A stretch of 61,280 nt of DNA from contig VKHL01000164.1 of NCBI GenBank assembly GCA_015146655.1, positions 1-61,280 on the forward strand. The letters are read 5' to 3'. A model generated the notes under the pieces. The model was not told the DNA's origin. It saw only the letters and a program-made list of their open reading frames with translations, and made no database searches. This document shows, piece by piece, positions 1-61,280 of the stretch. Within the stretch, counting starts at the first letter, position 1, and each line of letters opens with the position of its first letter. Both the position numbers and the translations under genes were made by a program. Source of the stretch: Ochromonas danica. Lineage: Eukaryota > Sar > Chrysophyceae > Chromulinales > Chromulinaceae.

Positions 1-143
1 AGAATCTGAATGTGTTTGCCTGTTTTTGTCGACTGCTGGGAGTAATACATTATTACGGTGCGTGGTTAGCCTGCTTTGGACGCCTGCTGTTGTGGTTGTT
101 CAATGGGGAATAGATATCATAAACATTTGGTTGATAAAAGGAA

Positions 144-1163
144 ATGATGCTTTTAATTCTTGGTCTTTTTCTATCCTTATCATCAACTGCTTTTAGTAGA
201 TTGACTGGTTCTTTTTCTTCTCCTACTTCATCTGAGAATAATATCGTAGTTGTTCGTCAAAATACCGAACGTGTTGGTCATGTCATTAGTCTCAACACAG
301 AAACTGGCAAAATTAAACAAGAATCAAATACTACCATCACTTTTGATTGGCCTTATGTTGAACTAACCACTGATAAAACAAGTCAACGTACTTATATTGT
401 CTCTTTTCCAGATGGTTCTGATGGTCCTATTCTCTATGAATTCGATTCCCAACTTAAACTAACACAAACATGGGATAAGACAGATTATTCTTTCTTTGAT
501 TTACAATATGCTGCCAATCAGAAGACTCTCTATGGAATTAAAGTTGTTTCTACCTATGGACGTGTAATTAGTCGTTTTACTGCCACACCTGGAGCAGATG
601 CTGTCACAGCTGAAGAATTATTTACTTTACCCTATATGTGGTATGTAAATGCTCCCTCTTTTGATCAAGTTAATGAGCGCTACTTTGCCTTGTGTAGTTA
701 TTTCCCTGGTCATCCTGAGACTGTCTCAGATCAGAAGATTATCACTTGTGATACTAAAGTACCCACAGCTAATTGCACTGTTGTTGATATTATCAACACT
801 GCTGGAGCCATTGAGTTTATTGCTTATTCTTCTTTGACAAAGAATTTGTACTTTTCAAGTTTGTTGGATGGAAAGATTTTGGTTGGTGTGTTGGATTACA
901 ATCTTGGAGTTGTTCGTCAGGTCTTGACTTCTTTTCCTGCCATTCGTTTGGGACCTCTGACTGTTGAAGACAAGGCGAATTATTTGTCCTTCTTTGTGAT
1001 AAGTGAGCTCCATGGTTCATGGAAGCTCTATGACTTTGGCTTTAGTGATCCTCATTCCCACTTGATCCGAGTTTTCGATGAAACAGATGCTTTTGCTGGC
1101 TGCGGCCTTGTATTAGATCATGTACTGTTTGATGGATGCCACTATGATGAATATGAAGATTGA
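144..1163 (+). CDS. Secreted beta-rich protein, copy A
   Basis: This is a 339-aa single-exon gene. It begins with Met-Met and a typical signal peptide (residues 1-18, Leu-rich, ending near TAFS), so the product is probably secreted or enters the ER. The rest has no membrane segment. It shows recurring beta-strand blocks (for example YFALCSYF, NLYFSSLLDGKILVG, KLYDFGFSD) that would suit a beta-propeller, but I do not recognise the family and infer no function. Four cysteines lie in the second half and the C-terminus is acidic (HYDEYED). It is almost identical to the gene at 7276, with two amino-acid differences: T versus A in the signal peptide and V versus I near residue 36. The start was chosen because the signal peptide follows it directly. 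Confidence 0.85.
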   Translation: MMLLILGLFLSLSSTAFSRLTGSFSSPTSSENNIVVVRQNTERVGHVISLNTETGKIKQESNTTITFDWPYVELTTDKTSQRTYIVSFPDGSDGPILYEFDSQLKLTQTWDKTDYSFFDLQYAANQKTLYGIKVVSTYGRVISRFTATPGADAVTAEELFTLPYMWYVNAPSFDQVNERYFALCSYFPGHPETVSDQKIITCDTKVPTANCTVVDIINTAGAIEFIAYSSLTKNLYFSSLLDGKILVGVLDYNLGVVRQVLTSFPAIRLGPLTVEDKANYLSFFVISELHGSWKLYDFGFSDPHSHLIRVFDETDAFAGCGLVLDHVLFDGCHYDEYED

Positions 1164-1223
1164 TCAATCGTAGTGATATGATCAATGATTTCTGTTCGGA
1201 TATTTCTAACATTGTTGTGTTTG

Positions 1224-1276
1224 GCTTGCATTTTCATCCTCATATCGTTGTCATATGAGGTGCAAGCGTCTCTTGC
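1224..1276 (+). promoter_or_regulatory. Hairpin pair in 3' region of secreted-protein gene A
   Basis: CCTCATAT (1238-1245) pairs perfectly with ATATGAGG (1253-1260) around a 7-nt loop. The helix continues with GCTTGCA (1224-1230) against TGCAAGC (1261-1267), leaving a 7-nt one-sided bulge. A competing hairpin, GCAAG (1262-1266) with CTTGC (1272-1276), uses the same 3' arm. It lies 60 nt after the stop codon, so it probably sits in the 3' UTR. It could be a processing or stability element. The function is not known. Confidence 0.5.
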
Positions 1277-1617
1277 GTCCCTTTTAGTATGATTTCATCC
1301 TGTAAGGTTCGACCAACTGAATAATTTCCCACCAAGCTATGGTAAATACTGTAATGATTACAGCTTCAAACAGCTAAACTGCTCAACTGCCTTGACACTT
1401 TCCCGCACTACAACATGGACATGCTAGTTTTAGATGGAGAAAAGTGAGTTATAACTCCTTAAAGTCAAGTGGAAGTTGAGCGGGTTGCTTGTCATCGATC
1501 ATCGATCAGCAGAAAACAACAAATCAATTACAATTAGTAGGACTCTCTTGTTTCCACAGACTCGGAAACCTAAGGAAAATAGGGCAATTACTTTCAACAT
1601 CACAAGAAAGAAAGAAG

Positions 1618-2611
1618 ATGAGTGATCTAATGGATGAACGTATTCAACAAGCTGTTGAAGGTTTAATCAAAGCAAACATTAATTTTGTTGCCATAGACTT
1701 TGATGTGAGCCACAGTCTTCTCTATCATCTATGAGTGACTTATGAAGACTGTTATTGTCATATGGTGCTTTATTTTGTTAGCAAACAATGATTTCTCTAC
1801 ATACTTATGGAAGATTTTTGGGCAAGCCCGAAGAACTTGCTCCCTTTCTTCGACCTGTCTTTCTTAAGCTTGTCCCTGCCATCGCGGATAAAAGTGAGAT
1901 TCTTTCCCTTTATATCTCATTGTATCGTAACTCTTGCTCATCTTTGTTGGCGGTGGAATAATCAGATATAGAGCTGGCTATTGTCACTTTCTCTGGACAA
2001 GTTTCCATGATTAGGAAAGTGGTAAGTCATCTAATTTTACGTCCTAAATCATTTGTTTGATCAATAATAAGGCTTGGATGAACAGTTGGAGATCAACTTT
2101 GGCGAACTGTTCAAACGCTTTGTGATTCGTGGGACAGGTAGGGAAGAAGATTGGCGCGTTACTGGTGAGTCCCCTTTTCCGTGCCTGTTCTCTGAGATTC
2201 GCTGGTTAGGAGACTATATTCTTTGCATGGCTAATAGAGAAAGCGCTCAGAAAATTGCCTGACCAATTGAGCCAAGCAGCCAACCTTCAAGTCAGCCCAG
2301 TTGCCAGCCTTCCTCCCTCCCATCTTGCCAACCATCGGGTCAGCCCTCTTCGATCCCCAGTTCGTCACCGTCGAGTCAGCCCAGTACTCAGCCTTCCTCC
2401 CGACCTTCTCCTCAACCCTCTGCTATACCTTCTTCGCAACCTTCCAGCCAGCCCTCTGTCCATCCTTCTAGTCAACCCTCTACCCACCCATCCTCCCGAC
2501 CTTCTCCTCAACCATCGGGGAGACCTTCTTCACAGCCTTCCAGCCTCCCCTCGGTTTATCCTTCGAGTCAGCCCTCTACACAGCCTTCCTCTTTCCCCAC
2601 TGGGGATGTGA
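1618..2611 (+). pseudogene. HAD-like phosphatase, copy A, 3' end replaced by PSQ-repeat DNA
   Basis: Exons by eye: 1618-1704, 1782-1893, 1966-2021, 2072-2164 and from 2238. HAD motif I (DFDQT) is split by intron 1, and motif II lies in AIVTFSGQ. The last exon is cut after RKLP at 2261, so motif III (the Lys in LPGK) and motif IV (LIDDDERN) found in copy B are missing. The reading frame runs on through the adjoining PSQ-repeat DNA in a non-PSQ frame (a Val-Ser-Pro-Leu-rich tail) to a stop at 2609-2611. The intron 3 junction is also two bases out of phase with the paralogue at 10070, as in copy B. Any product should lack phosphatase activity. Confidence 0.75.
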
Positions 2612-4104
2612 GCAGCTTGAGAGAGATGCTTCGATCTTCTCCGAGCTACCATCCAAGAAGCTTGAGTGGGTTGGTGGCTTGGAATGTTTTTGGCACGGTG
2701 TGGTGGTGGGAAGGGAATGAGAAGGTGAAGCAGGATGGTTCGCTAACAGTGTTCAACGTGAGGTCGAAACTGTGTGAGACTTCATCGAATGTGTCTGAGT
2801 TGGAAGTGGAGTTGAACATGACGGCGGTGATCGCGAGCAAGAATGGGTATGTGGGTTTGTTGCGGGATGGTCGTTTCGCAGCTTGGGGATCGCAGGTGTC
2901 GATCTCAGGGTGGGAGCAGCACGTGTCGTGTGGGGTTGAGAGTGTGAATGGAAGTGTGTTGGGTGGCGTGAGCTGGTGGGGTTTGGTGTGGTTGGTGAGC
3001 ACGGATGTGTCGTTCGCAGGTGTGAACAAGACAGGAGGAGTGGTGTCGTTCGGAGCAGCAAGTCATGGTGGCGAGGTGTCATCGTCTTGTGCACGTTATG
3101 TGTCAAGCGGAGTGTTGGGGATCGCAGCTGCGTCGAGCGGCGCTTATGCGGCGTGGAGAAGAGATGGGAAGGTGTGTAGCTGGGACAATGCGTGGGTCGG
3201 AGGAGGCGTCTCTTCGTGGCAGGATGGATCGCTGAAGGGTGTTCGAGGGAAGCATGTGAGGTTGAATGTGAGCGAATCCCTTCATGATGTGAAGATGATC
3301 GTGGCGTCGGAGGCAGCGTTCGCGGCGTTGCGAGGCAATGGGTATGTGGTGAGTTGGGGGAATTGTTACTATGGTGGGTGTGCTCCATCGGATCTTCCTC
3401 GTTTGTCGTGGTTGGTATCGGGTAGTCAAGTGTTTGTGGGGGTGAAGGCGGAAGGTCGAGGTCAGATCGTGGCGTGGGGTAAGTCGGATGTGGGTGGAGT
3501 AATTCCCGAGTCAGTGTCGACCGCGTTGTATGAGGAGGAAGTGGTGTATATCGAGTGCAATCGCGGGTCGGTGTCAGTGTTGACATCTGTAGGTCTCCCC
3601 ACACCCTCACCTCACCTCCTTTCCGCCAAGCAGCAAATGCTCGATCCGAGCTCACCAATCTCACCTCCCCGACTTCCACTCCTTCTCCAGACGTGCTCTT
3701 GAAAGCAGAAGAAACAGAACTGCAGTTCCCTCCATAGCTAGATCGACCCCAACAATACAAACCACAGTGGGTATGGAGGCGAGATGTCTGAGGAGGAGAG
3801 GTTGTGGGCGTCGAGTGGAGTGCAGAAGGTGGTGTCTTCTCAAGGAGCGTTTGCAGCGTTGAGGCAGGATGGCAGTGTGTTATCTTGGGGTCATGGTGGG
3901 TATGGAGGAGACATGTCTTCCGTGTCGTGGTTGCTGGGAGGAGGTGTGGTGGAGTTGCATGGTGGCAAGCTGTCGTTTATGGCGGTGAGGTCGGATGGGT
4001 TGTTGGTGGGGTGGGGAAATAATGGTGTGTTTGTTGATGGCAGTTCAGTGAGTTCACTGTCAGTGTCAAGTGCGTCTTCGATGAAGTGGGATGATTTGAT
4101 GTGA
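2263..4104 (+). pseudogene. PSQ-repeat / RCC1-like repeat protein, 5' truncated and internally inverted
   Basis: The frame is open from the junction at 2262 to 3702 and resumes in the same frame to a stop at 4102-4104. Residues encoded by about 2272-2600 are PSSQPS-type repeats (PSS/SQP/RPS units). There is no ATG upstream of 2626, so the original 5' end, presumably a signal peptide, is gone. The rest is a series of roughly 50-residue units of the form AFAALRxDGxVxSWGxxxYGG, which resemble degenerate RCC1/beta-propeller blades. Between 3593 and 3765 the unit is encoded on the opposite strand, so the forward frame enters nonsense and stops at 3702. Downstream units are normal. It may be a host gene broken by the duplication, or a flipped state of the locus. 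Confidence 0.8.
3593..3765 (-). other. 173-bp inverted segment inside the RCC1-like repeats
   Basis: Read on the minus strand, this segment encodes 57 codons with no stop. They form one full repeat unit (LYCWGRSSYGGNC ... AFAAWRKGGEVRVWGD). Turning it over gives correct phase and correct repeat spacing at both junctions: LTSVGG-LYCWG on the left and VWGD-SGYGGEMS on the right. The ends carry a short imperfect inverted repeat, CTGTAGGT on the left and ACCACAG on the right. The breakpoints are good to a few bases because of this microhomology. It is a single microinversion, or possibly an assembly artefact. Confidence 0.85.
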
Positions 4105-5357
4105 TTTTTTGTTTAGCATTGCAATTTTGTTTAATAAACTGATCGCTGACCTCGTTAGTATTAATTTCTGCTCTGTTTCTGTTTCTCTGTTCCAAAGAGT
4201 TGATTTATTTATACTGTGAAGGAAAAGGTTGTAAATGACAGGAGGTGTAGTTTGAAGCACTATGATCGTCGTTGACTTTATTATCAATATAATTATATAT
4301 ATCACACAATGCCATAATATCATGCCACTAGTACAATATATTTCTTCCTTTCTTCTGACTTGTAGTACCTGCTGTGATTACCTCTATTGTTGAATTGTTT
4401 AATACCCTTTGAGTGCTTCTGTCTTGTTCTACTTCTACTACTTGAGCAACTCGTCATTCGCTATGCTCTTTAATCATGCTGTTCCTATCTAGTAATCCTC
4501 TGATTCACAGGCTTCTTCTTCATTGCAAATGTGATTTCTGTTTTGAGATGAAATCGAAGTGGAAGAAGTTTGTGTTGTTTGATTTCAAGCTTTGTAACCT
4601 CTTGTGTGAAGTAACTATAGTAATAATCAAATCAAATCAAATCAAATCATCAAGACAGACAATGTTCATCTAGCAGATAGAGCACAGGCTAGTATAAGTG
4701 ATATCAGCAATGAGCAAGAAAGAGGAACGTCCTGATTTAGGCAATATGAAACATCAATTTGTCTAACCGTGTTTCAATGTAGTTAACAATTTGATGAGAA
4801 AGCATCGTTACATCAGATCACAAAGCTATTTCAATAACGCCCCCAGAATCTCGCCAGAGGAATCAACATACAGCTATTCCACCTGCTATTCTGTCTCAGG
4901 TTACAGGCATGGTCTTGTTGGTTTTCTTTTCGAAACCCCTATAAACGAAATATCCACCGTTGTATTCCTCAGTGGTAACATTAGCCTATTGTGGGATGGG
5001 AACTGCCCTCACAGCTGTTCTAGTCTCAGCCTGGGCTTGTATTGATCTGTTCTGTCCACTATGAAAGACTGTTATGGCTTGCCTTAGCCTATGCCTGGGT
5101 CATGACAACGGCTTATTTAGAAATGTTATTTTGATTTCTCAATTGAAGAGTGTTAACAGTCATTTGTGGATTCCTTCCTGCCGGTTTAAACAGACCAACA
5201 TCACGATATCTAAAGCTATATAGCGATGATGAAGAGTGATTGAAGATATCAACAAAAGCACGAAGAACTGATATTTCATTTCAAAGCATTACACATGCAT
5301 TGAAAAGTGATATTGGTATATAGTAATATGAAATATGCAAGGTACACCACCTGATAG
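4105..5357. other. Intergenic, no gene recognised
   Basis: This is AT-rich sequence between two converging genes. The only structure I see is a pentanucleotide run of about five units (ATCAA-type) at 4626-4650. Short open frames here lack convincing starts, codon bias or recognisable motifs. Confidence 0.6.
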
Positions 5358-6407
5358 CTAAACATGCTGACAAGCTTTTCCGTCCTTGGGACCCTCTGAC
5401 TCCACCAGCATTAGCATCAACTCTTGGGTCAAAGGGAAACCAAGTACCTCCAAGAAATCGCTTGTCTGGCTGATGGCCTTGAGATTTTGAGCAATGAACT
5501 TTAGAGCACTACTTTTCAACTTCTGAGCATTGCACATGTCTGCCATCTTCAACACTTTCGCTGCATTGGTGATGGTGAGAGTGGAGCTCAAGTGGCTTTC
5601 CACCTTCTCCACCAGACCTGATATGCCATATTTGCAGGCGATGGCCAGTAATTGATCTCCATGGTCTGCTAAGTCGTGGTCTTCGCAGTCATCAGAATAG
5701 AGGAAGCGCAGCATGGCTTTGACCACAGGCAGGTCGAAGTCATCAATGTGCACCGCACGCTCAGTTGCTTCAATCATGTTGGATGAGAACATGGCTCGGA
5801 AGACTTCTGATCTCAATGCCAAGACAAAGTGATGAGCTGGGAGTCTCTCTTCTCCCACATGTATGGTGATGTCAGAGCAGAGTGGATTGAAGAGCATGGA
5901 GGAGAGGTCATTCTTAAATGTTGATGCTCGTGGACTGCTATTGGTTATGTGAGTGTCTGTCCATGGTGCATTGAGCACTTTCTTTTCAAGAGCACCATAG
6001 ATACCGAGGTTGACACGGATGACAATGGTGTCATTATTATAATATAAATTCAATGGACTCTTTAATTCTTCGATTGAAATGAATTTAGCATATCCCCGGC
6101 TTTGAAGTGGCTTAAAGGTTGTGATGCCTTCGTAGGTACTATCTTTCCCCGCATAACGGCTGACCAAGGTAATGCTATGGGAGGCTTTAACCTCTGCTTG
6201 GGACTCGTGTTTAAGAAAACACGATAGATAGCCTTTCGATTCTTCCTTATCACCTCCCGGATAGATGGAGACACTCCAGCGATAGCCTCCCAAGTCAGCT
6301 ATAGGACTAGACGTTTGTTTTCCAGTTTCAGATTCAAAATAAGAGAATCCGCGAAAGTTGACGGTAAAGGAGACATTTGATTTGACTACACTTGTTTCCA
6401 GCAACAT
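5358..6407 (-). CDS. MATH-BTB/POZ domain protein (SPOP/BPM-like)
   Basis: This is a 349-aa single-exon gene starting at the ATG at 6407; the frame extends further upstream but without another ATG. Residues about 5-140 look like a MATH domain (FRGFSYFES, YRWSVSIYPGGDKEESKGYLSCFL). A BTB/POZ domain follows at about 175-285 (CSDITIHVGEERLPAHHFVLALRSEVFRAMF), then a short BACK-like helical tail. In animals and plants this architecture bridges substrates to Cullin-3 ubiquitin ligases: MATH binds the substrate and BTB binds Cul3. That role here is inferred from the family. A 12-bp perfect inverted repeat lies about 160 bp upstream. The gene sits between the two copies of the segmental duplication and is itself single-copy here. 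Confidence 0.9.
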   Translation of the reverse strand: MLLETSVVKSNVSFTVNFRGFSYFESETGKQTSSPIADLGGYRWSVSIYPGGDKEESKGYLSCFLKHESQAEVKASHSITLVSRYAGKDSTYEGITTFKPLQSRGYAKFISIEELKSPLNLYYNNDTIVIRVNLGIYGALEKKVLNAPWTDTHITNSSPRASTFKNDLSSMLFNPLCSDITIHVGEERLPAHHFVLALRSEVFRAMFSSNMIEATERAVHIDDFDLPVVKAMLRFLYSDDCEDHDLADHGDQLLAIACKYGISGLVEKVESHLSSTLTITNAAKVLKMADMCNAQKLKSSALKFIAQNLKAISQTSDFLEVLGFPLTQELMLMLVESEGPKDGKACQHV

Positions 6408-6565
6408 GATTACAATCGATCTTTCAACTTCACGTTCAATGCTCTGAAGTATCAATTGAGACAATTCAAGATCAGCTTTGTGTGGAGAGAATTAAAGTAC
6501 TCTGAGTGAGATCTATAAAAGAATAGCTATTAATAAATAGGTTAATTTGGAGCGTTGTTTAGCCT

Positions 6566-6605
6566 CTTTGGTGAATTTCCAATAGAACGATAGAATTCAC
6601 CAAAG
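6566..6605. repeat. 12-bp perfect inverted repeat upstream of MATH-BTB gene
   Basis: CTTTGGTGAATT (6566-6577) and AATTCACCAAAG (6594-6605) are exact reverse complements with a 16-bp spacer. The position, about 160 bp before the ATG at 6407, suits a promoter dyad. It could equally be the paired ends of a tiny remnant element. No similar sequence was noticed elsewhere in the window. Confidence 0.6.
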
Positions 6606-7148
6606 GTAAATTACATTCTGACAGACAACAACATTGTTTGATCCTAATCATATGTTACTGTTATTCACATTCATTCAATCCTACTTCCAACGCTCATGTT
6701 TACTTTGTAATGCAGCTGTGTTGTCCAAGAGGAAGCTGACAGTTGGACTGAAGTTTTATCACCATCCAAAGATAGATCATTCAGTTCTTTCCCCCATCTT
6801 TCTGGTGCCTCTTTCTTTTCCCTCCCAGCACCCGCCGTTAACTCCATCTCTCTTCATCAGCATAATACACTTGATGAATCCGCTGGGCTGATGAGAAGCT
6901 TGTGGTGGACAGACTTCAATAAACATGGTCAGGGATATAGCTCCTTCCTTATCACCCACATCATCTCAACCCACATCGAATCGCATTACCCGGAAAATAA
7001 CGCAACCAAGCTGTCAACCAACCAACCTCTAGTCATCTTCCCAACAAACAAAAGGGAACCCACAGCTCAGCCCATATGCAATCCTAGCAGCAAATCATTA
7101 TCTCAACCACCAGCAAAAATGCCAGCGGCTCCCCATTCTAAATCATCA
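6606..7148. other. Intergenic, no gene recognised
   Basis: This is a spacer between the MATH-BTB promoter and the start of duplication copy B. The frames here (6634-6891 and 6891-7157) show no recognisable domains. It has no counterpart next to copy A inside the window. Confidence 0.5.
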
Positions 7149-7275
7149 AGAATCTGAATGTGTTTGCCTGTTTTTGTCGACTGCTGGGAGTAATACATTA
7201 TTACGGTGCGTGGTTAGCCTGCTTTAGTTGTTTAATGGGGAGTAGATATCATAAACATTTGGTTGAAAAAAGGAA

Positions 7276-8295
7276 ATGATGCTTTTAATTCTTGGTCTTT
7301 TTCTATCCTTATCATCGGCTGCTTTTAGTAGATTGACTGGTTCTTTTTCTTCTCCTACTTCATCTGAGAATAATATCGTAATTGTTCGTCAAAATACCGA
7401 ACGTGTTGGTCATGTCATTAGTCTCAACACAGAAACTGGCAAAATTAAACAAGAATCAAATACTACCATCACTTTTGATTGGCCTTATGTTGAACTAACC
7501 ACTGATAAAACAAGTCAACGTACTTATATTGTCTCTTTTCCAGATGGTTCTGATGGTCCTATTCTCTATGAATTCGATTCCCAACTTAAACTAACACAAA
7601 CATGGGATAAGACAGATTATTCTTTCTTTGATTTACAATATGCTGCCAATCAGAAGACTCTCTATGGAATTAAAGTTGTTTCTACCTATGGACGTGTAAT
7701 TAGTCGTTTTACTGCCACACCTGGAGCAGATGCTGTCACAGCTGAAGAATTATTTACTTTACCCTATATGTGGTATGTAAATGCTCCCTCTTTTGATCAA
7801 GTTAATGAGCGCTACTTTGCCTTGTGTAGTTATTTCCCTGGTCATCCTGAGACTGTCTCAGATCAGAAGATTATCACTTGTGATACTAAAGTACCCACAG
7901 CTAATTGCACTGTTGTTGATATTATCAACACTGCTGGAGCCATTGAGTTTATTGCTTATTCTTCTTTGACAAAGAATTTGTACTTTTCAAGTTTGTTGGA
8001 TGGAAAGATTTTGGTTGGTGTGTTGGATTACAATCTTGGAGTTGTTCGTCAGGTCTTGACTTCTTTTCCTGCCATTCGTTTGGGACCTCTGACTGTTGAA
8101 GACAAGGCGAATTATTTGTCCTTCTTTGTGATAAGTGAGCTCCATGGTTCATGGAAGCTCTATGACTTTGGCTTTAGTGATCCTCATTCCCACTTGATCC
8201 GAGTTTTCGATGAAACAGATGCTTTTGCTGGCTGCGGCCTTGTATTAGATCATGTACTGTTTGATGGATGCCACTATGATGAATATGAAGATTGA
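7276..8295 (+). CDS. Secreted beta-rich protein, copy B
   Basis: This 339-aa protein is almost identical to the one at 144. It has the same signal peptide (SSAAFS here) followed by the same beta-rich, membrane-free body with an acidic C-terminus. The family is not recognised. Purity of the reading frame in both copies fits either function or very recent duplication; the latter alone would explain it. The leader differs from copy A by a 16-bp deletion and a few substitutions within 60 bp of the ATG, so the two copies could differ in expression. Confidence 0.85.
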   Translation: MMLLILGLFLSLSSAAFSRLTGSFSSPTSSENNIVIVRQNTERVGHVISLNTETGKIKQESNTTITFDWPYVELTTDKTSQRTYIVSFPDGSDGPILYEFDSQLKLTQTWDKTDYSFFDLQYAANQKTLYGIKVVSTYGRVISRFTATPGADAVTAEELFTLPYMWYVNAPSFDQVNERYFALCSYFPGHPETVSDQKIITCDTKVPTANCTVVDIINTAGAIEFIAYSSLTKNLYFSSLLDGKILVGVLDYNLGVVRQVLTSFPAIRLGPLTVEDKANYLSFFVISELHGSWKLYDFGFSDPHSHLIRVFDETDAFAGCGLVLDHVLFDGCHYDEYED

Positions 8296-8355
8296 TCAAT
8301 CGTAGTGATATGATCAATGATTTCTGTTCGGATATTTCTAACATTGTTGTGTTTG

Positions 8356-8408
8356 GCTTGCATTTTCATCCTCATATCGTTGTCATATGAGGTGCAAGCG
8401 TCTCTTGC
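8356..8408 (+). promoter_or_regulatory. Hairpin pair in 3' region of secreted-protein gene B
   Basis: This is an exact copy of the structure at 1224-1276: a bulged 7+8 bp stem and a competing 5-bp hairpin that shares its 3' arm. Being part of the duplicated block, it is not independent support for function. Confidence 0.45.
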
Positions 8409-8749
8409 GTCCCTTTTAGTATGATTTCATCCTGTAAGGTTCGACCAACTGAATAATTTCCCACCAAGCTATGGTAAATACTGTAATGATTACAGCTTCA
8501 AACAGCTAAACTGCTCAACTGCCTTGACACTTTCCCGCACTACAACATGGACATGCTAGTTTTAGATGGAGAAAAGTGAGTTATAACTCCTTAAAGTCAA
8601 GTGGAAGTTGAGCGGGTTGCTTGTCATCGATCATCGATCAGCAGAAAACAACAAATCAATTACAATTAGTAGGACTCTCTTGTTTCCACAGACTCGGAAA
8701 CCTAAGGAAAATAGGGCAATTACTTTCAACATCACAAGAAAGAAAGAAG

Positions 8750-9644
8750 ATGAGTGATCTAATGGATGAACGTATTCAACAAGCTGTTGAAGGTTTAATC
8801 AAAGCAAACATTAATTTTGTTGCCATAGACTTTGATGTGAGCCACAGTCTTCTCTATCATCTATGAGTGACTTATGAAGACTGTTATTGTCATATGGTGC
8901 TTTATTTTGTTAGCAAACAATGATTTCTCTACATACTTATGGAAGATTTTTGGGCAAGCCCGAAGAACTTGCTCCCTTTCTTCGACCTGTCTTTCTTAAG
9001 CTTGTCCCTGCCATCGCGGATAAAAGTGAGATTCTTTCCCTTTATATCTCATTGTATCGTAACTCTTGCTCATCTTTGTTGGCGGTGGAATAATCAGATA
9101 TAGAGCTGGCTATTGTCACTTTCTCTGGACAAGTTTCCATGATTAGGAAAGTGGTAAGTCATCTAATTTTACGTCCTAAATCATTTGTTTGATCAATAAT
9201 AAGGCTTGGATGAACAGTTGGAGATCAACTTTGGCGAACTGTTCAAACGCTTTGTGATTCGTGGGACAGGTAGGGAAGAAGATTGGCGCGTTACTGGTGA
9301 GTCCCCTTTTCCGTGCCTGTTCTCTGAGATTCGCTGGTTAGGAGACTATATTCTTTGCATGGCTAATAGAGAAAGCGCTCAGAAAATTGCCTGGTAAACA
9401 AGGACATATGGCGTCAGCAGCAGCAGTGCTGAACCAGCGTGGAGATGTTGTAATCACACCAGCATCAACTTTGCTCATTGATGACGACGAGCGCAATGTA
9501 CTAGAAGCAATAGCGTCAGGCACGCCTGGCATTGTCTTCAATCCCGAGTCTCCTTTAGATTTACTCGATGAGATGGTTGCTTTGGAAACCCTCCTTCCTC
9601 AGCTGGGTCAAGAGCAGGAGGAAGGTATGGTTCGTAGCAATTAA
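8750..9644 (+). CDS. HAD-superfamily phosphatase-like protein, copy B
   Basis: Exons by eye: 8750-8836, 8914-9025, 9098-9153, 9204-9296 and 9370-9644. All four HAD motifs are visible: I, DFDQT (nucleophile Asp, split by intron 1); II, the Thr/Ser in AIVTFSGQ; III, the Lys in LPGKQGHM; IV, LIDDDERN. The family hydrolyses phosphoesters through an Asp-phosphate intermediate. The substrate here is unknown and the protein is small (about 205 aa) with little room for a cap domain. Oddity: with GT-AG splicing at intron 3, exon 3 ends in phase 0 but exon 4 needs two fewer bases to keep the frame shared with the paralogue at 10070. So either a non-canonical splice is used or the gene is frameshifted. 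Confidence 0.65.
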
Positions 9645-10069
9645 TCAGTCTGCTTTTTTGGTCTTGCAATATAAAAGTGGTTGGCTTTGTTCTTGATCTC
9701 GAAAGCTGTTTTTGCTGTTGATCTGCTTGTAGTTAATGATGGGATTGGTCATGTCCTTGTTGGTAGAGTCATTTAAAGATATGTTTCGATGTTACCTATT
9801 GCTTTCTGTATGATCATATTGACCACAGTTCTCCTTATAATTTAACTCAACCTCCTAACGTGTCCACTGTATCTATCAAACCCTTTGTGCGCTAATTGTA
9901 CTGTAACACCCCGCATAACAATCACCATGTTGCGCCAAATCGCAAATGCGCGTGTTACTTGCGCTCTGCTGTACTTCTGCTGTATGGCGAGTGCGTGCAT
10001 TGCGTCGCGCAGGTGTGCTGGGAGTGTGAAAATCCAACGAACACAAGGCAGAAGGCCAGACAGAAAACA
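9645..10069. other. Spacer between two HAD paralogues
   Basis: No gene is recognised. The last 150 bp are richer in GC (GCGC-containing) than the flanks and may be promoter DNA of the downstream paralogue. A short frame starting at 9927 overlaps the next gene and has no recognisable features. Confidence 0.4.
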
Positions 10070-10992
10070 ATGCCGAAGAACCTTGTGGCTAATAGAGAGA
10101 TCATCACAATGAATGAAGAAGACAGTTATGACACTCTCATTCGTGATACTGTAGATGCAATCATTGCTGCAGAAATCAATTTTGTTGCGGTTGATTTTGA
10201 TGTAAGTCTGCCTATTATCATATCTTTACTATCGGATTCCCCGCATCACGCGATTTTGCTCTCTTTTTTTCTATTGATAGGATACATTGATCAATGAACA
10301 TACTGGAGGAAAGTCTTATAAGAAACCAGAGGAATTAGCTAAGATGGTTCGTCCTATTTTCCGTAGACTAATTCCAGCTTTGGCAGAGAGAAGTGAGTAG
10401 AGGACCCATACGTACATGATATCTTGAGATAAAAGAGTTGGACTTATTTATTCTGTTTCTCTCTTAATTATATCATAGATGTTCATATTGCTATTGTCAC
10501 GTTTTCAGGACAAAGTTCTCTAGTACAAGGTGTGGTAAGTGTTCATTCTTTAGAGGGAGATATAATAATAATCCTTTTCCTCTTCCTACTTGATTAGGTT
10601 GATGCTGCCTTTGGCAAGTCGTATAAAATTCTCATTCGTGGAAATGGTCCTGATGAGCAGTGGCGTGCTTGTTGTAAGCGATCACTTGGTTCCAGTCCGA
10701 CCCACTGGAGACTAACCTCTAGCAATGCTTTTCTATGATAATAGACCGCCAATCACAGCCCGGCAAGCTTGCTCATATGGCTTCTGCGGCACATGAGATT
10801 AGTCAGACGCACTCCATAGAGATTACCAAAGCTTCAACTCTCTTGATTGATGATGATACTGACAACGTCGCGACTGCTTTGAAAGCTGGAGCGAGAGCTG
10901 TTGTCTTTGAAAATCATCTCCCTGAAGCCTTTGCTCACACGATTATCAACTTGAGTCAGATTCACTGTAATACCCGAAGATCCCAATCGTGA
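10070..10992 (+). CDS. HAD-superfamily phosphatase-like protein, diverged paralogue
   Basis: Exons: 10070 (or 10109)-10201, 10281-10392, 10479-10534, 10598-10673 and 10745-10992. All phases agree, with the same intron positions as the HAD gene at 8750. The protein carries motif I DFDDT (split by intron 1), motif II IVTFSGQ, motif III QPGKLAHM and motif IV LIDDDTDN, so the catalytic set is complete. Start: the ATG at 10109 (MNEEDSYD) aligns with the paralogue start; the ATG at 10070 would add 13 residues. The conserved intron positions but diverged sequence indicate an older tandem duplication than the 1/7149 event. This is the copy most likely to be functional. The substrate is unknown. Confidence 0.8.
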
Positions 10993-11191
10993 TCGAACGC
11001 AATTCACTCATTGTGGAACTTTGTCACGCGTATTTTGTGTGTTTATTATGAATACTTTTGAGAGGCGATTGGAAGTATTGTTTACTCTTTATCATGGTTG
11101 TTGTTTCCTATTAGTATGTGCTAGTGGTTGTACTTACTGGTAGTGTTACTTTTAAGACGTCTAATTTCAGACAGCCATTCCACAATACAAT

Positions 11192-12454
11192 CTAATACAT
11201 CTTCTTTTTCTTCAAAGCACGCTGAGTTCGAAGACCCAAGATCTTCCTCGCCAACTTGATCACCACAGCAATAGCAGTAAGAATAATACAATAGACTGCT
11301 AATTGGAGACCAGGAGGTAAGACAGGGTAATCCGCGAAAGTGACATCTGTAGATGAGGAAGTGGTTCTCTGCCATTCTGCTTGCTGATTGATGACGACTT
11401 GATGAGATAGAAGACCTTCTCCTTGATGACCTTCATTCAATGACTTCAAAGCAACGGAGACATTCAATGCTCCATTGTCTAGAGGATTAATGGACATGAC
11501 TGCATAATTCTTTTCAACAAAATAACTGGTTGGAGTTATACGATGTTTATTGAATAGTGTCATCATTAAAGGACAGAGAACCTTATTGATAAAGTTATCA
11601 GCAGAACTATGAGTTAAACCAGATGATGTTATCTCCACTAATTGACTATCAGGCGCGGTAGTCTCATGGAAAGTAGCAGATGATAGTTCAGCCAGATGGA
11701 CATCGCCAGAGACCAGCAATATCTTATCTGTGTTATACTTCTTTAACAGGTTTAACAGACGAAGTCTTTCTTTAGGGAAATGTCCCCATCCTTCAAAAAC
11801 CGGATTGGAAGTAAGCATTTGAATACTTGACACCAAGATAACAAGGTCGGCCTTGTTGTTTGCCAAGGTCTCTTCCAACCATTTCCATTGGACCTCACCA
11901 AGTATCTCTCCATCATATTCTCGTCCATACCCCATTACACTATATGCACCTCGTATCGCAGAGGCAAAAATTGCACTGAGAGGGAACTTGTACTCACCCA
12001 AAGATCGGATATAGTGTGGAGATCGAAAAGTTCGAGTATCCAGGAAAACCACTTTGGCACTGCTGGAGTCACCAAGGGGGACGTCTAGACTATGATAGAT
12101 ACCATCTTGATCCTTCATCTTAGAAACCTCTGTATTACCAGATCTTTCTAAAAATCGTAAGAATTCAAGTTGTCGTTCATGACGGAAAGAAACATCAGCT
12201 CCAGCATCATTGACACCATAGTCATGATCATCCCATACACCATCTACCTTCTTCATATGACTTACCAATGATTGATATTCTCTATGAGAGAGTTGTAGGT
12301 CATATGCTTGTCGTAGATCAGGTATGGTAGAACCTTTTGTATAGACTGCATCCCCTGTCCACAGGAAATAATCTGCTTGCTCATCTTCAATGATCTTCCA
12401 ATAATCTTGAGGTAGATTTTGACGATTGCATGAAGCAAAGATAATCTTTACCAT
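11192..12454 (-). CDS. PhoD-like metallophosphatase, C-terminally membrane-anchored
   Basis: This is a 420-aa single-exon gene. Metal-binding motifs of PhoD-like phosphoesterases are in order: FASCNRQ near the N-terminus, WTGDAVY (Asp), WDDHDYGVND (around residue 93), and SGDVHLAEL near residue 245. It has no N-terminal signal peptide. A hydrophobic segment near residues 382-402 (LQLAVYCIILTAIAVVIKLA) is followed by a basic tail ending KKKKMY, which looks like a tail anchor with a KKXX-like ER-retrieval signal (inference). Eukaryotic relatives are annotated as alkaline phosphatase D-like or phospholipase-type phosphodiesterases. The substrate cannot be read from sequence. The ATG at 12454 directly precedes the conserved FASCNRQ strand. 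Confidence 0.9.
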   Translation of the reverse strand: MVKIIFASCNRQNLPQDYWKIIEDEQADYFLWTGDAVYTKGSTIPDLRQAYDLQLSHREYQSLVSHMKKVDGVWDDHDYGVNDAGADVSFRHERQLEFLRFLERSGNTEVSKMKDQDGIYHSLDVPLGDSSSAKVVFLDTRTFRSPHYIRSLGEYKFPLSAIFASAIRGAYSVMGYGREYDGEILGEVQWKWLEETLANNKADLVILVSSIQMLTSNPVFEGWGHFPKERLRLLNLLKKYNTDKILLVSGDVHLAELSSATFHETTAPDSQLVEITSSGLTHSSADNFINKVLCPLMMTLFNKHRITPTSYFVEKNYAVMSINPLDNGALNVSVALKSLNEGHQGEGLLSHQVVINQQAEWQRTTSSSTDVTFADYPVLPPGLQLAVYCIILTAIAVVIKLARKILGLRTQRALKKKKMY

Positions 12455-12840
12455 TGCAGATGGATAAGGATATAGTTCTGATTGGTTCCACTGTGATTTG
12501 TTTGATGGACACGTGTTGATTGTTTTGAGAGCTTTTGCCTCGTGGCTTTCTCACAGACGAGCAGACAACCAGCCGAGGATCGATGGAATCCATGGATTCC
12601 GAGTAGAAAGGTTAAGTTGTCAAGATTGCGTTTTTGCGCGGGGAAGGTGACGTTGGTGTGAGTGGGGACAGTCTGTCACTGTTCACACTACCTTGACCCT
12701 CCTATATGTCAACACGACATCATGATGGAAGTGGATCATCTTTAACTTAGTCTACTTAATAGATAGATCCTGTCTGTCATCTTCTCTTAACCATACATTC
12801 TTTAGCCATACTACTTCTTCTTTATCCCTTGATATTAATA
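12455..12840. promoter_or_regulatory. Shared upstream region of divergent PhoD-like and PGAM genes
   Basis: This is a 386-bp head-to-head spacer. No TATA box or repeated dyad stands out; there is a pyrimidine-rich stretch (12780-12830) just before the PGAM start. It probably holds both promoters, judged by position only. Confidence 0.4.
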
Positions 12841-14173
12841 ATGATGATATTTCAAGGGATATTAGGAAAGAAGTTATCTTCTTCTTCTCCTGCTGTTGCT
12901 GCTTCTATTATACAGAAAGAAAGTGTTCATACCGTTGTGATGATTCGACATGGTGAATCATTATGGAATTTAGAGAAAAGATTTACAGGATGGTGTGATG
13001 TTCCATTAACACCGAATGGTGAGACAGATGCAAGAGATGCTGGCCATCTCATTGGTGAGCGAGGATTGCACTTCGATGTAGCATTTACATCGACATTAGA
13101 AAGAGCATGGCGTACCTGTGCTATGGTTCTTTCTTCCTCAGGTCAACCTGGTGTGCCTACTTATCGTAGTTGGTATCTCAATGAACGACATTATGGAGGT
13201 AAGCATTTGACGTTTAGTTTAACCCCTAAATGGGTACTAATGGTTATAATGCCCTGTAGCTTTACAGGGTCATAAAAAGAATAGTGAGAAGCTTACAGAA
13301 GTCTTTGGTGAACAACATCTTATTGACTTGCGTCGATCATATGATGCTGCTCCTCCTTCCATGTATGATTTGGACTTTCTGAGACTATTAGGACCTCAGG
13401 CATTAGATACTTGTACAGGCATGGTTGACCCTAGATATATTGATCAAACTGCTTATTATGTTACCAAACGAAACCTATTGCTGACAACAAAGCAGACAGC
13501 CATGCCCAAACATCTTCCTGATCGTGTCTATTCTCGAATACGTTACCCAGCAACTGAGAGTTTGAAACAATGCCAAGAACGAGCCTACACCTATTGGAAA
13601 CAAGTTATTGCGCCTCGTGTTCTGGCTGGGGAACGTGTTCTAATTGTCGCTCATGCAAACACGATTCGAGCGTTAGTGAAAGTGATTGATAATATCTCTG
13701 ATGACAGCATTCCACATCTGAAAATCCCGAATGGTGTGCCGTTAGTGTACACTTTAGATCGTCAGCTCCGACCTACTGATATGACGGATGATATAGGCTT
13801 CCAGGCCAAATACCTTGTATCTGCAAGGAATCATAGCAAGTCCATGACTTATGAAAGATCTGTAAAGCGCAAGCTCAGGTCACTATTTGAATATCTCGAT
13901 CATGATGGAGATGGTCGTATCACCCAGCAATGCCTATTGCATGGGTTAAGTCGATTAGGTAATCTCAACCTACGACTAGATGAAGTAGTTGATGATCCCC
14001 TTGATCAAGAGCGTCAAGCACAATTGTATAGTGATATTTGCGAATATGAAGTGGAAGAGATTATTCGTTGTGTTCCTGACGCTGATGATGAAGGTGGTAT
14101 CACTCTCAAGGCTTTCCTTGATTCTGAAGAGACTCTTCTCCCTCGATTGTCCAAATTGCGTCTATTGCAATAA
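12841..14173 (+). CDS. dPGM-type phosphoglycerate mutase with C-terminal EF-hand pair
   Basis: Exons are 12841-13198 and 13260-14173, giving about 423 aa. The mutase has the phospho-His motif VMIRHGESLWN, the FTGWCDVPLT strand, and NERHYG/ALQG, whose codon is split by the intron. It also has VYSRIRYPATESL and the second catalytic His in VLIVAHANTIRAL. The family interconverts 3- and 2-phosphoglycerate in glycolysis. After the mutase (about residue 310) comes an unusual extension with an EF-hand loop (DHDGDGRITQQC, a Cys replacing the usual last acidic ligand) and a weaker second loop (DADDEGGITLKA). This suggests calcium regulation (inference). The mutase part is longer than usual between the two catalytic motifs. 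A 7-bp hairpin encloses the 3' splice site. Confidence 0.9.
13252..13269 (+). promoter_or_regulatory. Hairpin enclosing the 3' splice site of the PGAM intron
   Basis: CCCTGTA (13252-13258) pairs perfectly with TACAGGG (13263-13269) around a 4-nt loop. The intron-terminal AG is at 13258-13259, at the stem/loop edge. If it forms in the pre-mRNA it would mask or present the splice acceptor. It could be chance. Confidence 0.4.
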
Positions 14174-14760
14174 ACGATTCTTCAATGCATTAGCTTTGCT
14201 ATGGTGGTGTGGGGTTGATATTGAAAGTTTTGCTATGCTTTGTTTTAAAAAGCTATCAATGCTTCATAATGCTACAGTTTGTCTTGTGGATGAATAATGA
14301 AGTTTGGTGAGTGTTTGATTTGGTTATAAATCATCAATAATGTAGTGATAATGGATAGTTTTGCTTAAAATAGTTTGGCATGTAATTTGGTTTTGTTATT
14401 GCGAGTTGGGCAGTGCAAGTCTTGTCTTGCTCAGATCCCTTCTTTGTTTGAAATGACCCCTTTTGTTAAACGATAGTTGAAAAGATGTTGATGATGTAAA
14501 TTTGTACCGATAATTGATTTCATTTCTGTTAATGTTCTTTTTGAAAGAAAGGTTTCTGTCTCTTATCAATAGACGCTAATAAAATCTCTCTCCCCTATTC
14601 TATTCTGAACTAGTCTATATCAAACATAACATACTGTACATTACACAGAACCGATTTGTTTCCCACGCTTCCTGCAATTCCGCATTGACTCTGGGAAAAC
14701 ATACCTATAGATACAGTAATTCATCTGATATCTTCAGACACTCTGCTGCTATATTAGTCC
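14174..14760. other. Intergenic, no gene recognised
   Basis: This is an AT-rich spacer between two co-directional genes. It has poly-T-rich 3' UTR-like sequence and a pyrimidine-rich patch near 14585-14610 before the next start. No repeats or RNA genes were seen. Confidence 0.5.
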
Positions 14761-17361
14761 ATGTCAGTCTATGTTTGGGGTTCAAACACACATCAACAGT
14801 TAATTGGTCAAAGTCAAGCAAGATTCTATTCTCCCGCTTCAGTTGATCCGAATTGTTTTGATGACCAAGTGCCAATTCAAGTTGCCGCAGGTGATCAACA
14901 TACACTTGTCCTTTGTGAATCAGGTGAAGTCTATTCCTTTGGAAATGGAAGAGATGGTCAATTGGGTCAAGGAGAAAGGTTTGAAAGAAACAAGAAAAAT
15001 CTGGTCGTAGGTCTTGATCACGAGACAATAGTTCATATTGCAGCAGGAGCTAGTAGCTCCTTTGCTATCACTTCGACAGGAAGTGTCTATCATTGGGGTC
15101 TTGTTCATATGGAAGAGAACCCTGTTGATCTTCCCCTTCCTAATGATAATATGAATGAGGCTGTTATAACAGGTCAACTTACAGGGTTAGCTCAAGATCA
15201 AGATCTTGTTATTCAGCCAACAACAACTACGACTACCATGACGACCACTGACCCTCCTGCTCCGGCAACAGGATCACGACGCGAACGAGCCCTTGCTGCT
15301 CTTCAATCTGGAAGCAATCGTCAAGGAGGCAATAATGCCGAACAAACACGCCATTTACGAGATATCGTACGGGAGAGTACAGAACGTTGGATGCTCCCCA
15401 CAGAAGAAGCCGAGAGACAATATTATGAAGAACTGCGTGCTATGGGTTATCATCTTGATGAAGTGGAAGAGCTAATCCAGCATCGGGAAGAAGAGCATAC
15501 CGATATGCTCCGAGCAGTTTGCAAGCGTCAAGTTCAGCCTATGCCTATTCGAATTGCTTCTTTGGAGAGAAAGCGTATAGTTGCCATAGCAGCCGGATAT
15601 GCCCATGTGCTTGCTTTGGCTGATACTGGAAGGTTATTTGCCGCAGGATATAATGATCGAGGTCAATTGGGATTGGGCCATCGGATCAACACCAGCGCCT
15701 TCAAGAGCGTGGACTTGCTTAGTAATAAATTTGTTCTGCAAATCGCTTGTGGACAACAACATTCCATGTGTAGAGCTATTGATCGCAGTGAAATTGATGA
15801 GTCGGTTCATGCTGGCAGCTCCTTTGGAGGGGATGTCTATGTTTGGGGCAATGGAATGCTTGGCCAGCTTGGTCTGGGTCGTCGTGGAACCACTAAAGGT
15901 CGAATGGTACCTACCCTCTTACATTCTATCCAGAAGCAGTATCCTCAGGGTGCAATCAGTATTGCAGCTGGTGCCAACTTTTCTGTAGTTGTAGTTTGTA
16001 CGGGCGAAGTCTACTCGTTTGGCCATGCTGAATATAATCAACACGGCACGGGTAATTCATCACACTTGGATTATGTAGATCCATTCCATTTCTTTGAGCC
16101 TCGAAAAGTATGTATTGTTTCTCCTCTTCGTAAAGATGCCCACACTGTTCGAGATGGTAGTCTGCAAGAAACAACTGAGGTTCAGATCTCTTCTGTCACT
16201 TGTGGTGCTGTCTTCACTTTAGCCATCGACAATCTCGGTAATCTCTACTCTTGGGGATGGAATGAAAGCGGTGTGTTGGGTCAAACATTCCAATTCTCTT
16301 CTTCTCCTCAAAGAATTGAAGGAATAGGAAGCCATGCAGCAGGACTCAAGATCATGCAAGTGAGTTGTGGTGGAAAGCATGTAATCGCGTTAGCTGGTGA
16401 TGGCGGTTTGCCATGGGCAACTGCATATCGTCAAATCCTCCAAGAGCCACGTTTTCATGATTGCTATCTAGTGGCTGACAATCATTCTCTTTTGCCTTGT
16501 CATCAAGCATTGTTGGCTGCTCGCAGTTCCTATCTTCGTGGTTTTCTTCGAGCTGCTAAACAAGATCAAACTCATGGAAATCATTCGCTCCATTTGACAT
16601 TCTCGGGTACTTCTTATAGTAATGTCACACTGCGTTGTCTATTGGAATATCTCTATCTTGATCGTTGTCGTGTTCCTGAGCACAAGCTAAAAGAGGTCCT
16701 TTCTCTGGCAAAACAGTTATGTTTGTCGGATTGGGCAAAGCAATTGAAGCCACGTCGATTCAATGACAAAACGACTACTTCCTTATCTTTTGTCAATAAT
16801 ATGTTGAATCTTCTTTCGAGTGACCTTGCTGCAGAGACTGCTGATGTTGTATTTGCTTCTAAGTTATTACCAAATGAAAAGAAACTATACGGTCATCGCT
16901 TTATCTTGTGGAGAATACCTTATTTTGATACTTTCTTTCGAAGCTCTTTTGCGGATTGTAATCGCAAGATTGAGTGTGAAGGCAGAGAGATGCTTGAGAT
17001 TGACATCTCTGGTTTACTATTGGATGGTATTGAAATCAAGATATTCGAACTCTTACTGCAACATGCATATCAAGGTTATTTCGGAAGCGCACATATGACG
17101 GAGAACAATGAGGGTGATATTGATATTAATGATGTGATGTCACTCTTGGTGGCTGCTAATCGTCTTGGATTTTCTTCTCTCGCACAGGGTTATGAAAGAA
17201 AGATTGCTTTATGCCTGACTCAAGCGACAGAGGAAGATGTTGTCCTGGCGATGGAATTTGCTCGCGAATATAACCTTTATCGCTTGGAACGACAATGTTG
17301 TGACTTACACCGTACTCTTCAGCAAAGAGTGGCTGATTCCCTGATACAAAGAAAAGGTTGA
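14761..17361 (+). CDS. RCC1-repeat protein with two C-terminal BTB/POZ domains
   Basis: This is an 866-aa intronless gene. Residues 1-120 hold RCC1 blades (VYVWGSNTHQQL, VYSFGNGRDGQLGQG). An inserted low-complexity then helical region (about 125-260) interrupts the propeller. More blades follow at about 270-550 (YNDRGQLGLGH, VYVWGNGMLGQLGLG, LYSWGWNESGVLGQ). BTB domain 1 starts near residue 563 (HDCYLVADNHSLLPCHQALL) and BTB domain 2 near 690 (ADVVFASKLLPNEKKLYGHRF). The ending helices may be BACK-like. Proteins of this type act as Cul3 adaptors or bind small GTPases and chromatin. Which applies here is not shown. Two BTB domains in one chain suggest an internal dimer. The start directly begins the first blade. 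Confidence 0.92.
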   Translation: MSVYVWGSNTHQQLIGQSQARFYSPASVDPNCFDDQVPIQVAAGDQHTLVLCESGEVYSFGNGRDGQLGQGERFERNKKNLVVGLDHETIVHIAAGASSSFAITSTGSVYHWGLVHMEENPVDLPLPNDNMNEAVITGQLTGLAQDQDLVIQPTTTTTTMTTTDPPAPATGSRRERALAALQSGSNRQGGNNAEQTRHLRDIVRESTERWMLPTEEAERQYYEELRAMGYHLDEVEELIQHREEEHTDMLRAVCKRQVQPMPIRIASLERKRIVAIAAGYAHVLALADTGRLFAAGYNDRGQLGLGHRINTSAFKSVDLLSNKFVLQIACGQQHSMCRAIDRSEIDESVHAGSSFGGDVYVWGNGMLGQLGLGRRGTTKGRMVPTLLHSIQKQYPQGAISIAAGANFSVVVVCTGEVYSFGHAEYNQHGTGNSSHLDYVDPFHFFEPRKVCIVSPLRKDAHTVRDGSLQETTEVQISSVTCGAVFTLAIDNLGNLYSWGWNESGVLGQTFQFSSSPQRIEGIGSHAAGLKIMQVSCGGKHVIALAGDGGLPWATAYRQILQEPRFHDCYLVADNHSLLPCHQALLAARSSYLRGFLRAAKQDQTHGNHSLHLTFSGTSYSNVTLRCLLEYLYLDRCRVPEHKLKEVLSLAKQLCLSDWAKQLKPRRFNDKTTTSLSFVNNMLNLLSSDLAAETADVVFASKLLPNEKKLYGHRFILWRIPYFDTFFRSSFADCNRKIECEGREMLEIDISGLLLDGIEIKIFELLLQHAYQGYFGSAHMTENNEGDIDINDVMSLLVAANRLGFSSLAQGYERKIALCLTQATEEDVVLAMEFAREYNLYRLERQCCDLHRTLQQRVADSLIQRKG

Positions 17362-17944
17362 TCTTTTACCATGGGATTTGTGTGGAAGGACTGTATTATG
17401 TGCACTATTGTTATTGCACAAGAGTATTCGAATACCTGGCAGTTATGTTATAACGTGATCTAGGGTTGATAATAATGTTGAATAGCGCATCATATTTTAA
17501 GTACATTTTAAAGTGCATACACGTTTGTATGGAAACTTGGAATCTAACTTGGCAACAAACCAAAGAAACAAAAACAAGCATAGCCAGTGAGCACTGCTGT
17601 CACCACAACAAATCGCAAACCAATGATGTTAAACCGTGGAAAGGTATACCCAGGCAGCGTCAAGGCGTATACTACTACAGTTACCACTGCCGATGAGGTC
17701 TCACCTCTGAATGCACTTTCTACTGTTAGTCTTCTTGGTAAACATATATAACCTATCGACAAAACTCGAGGTTTTTGTGTTCATTTGAAGGGTTTGCGCT
17801 GAAAAATGTTGAGTTTTCCTCTTGAAACGCCTTTTGTTGCTACGAGATGTTCACGATTAATTAATTCGCCAGTCTAGAACAAGTGTACCTACTGCCTATT
17901 GATACTACTTCCAACTGCTTGCAATCTTTTCTCTTCAATAAACC
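17362..17944. other. Intergenic, no gene recognised
   Basis: This spacer ends with a pyrimidine-rich stretch and AACC just before the ATG at 17945. Nothing in it has coding character on either strand. Confidence 0.5.
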
Positions 17945-18234
17945 ATGGAAAATCAAAACATTGCTTTTGACCAGAATCTTGAAGATTTTCGTATGAAAAT
18001 TGCCGCACAATGTGAGGTAAGAGATCATGATGCTGTCTCACCCTGTGCTTTTGTTTCATAATGATAACAATATGAATGTCTGATAAGAAATATCGCTCAG
18101 CTACTCAGAAAGACAAAGCCAAGCACAGTCAATTAGTGAATTCCCTGGAAAAGGACTTTGGAGATAAAATCAGTATTGCCAAGTATCTGGAAGATGTTAA
18201 GCAAGAGACTCTCTATGCTCATATCCAAGAATAA
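17945..18234 (+). CDS. Small spliced gene, 72-aa helical protein
   Basis: Exons are 17945-18016 and 18088-18234, joined by a GTAAGA...AG intron of 71 nt at phase 0. The product begins MENQNIAFDQNLEDFRMK and ends LEDVKQETLYAHIQE. It is charged, has no membrane segment, and looks entirely alpha-helical. I do not recognise it; its size and composition would suit a small subunit of a larger complex. Support comes from the ATG context (AACC before ATG), matching phases, clean splice sites like those of the neighbours, and the lack of stops in 72 codons. Confidence 0.65.
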
Positions 18235-18747
18235 AGCAAAGGAATGAAAAACCAGCTTGACAGAGCACTCTAAACCATGATATAACATGACAAACTATGC
18301 AAAGTTATGATACCAAAGACAGGTTGCATCACACCACACCACATAGATATTGCATTATGTCCCTATAGTCTATTCATGCAGCTCTAGTCTACTCTCCTCA
18401 ATTATGTGTCTCTGAAGATTCACATATGCCTCCTGAGAACTGTTATTTTTTTATGGTGTCAAGGTGTAGGAAAGTGTTGTGTGTAAAGGAAGTTGTCTTA
18501 CCATAAGCAGAGTTTAATGTTCCATGATAATATATGTTAGACATTTACATGCTTTAGCATACATACTCTATAGTCGAGCAGTATAATCTATACTGGCTTA
18601 TCATATAAAGAGAATTGTAGTGTCCATGATCATTACTTTACTCGGAAATCTGTCAGGCATAAGACATTTCGAGATTTTACCTTTAAACACAATTTACCGA
18701 ATAAATCAGAATCGCAACCAAAACTAGCCAAGACAAGAAGCAGTATT
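18235..18747. other. Intergenic, no gene recognised
   Basis: This spacer lies between converging 3' ends and is AT-rich, with several TATA-like runs that have no nearby start. Nothing else was seen. Confidence 0.5.
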
Positions 18748-19505
18748 CTAGGGAATTTGCTCAGAGGACCAAGGAAGATTGACTTCTTGTGCGGAAGTCG
18801 TACAAACCACTTCCTCCCTCGACTTCCACGTTACTTGAATGATGGAGACACTACAGTTACCAATCTTTTCAACCGTGATGCCACAAAATTGTGTGAGAAA
18901 TCTTCGAATATAACCACCATGAGAAATACACAGCACAGCATCATCTGATGAGGAATGATGACCGGGAAGGTCTAACGATAAATCATCATATAATTGAGCC
19001 AAGAAGCTTTGTTGGCGAGCAATCACTTGGTCTAGTGTCTCAGCTGTATCAATGACTTCATCCACAGATATATTTGCCTGTGCAGCTTTGATCTCCAAGG
19101 CTTCCAAGACGGAAGTTCCTCTGGGCAGACCTTCACGCACACCAAAGTTAACTTCTCGTAACAAGTCCGTGTGGACTAGTTCAGGAAGATAGTTTCCTGT
19201 GACAGATTGGGATAAGATGTTATTTGTGCTAGAGAGAGCTCGTTTCAGGTCAGAGGAGTACGTCTTCTTCCAGATTTTGTGTTTTAATAACTCTCCCAGA
19301 GCTCGAGCGTGTTGCTCACCTTCCACAGTTAGAGGATAGTCACAATGTCCTTGCTATTACATAGGATAGAGAGATAAGTAAAACTCTCCACCTAGAACGC
19401 ATCAAAAAACAACCAGTAGGACAGTGATTTGTTGTATCTTACCAGAATATTATTCCGATTAGCAATAGTTTCAGCATGTCTTACAAGATATAATCTAATT
19501 CTCAT
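18748..19505 (-). CDS. Histidine phosphatase (phosphoglycerate mutase-like, TIGAR/cobC type)
   Basis: Exon 1 is 19443-19505 and exon 2 is 18748-19353, with phase 0 and an 89-nt GTAAGA intron, giving 222 aa. Exon 1 supplies the phospho-His motif LYLVRHAETIANRNNIL. Exon 2 continues with QGHCDYPLTVEGEQHARALG, then SSDLKRALSST, the acid donor region LREVNFGVREGL, and the second catalytic His in LCISHGGYIRRFL. The family includes fructose-2,6-bisphosphatases, sugar phosphatases and cobalamin-ribazole phosphatases. The substrate is undetermined. This gene is not a duplicate of the mutase at 12841: it belongs to a different branch, with RHAE instead of RHGE. Confidence 0.88.
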
Positions 19506-19957
19506 CTTTTCATTCAAATATCCTTTTGAAAAAGCGAATAGATTATAAAGAAAGTATAAGATTATTAGCAGCAACACTTTCGTTAATTGTTCCTCACAGA
19601 AAGAAGCAGAGCTATTATTATTAGGAACCCCACGCAACAATTCGTGATGATGGAGAGAATGATCGATGGCAACCTATAACCAATAACCTCTACATCGAAG
19701 TGAATCTTGGTTATGACTTCGACTGCTTTGCATTCAGCTTGGTAACTGTAGGAACGAGATTTCTATGTCATTCATTGTACGATGGCACTGTATTATTATT
19801 CCATCCCCTCTCCCACGCAACCGTTCCTGCGCAAAAGAATAATCAAGTAGCTGTGTTGGTGCGATGTGCAAGAGAAGAAAGTGACAAGATTGAATAGGAA
19901 TTCTTAGTTTAACCATCTACTAACAATCACAACTGACCCTACTAGAACAATATTATC
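19506..19957. promoter_or_regulatory. Shared upstream region of divergent histidine phosphatase and Ubl genes
   Basis: This is a 452-bp head-to-head spacer. The upstream frame of the phosphatase stays open across part of it and encodes a hydrophobic stretch (LLLIILYFLYNLFAF) that has no ATG close by, only one far upstream. I treat it as non-coding, but an N-terminal anchor on a longer form cannot be excluded. Confidence 0.4.
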
Positions 19958-21924
19958 ATGGCAGGAAGAGGCTGTACTATTACTATTAAACTATTAAGAG
20001 GTTCTTCTTCTTCTTCTTCTTCTACCACCAACAACAACACTAACACCACCACGTCAACAAATACCACATCAACTTCTTCAGAAGACCTTTCCCTTCCTGT
20101 TGCTTTACATTCTCCTTTATTTGTATTAAAAGAAGAGTTAGCAACAATTGTTTCTATCCCTACACATTTACAAGTTTTAATCTTATGTGATCTAACGGAT
20201 CGTGATCGTAATTCTGATATTTTACTAGCAGGACGAGATCATCAATCTTTACAAGAATGTGGTATTCGACATGGTTCTGTTCTAACTTTACATCCATTAG
20301 GCATGTCAGCAGAATTACGATTTAACATGACACAACAAGCTTTAGCAGATTTACAAAATCCACAAGTTGAAAATGATTTACTCTTATTAGAAACAGATAT
20401 CCCACCTGATTTAGCAGATCATAGTTATAATGGTATTATTGTTGATTTAGCATCTAATGGACCATATGAAGTTTGGATTACTTCAATTAGTATAGCAGGC
20501 ATGTTAGGACATGTGGTAAGACATTTTTTTGGCATGTATACCATTCTGATTGTTTATGGCTTGTTCATGTGCTGTATTCACAGCGTATATTTGCACGAGA
20601 CTGTCCATGGGGTGAGCATAAAACAACTCCTCGTCCATCAATCCATTATTGGGCACATCAAGTGAATCTACCAACTGATGGATGGGAACTTGTTGCTGAG
20701 AAGCAATGTCGACCATCATGGGATAAACCACTTCAGATCACCCTGGCGCGTCCAATCCGATTACTGCCTTATCAGCGACGAGGTCTTTATTGTCATAGCA
20801 ATCTACCAGATGATCTTGGCATACAATACCAATCCTATGGTAGATCAGATATTGTCGCTGCAAATGATCATCTGATTGTTTACCCAGGATTGGGACATAC
20901 AGGGTCTGAACCATTCGATGACTTACGAGGTTGGTATCGTTCCTATCGTGGTTTAGCTGGTGGCATAGGATATAAGGCACATAGGAAAGGATGGTCTCCT
21001 GATGAACATGGTATATTCCCTGTTGCTCTACAACGAGCGGTGAAGACTATGTTGATGTGCCAGAGTTTTGGGCAATCGATGTCATCTGTTCGTAGAGGTA
21101 TTTGGTCTCTTTCCGTTGACGTCATTCTTTACATCCTGGAATTCATGGTAGATATATATATTTCCATCAACTTTCCTACCTGATGATTGCTTACCATTTG
21201 CTTTTGTTGTTTCCAGCACTATGATTGGTTTGCTGTACCATTGTCACATCCCACTGCTCTCCACCGCCATGTAAGTTGAGCCAGAATATGGTTTATACCA
21301 TTTTTCTCATTCTTTCTCTTTCCGATACAGATATCGGATATTTTCTCGGGTGTTTATGAACTTGGCGATGACGAGGATGATGAGGATGACGATGATTTTG
21401 TAGACGACGAGGTTGATATTGATGATATTGATGATGATAGTTTTCCTCATGGCCTTGACTTTGCTCAAGATGGTGAAGAAGAGGAAGGCAGCGATGCTAA
21501 CTCATTGCTCTTCGATGAAGAATATCGTCAAGGTGCTGTTCAAGCCTATAGGGAGATGGATGAGGAAGCAGGTATCTTTTATGATGTTGGTAGTGGAGAG
21601 AATAGTGAAGAAGGAAGTGTTGAACAAGAAAATGTGAGGGAAGAGGATGTATGTCTGGAGGACGATGATAATGAGTATGCTAGTGTCATTCAAGGCGAAT
21701 TAGACAATGATGAAGATGATGATGGATGTGCTGGCGCTTGTGCAGATGACTATGATAACAATGAAGATTGCAACCTGTCTGGTGATGCTGACAAGGGTGA
21801 TGGCAATGACGATAGATATGCTGGCGCGTGTGCAGATGCCTATTATGACGAAGATTTCAACCTGGATAATGATGACAGTGATGGTGATGGTGATGAAGAC
21901 TATTACGACAGAGGTGATTTCTAA
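19958..21924 (+). CDS. Ubiquitin-like domain protein with conserved core and very acidic C-terminal tail
   Basis: Exons are 19958-20515, 20584-21147, 21217-21270 and 21331-21924, all phase 0, giving 589 aa. Residues about 5-115 look like a ubiquitin-like fold interrupted by a Ser/Thr/Asn stretch (TITIKLLRG, then LFVLKEELATIV, then LQECGIRHGSVLTLHPLG). Residues about 185-390 form a strongly patterned domain (WDKPLQITLARP, RGLYCHSNLPDDLGIQYQSY, GLGHTGSEPFDD, RGWYRSYRGLAGGIGYKAHR). It ends in a short helix split by intron 2 (LYILEFM-HYDWFAV), which supports that splice. I do not recall the family name. The last 190 residues are mostly Asp/Glu, with a twice-used AGACAD block. A role near ubiquitin signalling is inferred only from the Ubl fold. 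Confidence 0.75.
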
Positions 21925-22031
21925 AGGTTGTGGATCAGTTCAGTTCACTTCAGTTAAAGTTGCGATTACCTACAAAATAGCCACTTTCAGTACTGGCATA
22001 GTTCATTGAGCTATACAAAAGACTTCGAGAA

Positions 22032-24675
22032 CTATTCGAATATGGACAATGGATGTGCTTCTGTGTTGAAGACATGCTTGGTTAGATCAATTGCCTTATC
22101 AGGATCCTGTGCAAGGTAAAGGTACTTCATGGTCTCTGCGAGGAAAAAGGACTCCATTCTATCTTCTAGACTGCTTGCTTGGTAGACGTTGTGTAATGAA
22201 GCATAAGCTAATGGAGTACGCAATGTATGGTCAATAGCTTCCCATATCTCCCAGGCCCATTGACGATAGATTGGTTCGCCAGTGAGTTGGGCCATGACAA
22301 AGAGTGACTCGGCTGTCTCAGGACGCAAGATATAGAATTCTGCATTGGGTCCAGCACTCATATCTCCTCCTTCAGGGAAGGTTACATATTCTGGAGCAAT
22401 ACCAGTCGGTGTTCGATGGTACATCTCTCTACAGGTATACATAAGCGCACGAGCAACTGCCAGATCTCTTTGTGCACGAGGACTTTGTAGTCCTTCTAAA
22501 CTGGTATAAGCACCTAATGTCAATAAACCTGGCATGAAACAAACCAAATGATCCATTTTGCGGTTATGACTTCTGGTATTCCAATCAGCTAAGAAGGCTA
22601 AACCACTTTGTCTTGATGTGAGTAGCATATGCTCTATCGCACCATCCATAGCCTTATCATAAGCATCACGAAGCCATTGTTCCTTCCGTCCAGTTTGTAC
22701 CCACAATTTGAGTAGATATTCATAGAAGGAGTCTCCTAATGCACCAAATGTGATCATAGAATCTCCAAATCCTCCATCACCTACCCGAATACGAATAGGA
22801 TAGAGACCTGTGCTAGGATTATTGGCCAATACTTTCTTAATGGCTTTCATACTAATGGTATCATATTTGCTATCACCAACTTGCTTGGCAAGATATCGAA
22901 ATTCTAATTGTAATGTTCCTAATTCAGATAACACTGCATTCGATCCAGCCCATCCACCCCCACCTGCACCACTATTGAGATTGACATGAGAAAGTGGAAT
23001 CCCTGTGGGAGTATTAAAAGCTGGTAAGAGGCGATCAGCTAACTCTTTTGCTTTTGTCAAAAAGATCTGCTCCTTGGATAGATCATAAGCTGACAATAGA
23101 CCACCTAAAGCACGAATTGTAGTTTCAAAGACAGAGACAGTACCAGCATGTGCAAATGTTAATGAAGTTTCTACCCATCGTCTTGCTTCTTCAAATTCTT
23201 CTTTCATTCCCATTACCCAAAGAGTATCCAAAGAGTCAACTAAAGTCATTCCCATTCCACCCCAATTATCTTTTGAACTACCTGAGATAGGACGTAATTC
23301 ATCTCTACCCCAAGCATGATTTTTATATCCAGTCCATGCATGACGCATACCATCTTTAATCTTCTCTCTTCTTTCACGACCAAGTCGATCACTTTCATCT
23401 TTCATTTCTTGTGTTATTACTGTTGTTGTTCTTCCATCTACTAAAGCAATTGAAACACCTTTGACTTGTTTGCCATTTAATGGTAATTCATAATGTCCAG
23501 TACCACCTCCAACAATCTCATCAACTGCTCCATCTGATACATGTACTGATGTCAATGGAAAGAATGCTTTCAATCCATCAATGTTCTTAGCTGAATCAAC
23601 ATCTTGCAACGATCTAATAACATCCTCTGTGACAGTTGTTGTATGAAGAACAGCAAGATGACTGAGATTGCCATAGAGAGGATAAGCAACATCATCTCCA
23701 CCTTTAGCATAATGTCCTATTAAGAAAGGGTTAACCAACTGTGAGATATGAGGATCATTGACAGTGACTCGATTCGCTTCTTTTCCATCAATATAGAGTA
23801 TAACCTCTGTTGTAGAGAAGAAAGCTGCTACATGATACCATTGATGGAATTGAAATGTTTTTGAACCAGAATCAACTTTATTACATCCTGACTCTAATGA
23901 ACCATATTCCACATATAATCTATGATCTGGATTTTGCCATGCATTAATATACATTGAAATACCATGTTGACCATCTGTTGTACCACAACCAGGTAATTTA
24001 TTGGAAAAGATAGTTCGCATGTCTTTATCAAAGATTGGATTGTCGTTGCCATCATCTAGATAGATCCACGCAGAAACAACAATATTCTCATTATCTAAGC
24101 TTTTGGGATATTCAACAAAGGAACGTTGGTCAATGTGTAGAGAGTGACGAATGATTCCATCATTTTCTCCTCCATGACTACCAACAGCAGGAAATGATGA
24201 TGAAGACAGAACTGTTTTTGTTGTTTTTATTTGGTGGGTGATACTGTGCTCTGCTCGTAGCTGTTGTTGTTGCTGGTGGTTAGCACTGCTGTCCTCTGGT
24301 AATCTTCCTTTTGATTCTGATGAGCCTCTTAAACGACCAGGAGGAAGTGATTGTTGAGCTATTGGTGGTGAAGGGAAAGAAGGAGAGGAGGAAGACCATG
24401 ATTGAAGGATATTCTTTGTCCCAGGCAAACCTTGTTGATTATTGTTTCCATCAGAATGAGTCTGAGAGCCAATAAAGATAGTACCAATATAGATACCACC
24501 AAAAAAGGAAAAGAAGACGAGGACAGCAGTGAAGAGCCAGGACAGACCAGAGCTGGTCACTGTAGAGCATTGAGTAGGTCAGGTCAAAGTCAACCATAAG
24601 TTAATAGACCTAGAAGAGAGTCTCACCTGCTACCTTTGTCTTGCCTTTACCACTAACAGTGGAACGGCTTTTCAT
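22032..24675 (-). CDS. Class I alpha-1,2-mannosidase (GH47) with N-terminal LamG domain, type II membrane protein
   Basis: Exon 1 (24627-24675) encodes MKSRSTVSGKGKTKVA. After an intron, exon 2 (22032-24559) follows in phase, giving 858 aa. A basic head and one membrane span (LFTAVLVFFSFFGGIYIGTIF, about residues 25-46) suit a type II ER or Golgi protein. A Ser-rich stem comes next, then a LamG/concanavalin-like domain at about 150-370 (VVSAWIYLDDGND, WYHVAAFFSTTEVILYIDG). The GH47 barrel runs from about 410 to the end (WGRDELRPISG, DSLDTLWVMG, VFETTIRALGGLLSAY, LRPETAESLF, and the terminal VFNTEAHP with the calcium-binding Thr). It trims alpha-1,2-mannose from N-glycans. A LamG domain ahead of GH47 is not the usual animal or fungal layout. 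Confidence 0.93.
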
Positions 24676-25126
24676 CTCAAATCAAATCAAAACAAACAAA
24701 ACTGTTGAACAATCAATCAACTTGATTATTACATTGCGTGGTGAATCCAAATCTCCAAATCCCCAAAACCTCACCACTCCGCGGGGGTTGCTTCATTATT
24801 CATGCTGACCTCTTCTTCGAATCTTCGGTCTTCAGTCTTCAGTCTTCAGTCTTCAGTCTTCAGTCTTCAGTCTTCAGTCTTCAGTCTTGCGTCCTTGCCA
24901 TCATCTGCTCGTGCTTTGAAAAGGACACAAGCCTCCAATTAAGAGGACGCACAAAGAAATTCTAATTCTCGATTCCTAGTCTTTAGATTAGCACCAACCA
25001 CTATACTGTCGTTGTTGGATTCTAGGTTGTGGAGAAACGTTTGCTTTGCCTTTTGGCTTCATTCTTAGTGTTATCACCTCTTCCTTAAACTGAAGAAACA
25101 ACAGATATTCTCTTTTCAATAATACC
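24676..25126. promoter_or_regulatory. Shared upstream region with heptamer repeat
   Basis: This lies between the divergent GH47 and DRC2 genes. It holds the GTCTTCA tandem repeat (24828-24888) and, near 24746-24765, AATCCAAATCTCCAAATCC, a 19-bp string also present at 30250-30270. No other structure was seen. Confidence 0.5.
24828..24888. repeat. Heptamer tandem repeat (GTCTTCA, about 8.7 units)
   Basis: Sixty-one bases of perfect GTCTTCA repeats sit between divergent promoters. The period is not a multiple of three, so it is not coding. Length variation between strains is likely. Confidence 0.95.
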
Positions 25127-26237
25127 ATGGGACCTAAAAAAGTGAGTGTCAACTACTATTCGGTATTCTTCTATTATAATTATTTATTCTTCTAACTGAT
25201 CATGTTATCTCCCAGCAGGGAAGAAAGAAAGTCGAAATTGCTTCTAAATTAGATGAAGATGAACTTCATGCCATACAAAAAGTGGAAGCTCCGGAGCTGA
25301 AGCTAAAAATGAACTTTGTCAACATCTTGAAGATGAAGCAAAGATCTCAAAAGTCAATTCTCTCAAGATTCTCAATGAATGGCGTAAGATAATGCGTTTA
25401 GCAAAAATGGAAGGGTTAAAAAAAGATATTGAGATTTTATCACGAAATGTTGATGAACGCGATGATGTTGATCGTAAAGATGCTAGTTTACAAACGATTG
25501 ATAGGTGAGACCATCTCATACAAACTCAAGAACACAATTTGATTAACCTACCCCCCACCCTACCATACCATATCCTAATACTGCTACCCTGCCCTGTGTC
25601 CTGTGTCCTATTATACTAATTTGATACTTCATTGTGATATGATTTGTAGAGATTTGGAAGAAGCTGAAGAACAATATCAAATGGCACTTCGTACTCATCG
25701 GACGAATATTGAGAATTTATTGAAACTTCACAATAGTCGATTATATGCCTTGGAGAGAAACTTTCAAAAAGAGTTACAGATATTACAAACAGAGTTTGCA
25801 CAAGATAAAGAAGTCATCTTAGCCAAGTTTACACGTGAGAAAAGAGAACTTGCTGCTATTATTGAGGCTGTTGAACAAGAAGAAGAAGAAGAAGGACGAA
25901 ATAGCGAGGTAAGAATCTCTCAGCATCATCTCTTTTATTCTTCTATGATGAAAAGGAATGCTTCATGGAACGGACTTGACCATCTCTCATCTTCTTGCAC
26001 AGATTGAAGAGTTAGAAGAACATTTTGAGACAAGTCATTGGAATTATCTCTCCCAGACAGCTCAACGTACACATGATTTCCAAAACTCCAACACGTTTAG
26101 ATCAGAAACTATCTACTGATATTAACAAGAAAAAGAAGAAAATTAATAATTTACAAACTACGATACAACATTGGCGTGCTAAAATGCGTAAAGTTAACCG
26201 TGAGACAGAAGAACGTAATCGCTTAACTCAAGAAATA
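25127..26237 (+). pseudogene. DRC2: Dynein regulatory complex subunit 2 (CCDC65) gene, truncated and frame-disrupted
   Basis: Exons: 25127-25141 (MGPKK), 25219-25504, 25650-25908, and 26003 into the next gene. The coiled coil matches DRC2, the ciliary nexin-dynein regulatory complex subunit: ILNEWRKIMRLAKMEGLKKD, RDLEEAEEQYQMALRTHRTN, LYALERNFQKELQILQTEF, then IQHWRAKMRKVNRETEERN. The frame slips by one base near 25290 (between HAIQKVEA and AEAKNEL) and again between about 26030 and 26100. The protein ends some 200 residues short of usual DRC2 length, where IDI-SQS begins. Splice sites are intact. It could be a young pseudogene, or a real gene with assembly indels. The acceptor before exon 2 is a CAGCAG tandem. 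Confidence 0.75.
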
Positions 26238-28469
26238 ATGATGTTACGTGATAATGTCATTGTGGTTGATGATAGTGATAAGATTCTTGGTTTTGCCAGC
26301 AAACAAGATTCACACACTGTCAATCAAAGTCAACCGCGTGGTCGATTACATCGTGCTTTCTCTGTGTTCTTATTTAACAGTTCTGGAAAGCTTTTACTTC
26401 AACAACGTGCTGGTTGTAAGATCACTTTTCCAAATGTTTGGACAAATACCTGTTGTTCTCATCCTCTCTCAGGATGTACACCAAATGAAATTGATAATGA
26501 TGAAGACATTCATAATGGTACTGTACCAGGTGTAAAAAATGCAGCTATTCGTAAACTAAATCGTGATTTAGGTATTCCATTCAATGCAGTACAAGTGGAT
26601 GATTTCAAATATCTGACCAGAGTACATTATTTTGCTTTGGATACGGTAACTCATGGTCCTAACTCACCTTGGTGTGAACATGAAATTGACTTTATCCTTT
26701 TCTTACAAAAGGATGTTGAAATCCAGCCGAATGCTGAAGAAATTGGTGATGTACGCTATGTCGACTTGGCGGAATTAGAAGCAATGATGAATCCTGCTTC
26801 AGGTCTTCTTTGGAGTCCTTGGTTCCATATTATTAAGGAGAAGTTCCTTGTTCACTGGTGGGCTGATTTGCCTACTACCTTACGTACTAATATCTTCACG
26901 AATTTCACTACCATCTACACCTTTGACAATGATAAGAAAGACTTGATTGAAGTGACTGCTAACAATGTCTATACCGTTGGTCAAGCCGATAAAGTGAAAG
27001 ATGAGAATCTTAAACAAGGCGCCTATGGTAAAGTGAAGATTCACAAGCATTCTCTATTGTCTCAATTGAGTCATGTTGATGAAGTGATCGCAGTTATCTA
27101 TTATTTTCTAGAGAAGTTTAAGTCCAAATTAGATATTACCCATGAGGATATTTACTATTGCAATGAAATCCTTGGAAAGGTTTCCGGTTCTTTTGCTGGT
27201 GTGATTCGTGAATTGCCTCAAGATCTCTACTTGGACATTCTTGTCTTCTACCTGGTGTTGCGTGCTTTAGACACTGTGGAAGACGATATGGAAGCCTTCC
27301 GTACTGAAAAGAAACTTAAGGAACAATACCTTTGTGAGTTTTATCGAACTATTTTAGTGACTCAAAGTGATAAATATCGTCTGTGGAGTATTGGTCAAGG
27401 TGATGAGCGCACTTTATTGCAATATTTCAATCATTGTGTGAAGGTTTTCAAATCACTTCCTCCTTCTTCCCGTATTATTATTGCTGATATTACTGAAAGA
27501 ATGGGTGCTGGTATGGCAAGCTTTGTCAATCGTGACTTAGGTCAAGGCACTGTCACCATTGAAGACTATAATCTCTATTGCCATTATGTTGCCGGCTTGG
27601 TCGGAGAAGGTCTCTCTGAACTCTTTTATGCCGGTGGTTATGAGTCAGCTAAAGTGAGGGATGTGTCCAAGACGAAGGCTAACACGATGGGACTCTTCGT
27701 AGAGAAGACAAATATCATTCGCGACTATTTGGAGGATTTCTGTGAAGGTCGTACTTTCTGGCCACAAGAAATCTGGAAGCTTTATGCAGATGATTTGGGT
27801 GATTTCCGTGAGCCAAAGAACAAGAAGAAGGCTCTGCATTGCCTCAACCATATGATTCTGAATGCTCTCGAGTGTATTCCTGAATGCTTAGAGTATATGG
27901 AGCTTCTTCACCACAAGCAAATCTTCCTCTTTTGTGCTATCCCACAAGTCGTGGCCATTGCCACTTTGGCTGAGATCTATAACAACCATAAGGTCTTTAC
28001 TGGCGTGGTTAACATCCGCAAGGGTATGGTAGTCTTACTCATTCAGGACGTTGGCGATTTGAGTAATCTTTACAAATGGATCTATTTGCTAACGCGCGAT
28101 ATTTGTGCTCGTGTTCCCAATGATGATCCTAATGCAGAGAGAACTCGTGAGATCTGTCATAAGGTGTTGCAAATCACTGGTTGGAAGGGTAAGTTTGGCT
28201 ACTATCGTAGCTTTGTGAAGAAAATTGTCAACCTGGGAGCTTCCCTCGTGGCAGTGAACGCCTGCTTAGCCACACCTCTTGCCATTATTGAGAAGAAGGG
28301 TACCTTCGACTGGGTTCTGTTCACTTTTCTTTTCGGCTTGAGTGCTTTACCAATGGTTTCGTTGACTTTTTATTTCGGCATGAGTGTTTTACCAATGGTT
28401 TCTTCCTACTATTTTTTCTCCTTTTTGTTTTCTGCTGTGTTGCGTACTATTGACGGTTGGTGGAACTAG
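26238..28469 (+). CDS. IDISQS: Isopentenyl-diphosphate isomerase / squalene synthase fusion
   Basis: This is 743 aa from the ATG at 26238; the frame is open upstream to 26025 through DRC2-like codons. The IDI (type 1) part, residues about 1-225, has LHRAFSVFLFN, the catalytic Cys in TNTCCSHPL, and a Nudix-like HEIDFILFL. The squalene synthase part, about 270-690, has FYLVLRALDTVEDDMEAF (first Asp-rich motif), YCHYVAGLVGEGLSELF, and MGLFVEKTNIIRDYLEDF (second). One chain therefore turns IPP into DMAPP and condenses farnesyl diphosphate to squalene for sterols. The C-terminus is hydrophobic, with a duplicated block (FGLSALPMVSL, FGMSVLPMVSS), and probably anchors it to the ER. This fusion is established in diatoms and relatives. 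A start inside the DRC2-like frame cannot be excluded. Confidence 0.95.
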   Translation: MMLRDNVIVVDDSDKILGFASKQDSHTVNQSQPRGRLHRAFSVFLFNSSGKLLLQQRAGCKITFPNVWTNTCCSHPLSGCTPNEIDNDEDIHNGTVPGVKNAAIRKLNRDLGIPFNAVQVDDFKYLTRVHYFALDTVTHGPNSPWCEHEIDFILFLQKDVEIQPNAEEIGDVRYVDLAELEAMMNPASGLLWSPWFHIIKEKFLVHWWADLPTTLRTNIFTNFTTIYTFDNDKKDLIEVTANNVYTVGQADKVKDENLKQGAYGKVKIHKHSLLSQLSHVDEVIAVIYYFLEKFKSKLDITHEDIYYCNEILGKVSGSFAGVIRELPQDLYLDILVFYLVLRALDTVEDDMEAFRTEKKLKEQYLCEFYRTILVTQSDKYRLWSIGQGDERTLLQYFNHCVKVFKSLPPSSRIIIADITERMGAGMASFVNRDLGQGTVTIEDYNLYCHYVAGLVGEGLSELFYAGGYESAKVRDVSKTKANTMGLFVEKTNIIRDYLEDFCEGRTFWPQEIWKLYADDLGDFREPKNKKKALHCLNHMILNALECIPECLEYMELLHHKQIFLFCAIPQVVAIATLAEIYNNHKVFTGVVNIRKGMVVLLIQDVGDLSNLYKWIYLLTRDICARVPNDDPNAERTREICHKVLQITGWKGKFGYYRSFVKKIVNLGASLVAVNACLATPLAIIEKKGTFDWVLFTFLFGLSALPMVSLTFYFGMSVLPMVSSYYFFSFLFSAVLRTIDGWWN

Positions 28470-28572
28470 ATGTGACTGAATAAGATAACAAGCCTCAACC
28501 GAATAATTGATTCATGCTCAAGCTTTACAATTATTTGAACGATAAGTTACTAATAAGGAGATATCAAAACAA

Positions 28573-29155
28573 ATGAGTGGTTCTCAAATCTCTTGGGTTG
28601 GCAATAGTTTTCCTTTTACAAATGGTGAGGATGGACAAGTTGGCAATCCAGATGACCAGCAAGCAACTTCTTCATATCCAGCCAATGATGGCTCTCTGCA
28701 ACAGGAAAATCATGCAGCAAGGAAGATCTATAATCAAGAACATGATACAAAACTATCCACCATCAAACAACAGCCTAATAATATTCATCATCAACATAAT
28801 GGAAGAAAACATTCTGAGCATGATGAAGAAGATGGTCCGGCAGGCTCAAATCTCTGCTGAATATTCTCATTTAGACAATCCCAAGTTTAAGAAGCAATTG
28901 GATGAAGCATTAGAACGAGGTATTTCGTTCATGATGGTCGTGTTTGGTGGTGATGAAGTGGAAGCTGGTCAAGTCAAGGTGAAGGACATGGTGAAGAAAG
29001 AGGAGGTGGTTTTGCCTCGAGAGGAACTAGTAGCTGAGTTGGTTCGTCGAGGATGTAAAGTTATCTCCTCTGGTTATGATTCCGTCATTCCAGCCATGAA
29101 ACAGGCTGATTCTCTTCCTACTCCTCCTGCAAATGTTGAAGAAGAGACTGCTTAA
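28573..29155 (+). pseudogene. Histidyl-tRNA synthetase fragment: anticodon-binding domain
   Basis: From about 28830 the frame encodes the C-terminal anticodon-binding domain of class II histidyl-tRNA synthetase: VRQAQISAEYSHLDNPKFKK, LDEALERGISFMMVVFGGDE, VLPREELVAELVRRG, and an extra tail to the stop at 29155. The first 250 bp (from an ATG near 28573) are not like HisRS; two frames are open there and neither is recognisable. The catalytic domain is absent upstream, where IDI-SQS ends. Another HisRS piece lies 750 bp downstream in the wrong order. I take this as a displaced fragment; a small free-standing anticodon-domain protein is the alternative. Confidence 0.75.
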
Positions 29156-29242
29156 TGGCTATGCTGTTGTTAGCTTTGTAGTGAGATCAAGAAGCAATGC
29201 TTAGATTTCTTTCTTTCCTATTGAGTAAGCTAATAAGGAAAC

Positions 29243-29887
29243 ACAGCATCATATGCACTTGATTTCCGCCTTGAAGAGACTAGCATCGAACTTTGTGTCG
29301 ACGGACAGTACACGAAAGTGACTTTACAGCAGTTGGAAGAAGACTACTATCATCCAGTGGGGATTCTGAAGTCCATGCTGGAGCCTTATGAGATTAAGTT
29401 ATTCGCTTCCTCATCAGAGACCTGCTTGATCTCCCTACTACAGGATCTTCCCCATTTGAACAGTTTGGAAGCGACCCCAGCGGACGATAATCTGTACACT
29501 GATGCTATTTTGTTGACAGCTATCAAAGCAGGGTTTGGGAAGTGTTTGAGAGAATTGAATGTGTCATCAACAGATGTATCTTTAGCTGATAAGGCACTGA
29601 GTGAGTTCCTTAAGGCGTGTCAGTTGCTAGACACCCTGGAAATCAATGGTTGTGGATCGGAGAGTCTTAATGCAGCATCGAAACTTCCTGGTCTGAGTGT
29701 AGTTTCCCTCAATATGGATGAGAGTGTTTCTAAAGAGATGTTGGATGAATTGCTTGTAGGTGAGAAGTTAAAGTGGTCTTCTACTCTGTCTAAAGGATCT
29801 ATTAAATTATGCGATGGATGGACATACAATTATGATGGAAAATCTCATATGTGGATTAATAAATGTGATGAACATACTGATGGATAG
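29243..29887 (+). pseudogene. Leucine-rich-repeat-like fragment
   Basis: The frame is open from about 29243 (TASYALDFRLEETSIELCVD) to the stop at 29887. The text has LRR-type spacing (DLPHLNSLEATPADD, CLRELNVSSTDVSLAD, LLDTLEINGCGSESLN, LPGLSVVSLNMDES). It ends in a short aromatic tail (GWTYNYDGKSHMWINKC). There is no convincing ATG at its 5' end; an acceptor-like TAATAAG lies at about 29230-29236, so it may be the last exon of a lost gene. It sits between two pieces of histidyl-tRNA synthetase, which suggests repeated rearrangement here. Confidence 0.45.
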
Positions 29888-29904
29888 GAGAGCTCTTCTA
29901 GCAC

Positions 29905-30232
29905 TGAGCACGTCTAGATGCTATACCTGTCTTTAAGTTAAAAGAAGTACTTACAGGTAACTATGGTGAAGATAGAAAGTTAATCCGTAATCTGACTTAG
30001 CAGATCAAGGAGGAGGGTCATTGAGTTTACGTTATGATCTGACTGTTCCCTTTGCCCGTTTGTTAGCCATGAACAGTGTGGGTAATATTAAACGCTATGA
30101 TATGGCGAAAGTTTATCGTCGTGATAATCCACAATTAACTTTAAGTAAATGACGTCATCGTGAGTTCTATCAATGTGACTTTGATATTGCTGGTCAGTAT
30201 AATCTCATGGTACCAGATCCGGAGATGTGGAG
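29905..30232 (+). pseudogene. Histidyl-tRNA synthetase fragment: catalytic domain
   Basis: Translation gives the class II HisRS core with breaks: IPVFKLKEVLTGNYGED, then [32 protein letters not shown] (motif 2), and [12 protein letters not shown]. Stop codons interrupt it (for example in the turn before SLRYD and after QLTLSK), so it is not translated as a whole. It lies after the anticodon-domain fragment, the reverse of the native order, on the same strand. The intact gene is presumably elsewhere. Confidence 0.85.
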
Positions 30233-30354
30233 ATACAACTTTGTGTGGAGAATCCAAATCTCCAAATCCTCAAATCCAACCCAACGGAACACCAACTTGT
30301 CATGACATGGCATGGCAGAAAGTGACTCAGTGATTTTCCATAAGGATGACTTAG

Positions 30355-32682
30355 ATGGCGGACTTAGATAGTAACGAACAAGGAAATGATGACTCTGGTG
30401 TTAGCTCTAGTGAGAAGAAGATGAATAATAATCCTGAGAGAAGGGTGGGCACCAGGTCACTGTGGGAAGTCACTCTGTTAGGTAAAGTATGAGCACAACA
30501 TTCTCATTTGTCTTTCCTCGCTCAACCCCTCTCTCATCATGTCTATGCTTGTTTGCTGTAGGAGTGTCACTAGTGGCAGGCAATCATGTTCATTATTGGA
30601 GCACAGGGATAGTAGACGGAATGGTGGACTACCTAATCGCAACAATAGTTGGTGGTGCATCCTATCTATGCCTTCTCTTGTGCCTAGCAGAGATGACGTC
30701 TACATTGCCCTTCGGAGGAGGTCTGTATGGTATCGCACGAGTGACAATGGGACCTTATGTGGGATTCTTAATGGCCTGCTGTGAGATGCTTCAGAGTATC
30801 ATTTTCACGGCATCCTTAATCTACCCAGCAGGTTGTGACTTGGCTATGTTGTTCGGTCTGTCTCGATGGCATGCTCTTCTGTTCTGGGTATTGTTGTTGG
30901 GCTTGTCCTTGCTGGTGAATGTAGTGGAAGTGAAGCACTTCTGGAGAAGCAATGTGGTGTTAGTAGGGGTGGTAGTGATATTGTTCTGTATCTACTATGC
31001 AGTGTCGATGCCATGTATGGAATGTGATCGCTATGGTGGAGGTGTGTTGGAAGGGAAAGTGAGTGCTGCTAATTGGTTCAAGTATTGGATCCACTCTTCA
31101 TTCTTCTTCGATGGTTTGGTGTTGTTACCCATGGCTTGTAGTGATGCCTCTGAGGTAAGGTAGAGTGAAAGCTATCATGTCGATATTGTATATTCTTTTA
31201 GTTAACCATCCCTGTGACCATCTAACTAACTAACTGACAATCATTGCACGAACATGTTCTGTGTGGTGTTGTTGTTGTTGTTGTGTTGTATTATGTTGTG
31301 CTTGTTGTAGCCAAAGAAGACTGTCCCACGATCCCTCCTCTGGTCCTTTTGGATTGCTACTATCAGTGCAGTATTGTTAATAATCACAGTGGGGTGTAAT
31401 GCTCCAGGTGTGGCATATTACGATGTCCCAGAGTCAAATGCCTTGTTTTATGGCTATGCGAAGGGTTTGCATATTGATCATCGAATAGCAAGAGTACTGA
31501 GTATTCCCGGCCTCTTCGCTACAGCATCCGCCTTCACCTATGTTTATGGCATCCAACTTCGTTCGATGGCCCAGAGCGGTCTATTTGCTGCCGTACTTCA
31601 TTATTCATATGGACCTGACGAGACTCCTTATGTGGCATTGCTAGTTGGAGCAGGATTAGTATTGGTATGTATGTGCATAGTCCATGCCATGGATATGCAC
31701 ACATTTTGGGAGATTATTGTTCTTGGCCATTTAGCAGCTTGTTTGATTGAAGTCTCTCTCTTGATTAGTTATTGGCTATTGCACAGACGATTCTCAACGT
31801 TACAGCGTTCTTTCATTCAGCCCTTGGGGATCTACGCAATGTACTTTAGCATATCTATATACATAGCCTACTTGATATCATTCATAATTTCCTATCCAGA
31901 GTATTATAGATCGATATGGTTATTTGTGATATATCTGGTTTTAGTGTCAGTTTGGTATTTTTGGCAAGTCAGATCAACACAGAAGTTCTCTTTTAAAGAG
32001 CAAGAAATCATGTTTCAAGCCTATGTAATTAATGGTGAGAACATTCCCTATTCTATGTTATATTGCATATAGTAGTATTCTAATGTTTGATGTTATGACA
32101 GCAAACGTCTTCCGTCGCAAGAACAAACGGCATAATTTTCACCCAACCTCTTCACCAAATACACCCAATCTATCTCCTAGTCCAAGTAAATCTCGTATGC
32201 TATTCCGATCAACAGTCATATTGAACAGGGTAGCGACATGCGTGTCCAAGATGTGTTTGGTGCGCACTCGATTGCATGGCGGCAGAGGAGAACGCACTGC
32301 TGCTGACCTCCCACCATCAGATAGTTCCGTGGTATTGGAGGTATGTATTACGAAGAATGAGAGAGATCTGGGAGACTATTCCTTCACTGCCACTGGAGAG
32401 TCAAGACTTCTCCAATCTCATTGTTGGGAAGGTCGTGGATCAACGATGCCTGTCCGTGGTAAGAGTTCTCTCTTCAGCCTATCCTCGGATCTGGTAGATT
32501 GTGAAGTACGAAGACATCCAGCTTATGACAACAAGGAAGGTCATCAACATGTCTGTAGTAGTGCAAAGTATCGTATAGCTCCAGACTCTGACAGTGTGGC
32601 AGGAGAAGAGTTGTTTCGTTCTGGGAATACGATTGCAGAGGAGGAAGGTAGTATGGGTCCATCAAATGTGGACAATATTTGA
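30355..32682 (+). CDS. APC-superfamily amino-acid/ethanolamine permease-like transporter
   Basis: Exons are 30355-30481, 30562-31154, 31311-32034 and 32102-32682, with matching phases, giving about 674 aa. A polar N-terminus (MADLDSNEQGNDD) is followed by about 12 hydrophobic spans. The region CLAEMTSTLPFGGGLYGIAR resembles the TM2-3 signature of APC permeases (EutP/amino-acid type), and ASAFTYVYGIQLRSMAQSGL resembles the TM8 loop. The last exon is a long cytosolic tail (RRKNKRHNFHP, many Ser/Pro) with possible regulatory sites. The substrate is not determinable. An in-frame GTATGT near 32340 could be a further donor. Introns 2 and 3 are 156 and 67 nt. Confidence 0.85.
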
Positions 32683-33296
32683 CTCTCTAGCTTCTCTCTC
32701 ATATTCATTCATCTTTGATCCGTTGTGTTTTTGTTGTTTATGGTTTGACATTATCCTATGCTATTGTTTATCTTATGTTTGTTTGTTACGCATGTCTATG
32801 TTGGATGACCTGTCGGTGTATTTGTAGTGAGAATTGGATAGCTTTCTGAGAACCACTAAATGATAATTCTTAGGCTATAGTATAGTATTTTACCTTATAG
32901 TATAGGTTGTTATGGCTGCTGTGACTGAGGAAGCTCAACAAACCTAATAAGAAGCACTTATTAGCTCCCTATTCCTCGCCTTCCTCAGAGGTGAGTCCAC
33001 TTAGCTCAAGGGAAATAAGTGAAGAGGCTGTTTCGTAAAGAGGGAATAGAGTGAAGATCAAACAACAAGAAGAAGAAGCACAAGACAAAGCTCACTTCTC
33101 AATCTAGACTACTATTACTACTAAACAAAACAAAACAAAGCAAACACGATGATCTCTCTTAGTATATTAGGGTTATTAATGACCCGTCGCAAACAAAAGA
33201 TTACTCAAAAAACACATGAGTTATGCACAGGAGACAAGCGTGAGTGACAGACCCGCAGCAGTAACAGAGTAGCAGTAGCAACAGCAGCAGTAGCAG
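32683..33296. other. Intergenic between converging 3' ends
   Basis: It contains a perfect 8-bp hairpin, CTAATAAG (32944-32951) and CTTATTAG (32957-32964), with a 5-nt loop. A trinucleotide-rich tract (CAGTAG/CAGCAG) lies at 33255-33295. No gene was seen. Confidence 0.5.
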
Positions 33297-33297
33297 T

Positions 33298-33360
<63 letters not shown>
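33297..33360. repeat. (AATC)n microsatellite, about 16 units
   Basis: This is a perfect tetranucleotide run that ends at the stop codon of the UBIAD1-like gene (TAA read on the minus strand at 33360-33362). Length changes would alter only the 3' UTR unless the stop is lost. Confidence 0.97.
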
Positions 33361-34238
33361 TAGAAAAGACCTTTGGACGTAAACAACACACCAACAAACA
33401 TGAGAAGACCAAATGGGAGATGCATTTTAGCAACATCACCCGTCAGTTCTTTCATCTGTATTGGGTCATTAAATCGTTTGATCAAGTCATATCCCAAGGG
33501 AATAGTTAGCAGAGACAGCAGGCATCCATAGTGATAGAACAAGGCAATCAAAGCAACAGATACATAGGCTCCAACAATTAAGAAAATAAAGAAATAATAA
33601 GACATATCAAAGCCTATAAGAGATGCTAAAGTAACAGCTCCTGCAGCAGTATCAGCTTTAATATCACGAGCATTATTTGCATGTAGAATAGCTTCAGTGA
33701 GTAGTCCAATAGGAATAGTGTAGAGATACAAATCAGAGTTCATCTTTCCTGTTAGAATGATACTAACACATTGCATTAAGAGAGGGCCAAAACAAACAAA
33801 GATAGTGATATCTCCCATAGCAATATATTTCAATCCAATAGGATTAGCCGTGTAGAAGAAAGCTAACAATAACCCAATAGCAAAGGGGAAGATCATCTCT
33901 TGATAATAGGTATCAAAGAACAAAGGAGCAACAATGATCACAGCTAAAGTATAGCATAGTATAGCAGTGGTTAATAACAGTGAAGGAGTAAGACGACGAT
34001 CAACTAAAGTAGGGTCATGATTATGTGCTTTAGTATCAACACCATTACAAAAGTCATAATAGGTATTGGTTAAGTTAGCACCAGCATGAACAAAAAGTCC
34101 CATGAAGAAAGCTTGTAAGAAGCTAAGAGAGCAAAAGGAAGATTTTGTCACTGCGGTAGTGATCAAAACAGGAATTGCCATAGCAGTGAAACTCCATGGT
34201 CTTGATGCAATAAGAATCTCTTCTAAAGTCTTCTTCAT
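33360..34238 (-). CDS. UbiA-family prenyltransferase, UBIAD1/MenA-like
   Basis: This is a 292-aa single-exon gene with about eight hydrophobic spans. Landmarks are RPWSFTAMAIPVL at the N-terminus, the first Asp-rich site NTYYDFCNGVD, FFYTANPIGLKYIAMGDITIF, and the second Asp-rich site HANNARDIKADTAAG. This set is typical of UBIAD1 and MenA, which attach a prenyl chain to a naphthoquinone (menaquinone or vitamin K synthesis) in membranes. UBIAD1 also influences sterol control in animals. Which ring and chain are used here is inferred by family only. It has no organelle-targeting extension: the protein starts at the first conserved residue. The stop codon abuts an (AATC)n microsatellite. Confidence 0.92.
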
Positions 34239-34603
34239 GACTATGAACTAGAGTCAATAATACCTACAAGATGAGTTGATTTTGGTCAAGTGTAATGCAA
34301 AAATTCTATTCTGACGAAGCAGACCTTGGACAAGAAGATCCACACTTCCACTTCCGACTGACTTCCGACTCATCCCACCATCACACTACAGGATCCAGAT
34401 CTCTAGACCTCCAGCTCCAGATCTCTAGACCTCCAGCTCCAGATCTCTAGATCATCGCAGATCTTCAGGCCACCAGATTTCCAGGCCACCAGGTTTCTGG
34501 GTTTAGGTCTAGTCTCGGTCTTTGGCGTTACCTGCGCGTAGTAATAATAATTGGACTTGAATGTGATGATTGATTAGAGAAGAGAAAGTAGAAGAAGAAG
34601 AAG
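34239..34603. promoter_or_regulatory. Shared upstream region with short tandem repeats
   Basis: This is a divergent spacer between the UbiA-like and ALKBH6 genes. CAGATCTCTAGACCTCCAGCTC recurs about 2.5 times at 34396-34450, followed by two AGGCCACCAG units near 34470-34492. The units hold AGATCT and TCTAGA palindromes. The function is unknown. Confidence 0.6.
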
Positions 34604-35500
34604 ATGTCAGCAATAGATTATCGAAAGTTGTTATTAGAAGAACGAGAAAGAGTGAAGCAAGAGATGACTTCAGGAAAGTCTTCTTCTGAATCAACAATAG
34701 AAGAAGTCAAGGTTCCCCTCAAATCACCGCAAAACAAATTCCAACAAAAACAACCACAACCACTTGCTTCTGCTTCTGCTTCTGCTTCTGCTGCTGCTGC
34801 TGTTGTTAACTTCACTTCTATACTACCACCTCCACCAGAGATCATCCATGAACATGCCTTACAAGACTATCCTGGACTATATTATCTGCCCGATGCTATC
34901 TCAGTCGAGACAGAGAGTCGTCTACTCACTGCAATAGAGCAGACAACAGACTGTGTTTGGGAGTTCTTGCGTGGACGAAGGTTGCAGCAGTGGGGAGCTG
35001 TACCACACTCTCCCATGACACCAGCCAAACCAAGCAGCAGCCAATCCTTCTCACCCTGGCTTAACCTGTTAGCTGATGAATTAGTTCGATGGGAGGTGTT
35101 TCCTAATGAATTCCGACCCAATAATGCCCTCATCAATCACTATGAGAGTGATGAAGGTATCTTACATCATACAGATGGTCCTCGATATCATCCTTGTGTG
35201 GCAATACTTAGTCTACACTCTGACTGTGTCATGACTTTCCGGCCGAACCTCTCCACACACGAAATTGGCATCAAGTCAGATGCTGACGTGCTGGCAGTTG
35301 TTCTTCGTGCACGCAGTTTATTTGTTTTCTCTCAGAAATGGTACACGGATCATCTTCATGGTATTGCAGCAGATCAAGACATCATTCCCATCGATTGTTG
35401 TCTTCCCCCCATTGCTAATGCTGTTGTTGCTGGTGTGAAAGAAGGAGATGTGGTAAGGAATCGTGTAGTCTTTCGCTTCCACACTTTTCAAAGAGTCTAA
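34604..35500 (+). CDS. ALKBH6: AlkB-like Fe(II)/2-oxoglutarate dioxygenase, ALKBH6-like
   Basis: This is a 298-aa intronless gene. Residues about 85-298 match ALKBH6: LYYLPDAISVETESRLL, NALINHYESDEGILHHTDGP with the Fe-binding His-x-Asp, PCVAILSLHS, the second Fe-binding His in YTDHLHGI, and the 2-oxoglutarate-binding Arg pair in RNRVVFRFHTF. The family removes alkyl groups from nucleic acids or related substrates; the natural substrate of ALKBH6 is unsettled. An N-terminal 80-residue extension is charged, then low-complexity (a Ser-Ala run encoded by TCTGCT repeats), and is absent from typical members. The ATG at 34604 is the first in frame after a purine-rich leader. Confidence 0.92.
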   Translation: MSAIDYRKLLLEERERVKQEMTSGKSSSESTIEEVKVPLKSPQNKFQQKQPQPLASASASASAAAAVVNFTSILPPPPEIIHEHALQDYPGLYYLPDAISVETESRLLTAIEQTTDCVWEFLRGRRLQQWGAVPHSPMTPAKPSSSQSFSPWLNLLADELVRWEVFPNEFRPNNALINHYESDEGILHHTDGPRYHPCVAILSLHSDCVMTFRPNLSTHEIGIKSDADVLAVVLRARSLFVFSQKWYTDHLHGIAADQDIIPIDCCLPPIANAVVAGVKEGDVVRNRVVFRFHTFQRV

Positions 35501-35684
35501 CCTTTTCCACGACTGACTAGGTGGAACGGTGCGGACACAGAGTCTCAGTGACAATGCGCACTGTGCTGCTATGACTTAACTAATTGTAAATACCGATTAA
35601 CTATTGGACAATATTTGTTGTGTTGTTTAGTTGTTTAACTATTACACCGCTTCAGCCCCAAAGTTCGATAGTCCTCTTAGGAAC

Positions 35685-36662
35685 TTAGAGCATCTTCTTG
35701 ATCAACTTGTTGATCTTCTCACCCTGCTGACCGCAAGCACCGCCTTCGATGAAGTGGTTCAGCTTCTTGCCATCAAAGCCACCCTTAGGAGAGGAGAGCT
35801 TGATAGGCCACAAGAAATTGGAGACAGCCTTGAAGTTAGGGCCCACAGTGAAGATCTCGTGAACGATATCCTCTATGCAGTCAACACCAACGTTGCTCAA
35901 GCCAGCCTTGATGACATCGTTGGAGCTGAGAGGCACTCTCTGACCAGAGACCTTGCCGAAGCCGCGCTTGTAGATCAACTCACGGACAGACTTCAAGTTA
36001 GGATAGCCGTAAGAGATGAAGGGCTCAACAAGTCTGAGCATCTTGATGGTGGCAGCGTTGACACGAACGAAGACACCGTTGTGGATCTGACGAAGTCTCA
36101 GAAGCTGCAAGATCTTGCGCACCTTAGGAGAGACACCAATGATACCACGAACTCTGATGACGAAGACAAGCTTCTCCTCAGAAGGAACGAAGATCTGGTT
36201 GTTAGCCTTGGCAATTCTGCGGTTGTCAATGGCAGCCTTCTCAAGCTAAAGAAAAAAGATAGACATGATTAGATCCCACACAGTGAATATTAGAGACAAA
36301 GTCAGAGGCAAGGAGAATCAACACCACCAGTCAAATAATACAAAATGCAATTTTGACATGACAGATTGAAAAACTTTCTTCTATTTTATTAAAAACAACA
36401 ATAATAACAACATGTAATATTTTTTCCAACTCTATTGATAGAGAATGGAAGAGAGAAAGAGTGTAGAAGTTTTTCTATTTTCTTCATTTATCATAATACC
36501 TACCTGGGCATATTCCTCCTCATAGGCCTGAGCCTTGGCAGTGATAGCCTTAACGTATTCAACGTTATCAGCTTCAGCCTTGGCAGCAGCGGCAACAGTA
36601 GCCTTGGCAATTTCCTGATCCCTGGCGATCTTCTTCTGCTTTAATTCAGGAACGGCGGACAT
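35685..36662 (-). CDS. RPL7: 60S ribosomal protein uL30 (RPL7)
   Basis: Exons are 36504-36662 and 35685-36245, phase 0, giving 239 aa. The N-terminal helix is Ala/Lys-rich (MSAVPELKQKKIARDQEIAK). The body is unmistakable: FVIRVRGIIGVSPKVRKILQ, LRLRQIHNGVFVRVN, EPFISYGYPNLKSVRELIY, then VGVDCIEDIVHEIFTVGPNF. It is a structural protein of the large ribosomal subunit. The intron is 258 nt, long for this window. Ribosomal-protein introns sometimes host snoRNAs, but I found no convincing C/D or H/ACA boxes there. Codons are richer in GC than in neighbouring genes, as expected for a highly expressed gene. Confidence 0.97.
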
Positions 36663-37040
36663 GTTGGTGGGTAATAGTTATCTAACCAAGTGGTTGTGGC
36701 CACGAAACAATGAGCCACAAAAGCCTTAACTTAACAAAGTCTTGTCCTTGACCACCCACCACGCAGGCACACACAGCTTAGAGCTTGAGCTGCAGCTCAT
36801 GGACTGTGATCTGAGTGTGATCTGCTGGATGTTATACTGTACCACTGTGGAATGTCAAAGCCTTTACTGTACCAGGTTTAGGACTCGCATGGTGGGTTTT
36901 AGTTGTGACTATGGTCTGGCCTGGTCGAATCTTCGTCAGTTCTATGTCTCCATTTTCCTGTCCTGGTGACAACGAAACCTGGAGTATTATAGCCGAAGAT
37001 GCTAGTATATGAATTCTGACCAAAAATATGGTCCCCCGCT
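36663..37040. promoter_or_regulatory. RPL7 upstream region
   Basis: This is a spacer upstream of RPL7 and before the fucosyltransferase-like remnant. It has no recognised element beyond a CAGCTTAGAGCTTGAGCTGCAGCT stretch with nested AGCT palindromes near 36776-36798. Confidence 0.4.
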
Positions 37041-37693
37041 GTGACACAAGAAGTTGTTGACAAGAAGGTTACTCAATTCCTGCTGTTCCATCAGGAAGTA
37101 TCAGCAAAGCGTCGATCGTCATCCACTTCGTCCAGTAGTGTGAAGTGCTTGTCGGCTGGAATTCATGTTCGTGGAGGTGCTCCGGATGGGCGTCGCGTGC
37201 CCTTTGACGGCATGGCTCATTTGGCAACGCTTCATGAGATGGATGGGTGGTTATCGAAAGAAGGTAAGGCGATCTGCGCAGTGTTTGTAGCGGGAGATCA
37301 TTTAGAGAGCAGTGTATTCGCGTCCCGATTCGGCGAGTGGGACAACAAGCCCGTGAAGGATCGCGGTCCGCTCTCATTGGAGGAGGATGGGATGACACTG
37401 TATTTCATACCTCGATACCACACGGGCGTTGCGGAATTGGAGTTGGGTTTGGATCATGTGAAGAATGCGGAGTTCACAACGAAGGATTTATACGTCGAGT
37501 ATGTCACAGATTTACATATTCTTTCTTCTTTGGATGTCTATGTAGGGTCTCGCTCGAATGTCTTCGCGTTGGTGGTGCCATGCGAACTGTGTATCGACGA
37601 ACTCGTGTGTGCAGAAATATGAATCAAATGCGTTCATTTTGGCATGACAGTTTCTTTGCTGGATTTAATCGTACGCCCTTATATTTCGATTAG
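37041..37693 (+). pseudogene. Fucosyltransferase-like (FUT8/NodZ-type) C-terminal fragment
   Basis: The frame from about 37041 lacks an ATG and a signal anchor. It contains LSAGIHVRGGAPDGRRVPFD, AICAVFVAGDH, and YVTDLHILSSLDVYVGSRSN. These resemble the nucleotide-sugar-binding end of alpha-1,6-fucosyltransferase-like enzymes (the HVR motif and the DxHxLSxxD-VGSxSN motif). Near 37572 the frame appears to slip by one base in GGTGGTGCC. The alternative frame goes on as GAMRTVYRRTRVCRNMNQMR and ends at 37693 with a more plausible tail. This looks like a broken 3' part of a glycosyltransferase gene. The enzyme assignment is moderate. Confidence 0.5.
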
Positions 37694-37986
37694 ATGTTTA
37701 CCTTCGGATTTTTTGATCAGGTGCAGCTCTTGTACTTAGTGGTAGGAAATGTTGACTATTCATTATTCATTATTCCTGGTATTATTATTACATCTTTGTC
37801 ATCGGACTTTGTGCTATCTAATACCGTAATGCTCTATAAGATTATGCAAAATATCATGAACACGTTGATTGACTATAAAACATATTTGAGATTATATAAA
37901 CGAAGATAAAATAAATCTAAAAAAAGATGATCAACTTACTCTTGGTGCAGTACAAAGTAATTCCGATGAAGAGAATGAGACTCATG
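37694..37986. other. Intergenic, no gene recognised
   Basis: This is very AT-rich sequence between two remnants. The small frame at 37694-37909 has no recognisable features. Confidence 0.5.
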
Positions 37987-38460
37987 TCACAAAAACACCA
38001 CAGTGGAAAATTGAAGCATTGAACTTTCTGCACATGGGGTTCTCGGCGTTAGCACCGCTCGGAGGGGTGAAACCTCGGAGGGGTGAAAAAGAGTCTTCCC
38101 TCTAGAGAAGTGGTTGTCCCCTATGAATACCGCTCCCGAGAACAAGTTAAGAAGAGAATCACAATGGAGCTCCAAGAAGGTGCGATCATGCGTCTTCGGC
38201 ATGAAGCCGTCGTTTAGATATTTTACATCACCCTTACCGTCTAACACCATCATAAACCGCCTTCCAGGGCGGTTGAGCTTGAACGAATGGTCCAAACTCT
38301 TTTTGCTATATCCTTTAAACTTCGCCAGAGGAAAATCTGTTGAGTCTATCCATAGCAGAGTGTCATATATCTCTGCTGGGAGTCGGACACCTCGAACAGC
38401 AGATCGCCAGATGGAGAGATTTCTATGGTCTATACGCCTCTTCGCCCACTCAGAAAACTA
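37987..38460 (-). mobile_element. DDE transposase fragment (DNA transposon remnant)
   Basis: Read from 38460 downward the frame is open: FSEWAKRRIDHRNLSIWRSA, then LLWIDSTDFPLAKFKGYSKK, HSFKLNRPGRRFMMVLDGKG, DGFMPKTHDRTFLEL, and AVFIGDNHFSRGKTLF. The first catalytic Asp sits in WIDSTDF and the second in IGDNHF. The third (Glu/Asp) is not reached before unrelated sequence. It resembles DDE_Tnp endonucleases found as scattered copies in algal genomes. The N-terminal DNA-binding part and terminal inverted repeats are not seen. A 15-bp direct repeat (CTCGGAGGGGTGAAA twice, 38067-38096) lies in its 3' part. It is dead by truncation. Confidence 0.7.
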
Positions 38461-38759
38461 GTAGAGATCTTTGTAAAGCGACGAGAAGGAGCAAACCGAG
38501 AAATCCTCTGGGTTTCTCGTTACCCCACAAGCTCGGATCTTGATGTTAAATAGACATTTCCAGTGGCTTCTTGCAAATGCAACCTGATAAGCCAATGAAT
38601 AACTTGAAGTAATTCAATTATAACGAAGATTCCATGCAACATGAGTAAAGACTGAAAAGAGAACTGAAAACAAAGATGAGTGAATCTTGGGTGCGGTCAC
38701 TGTAAACAAGTCCATTTTCCGCTATGGTGTTTTTGCGACATGTGAAGACCAAAAAGGGT

Positions 38760-38832
38760 TGGACAACTGGGGCTTCGATCCCCATACCTCACGCATGCTA
38801 AGCGTACGCTCTACCAATTGAGCTAGTCGCCC
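38760..38832 (-). tRNA. tRNA-Ala (anticodon AGC)
   Basis: The 73-nt cloverleaf folds on the minus strand. The acceptor is GGGCGAC/GTTGTCC (two G-U pairs) with discriminator A. The D arm is GCTC...GAGC. The anticodon stem TACGC/GCGTG encloses loop TTAGCAT (anticodon AGC), and the T stem TGGGG/CCCCA encloses ATCGAAG. It has no intron. A TTTTT pol III terminator follows four bases after the 3' end (38751-38755 on the plus strand). CCA is not encoded. Box A (TAGCTCAATTGG) and box B (GGGATCGAAGCCC) are present. Confidence 0.97.
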
Positions 38833-38933
38833 AGATTGCTACACTGAAGTAGCCAGATTGGTGGCACGCGGCTAGGAACACAACAATAGGAACGCAGAAC
38901 TCATGGTTATCTCAGAAATCTCATACTTCTTAG

Positions 38934-39789
38934 ATGGAGAAGGCCTTCCTGCTGACGTCTTGGCTGCTGTTATTCGTGTCTGTTAACGTCCTTCACTTCT
39001 TTGACATGTGCTTCATCTGCTAGGTGATAGTGGGGGCGGTGGGCGTGACGACGGTGACCTTCGTATGGAGAAAGGCACCGTCACGAACATCGCCGCTTCG
39101 TACTGGGAATCAGGCCCGCAGCACTTCCTCATGGGGTTTCCTTACTGCAGCCTATTTGATGGTGTCATCAGATGCGGTGCGCACCTGTGTAGACGATGAG
39201 TATGGAACTCTGGACTGCTATTGTCCAAGATGCTCTGGTGTTGTTACTGACTGATTACTGGGGTGTGTTTGCTGTGGATTAGAGCAAGAGTACATTGCTG
39301 AGGGCTTTGATCCAAGTGTTGGTCTGGTCCACGATGGTGCACGATGACGCTTTCCTGCGCTCTGGCTCCTATTCCTACAGCAAGGGCTTTGGTATTATGT
39401 TCCCCACTGCTGACTTGCTCGTCAAGTGCGGTCGATGGCTTGCTCAGGTTTGCCTCCTCCAATACTGGCGTCGGGTTTTAGAGAGCAACAGACTTGCCAC
39501 GATCTTTCTGGTCGTTCTAATGCATTCTTCATATACAAGTCACCACCCACTAATGAAGAGCCCTCAAGAGAGTCAACAGGGAGCGCTTCTGTTTCCTTCT
39601 CAAAGCCCACGTTGGCAATGTTCGTCGCCTCGGTCATCAGCTACGTCCTCATATGGTGATCGGATTCTACCCTTTTCCGTGGAAGGAGAGAAGCGGTCAG
39701 AAGGAAACCAACAGCAGCTCCTAGTCATCATAATTTCCTGTTCATTCTACATAGTTGGCAGTGCTACTTTCTTTGTCATCTGTTGTTAA
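38934..39789 (+). pseudogene. Unassigned secreted/membrane protein remnant
   Basis: MEKAFLLTSWLLLFVSVNVL at 38934 is a good signal peptide, but its frame closes within 30 codons. Further stretches in different frames look protein-like: RMEKGTVTNIAASYWESGPQ (about 39060-39120), then DDAFLRSGSYSYSKGFGIMF and ADLLVKCG (39345-39430), and a downstream Ser/Pro-rich frame. Intron borders could join some of them (TAG before 39281), but I could not build one consistent model. It may be a multi-exon receptor-like gene or debris. No function is assigned. Confidence 0.3.
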
Positions 39790-40078
39790 TAGTCTGTCTA
39801 CCCTGTTAGTTTTAGACTATTCTGTACTGCATACTTGTAGTGTTGTTGTTGTGGTACCGATTCTTGTCTTGTAGACTAGTCTTTTGTTTGTTCATCTTCT
39901 GTCAATGCTCGTGTGAATGGCGTCGCATCAAGAAGGTGAAGAAGTTACATTTTGAGATTTACTTTAGTCTACTACTTAGACAGTTGTACTTAGACAGACT
40001 ATAAATTAAAACAAGTACACATGGACCAAACCTTTCGGGCGACAGACTGACGCGCCATGCTTCTCAACAGAGGGCAGA
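39790..40078. other. Intergenic, no gene recognised
   Basis: This AT-rich 3' flank of the giant PSQ gene has a short duplication (ACTTAGACAG twice near 39975-39998). Confidence 0.4.
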
Positions 40079-43000
40079 CTAGCGCCACGAGGCACTCTTG
40101 AGCTTGCTGCGGAGGTCGATGGTTGTCAGTTCACTCGACATGCTATCACCGCTAAAACTACGGTGAGAATCACTACTACAAGAAATGGAAGAGTTGTTGA
40201 AGCTACTCTGCCCGCATTTTCCATCCACAGCATCACAAAGGCGAGCAAGCAAGTCGTCGCCATCATCTGTGCTGCTGGGCATCCGGACATTTCGACTTGT
40301 GGACATCACTCCGGACACAACATTTGTTCCACATTGCTCCTCAACCGAAGGACTCGGTAAGGAAGAAGGACTCTGACTGTTGCCTAGGATGCAATCAGCA
40401 GGTCTTCTAGAGGAAGACGTCTTTAACGAATTGACCTTGAATCGAACGGCAAATTCTGACACACTGCCGTCAGATTCCGAAGAATAACTTGAACTGCTAA
40501 GAACACTATCACTAGAACTACTTGAATTGACTATTTCACTGTCTTGGTTACTACCATTTGTAATATAGCTCACATCTCGATTGACAAGGAGCTCACTCAT
40601 CTGCTGATCCTCAGATGACAAGGAAGACTTTTCGTCGCCGCTGCTGTCGCTTTCGCTTCTACTAAACGTGGGTTCATTATCAAAGACGACTGAGGTAGAA
40701 ACATACTTCTGGCTGCTACCACGAGATCCGCGACGACCTTCGTTCTCGTCCCAAGAGCTGAAGAGGGAAGAAAGCTGCCAACTGCTGGCACGGCTTCGGA
40801 ATGGAGAGCTGCTTCTGTCTGAGAACAATGTCTGCAGCACTCGACTGGCAACACTCGAGGAAATCGAATACTTCCGACTGCCTCTCTCTCTATTTTCAGC
40901 ATCGCTCGCTCCAAAATGAGATAAGTGCAGACTACTCTCACTGCTAAAACCATCAAAACTGCTGCTACTGCTACTGCTGCTGCTTCCGTCTCCTTTCTCC
41001 GCAATCGGTGGAAGAGAATGAGGCGCAGGCAAAGGATCTCCATCAGCTGGAGGCAAGACATGCTCGCGCTTGACTTTTATTTCTTCACGTTCAGCGTGAA
41101 TTGCCCGGCGATGACGATAGCTTTCCCAAACCAAGAAGATGATCAGCAGAACAACACATCCCAAGCACACTCCGAAGACAACGGGGTGGTCCAACAAAAT
41201 GAGGTAAAAGCTGGTGAAGATGTAGAGGAAGAGAGGCTCCATCATGCGAATAATAATACTCTGCACTTCCACCGGTACACACACTGAGGACGAGAGCAAG
41301 ACGACTTTGATCACTCCCATGGCCATCAGGATCTTCTGAGCAATCGACTTGCCACGAAGATCATCGGAGCTGAGAAGCCAGCGGCTGGGTGCTGTCGCTG
41401 CTTCTGGAGGTTTATCGTGCCATTGGTCGACAGCTGATGCCCATTTTAAACCAGTCTTGCCTGGAAAAGGGCTGCAATAGGCTTTCGCAATCGAACTCTC
41501 CAGGAGTCCTGGGAACTGCTCCGCCAGATGATAGGAGACATGCAGGTGCTGCGCCGTATTGAAACAAGCAAAGCGCGACGAAGCATCTAACTCAACGCTG
41601 TGGGTCTTACGATGCCGTCGACGAGAAGTCTTTTGCTCGGCATTCCCTTCCCGCGTGACAATTCCCTCCTTTTCTTTCAACTCATTCCTCCGTTCTTCCG
41701 CTCCTTCTTCTTCATAGATACTCCGAATCGTGCGTTTCAAGAGCTTCTCAGCACTGTGGACCTCTTTGGCAACCATGCGAGGCATGATGAAATGAAACCA
41801 CAAGCAGTGGATGGTTCCGAAGAGAAAGACATCCAATACGACTTGCAAGGCCCACGCTTGAACATACTTTGACTGCCACTGAAGACCTTTGCTGAAGCCT
41901 TTCAGGATAGCATAATACATCAGAAAGCCATCGATGCAAAGCAGAGCGACGACGACGTTCATCTTCGTCCCCCAGCTCGTTGCATTCACTCGCTCATGCT
42001 CTAACTCAGACTTGATGGCGAAGATGCGGGCAGCAGCACTGTCTCTGCCCAGTAAATCCATCACTAACATCTGCAAAATCTCAAACCCACGCTCTGCTTC
42101 TGAGGACAGCCTCTCCAGCTCCTCTTTCATCTCTGCGGCTGACTTTGCGACCCCTTCCACCTCTTCTTTCACAAGTCGAGAAATGTCGATCACCTTCTTT
42201 TGCTGCTTGCGGCAGAGAAAGAAGTAAGAGCGAGTCTTCCAGATGGTCTTGGACTCCAGAAAGGTGTGACTGCGAGCATCCAGACCCCACAATTGATGAA
42301 ACTTGCTTTGACTCTCGGAATCGTCTTCCAGTAACAAGCTCTGAGCCATGAGATCCTTCCTCAACGCCTCCAGCGAGTCATTGGGACTAGCAGATAAAGG
42401 TAAATCTACCAACTTGCGAATGGCCTCTCGCCGCCTCTGGCGATGAATTACGATTAGATCGACATTATTGTGATCAGCCTCTGTATGATTGTGGCTGCCA
42501 TGCTTTAGCAGACGACTGGAAGCAACTTTCTTTCCATCTTTCGAAAGGTTGAACGACAAAGAGGAAAGCAAAGGAAATGCAGATCGTCGCTTTAAAGCGA
42601 AATCAGAACTTTCTGTCTTGTGAATGCTGGAATCCACAGGTACAATACTAAATAACTCCCCAGACACCTGAACTATGGGGTCAGTCGCTGGGCCAGAAGC
42701 AACAGCAAGCGGTGGCGCAGCATGACCAACAACAGAGGAGTTGCCCACAATGGTGGGGGCCGCAACCATACCCAGATAGTACTCTAATGGCACAGTGTAG
42801 AGACAGGTGGCAAAGGAAGTCATGGCAGAAATATAGATTGTGATTTGAGTAGAGAATGTGGGCGAGGCATAAGAACAACTGCCTGATGAAGCGGACGAGG
42901 CTGTCCATTGACAGTAAGTCTGAGAAGGATCCAAGACACTCTTCCTACTGAGACAATCGCTGCTCGTCATATGGAACTCACAGCTGCCGTCATCATCTGG

Positions 43001-46000
43001 ATAGTTCAGATCATAGAGTACTGCCAGCAGGAAAAGCAAGTAGCTCTGGATGGAGATCATCTTGAGGATATCCACAATGGGATAGTGTCTTTGCTCAAGC
43101 TTCCAGAAGAAGTTGATGTATTCATGATTGTTGTAGAGCTCTCGTAGCATGCCATCCAGCAGAGACTTGTACTCAAAGACGGCGGGAAAGATCGCTTTGA
43201 CTCGTTTCAACACGTCCTCTACCGTCATCTCTTTCCTTTCCTCCTCTTTGCTCCGCCGCTGACTCGACTGCAGTACAGATTTCACCTTGTTCCAAGGATT
43301 TACACGGCTGCCACCTTCTTGACTCGTACCGGGATCAGGCGCTATTTGCAAGGCTTTCTTCTTCTGCTTCTTGGTCATTGCATGAGCTTCCTTCTTATTC
43401 TGCCTCCAGCCTTGGTAGAACATGGAGATCAAAGTGGTGCCCCACAAAGTGGCAAACAACACAATGATAGTGGCAGCTTTGCTGGCCGCCCCTGCATTGT
43501 TCAAGGCAGCTGCAGCTTTGAAGGTGGTCGAGAAATCGGAACCCACAAATTGAAACATCAAGCCAGCTGCCACAGTGCCCGTCCCCGGTTGCAATGGGTT
43601 CTTTCCTAAGGAACATCTGCAAATAATGGTCGCTGACGTTGAATTCAACTCTGTACAAGTTTGCCCTGTCGCCGTGTTGGCGATACTTCGAGCTGACAGG
43701 TCCAGAGCAGCGCAAGTGGCCTTCAGTATTGGACACACTCCTTTATAGGTGCCAGCAATACCTATACATTTATAGTTCTCAACATAGCCTGAATCGGTGC
43801 AAGTGTAGTTCTTCAGCACAAATTCACCACTTCGACATGCAATAGTGAAGTTTATCGGTGTTGAGGTAGAGGAGCCAGCGGGGAAGGTAATATCCACATA
43901 GTTCACTCCTCCACCAACTTGCACTATGACAATGTCTGACTGCAACGACCCTGCCTTGTTGCCACCGCTGCTCGAGTTAGAGGAAGTGTTCCAAGCACTT
44001 TTGTTGACCAGTGCCACAGCCACTTGTACTGAGGCATTGCCTGTACCATTTACATTGGGAAGCAACGAGACAGACGGCACAACTAGTTGGCCCGATGCAA
44101 CCAAACCCTTCTCTGTTTCTGTTAAAGGAATTTGGACTTGGACCGGAGTATTCGATGTCATGTTTACTCGCTCAGATACAACTCGCACCGAGTCGGTGAT
44201 GATCGATACATCCTTTCCATCCGTGAGGGACTGAAGAGCTTTAGAGTAGTTTGCCACGAAGCTCTCTGACATATGGCTCTTGGTTGTTGGGGCGACACTC
44301 GGAGTGACAGTGGGTTGCGAGGTAGGTTGTCTTGTTGGTTGTGACGTTGGTTGTGACGTTGGCTGCGACGACGGTTGATAGCTTGGTTGACTACTTGGCC
44401 TTCCTGTAGGTTGCACTGTTGGCTGGGCAGATGGCTGCCTAGAGGGCTGACCAGAAGGACGACTTGAAGGTCGGGAGGAAGGTTGCAAAGATGGCTGGGA
44501 AGTTGGTTGTCTGCTTGGCTGCGCTGTTGGCAATTGTGTTGGTTGTACAGTAGGCTGTTGTGAAGGCACTCCGCTAGGCTGAGCAGAGGGTACAGCGGAA
44601 GGCTGGCTGGTTGGGACAGCTGTAGGCTGAACAGTGGGCTGTATGGAGGGATGGCTTGAAGGCTGACTTGAGGGTTGAGAAGAAGGTGTTGAGCTTGGCC
44701 GTGCAGTTGGTTGACCAGTTGGCTGGCCCGAAGGAACTCCAGAAGGTTGAGATGTAGGCTGACCTGTTGGGATTCCTGTCGGTTGATCAGATGGTTGACC
44801 AGTTGGTACACCAGAAGGTCGAGTCGAGGGCTGTGCTGTAGGCTGACCTGTTGGGATTCCTGTCGGTTGATCAGATGGTTGACCAGTTGGCACACCAGAA
44901 GGTTGAGTCGAGGGTTGAGAGGTAGGCAACGAAGAAGGTTGGCTGCTGGGCTGAGAGGATGGATTTGCAGATGGCACCGATGTTGGCTGACTCGAAGGCG
45001 CTACTGTTGGTTGGGAAGATGGACTTGCAGAAGGTTGACTGCTCGGTCGGGAAGTTGGTTGGCTACTGGGTTGCGTGCTAGGAATCGTGCTCGGTTGCGC
45101 TGTGGGCGAGCCAGAAGGCTGAGATGATGGTACCGATGTTGGCTGACTCGAAGGCGCTACTGTTGGTTGGGAAGATGGACTTGCAGAAGGTTGACTGCTC
45201 GGTCGGGAAGTTGGTTGGCTACTGGGTTGCGTGCTAGGAATCGTGCTCGGTTGCGCTGTGGGCGAGCCAGAAGGCTGAGATGATGGTACCGATGTTGGCT
45301 GACTCGAAGGCGCTACTGTTGGTTGGGAAGATGGACTTGCAGAAGGTTGACTGCTCGGTCGGGAAGTTGGTTGGCTACTGGGTTGCGTGCTAGGAATCGT
45401 GCTCGGTTGCGCTGTGGGCGAGCCAGAAGGCTGAGATGATGGTACCGATGTTGGCTGACTCGAAGGCGCTACTGTTGGTTGGGAAGATGGACTTGCAGAA
45501 GGTTGACTGCTCGGTCGGGAAGTTGGTTGGCTACTGGGTTGCGTGCTAGGAATCGTGCTCGGTTGCGCTGTGGGCGAGCCAGAAGGCTGAGATGATGGTA
45601 CCGATGTTGGCTGACTCGAAGGCGCTACTGTTGGTTGGGAAGATGGACTTGCAGAAGGTTGACTGCTCGGTCGGGAAGTTGGTTGGCTACTGGGTTGCGT
45701 GCTAGGAATCGTGCTCGGTTGCGCTGTGGGCGAGCCAGAAGGCTGAGATGATGGTACCGATGTTGGCTGACTCGTCGGAACAGAACTTGGAAAAGAGGAA
45801 GGTTGGTTGCTGGGGCGAGAGGTTGGCTGGCTACTTGGTATCACTGAAGGTTGAGCAGATGGCTGCGCAGAGGGTTGATTAGAAGGTTGAGAAGAGGGTT
45901 GACACGATGGCTTGGAAGTTGGTTGTCCAGAAGGTTGTCCAGAGGGACAAGTGGTGGGTTGAGATGACGGCTTCGATGAGGGTTGACCAGATGGTTGCCT

Positions 46001-47227
46001 GGATGGTCGACAGCTTGGTTGACCGGAAGGTCGAGATGTCGGTGTACTTAAAGGTTGGGCTGTGGGCCGAGCTGACGGTTGACACGAAGGTTGGGCAGTT
46101 GGATGCCTAGATGGCTGGCTCGAAGGTCGAGATGATGGATGGGAGGAAGGCTGCCCAGAAGGCTGCCCAGAAGGTTGAGATGAAGGCTGCATAGATGGAC
46201 GCGACGAGGGTTGAGAGGATGGCCGTGCAGTAGGTCGCCAAGTGGGTTGGCTGGTGGGACAAGTAGATGGCTGTCCCGTGGGATGACGTGTGGGACCCGC
46301 AACAGGCTGCGCAGAAGGTTGCGAGGTGGGTTGCCTGGATGGCTGCGACGATGGTTGACAAGTTGGTTGACCAGAAGGCTGCGATGTGGGATGAGATATA
46401 GGCTGAGAACTTGGTTGTGCGCTGGGCTGTCCTGACGGTTGGCGCGAAGGCTGTCCGGAAGGCTGAATACTGGGTTGCCCAGATGGTTGTCCTGAAGGCC
46501 GTCTTGTTGGGGTGACCGTTGGTACCAATGTTGGTAGAGCGGTCGGATTGAGAGTTGGGCTCTCAGTTGGTCGCCTGGAAGTCGGTGAGCAACTTGGTGT
46601 TATCGTGGGAGCTTCTGTAGGAGTCGTTGTGGAGGGATTCCGAGTTGGCGACTGAGTTGGACTAACTGTGGGCGCGTAAAAGGCCACTGAACCCCAAAAG
46701 GAGCGAGGAGTATATTGCAAGCTACAACAAGGGTCGGCTGCGTAGGAAGTGCTTCCTCCCGTGTAGAGGGTGACTCCATCTGTCGTTGTCGAGGTGACCG
46801 ACGTCTGAGAGGTAGGCGTTTTCAAGTAAACAGAACTGCTCACTGCCAGACCATAGTAACCCGAAGAAGGGATAACCACACCAGGAGATACCGAGATGGT
46901 GGCCAGGCTTGAGGAAAAGCTGATCGTTTCTGAGACCGCTTGAGTCCAGCCACCAGCGCTCGATAATGTTGACGGACCGCTAACACCGGTGCTTATATAC
47001 CAAAAAGAAAAACTCGCTGAACCACTAGAAGGATCGGTGGTTACTTGGACCTGACTGATGGTTATGGGGTAAGCGTTGGAGTTTAGGATGTTGAAAGTGA
47101 CTGCGTAATTTGTTTGTGAAGCGGAAGAGAAGGAGGAGGACAGCGTTTGTCCATCCACTTTCACCGAGAAAAAGAGAAGGATGATCAATAACAATATTTG
47201 ACCAAACAGAAAGTATTTTTTCTTCAT
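40079..47227 (-). CDS. Giant PSQ-repeat cell-surface membrane protein
   Basis: This is a 2382-aa intronless gene starting at the ATG at 47227 (MKKKYFLFGQILLLIILLFF), a clear signal peptide. An N-terminal beta-rich ectodomain (about 27-195) comes first. It is followed by roughly 780 residues of PSxQP repeats that include five near-identical 52-residue blocks. A Cys-rich extracellular module with NxT/S sites follows (CRSGEFVLKNYTC to CRCSLGKNPL). It resembles a GPS-type juxtamembrane region, and a membrane span comes right after (ATIIVLFATLWGTTLISMFY). About six further spans alternate with charged loops, and the C-terminus is a long Ser-rich acidic cytosolic tail. PSQ repeats are widespread in stramenopile surface proteins, probably as an extended glycosylated stalk. 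A sensor or channel role is possible but not shown. Confidence 0.85.
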   Translation of the reverse strand: MKKKYFLFGQILLLIILLFFSVKVDGQTLSSSFSSASQTNYAVTFNILNSNAYPITISQVQVTTDPSSGSASFSFWYISTGVSGPSTLSSAGGWTQAVSETISFSSSLATISVSPGVVIPSSGYYGLAVSSSVYLKTPTSQTSVTSTTTDGVTLYTGGSTSYAADPCCSLQYTPRSFWGSVAFYAPTVSPTQSPTRNPSTTTPTEAPTITPSCSPTSRRPTESPTLNPTALPTLVPTVTPTRRPSGQPSGQPSIQPSGQPSRQPSGQPSAQPSSQPISHPTSQPSGQPTCQPSSQPSRQPTSQPSAQPVAGPTRHPTGQPSTCPTSQPTWRPTARPSSQPSSRPSMQPSSQPSGQPSGQPSSHPSSRPSSQPSRHPTAQPSCQPSARPTAQPLSTPTSRPSGQPSCRPSRQPSGQPSSKPSSQPTTCPSGQPSGQPTSKPSCQPSSQPSNQPSAQPSAQPSVIPSSQPTSRPSNQPSSFPSSVPTSQPTSVPSSQPSGSPTAQPSTIPSTQPSSQPTSRPSSQPSASPSSQPTVAPSSQPTSVPSSQPSGSPTAQPSTIPSTQPSSQPTSRPSSQPSASPSSQPTVAPSSQPTSVPSSQPSGSPTAQPSTIPSTQPSSQPTSRPSSQPSASPSSQPTVAPSSQPTSVPSSQPSGSPTAQPSTIPSTQPSSQPTSRPSSQPSASPSSQPTVAPSSQPTSVPSSQPSGSPTAQPSTIPSTQPSSQPTSRPSSQPSASPSSQPTVAPSSQPTSVPSANPSSQPSSQPSSLPTSQPSTQPSGVPTGQPSDQPTGIPTGQPTAQPSTRPSGVPTGQPSDQPTGIPTGQPTSQPSGVPSGQPTGQPTARPSSTPSSQPSSQPSSHPSIQPTVQPTAVPTSQPSAVPSAQPSGVPSQQPTVQPTQLPTAQPSRQPTSQPSLQPSSRPSSRPSGQPSRQPSAQPTVQPTGRPSSQPSYQPSSQPTSQPTSQPTRQPTSQPTVTPSVAPTTKSHMSESFVANYSKALQSLTDGKDVSIITDSVRVVSERVNMTSNTPVQVQIPLTETEKGLVASGQLVVPSVSLLPNVNGTGNASVQVAVALVNKSAWNTSSNSSSGGNKAGSLQSDIVIVQVGGGVNYVDITFPAGSSTSTPINFTIACRSGEFVLKNYTCTDSGYVENYKCIGIAGTYKGVCPILKATCAALDLSARSIANTATGQTCTELNSTSATIICRCSLGKNPLQPGTGTVAAGLMFQFVGSDFSTTFKAAAALNNAGAASKAATIIVLFATLWGTTLISMFYQGWRQNKKEAHAMTKKQKKKALQIAPDPGTSQEGGSRVNPWNKVKSVLQSSQRRSKEEERKEMTVEDVLKRVKAIFPAVFEYKSLLDGMLRELYNNHEYINFFWKLEQRHYPIVDILKMISIQSYLLFLLAVLYDLNYPDDDGSCEFHMTSSDCLSRKSVLDPSQTYCQWTASSASSGSCSYASPTFSTQITIYISAMTSFATCLYTVPLEYYLGMVAAPTIVGNSSVVGHAAPPLAVASGPATDPIVQVSGELFSIVPVDSSIHKTESSDFALKRRSAFPLLSSLSFNLSKDGKKVASSRLLKHGSHNHTEADHNNVDLIVIHRQRRREAIRKLVDLPLSASPNDSLEALRKDLMAQSLLLEDDSESQSKFHQLWGLDARSHTFLESKTIWKTRSYFFLCRKQQKKVIDISRLVKEEVEGVAKSAAEMKEELERLSSEAERGFEILQMLVMDLLGRDSAAARIFAIKSELEHERVNATSWGTKMNVVVALLCIDGFLMYYAILKGFSKGLQWQSKYVQAWALQVVLDVFLFGTIHCLWFHFIMPRMVAKEVHSAEKLLKRTIRSIYEEEGAEERRNELKEKEGIVTREGNAEQKTSRRRHRKTHSVELDASSRFACFNTAQHLHVSYHLAEQFPGLLESSIAKAYCSPFPGKTGLKWASAVDQWHDKPPEAATAPSRWLLSSDDLRGKSIAQKILMAMGVIKVVLLSSSVCVPVEVQSIIIRMMEPLFLYIFTSFYLILLDHPVVFGVCLGCVVLLIIFLVWESYRHRRAIHAEREEIKVKREHVLPPADGDPLPAPHSLPPIAEKGDGSSSSSSSSSFDGFSSESSLHLSHFGASDAENRERGSRKYSISSSVASRVLQTLFSDRSSSPFRSRASSWQLSSLFSSWDENEGRRGSRGSSQKYVSTSVVFDNEPTFSRSESDSSGDEKSSLSSEDQQMSELLVNRDVSYITNGSNQDSEIVNSSSSSDSVLSSSSYSSESDGSVSEFAVRFKVNSLKTSSSRRPADCILGNSQSPSSLPSPSVEEQCGTNVVSGVMSTSRNVRMPSSTDDGDDLLARLCDAVDGKCGQSSFNNSSISCSSDSHRSFSGDSMSSELTTIDLRSKLKSASWR
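44981..45760 (-). repeat. Five tandem 156-bp repeats in the PSQ gene
   Basis: The string GATGGTACCGATGTTGG recurs at about 45125, 45281, 45437, 45593 and 45749, exactly 156 bp apart. The intervening DNA looks identical between units. Each encodes a 52-residue block (SQPTSVPSSQPSGSPTAQPS ... QPTVAPS). A sixth, diverged copy (GGCACC in place of GGTACC) borders it at about 44971. Because 156 is divisible by three, expansions and contractions keep the frame. Identity at silent sites shows recent amplification or gene conversion. Confidence 0.95.
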
Positions 47228-47509
47228 GTCGAATACTCCTTTTGGGACAAACAATTATTTTCTTCCAACACCAAACCAAACCAAACTGATCCAAACCAAA
47301 CTGATCTAAACTGAACCAAACCGGAACCCCAACTGAGGGGAGAGTTGCAAATGAATCTGGAGATCTGGATATCTAGAACAAAGATCAGCAGTGAGAAGAA
47401 CAACTCTGATGATGATAGTGATGATAGTCTATTTTGTCAATAGAAAGAGATAGAGATTGAACTGGGATTCATGCTTCTAAGCGCTATTATAATCATATAG
47501 TCTATCAAA
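47228..47509. promoter_or_regulatory. Shared upstream region of two divergent giant genes
   Basis: This is a 282-bp head-to-head spacer. An ACCAAACTGATC-type direct repeat lies at 47268-47322 (CCAAACCAAACTGATCC, twice, with variants) close to the PSQ gene start. It may be a binding-site cluster. Confidence 0.45.
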
Positions 47510-50500
47510 ATGAAGGAGGATAATTCAAGAATTGCAACATCTTCTTCTCCCACCACAGCTTCTGTTACAAACAATGCTGATATTAATGCAACTGTGAATA
47601 ATGCAAATGATGTTATTGTGGAGGAAAAGGTCTTTGACAAGGAGACCATTCAGCGATGTAAAGAATTAGATCAAGCAAGACGAAACTATCATTGTCGACA
47701 AAATGCTGAAGAAAATCACAAAAACAACGAAAACAACAATGACAATGCCAATGACAATGACATGTCCATACGAACTGAATTTAGTCGACATGGACTAGTT
47801 CATGGTATTGAAGATGCCAAATCATTATTACATGCTATTGACTCTATCAAATCTATCCTAACCTCTAAATTTGATGATATTTTACCTCTCATTGAAGAAA
47901 AATTACTTTCTCTACAAGAAGTACAAACTTCTGCTACAACTATTGAATTTCAAACTTGTTCTGTCTCTACTTTAACCAAGATCTTACCTTGGAAGATAGA
48001 AGAGATGCAATCTATCTTATTAGCATTACAATTTAGAAGAAACAATGAAAAGAAAACAATCATTTCTGTTCTTGATCTACTCACTGTATTAACATTATTA
48101 ATGTCTAGTGAGATTGAAAATAAAGCGTACTATCTCTTTAAATGGTATAATTTAAATAAACAAGGTCTTTTAGAAGAAGAAGAACATTATCTTATGATAC
48201 GTCGTATAACATCTTGTCTGATGAAATTGAAATTTATTGGTAGTATTGATCTAACAGATGATGAAGCACGATATCTTGCTATGCAAGGTAGAGTGAGAAT
48301 GAATGAAGATGGTAATCATCATCATTTCTTACCAGGATTACAATTAAATGACTTTATAGAATGGATACGTCATAGTGAGATATGTCGTGGTTATTTCTTA
48401 TTTATTCAAATTGTTGATCGTGTAATTAATATGTTACATACTTTAGATATGAGAAGTGAACGTCTATTAGATATAATGAGAATAAAAGAAAGTCAAAAAG
48501 GATATTCTTTACCTTTGCATTTAAGAATGAAAGAGACTAACTGTTCACAGGTTTGGTTAGTTTATAAATCTGCACATATGATTACATTAGCTATTCCTAA
48601 CATACGACCATCAAAGGCAGAATTAGGAGATCCTTATATCTATGCTAGGATACAAAAGGAGGAAGTAGTAGATTATCCTCTGTATCCTATTGATAGTCAT
48701 ATTGCTAATAGACATATTGAGTTACACAATAGACGACAAGATGTACATGGTGAAATCAAATGTTGTCAACAATATTTTCTGATTGATAGACATGAACGTT
48801 TATATTTACCATCTATCAATACTCCTTATGGTAGTATTGTATGGCAACGTGTAGATCTTCATGATCTAGATGCTAACAGAAGATATCAGATTACGCTATA
48901 TCAAGGAAACAGGAAGTATCAAACTGTACGTATTCTAACACCTGAAGCTAGTATATCCACAACACCAGGAGATTTTACATTAGCTCAAAAGGGAAATAAT
49001 CATGGTATTTGTATTTTACCAGCTATTCTCACTCGATCAGATCTATTATCTCTCTATGAGAGAAACAGAACCAAGTTTAAAGATTTCATTCTATTTTTCA
49101 CTGGATCAGTTTGTAACATTGACGAGGTAAAACCAAAAAATGACATTTTTCTGATTTTCCTATATTTTATAAACATATGTAATTATATTATTGATGTGTT
49201 TTGGACAGGTTTTCTTGCAAGTTCGTAGTTTTCTAAAGAGTTTTGGTTGTTCGTCTAATCCCAAAGAGTTTCAAAGTTTTGTTGATCTTGTTTTAAATTC
49301 AATACATGAGCGATATGCTTTGAGATGGGAAGATGATGTTGGTGGACTAATGAAGTTGGTACTTGCTAGAGATACATCTCGACTACAAGTCCCTTTATTA
49401 TACTCACATAGTGTGCGACAAATGCTATTCTATCATGGTAGTGGACCCATTATTGATCAAACGATATTATCAGAATTGAGTGAAAATATGAATAAAGAAG
49501 CTTATAATGCTTTGTTAAGGCAAATAGAAGAAGAATATTGGTTACAAATACAATCGATCTTACCAGCTGAAGGATGCTTGCAAATAGCAGGACATCGTCT
49601 ACTATTAGCTTCTTCAATGATAACGGGTAGTAGTAGAAGTGGTAGTAGTAATAATAATAATAGTTCAGCCTATACCATGAGTGTGTATGATATGATTCAA
49701 TTCTTAACAAATCGTTTAACTAGTTTGGATTTCTTTGGTAGTGAGAATAATATGATCATACTGATGCGTTCTCCAATAGAATTGATTTATTCTCTATCGG
49801 GTGAGATTATGCAATGGATTGATCCATTATCACAACAACATGATGTCAATAACAACAACCAGTCAAATAACACTCCGATAGAAGAAGAAAAGCTACGTGG
49901 TAAATATGAATTAATACATGGTGAATATCTCTCTACTACCAAACAATCCTCATCAACGACATCAAAATCAACAACAATGATTGCTTTTCATCGATTAGTT
50001 GAAATTATCTTCTCTTATTTGATTAGTGCCTATAAAGCAAATGCAAATGCCAATAGATATTTCTATCTGATATCATGTAATTGGTCTAATGGTGAGAATT
50101 TTGATTTAAGAAGATCATATGATGGAATTGAGTTTTTCATACGACATGAAAGTCTTCTTCCTACTGCCTATGGTGGTGGAGGAAAGACTTCTACTACTAA
50201 TAGTACTAATACTACTACTAATAGTAATAAAGTAGGCAAGAATGAAGTGTTACAATTTATTGAGAAAAATCTATCTGATGGTATTGATTTTGTATTACGA
50301 GGTTCAACTAATTCACGAATAATCTTCTTTGATGCATATCAACCTACTATACGATTTCTAACAATTGATGAACTTTCTACAACAACAACTGATAAAAGCA
50401 AATTATCAAAAGACAACAAACATCATAGTAATAATAACCATCATAATCATCTCAATGCTATTTCATTACTTGAACGTTCTTTTAATGAATTTGTTGAAGA

Positions 50501-53500
50501 GAATGTCTCTTTAGGTTTTATAGGTGAAGGTATTTTACATCATATTTCTATTAATACAGTAGAGATCTTTGCTTTTACAAGAGGATCAGGTCTAATTAAT
50601 GCTTATATCTATGAATTACCTCTTAGTATATCACCACAACAATTTAAATCTTATGCTACTTATCATAATGATCAATTAATAGCATTGGGTCATGAACAAC
50701 GTAGAAGTAAAGGCAAACAATGTAAACATCATTTTGTTTGGAAAGATCTATTAGCTAATGCTCGATATGGAGTACGTATTCAAGCTGGTGAATCTATTAC
50801 ATGTCTAACATTTCGTACATTACCTATTCCAAAACCAGGTATTTTCACTATTTTAGTCTGTCCTGGTAGTTGGAAAGATTATACACAACCAACTTATCGA
50901 CGTGATCTATTATTATCACTTAGTAGTGGTAGTAGTACAGTATGGAGAAGTCCACAAGAACCAATTTTTCAAATATTTTGTGATGATGATGATATGATTC
51001 AAGATATACTCTATCATAGTAATGCGAAGATAAACTATCAACAAGAATTACAAACATTATACCATCTTACTGGTATTCCTCCTTTATTTACTGATTTATT
51101 AACTGATCCTCTCATTACTCCTTCATTAGATATTAGTCAATATGAATTAATGAATGAATGGATTTCATTACGAGAGTTATATCCTCATTTACTTCTTAAT
51201 GCTGAAATGAAATGTCAAATTGCTGTTAGAGTAAATGTATATAAAACATTTTATGGTCAATTTTGTTGTCTTATGCCAAGAAATTCATCATGTAGTTGTA
51301 TACAAGAATTAGTTAATATTATTAACAAACTTGCTCAAGATTATAAAGATGTAAACTATCTGTTAATTATGACAGGTAGACTGTTAATCTATGCATTAGC
51401 ACAATCAGAGGTTAGAGTGTCTCCAACAGCACAAGGTTGTACACCAATGAATGCTACTTGGCATATTGAACTATTTGAAGCTATTCTTAATTGGCAAAAT
51501 GGAAATAAAGATCGTGAATGTAAGATTATTGGTTGTGGAAGTGTTAAGCAATTAGTTAATATTGTCATAGGTCATCCTTCTATTATTCACTCATCATCTC
51601 ATTCTGTCCAACAAGCATTATCATCATCTTCTGCTGCAGATATGATCGATGCTACAATCAATACTAGTAGTGGTAACTTCGTGTCAGATGGTGACAATCA
51701 CCATCTTCATGAACAATCACGGTCGTTGTTAGATCAACCAAGTGGCACAACAAGAGACAAACTCTGGACTACCACATCAAACAACTTCCAATATTTAATC
51801 CTTCCACATAAGAGAATACATCCTTTAATGAATCCTTTTGATCATGAAGGTATTGATCTTGAAGAAGATGATGAAGAAGAAGAATTACCTATGGAATTAC
51901 ATTTTCATGATAGTGTCGTTTGGATGACTTCTAAACTTTGTTATGAAGTACTATCTAATAAGAGAGGATATGGTCATGGTGTACGATATATACCATGCCA
52001 TAGTGAATGGTATCATGATATTAACTTAATGAAACAATCACAAGGAGAGATTGTTTATCGTATTCATATTATGAAACATGATAATCTCTATGTAGCACCT
52101 GTTGAAGAAGAGGATGATTTCAGTCATAATCGTAGTAATTCAATGGCTTCGTTAGATCATGAAGAAGATGATGATTCTATGAGAAGTGGTGATGTATCTA
52201 GTTGGGTGTTCATACAAGAAATCATGCATGCAGTTGATCTATTTGAAGTGATTTTAGGTCCTATTGTAGGTCAAGTAACATCAACTAGTGCACAAGTATT
52301 ATTTGAAGTGAATATGGATCTACATGATGGTTTAGAATGTCGACTATCTCCTTCTGATCGATCAGATGATAATGATGATAATGATGAGTCATCAGGTGTG
52401 ATCAAGTTGTTGGTGTCTAATGTCAAAGCATATCAACCTTTTGTCTATGCTTTTCAACAGTTACAACCTAATACAAAATATCATATCTTATTACCTAAAA
52501 TCTATGGTAATAATAAAATATTAGGTTTAATTCGTACACCACAAATCTATGCTACAGCTATGGATATTATAATAACAGGTGGTAATAATTTTGATAATTT
52601 TGGTTTAGTAGATGAAATAATAGAACAATTAAATCAATGTCAATTACCTCATTTACAACATTTAGATTTAATCAATAAACATCTCTATGAAGAATATCGT
52701 GAATATTCTGAGAAAATTTCTATTTCACCATCAATGTGGGCATTATTAGGTACACATGTACGTCTACCTGGTTCTACACCTGTTGCATTTTTTCATCTTG
52801 CACCACAAGCATTACTTGCTACATTATGGAATAAAGTTGAAAAAAGTATTTTAAGAGCTAGTTATGCTTATCGTAAAGTATTAGAGGATGATGATGATGG
52901 AAAACAAAATCTATTTCAAGATGCTTATATGCTACAATTAGAACATTTAATAAAAGATACGATTCGAACAGTATGGAGAAATCCTGGATTATCTTATTTA
53001 TTATCAAATTATGCCAATTTCTTTCTTCATCATAGTGCTTATACATTAACTAATCCAGACTATCTAACGGATAGTTTACAAGAAAGTCAAGTGAAGAAGA
53101 TATTACAACGTACTTTTATGACACAGATTTCCTTGTATATCTCTGCTTTATATACATCACAGGGAAAAGTAAGTAGTACAAGACATTATTTTCGATTATG
53201 GCAAACTGGTCCATTAGCTGTTATTCTGCTTGATCTTGCTTCTGGAAGAGTATTTAAAGGTAATAACAATAATAGTAATGTGGGTGTTGATGAATATGTA
53301 GAAGAAGAGGAAGAAGATCGTGATGATTCTGTTTTGGATTCAATTGGAACAACAGAAGAAGGAAAACCAACATCTGATCAACCATCAGAATGGAAAGAGG
53401 CATTTAGTCTTGGATTTCTTGATAAAGCACAATGGAAAGCTATTCGTGCTGTGGCTATTGATAATACACTTTATCAACTTGTTGTCTTATTAGAAAGACC

Positions 53501-54388
53501 ATTAGTTGGTTTGAAAGCTATTCCACAATCATATGAAATACCATCAGATTTACATCCTGGTGACATCTATCCTTGGTATCCAACAGTAGAAGATTTGACT
53601 GTCTTCTTTGGGTTTTGGATTGATTGGATGTCCAAAGCAAGAAAGAAATCTGCTAATGCAGAAAGTCGATCTGTTCTCTTTGTTACATCAACACCATTAC
53701 CTTTTGTTACTGTCTTTCAAGATTTAAAGACTGGAATTAAGATACATCAGTTATCTGTTGGAGAATATTCAATTGATCAACCTTGTGATATTGACACCAC
53801 AGGTAAGACCCTATCACTTCTTGGTTTGAATGAATTGCTATTGTGTTTTATGGTATTATTGTGTGTTGGTGTTATTGTGTTGTTGTTGTGTTTTGTATTA
53901 GATTGGGTATTATCGGGTAAGATTGGATCTATTCGTTATCAACATAAGATATCCGATATTGTAAATCATCATGCTGAATCTTTTGGTATGGATACTTTAA
54001 AATCAACTCCAGCTACAGGTGGTAGTAGTGGAGGAGAAGGAAAGGATTTATACAATCCTGCAGAAGTCATTCAAGGTATTATGCGTGAGAATAATGGTTA
54101 TTCAGAGCTAAAACTCTTATTAGATACATGGAAGCCAACAGGTATTTGGTCAAACTTTAATCTGGATGCTATGGAAAATGCAATTATGGCTGGATTACCA
54201 ACACGAGCAACATCAGAAGAACTTGCAGCAGATCCTACTTTAACACCAGAACAACAAGCTCTTGTTGCAAGATTATCATGGAGAAAGAAAGAAGATGCTG
54301 TCTTAACATTTGGACCAATTCTTGGATCACCTTATTTCATTCATGAACAAAGTCATCATGATGAAAACAAAGTTAGTCAACAACAACC

Positions 54389-54452
<64 letters not shown>

Positions 54453-57400
54453 GAACAACAACAACAACAAAGTTCTCTTGCTGGAACTAAATCAACAAAA
54501 GATATCCTAATACAAATGACACGGAAAGGAAAGAAAGTAATGTTACCTGTTATGGTTGAATTAGATCAACCTGCTGATCTCATAGTGACAGTTTTTGGTT
54601 TATTTGATGGGATACAATTAAAACAATCATTTCCTGATGTCCCTGGTAGAAGACCTTTTACCTTCTCTATTGGTCCACTTAATCTAGAAGATCGATATCG
54701 TGTTGTATTATCAGGGATTAGAGCATCTTCTTTTTCATTTACAACACATTGGCATAAAGATGAAACGAATATTGTCATAATTAATTGTGAGACATCAACA
54801 GAATCATTGGCAGCTTCTCTTATTCTAACAGAGTTACGTCAAAGATGTTCTATACCATTTTCTGGTATTAATACTGTCATTCATACTCATTTTCAACCAT
54901 CTTTAGATGAGATGATAGAAGAATGGAAATTTCATAAGATACTAGGATTAGGATTAAATGAATACTATCGTAATCAGATTATCTCACCAAAGTTTCGATC
55001 TGAAGCCATTTCGATCATAGAATCAATGAGAGAGAAATGGAGAAATGTCTATTCTAAACCATCTTATCGTGAGCTATTACGTGTTTCATTTAATATCCTT
55101 GTTCCTTATATTACAACATATAATATAACAACATTAAATGTCATCTCGATAGAGAAAGAAAGTCGTCCTGAACGAGTACAAAGGTTTCTATTATTATTAG
55201 CAAATCGTTTACAACAAGAATATGTTGAACAATTACGGTATCCAGGATGTAATCTATATCGAGCTGTTGTTGTTGAAGCATCTAATCCATCATCTATACC
55301 CAAGACTGCTTCCCCACAACAACAACAACACTATCAGACATTATCATCACAAGCATCACAACCTTTGTCATCGGCTAAAGCTTTCTATCAATTAATAGAA
55401 GAAGATGTGAAAGTAATAGGACCACAACGAGAAGGAAAGATTGACGTCTCTCTTGTTTGGTCTGATCCACAAGAAGATGTCTTAGAGAGTATTCTTCGTC
55501 TATGGATTCGTGGATGTCAACCTGCTGTTGCTAAATGGGTACCTTCGATGACTTTAAATCATCGTCTTTCTCTTGAAGTATTACCAACCATACATCAATC
55601 AACGATTGTAGAAGTTGAAAAACAACTCACCTCTCACTATCCTCCTATGAAAGACATCACAGATGTTGATGATGGGGAGGATGATGATGAAGCTAATAGT
55701 AGTCCTCCTGAAGTGAGGTTAGTATTAATTAATGGTGGAGATCATGATTTGCGTACATTAGAAGCAGACAGTCTATTAGAAGAGACGTCAACAGTGAATA
55801 GTCGATTATGGCAATGTTTGACTAATTGGCAAAGTCAAGACCTCTCGATTGAACGACAAATTGCTGTCATATGTCCAAGCCTCACACATGGATCTCGACG
55901 AATTGACTTAAGCATTCCTTTACCAACTACTCCTCCCCCTACAACACCAACTGCTACTACTACTACTTCCTCTCGTAACGCACAACAACTACCAACTAGT
56001 AGTGCTACAGTTGAAGACTCATCATCATCATCTCGTATAATCCTTGCCTCAGTCTATATGGTAGATAGTATCTATCGTAGTAATGCCTTTGAACGAAGAT
56101 ATCGTATGGCAGAACAAGAAAAACAAATGCCACGTAAAAAATTAACTGCCGCAGCAGCAAGAAGTAAACGAGCACAAAAGAAGAAAGAAGAAGAAGAACG
56201 TAAACAACGTGAAGCAATTGAAAAAGAAATACAAGAAATGTTATCAAATCAAGTTGTTGATGGATATTTATTAATTCGATGTGTTAAAGAGGTCGTGAAA
56301 TCAAAAACGAAAATACCTGCACCACCACCACCACCATTATCATCTCCTCCGTCACCATCATTATCTCATAAGAATAATGACACTAATACTAACCTACAAG
56401 ATGAGATGAACCTTCCTAGTTTAACTCCTGTAGAACCTATGATTGAAATTGATGTAGAAGATATTGTTATCGTAATGCGTACACATTTCATGGGTGATCA
56501 AGTCTTATTAAACTATCTTATCGAAAATGAAGTCTTTCCATCTGATACTTATCTCCCTGAACAACATGAAATGATTCAATTTCCTATCTGGATTGATAAG
56601 TTTTGTCCTAATCTACCTGCTATCTTTGTACAAGATGAAGTTGTTTTAGTTTGTAGACAAAATTCACAAACAAAGAAAATATTAATACTATTAGATGAAA
56701 AAGTTATACAATCTCAATTAATTGAATTATATGAAAGATCACGATTATCAGAATTAGCACGTCCAGAAGATTTACGTGAAGTTGATTTTACAATTGATGG
56801 AGTCATTAATATTTTCTTAAAAGATCTTTTCCAAACGATATGGGTTGAAGCATTAGATGGAAATTATCGTAAAGTTATGGTGGATATTACAGATGATTTT
56901 ATACGATCATTTTGTTTTATTCATTTAATTGATAATCCCATAGTAACATTAGCCTCTTCTACATTATTTGCTAAAGCAATGTTATTAGGATTAAAACAAG
57001 CTATTCAAATGAAAATGGCTTATATTATGGCAGGAACAAAACGTTTTCATTATTTATGGGAAAGAGAAGAAGAAGCTAAGAAAGTGATTGCTCATCAAGA
57101 AACACAAGAATTACATATTCAACGTTTAATTGAGGATAGACGATCTGAACGTAAAGCAAGACGGAAGCTTGAATTAATATTAGAAGCTATTGGACAACGT
57201 ATTGAAGAAGCTGCTCGTCTTGCTAAGAAAGCATCCAAGGTGAAGTCTTCCTCCTCAGGTAAACAACAACAACAAGCCAGTCAGACAGCGACAAGATCAA
57301 CCAGTCAAGGCAATGCTGTAGACCTCACAGTGATGCAACAGATTGAAGATCAATTAGCTCTTGAAGAAGCAGCAAGAGAAGAAGAAGGAGGAGAACAATT

Positions 57401-57890
57401 GAATGAAGAAGATCTAGCAGAAATAGAAGAACTCGCTAGGATTCCAAGTTATGATAGTGATTTAGAAGAATTGCATAAAGAAATGCGATCTCCTTCCCCA
57501 AGTCAAAAACAGAAACCAACTACTGCATTAGAGAGAGCATTAGTTGATATAGGAGATAAAGAAGATGATAAAGGAGATGAAGGAGAAGATGGTGATGAAG
57601 AAGAAAGAGAAGGAATTGATCGAGAAGCAATGAGATTATTAGAAGATCAACGATTACAATGGTTACAAGAAACATTACCATTAACTGTAGATATTGTTAT
57701 TGATCATTTAACAGAAGAAAGTGCAGAATTAGCAAGAGATCAGATTCTGCGTGATATTATGAGACAAGATGAGAAAGTTTTGACTGACCAAGAAAGACGT
57801 ACAAGAGCTTTACAACATGTACATCGTCTCTATGAAGAACGTTATAAACTGAGAAAATTGCAATTGATGAGTGCCTCTAAGTTCTTGTAG
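47510..57890 (+). CDS. Giant multidomain protein (about 3400 aa), unrecognised family
   Basis: Exons are 47510-49126, 49209-53802 and 53902-57890, with consistent phases, giving about 3399 aa. The N-terminus is Asn-rich, then helical with EF-hand-like spacing (residues about 200-290, YLFKWYNLNKQGLLEEEEHY). Four stretches share a pattern of a YxVxLxG strand, a Thr-Pro turn, then a hydrophobic strand: near residues 470, 1070 (LTFRTLPIPKPGIFTILVCP), 1640 (LIRTPQIYATAMDIIITGG) and 2350 (FSFTTHWHKDETNIVIINC). GPIVGQVTSTSAQVLFEV at about 1554 resembles the beta domain preceding PhoD-like phosphatases, so these may be divergent inactive PhoD-type modules (inference). A polyglutamine tract (about 2230) and a long charged coiled-coil C-terminus follow. 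No membrane span remains after splicing. Confidence 0.8.
53803..53901 (+). other. 99-nt stop-free in-frame intron mimicking a membrane span
   Basis: GTAAGACC...GTATTAG has the same borders as other introns here. It is a multiple of three and lacks stops, so unspliced translation inserts 33 hydrophobic residues (LLLCFMVLLCVGVIVLLLCF), a false transmembrane helix. Its T-rich, G-spaced composition is intron-like. Removal joins DTT to DWVLSGK. Retention would give a different, membrane-bound form. Confidence 0.75.
54378..54470 (+). repeat. CAA repeat (polyglutamine tract)
   Basis: A nearly pure CAA run encodes about 29 Gln with one Pro and one Glu interruption, in exon 3 of the giant gene. It is probably length-variable. 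Confidence 0.97.
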
Positions 57891-58435
57891 TGATGACTTC
57901 AATGCTACTGTATTGTTAACATTTGAGTAACAAATACTATTTACTATATTTCAACATGATTTCTTAACATGTATTACGTAGTACACTGTAGGTCATCGAT
58001 GAACTTTCTCCTCTGTAATTGTCTTGAGAAAGAGAACTTCTTGGTATTACAGAGTATCAATCACTTTAACTTTGGTTATGATTATAATAGTGAAACATAC
58101 AGTACACGACAGAAACACACCGAAACTCTGCATCTCAAATCAAAGTCATGGAAAGCTTAAAAAAAAAAACAGTTGCTATTAGTCAGTTAAAAGTTACAGA
58201 GTCAGAACAATATGCTGACAACTTGCTAAAACTGCACTAGATGCAAATAATCTGAGGTCTCCAATCTTGAGAGGGCTAAATAAATAATAATGGTGAATCT
58301 ACTATCTAACTTATTCGACAGAATCAACGTAAACCAGTAGGCAGAAAATTAAAACACTTTACTGTAGAAGAAGAACAGAATACAAGTAATGTGTCCTTCA
58401 GACAAACTACAAAACAATAAGAGATGAAAAAAAAG

Positions 58436-58458
58436 GCCGGGGTGGGGCGGGGTCCCCC
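58436..58458 (+). other. G-rich tract, possible G-quadruplex
   Basis: Three GGGG runs separated by single bases (CCGGGGTGGGGCGGGGTCC) follow an A8 run in otherwise AT-rich DNA, then CCCCCC. Three G4 runs plus flanking GG could fold as a quadruplex, or GGGG could pair with the CCCCCC. Confidence 0.5.
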
Positions 58459-58540
58459 CTGGGCTTTGTTTGCCTAACTAATAGCCTCTCTTTACCACAA
58501 TCTATATGCTTCTAGGAAGAAAATAGATATTATATATATT

Positions 58541-58600
58541 TGTAGTATTTGTAGTAGTAGTAGTTGTATAATAATATTATTTTTTACATATATATATGAT
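58541..58600. repeat. Direct repeat, copy 1 of 2
   Basis: TGTAGTATTTGTAGTAGTAG followed by TTGTATAATAATATTATTTT and a TATATAA-like end. It matches 58716-58775 with a few substitutions and one GTA-unit difference. Confidence 0.85.
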
Positions 58601-58715
58601 TTGGCCCAACAAACACCACTACATTTCCACCAACTCACATCCAAACTTACTCTACCATACACTGGTCCTTACAACTAGACCAAATTGACAAACAAACTGG
58701 TTCTTTCTCTATGAT

Positions 58716-58775
58716 TGTAGTATTTGTAGTAGTAGTTGTTGTATAATAATATTATTTTTTGTGTATATAAATGAC
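58716..58775. repeat. Direct repeat, copy 2 of 2
   Basis: This is the second copy of the block at 58541, ending in GTGTATATAAATGAC. It lies downstream (3') of the minus-strand gene at 58894. The inner TATAATAATATTATT part is nearly palindromic. Confidence 0.85.
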
Positions 58776-58893
58776 CCAGCCCTCACATACCACCCCATTC
58801 GCACCAACCCTAACGGGATCGCGAACAGGATGGCACAACACGATCGGGAAAACAAAAGGCAATTGCGTAACTTCATTAAGTTTACAAAGCGAG

Positions 58894-59514
58894 TTACGCA
58901 TTAATAATCTCAACATCAAAATTCCATCTCTCGTGCTTCTCGCGGTTGTTGTTTCTGCAAACATTAACATAAGTAGGGTATGCAGTAACAAAGCACTTCA
59001 TCATCTCCATCTGATTTGCAGAGTTTCCCTGGCGGTTCTGTCCACTTGGAATGAACTTGGGAACGTAAGGAAACATTCCAGAGACATTGACAATCAATTG
59101 TCCGTAGCGGACCATGAAGGCCTCAATGTGATTGAAGTACTGGGCATCGACCTTGATAGAACCCTTCTTGTCTGTCATCTTGAAGTAAGTGTCAAATTCG
59201 TCCATGAACGAAAAGGTTGCTTGAGAGTCGGAGTGATTCTTCAATGCTGCTTCGAACAACAGTTCATTCTCGAACAATCTGTCCCAGTCTTCTCTCCAGG
59301 TATCCAAATCTGAAATATCTCCTTTCTTTACAGTGATGAACTTCATGTCATTCATCAACTGAACCATTTGATCGGCCGTTGCTTCGATCTTGAAAGAGCC
59401 AAAAACGTACTTCTTTACTCCCATTTGGATAAGAGCAGCCAACAGTGCTTTCAGATCAATCGCTACTGTCATTTGGAAGTCTTCCTTCAGAGTAAGCACG
59501 AAAATTTCAGCCAT
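58894..59514 (-). CDS. Unrecognised 206-aa soluble protein
   Basis: The start is the ATG at 59514 (MAEIFVLTLKEDFQMTVAID); the frame runs upstream only without ATG. The product has no signal peptide or membrane segment. It mixes helical (LLAALIQMGVKKYVFGSFKI, WREDWDRLFENELLFEAALK) and aromatic-rich segments (FSFMDEFDTYFKM), with a basic/aromatic end (REKHERWNFDVEIINA). I do not recognise the family. Codon use is more GC-balanced than in the neighbouring giant gene, more like a highly expressed or incoming gene. It lies directly beside the retrotransposon start, on the opposite strand, so cargo of a mobile element is one possibility. Nothing shows that directly. Confidence 0.65.
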   Translation of the reverse strand: MAEIFVLTLKEDFQMTVAIDLKALLAALIQMGVKKYVFGSFKIEATADQMVQLMNDMKFITVKKGDISDLDTWREDWDRLFENELLFEAALKNHSDSQATFSFMDEFDTYFKMTDKKGSIKVDAQYFNHIEAFMVRYGQLIVNVSGMFPYVPKFIPSGQNRQGNSANQMEMMKCFVTAYPTYVNVCRNNNREKHERWNFDVEIINA

Positions 59515-59862
59515 TTCACGTTCTGTAAGTAAAAGTAAAAGCAATGGCGATTTAGAAGCCCAACGAACGACTTCTTGGGAAATCTGTTGTGATTGATTGG
59601 ATGCGATGTCATGCAGTAGATTATGTTATTGCTTAATTAGTTGTGTATTTGCTTACCTGTAGTATGCTGACATGACTGTTGTGTTTGTATGCGTGTGTCT
59701 CCTGTTTGAGCACAGCAGCATTCTCAATTAATAAGGATAAGAGATAAGTGATCTCATTCCGCAATTTGGTTGTTACTTTCACTAACCTGAAATAGGATTG
59801 ACTTTATTGGTCGTCTTGGTAGTGAGACTGACAGTTTTACCAACATAATTGAGAATAATAAA
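59515..59862. other. Spacer before retrotransposon Gag
   Basis: This is the upstream region of the minus-strand gene and leader of the Gag frame. I could not identify a long terminal repeat end or a primer-binding site with confidence. No gene was seen. Confidence 0.4.
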
Positions 59863-61280
59863 ATGTCCGATAAAATTCGTGAACGGTCGGAAAGATTTAA
59901 AAAATCTGCAACCGACAGAAAAGTCAGAGAAGAAGGTAAAAGTTCTCAGACGGATAAAAAATCCGATAGAGATCCTTCAATTGGAATTTTCCATTTTAGC
60001 CACGTCGAACGAGACGTGGAAACATTTTTCAAGTCAAAAAGACTATTTGCCGACTACGTGGGTAGTCATGTCGAAAAGGGTTATGCCCCAGTATCTACAA
60101 TCATTCGTGAAGGAAAGGAACATGATTTCGGTGAACTTCCAGTGTTTGTTCCGGTTGTCGTGGCACCGCCACCGCAAAATGACCAAGATGGAGTAATTGT
60201 CGATGTTATTGTTCCTGATCCCCCGCCCGCAATACCTGTCGATGCTCAAGGTTTGACAGCTGATGATATTAAAGAAGATCGCAAGAGAATTCGCGATTTG
60301 AAGTATGCATATGACAATGCGAAGTTCGTTGTTTACACTTGGCTAAAACAACAATGTACTCCCAGCATGATTGGGAAGTTAAAGGAAAATGTACTCTTCG
60401 AAAACATTGATCGTAACAGAGACTTGTTACGTTTATGGAAAGAAATCGAGAAGATTAGCATCCGTGGACAACACACGGGCAATGAACTTCAATTGAAGGA
60501 AGAAGCCCGAAGACGGTTCGAAACATTCAGACAAAAGTCCAATGAAACCACCGAAGAATTTTTCGAGAGATTCAACAACGAATATCAAGCATTCCAAGCA
60601 GCAGGATGTGACATAATCGAGTTCGAATACGGAGATTTGCTGAACGACGAGCAAATAATTGCATTAAGTACACGTACTTTGGTCGATGAGGAAAAACGTC
60701 TTGCCATGAAATTCCTTAAAAAGTTGGATAAGGCAAGATATGGCAGATTGATGGATGAATTGGACAATCTCATTGCCTCCGGTGAAGAAAACGCTTATCC
60801 AAGTAAGCTGAACGAAGCCTATCAAATGGCTATTGGTAGGAAAGAAAACGGAAAGTATGTGTCCATACAAACCAATATGGTGATGTATAATAATAGCAAT
60901 AAAAATAATATAGCTATGGCACTAAATACTAATGCTAAGGATCAAGATAATCGTCGTAATAACAAATATCAAGGTAACTCCGAGGCTAGATACGCCCAGA
61001 AAAGATCATCGAAAGATGATGATGATGACAACAGCAATACCAAACCGTTTGCGTGCTGGTTCTGCAAAAGAGAAGGTCATATGTTCCCCGAATGTCCTGA
61101 ACGAGAACGTTTAAAGAGTCTTGAGAAACGTATACAAAAGTATCGCTTGAAAAGAATTCACAATAATAGTAACCCTCAGCGTAAAGGTACAAACAATAAA
61201 CCAGTACTCCATACCCAAGAAACGAGTGACGAATTTGAAACAGTCTTTGCAATGAAATCAGTCAGCTTGAATCATGTGGC
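59863..61280 (+). mobile_element. LTR-type retrotransposon, Gag region (5' part; continues beyond window)
   Basis: The frame is open from the ATG at 59863 (MSDKIRERSERFKKSATDRK) to the window end, about 472 codons with no break seen. The central part resembles retrotransposon Gag (ARRRFETFRQKSNETTEEFF, ERFNNEYQAFQAAGCD). A CCHC zinc knuckle (CWFCKREGHMFPEC) lies at about residue 400, followed by a basic linker. Pol would follow outside the window, so Ty1/copia versus Ty3/gypsy cannot be decided and the LTRs are not identified. The visible part looks whole, which suggests a young copy. Confidence 0.8.

Follow-up and report, generated by a model that had tools for sequence, protein, structure and literature searches.

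A 173-bp RCC1-like repeat unit is present in the same inverted state, with junctions and private substitutions in common, at three loci of one genome and in the forward state at six others. This distribution is probably the result of one exact microinversion followed by ectopic gene conversion between paralogues, by which the broken reading frame would have come to stand in three loci. Each component of this history is known; the interesting combination is a microinversion carried between paralogues. The sequence analysed (the window) is the whole 61,280-nucleotide stretch of contig C164, and its own genome (31.2 Mb, 337 contigs) was searched. The features discussed are collected in Table 1.

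Table 1. Coordinates of the features in the window.
Feature	Positions	Strand	Description
Left copy of local duplication	2..2261	+	99.1% identical to 7150-9393; RCC1-like piece joined to its right end
PSSQPS/RCC1-like gene copy W	2263..4104	+	Without 5' part, interrupted by the inversion; open from 2263 to the stop at 3700; downstream frame 3784-4104
Block identical in W, A and B	3442..4126	+	685 bp; W-A (C246) identity from 3403, 724 bp (3403-4126)
Inverted segment	3593..3765	-	173 bp, one RCC1-like repeat unit with its sense on the minus strand; turned over in 6 of the 9 copies in the own genome
Two adjacent private substitutions of inverted copies	3622..3623	+	3/3 inverted, 0/6 forward
Third private substitution of inverted copies	3675	+	3/3 inverted, 0/6 forward
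First stop in the inverted reading	3700..3702	+	Ends the new 35-residue tail LPTPSPHLL...QTCS; from the ORF list

The DNA search with the segment found it in nine places. Judged against the flanks, the orientation is inverted in three of them (W, the window copy; A, on C246; B, at C15:119163, also referred to as C15:119k) and forward in the other six (C, on C230; D, on C167; E, at C30:9994; F, at C30:13849; G, at C15:283900; H, at C15:125179, or C15:125k). Both junctions are the same to the base in all nine copies, with CTGTAG at the 5' side and AGTGGG at the 3' side. The inverted segment is the reverse complement of the forward one with the flanks left in place, and its identity to the nearest forward copies is 98.3%. 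The segment ends are GT...AC in seven of the nine copies (the forward copies E and H begin with GC), so the breakpoints can be placed anywhere from 3593/3765 to 3595/3763, i.e. within 2 bp per end. Four forward copies (E, F, G and H) contain 12 additional bases within the segment. The sequence-only reading had assigned this repeat unit to the minus strand and had shown that turning it over restores the frame. Both points are confirmed by the six forward paralogues, which have the same junctions and run stop-free through the segment to ...SSMKW(D/E)DLM with no hand-made flip; the comparison of family members that it had suggested comprises nine copies. No other inversion was seen in the family: among the minus-strand matches listed between the nine gene regions, solely the 3593-3765 segment occurs (18 pairs).

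An interpretation of the nine copies as haplotypes or alleles was considered and rejected. All of C164 was compared with parts of C246, C230, C167, C30 and C15, and among the matches of at least 600 bp that were listed the stretches have little in common outside the gene, the stalk and short pieces. By this comparison the nine copies look like paralogues rather than alleles.

When aligned in sense, the segments of W, A and B have one and the same 173-base sequence, which departs from that of C and D at three sites. In the new frame these private substitutions replace one residue (R to S) and alter one further codon silently. They are common to all inverted copies and absent from the forward ones, which argues for one inversion event; most likely the inversion arose once. 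Compared with C230 there are three changes within the 173 bp and none in the adjoining 361 bp, which is a little odd for plain drift, and it is possible that the inversion was imported from another, unsampled paralogue.

The forward domain P0001 recovers two distant relatives, on C59 (54% identity, residues 2-476) and on C20 (45%, residues 75-477). Each of them is stop-free across the match, and alignment A2 puts the segment motifs in forward order in both. All eight non-inverted copies that span the segment (six close and two distant) are forward and in reading frame, and for this reason the inverted state is taken as derived and the forward order is read as the ancestral one. A minus-strand layout that is ancestral among the paralogues, named by the sequence-only reading as an outcome that would speak against an inversion, is not what the family displays: two paralogues have this layout, against eight forward copies, six of them close and two distant. 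Three more DNA matches lack the segment, namely C230:1-631, which is cut by the contig end, as well as C15:113064 and C72:5906, which hold the final gene part only. When viral_contigs was scanned with alignment A2, there was no relative among the 22 pattern matches, and one exact 25-mer searched in genome_contigs had 0 matches.

The fuller copies encode an N-terminal hydrophobic leader (a hydrophobic stretch recognized by eye from the sequence), a long PSSQPS stalk (Pfam PT, 383 bits in P0003) and the RCC1-like domain. The forward domain P0001 scores 44 bits with PF13540 (cut-off 22) and 38.6 bits with PF25390, which is below the cut-off of 150; the window copy (P0006) scores 14.6 bits with PF13540, under the cut-off of 22, and is not assigned to RCC1 by profile. 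The AlphaFold model built from eight aligned sequences has a pTM of 0.76 and a mean pLDDT of 71 (34 for one sequence alone) and contains nine three-stranded repeats according to our own count of its strand list. Foldseek matched it to BLIP-II, UVR8, HERC2 and RCC1 with modest TM-scores (at most 0.35 by query and 0.57 by target among the 50 matches listed), and phmmer gave HERC2 and HERC1 chains. By profile and predicted fold the forward copies are RCC1-like domain proteins. They resemble the beta-propellers of BLIP-II, UVR8 and HERC2 in repeat motif and in the fold class found by Foldseek; unlike these RCC1-like propellers, the family described here is predicted to be secreted on a long PSSQPS stalk and has nine modelled repeats. 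RCC1 has seven blades.

In W, A and B the sequence ...SVG is followed by the same 35-residue tail. Of the 503-residue forward domain the inverted copies retain residues 1-334; residues 335-503, its last third, are lost. In the model the break falls inside the sixth of the nine repeats, with loss of the last strand of the sixth and of the last three repeats. Upstream of the break dN/dS is 0.16-0.59 in 34 of the 36 pairs of the nine copies, 1.11 for E-F and 0 for A-C, where three silent changes occur; this fits purifying selection in the gene family. Homology of W to its paralogues starts at about 2257-2268; W lacks its 5' part and is joined at about 2262 to the duplicate of 7150-9393. W is very likely a pseudogene because of the 5' truncation, the stop within the inversion and the change of one invariant glycine to D. 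A and B keep the leader, open frames of 1082 and 1309 residues and all 81 invariant positions upstream, and may be recent pseudogenes or truncated genes. The proposal of the sequence-only reading that a microinversion had killed the gene is supported as to the origin of the segment; it needs amendment in that the inversion is common to three loci and W is additionally truncated at its 5' end and joined to a duplicated neighbour.

It is conceivable, but unlikely, that the inverted copies have remained functional; they would then encode a shortened secreted protein that ends in the new tail, or else the antisense piece would be removed by splicing as a new intron. The intact leader, open frame and invariant positions of A and B agree with this, and frame-restoring GT-AG pairs exist. 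However, with 291 such pairs in the examined stretch their presence is to be expected by chance and is uninformative, recent inversions would appear intact regardless, and the window copy has no 5' part. We consider it improbable that the inverted block acts as an alternative C-terminal cassette which conversion spreads and selection maintains; the secreted family would in that case possess a shorter second form, or a new intron, derived from the antisense of its own repeat.

The inverted copies stand in different 5' backgrounds. Over about 1 kb upstream A is 99.7% identical to forward C and B is 99.1% identical to forward H, and no copy exceeds 96.3% identity to W (about 95% for B). In the tree of columns -1026 to -206 A groups with C and B with H, both with starred support, and three orientation changes are required. 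A single clade of W, A and B is rejected on the same columns (AU p 1.54e-5, the tested group being known and the variable columns already seen before the test). According to the column tables, B is the same as H between -930 and -206 and the same as C from -316 onwards. Apart from -980, -188 and -152, A is the same as C, and at the latter two of these columns it agrees with W; A and C also differ at four columns of the 5' edge, where the extracted stretches have unequal length.

The sequence around the inversion conflicts with this grouping. Left of the junction 151 bases are identical for W-B and A-B and 190 for W-A, and right of it 361 of 361 bases are identical in each pair. In the 450 alignment columns past the block, which include many gaps, identity is 302/347 (87.0%) for W-A, 324/372 (87.1%) for W-B and 333/348 (95.7%) for A-B; A and C are identical over the same columns (349/349). 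Outside the segment W, A, B and C are identical from 3442 to 4126. A resembles forward C on either side of the inversion (99.7% upstream and 99.9% over 1174 bp downstream), so that, between these two at least, the block must have been replaced in either A or C. The forward segment of C is identical to that of D, and it is possible that C230 was re-made forward by a reverse transfer.

A run test was applied to 148 polymorphic sites in 36 pairs with 2000 shuffles, gap columns being dropped and P given per pair. Runs as long as those observed were obtained in 0 of 2000 shuffles for W-B (30 sites), in 1 of 2000 for W-A (33 sites) and in 2 of 2000 for A-B (30 sites). The values for A-D, B-H, E-F, C-D and A-C are also at most 0.003, and the 5' runs of B-H (-930 to -297) and A-C (-975 to -191) are both significant. 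The runs of W-C (0.0895) and B-C (0.0545) fall short of significance, because C interrupts them at the private sites. As many pairs have significant runs, exchange is common in this gene family. The segments are also identical within E/H and within F/G despite a 5' difference of 3.7-3.9%, which is a further sign of exchange in the family. The bounded block of identity points to exchange between loci rather than to whole-gene duplication alone. Judged from the alignments, the pattern by which ectopic gene conversion is recognized, a bounded identity block together with conflicting trees, is present here.

We propose that one exact microinversion of 169-173 bp occurred in one member of this predicted secreted PSSQPS-stalk/RCC1-like family; it may have arisen by end joining of two breaks or by replication template switching. 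The block around it would then have been exchanged among the paralogues by ectopic gene conversion, for instance when a break was repaired by copying an inverted donor; the 3' ends of the family would often be homogenised in this manner. The outcome would be an inverted block in three loci that differ in 5' background and in downstream sequence. Since inversions are rare and each is almost unique, this one can serve as a label for gene conversion: a locus with the inverted block and the three markers implies that sequence passed between loci or that loci were duplicated. If the conversion reading is true, a frame-breaking inversion can be passed from one paralogue to another by concerted evolution, which would thus spread damage besides erasing differences. 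In the titles and abstract openings searched we found no report of an inversion spread by conversion among paralogues; such a report may still exist.

Gene duplication with later conversion of adjacent parts could leave similar traces. The inversion could have spread by whole-gene duplication, with the 5' parts later converted by forward neighbours so that the history was masked. The significant 5' runs of B-H and A-C agree with this, as they indicate that 5' parts were exchanged too. It is nevertheless an unlikely history, for right past the identical block the downstream sequences differ (87% and 95.7% identity), and the resemblance of C246 to C230 extends to both sides of the inversion. A wrongly turned consensus in three repeats would be favoured by the repetitive nature of the identical block; it is quite improbable, as the arrangement is the same to the base on three differently flanked contigs and no forward copy in the assembly could have supplied the private substitutions. 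An assembly error at one locus, which the sequence-only reading had asked to be excluded, is likewise unlikely with the inversion on three contigs that have different flanks.

The other possibility raised from the window, a switchable segment, would imply that a recombinase flips the 173 bp and so toggles the last third of the RCC1-like domain. The presence of two orientations in one genome, the exact junctions and the scatter of orientation over the 5' tree are features that such a switch would have. The three markers, however, are linked to orientation in nine of nine copies: repeated flipping should produce marked forward copies or unmarked inverted ones, and neither kind is found among the nine. 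The imperfect inverted repeats reported to flank the segment do not stand out either, since the inverted-repeat score of the junctions, computed for six of the nine copies, is at chance level against randomly chosen positions equally far apart (P 0.37-0.62), and the inverted match at the segment ends is 2 bp long (GT/AC). Two family searches yielded no plausible recombinase. PF00589 had 0 matches in the genome, and PF00239 had one, at C309:10012-10413 (E 7e-45), on a 13.6-kb contig; genes split by introns could escape both searches. The kilobase around the latter match has a GC content of 58% vs 34-46% in 10-kb blocks of the first 60 kb of the window. The frame presumably encodes a bacterial serine resolvase, and the contig is probably a bacterial contaminant of the assembly. 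Bacterial phase-variable invertible segments likewise occur in two orientations and disrupt a surface-type gene in one of them; the present case differs in that its inverted repeats are not significant, the searches gave no plausible recombinase and markers are not exchanged between the orientations. A switch is thus very improbable. Three independent inversions at a fragile site, to which the three 5' backgrounds and the homoplastic microinversions of birds, with hotspots without stem-loops that make recurrence possible in principle (PMC3123225, in the excerpt cited), might lend some credit, are hardly credible because the private changes would be needed thrice, or else a marked forward donor, which is absent among the six forward copies.

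The inversion itself can be compared with known microinversions, as described in the excerpts cited here. These comprise 59 definite human-chimpanzee microinversions of 17-33 nt, all flanked by inverted repeats of 3-75 nt (PMC8755829), and 2,377 ultramicro inversions of 5-125 bp, 65 of them in exons (PMC3227671). In both sets, as in the window, a short segment appears as its own reverse complement with the flanks in place. The present inversion is longer than these (169-173 bp) and, in contrast to those excerpts, is common to three paralogues; flanking inverted repeats are a trait of the set of PMC8755829, not a definitional one, and here they amount to 2 bp at most. The excerpt of PMC8604942 deals with template-switch spacer inversions in yeast genes, which depend on inverted-repeat arms; they too lie within coding DNA, whereas the arms here are not above chance. 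Ectopic gene conversion and concerted evolution in Drosophila (PMC3924832, excerpt) share with our case the bounded identity blocks and conflicting trees of dispersed paralogues, the difference being that the block here bears a frame-breaking inversion. The mentions of RCC1 in the cited part of PMC11685980 are mostly strain names.

Several observations concern the surrounding sequence. The duplication 2-2261/7150-9393 holds a 339-residue open frame and the 5' part of an intron-bearing, putatively HAD-like gene. The contig begins at most 2 bases from the start of the duplicate, a sign that the assembly may have cut or collapsed a longer tandem array. At C15:113061-113267 and C72:5903-6073 the RCC1-like gene is represented by its final 60-70 codons alone, which lie inside very long stop-free frames (4616 and 2025 aa, respectively); judging by these matches, the 3' end of the family seems to be common to other genes. 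On the minus strand at 40079-47254 there is a 2391-residue frame with a very long PSSQPS/PTSQPS stalk of near-identical tandem units, which is like the stalks of the RCC1-like family. The 866-residue frame at 14761-17361, with putative RCC1 repeats and BTB domains, is 23% identical to P0001 and is apparently an ordinary intracellular RCC1 relative. One frame at 26025-28469 presumably combines an isopentenyl-diphosphate isomerase with a squalene/phytoene-synthase-like part. The genome contains 47 matches to PF00504, the light-harvesting chlorophyll-binding family, and is accordingly taken to be that of a photosynthetic alga.
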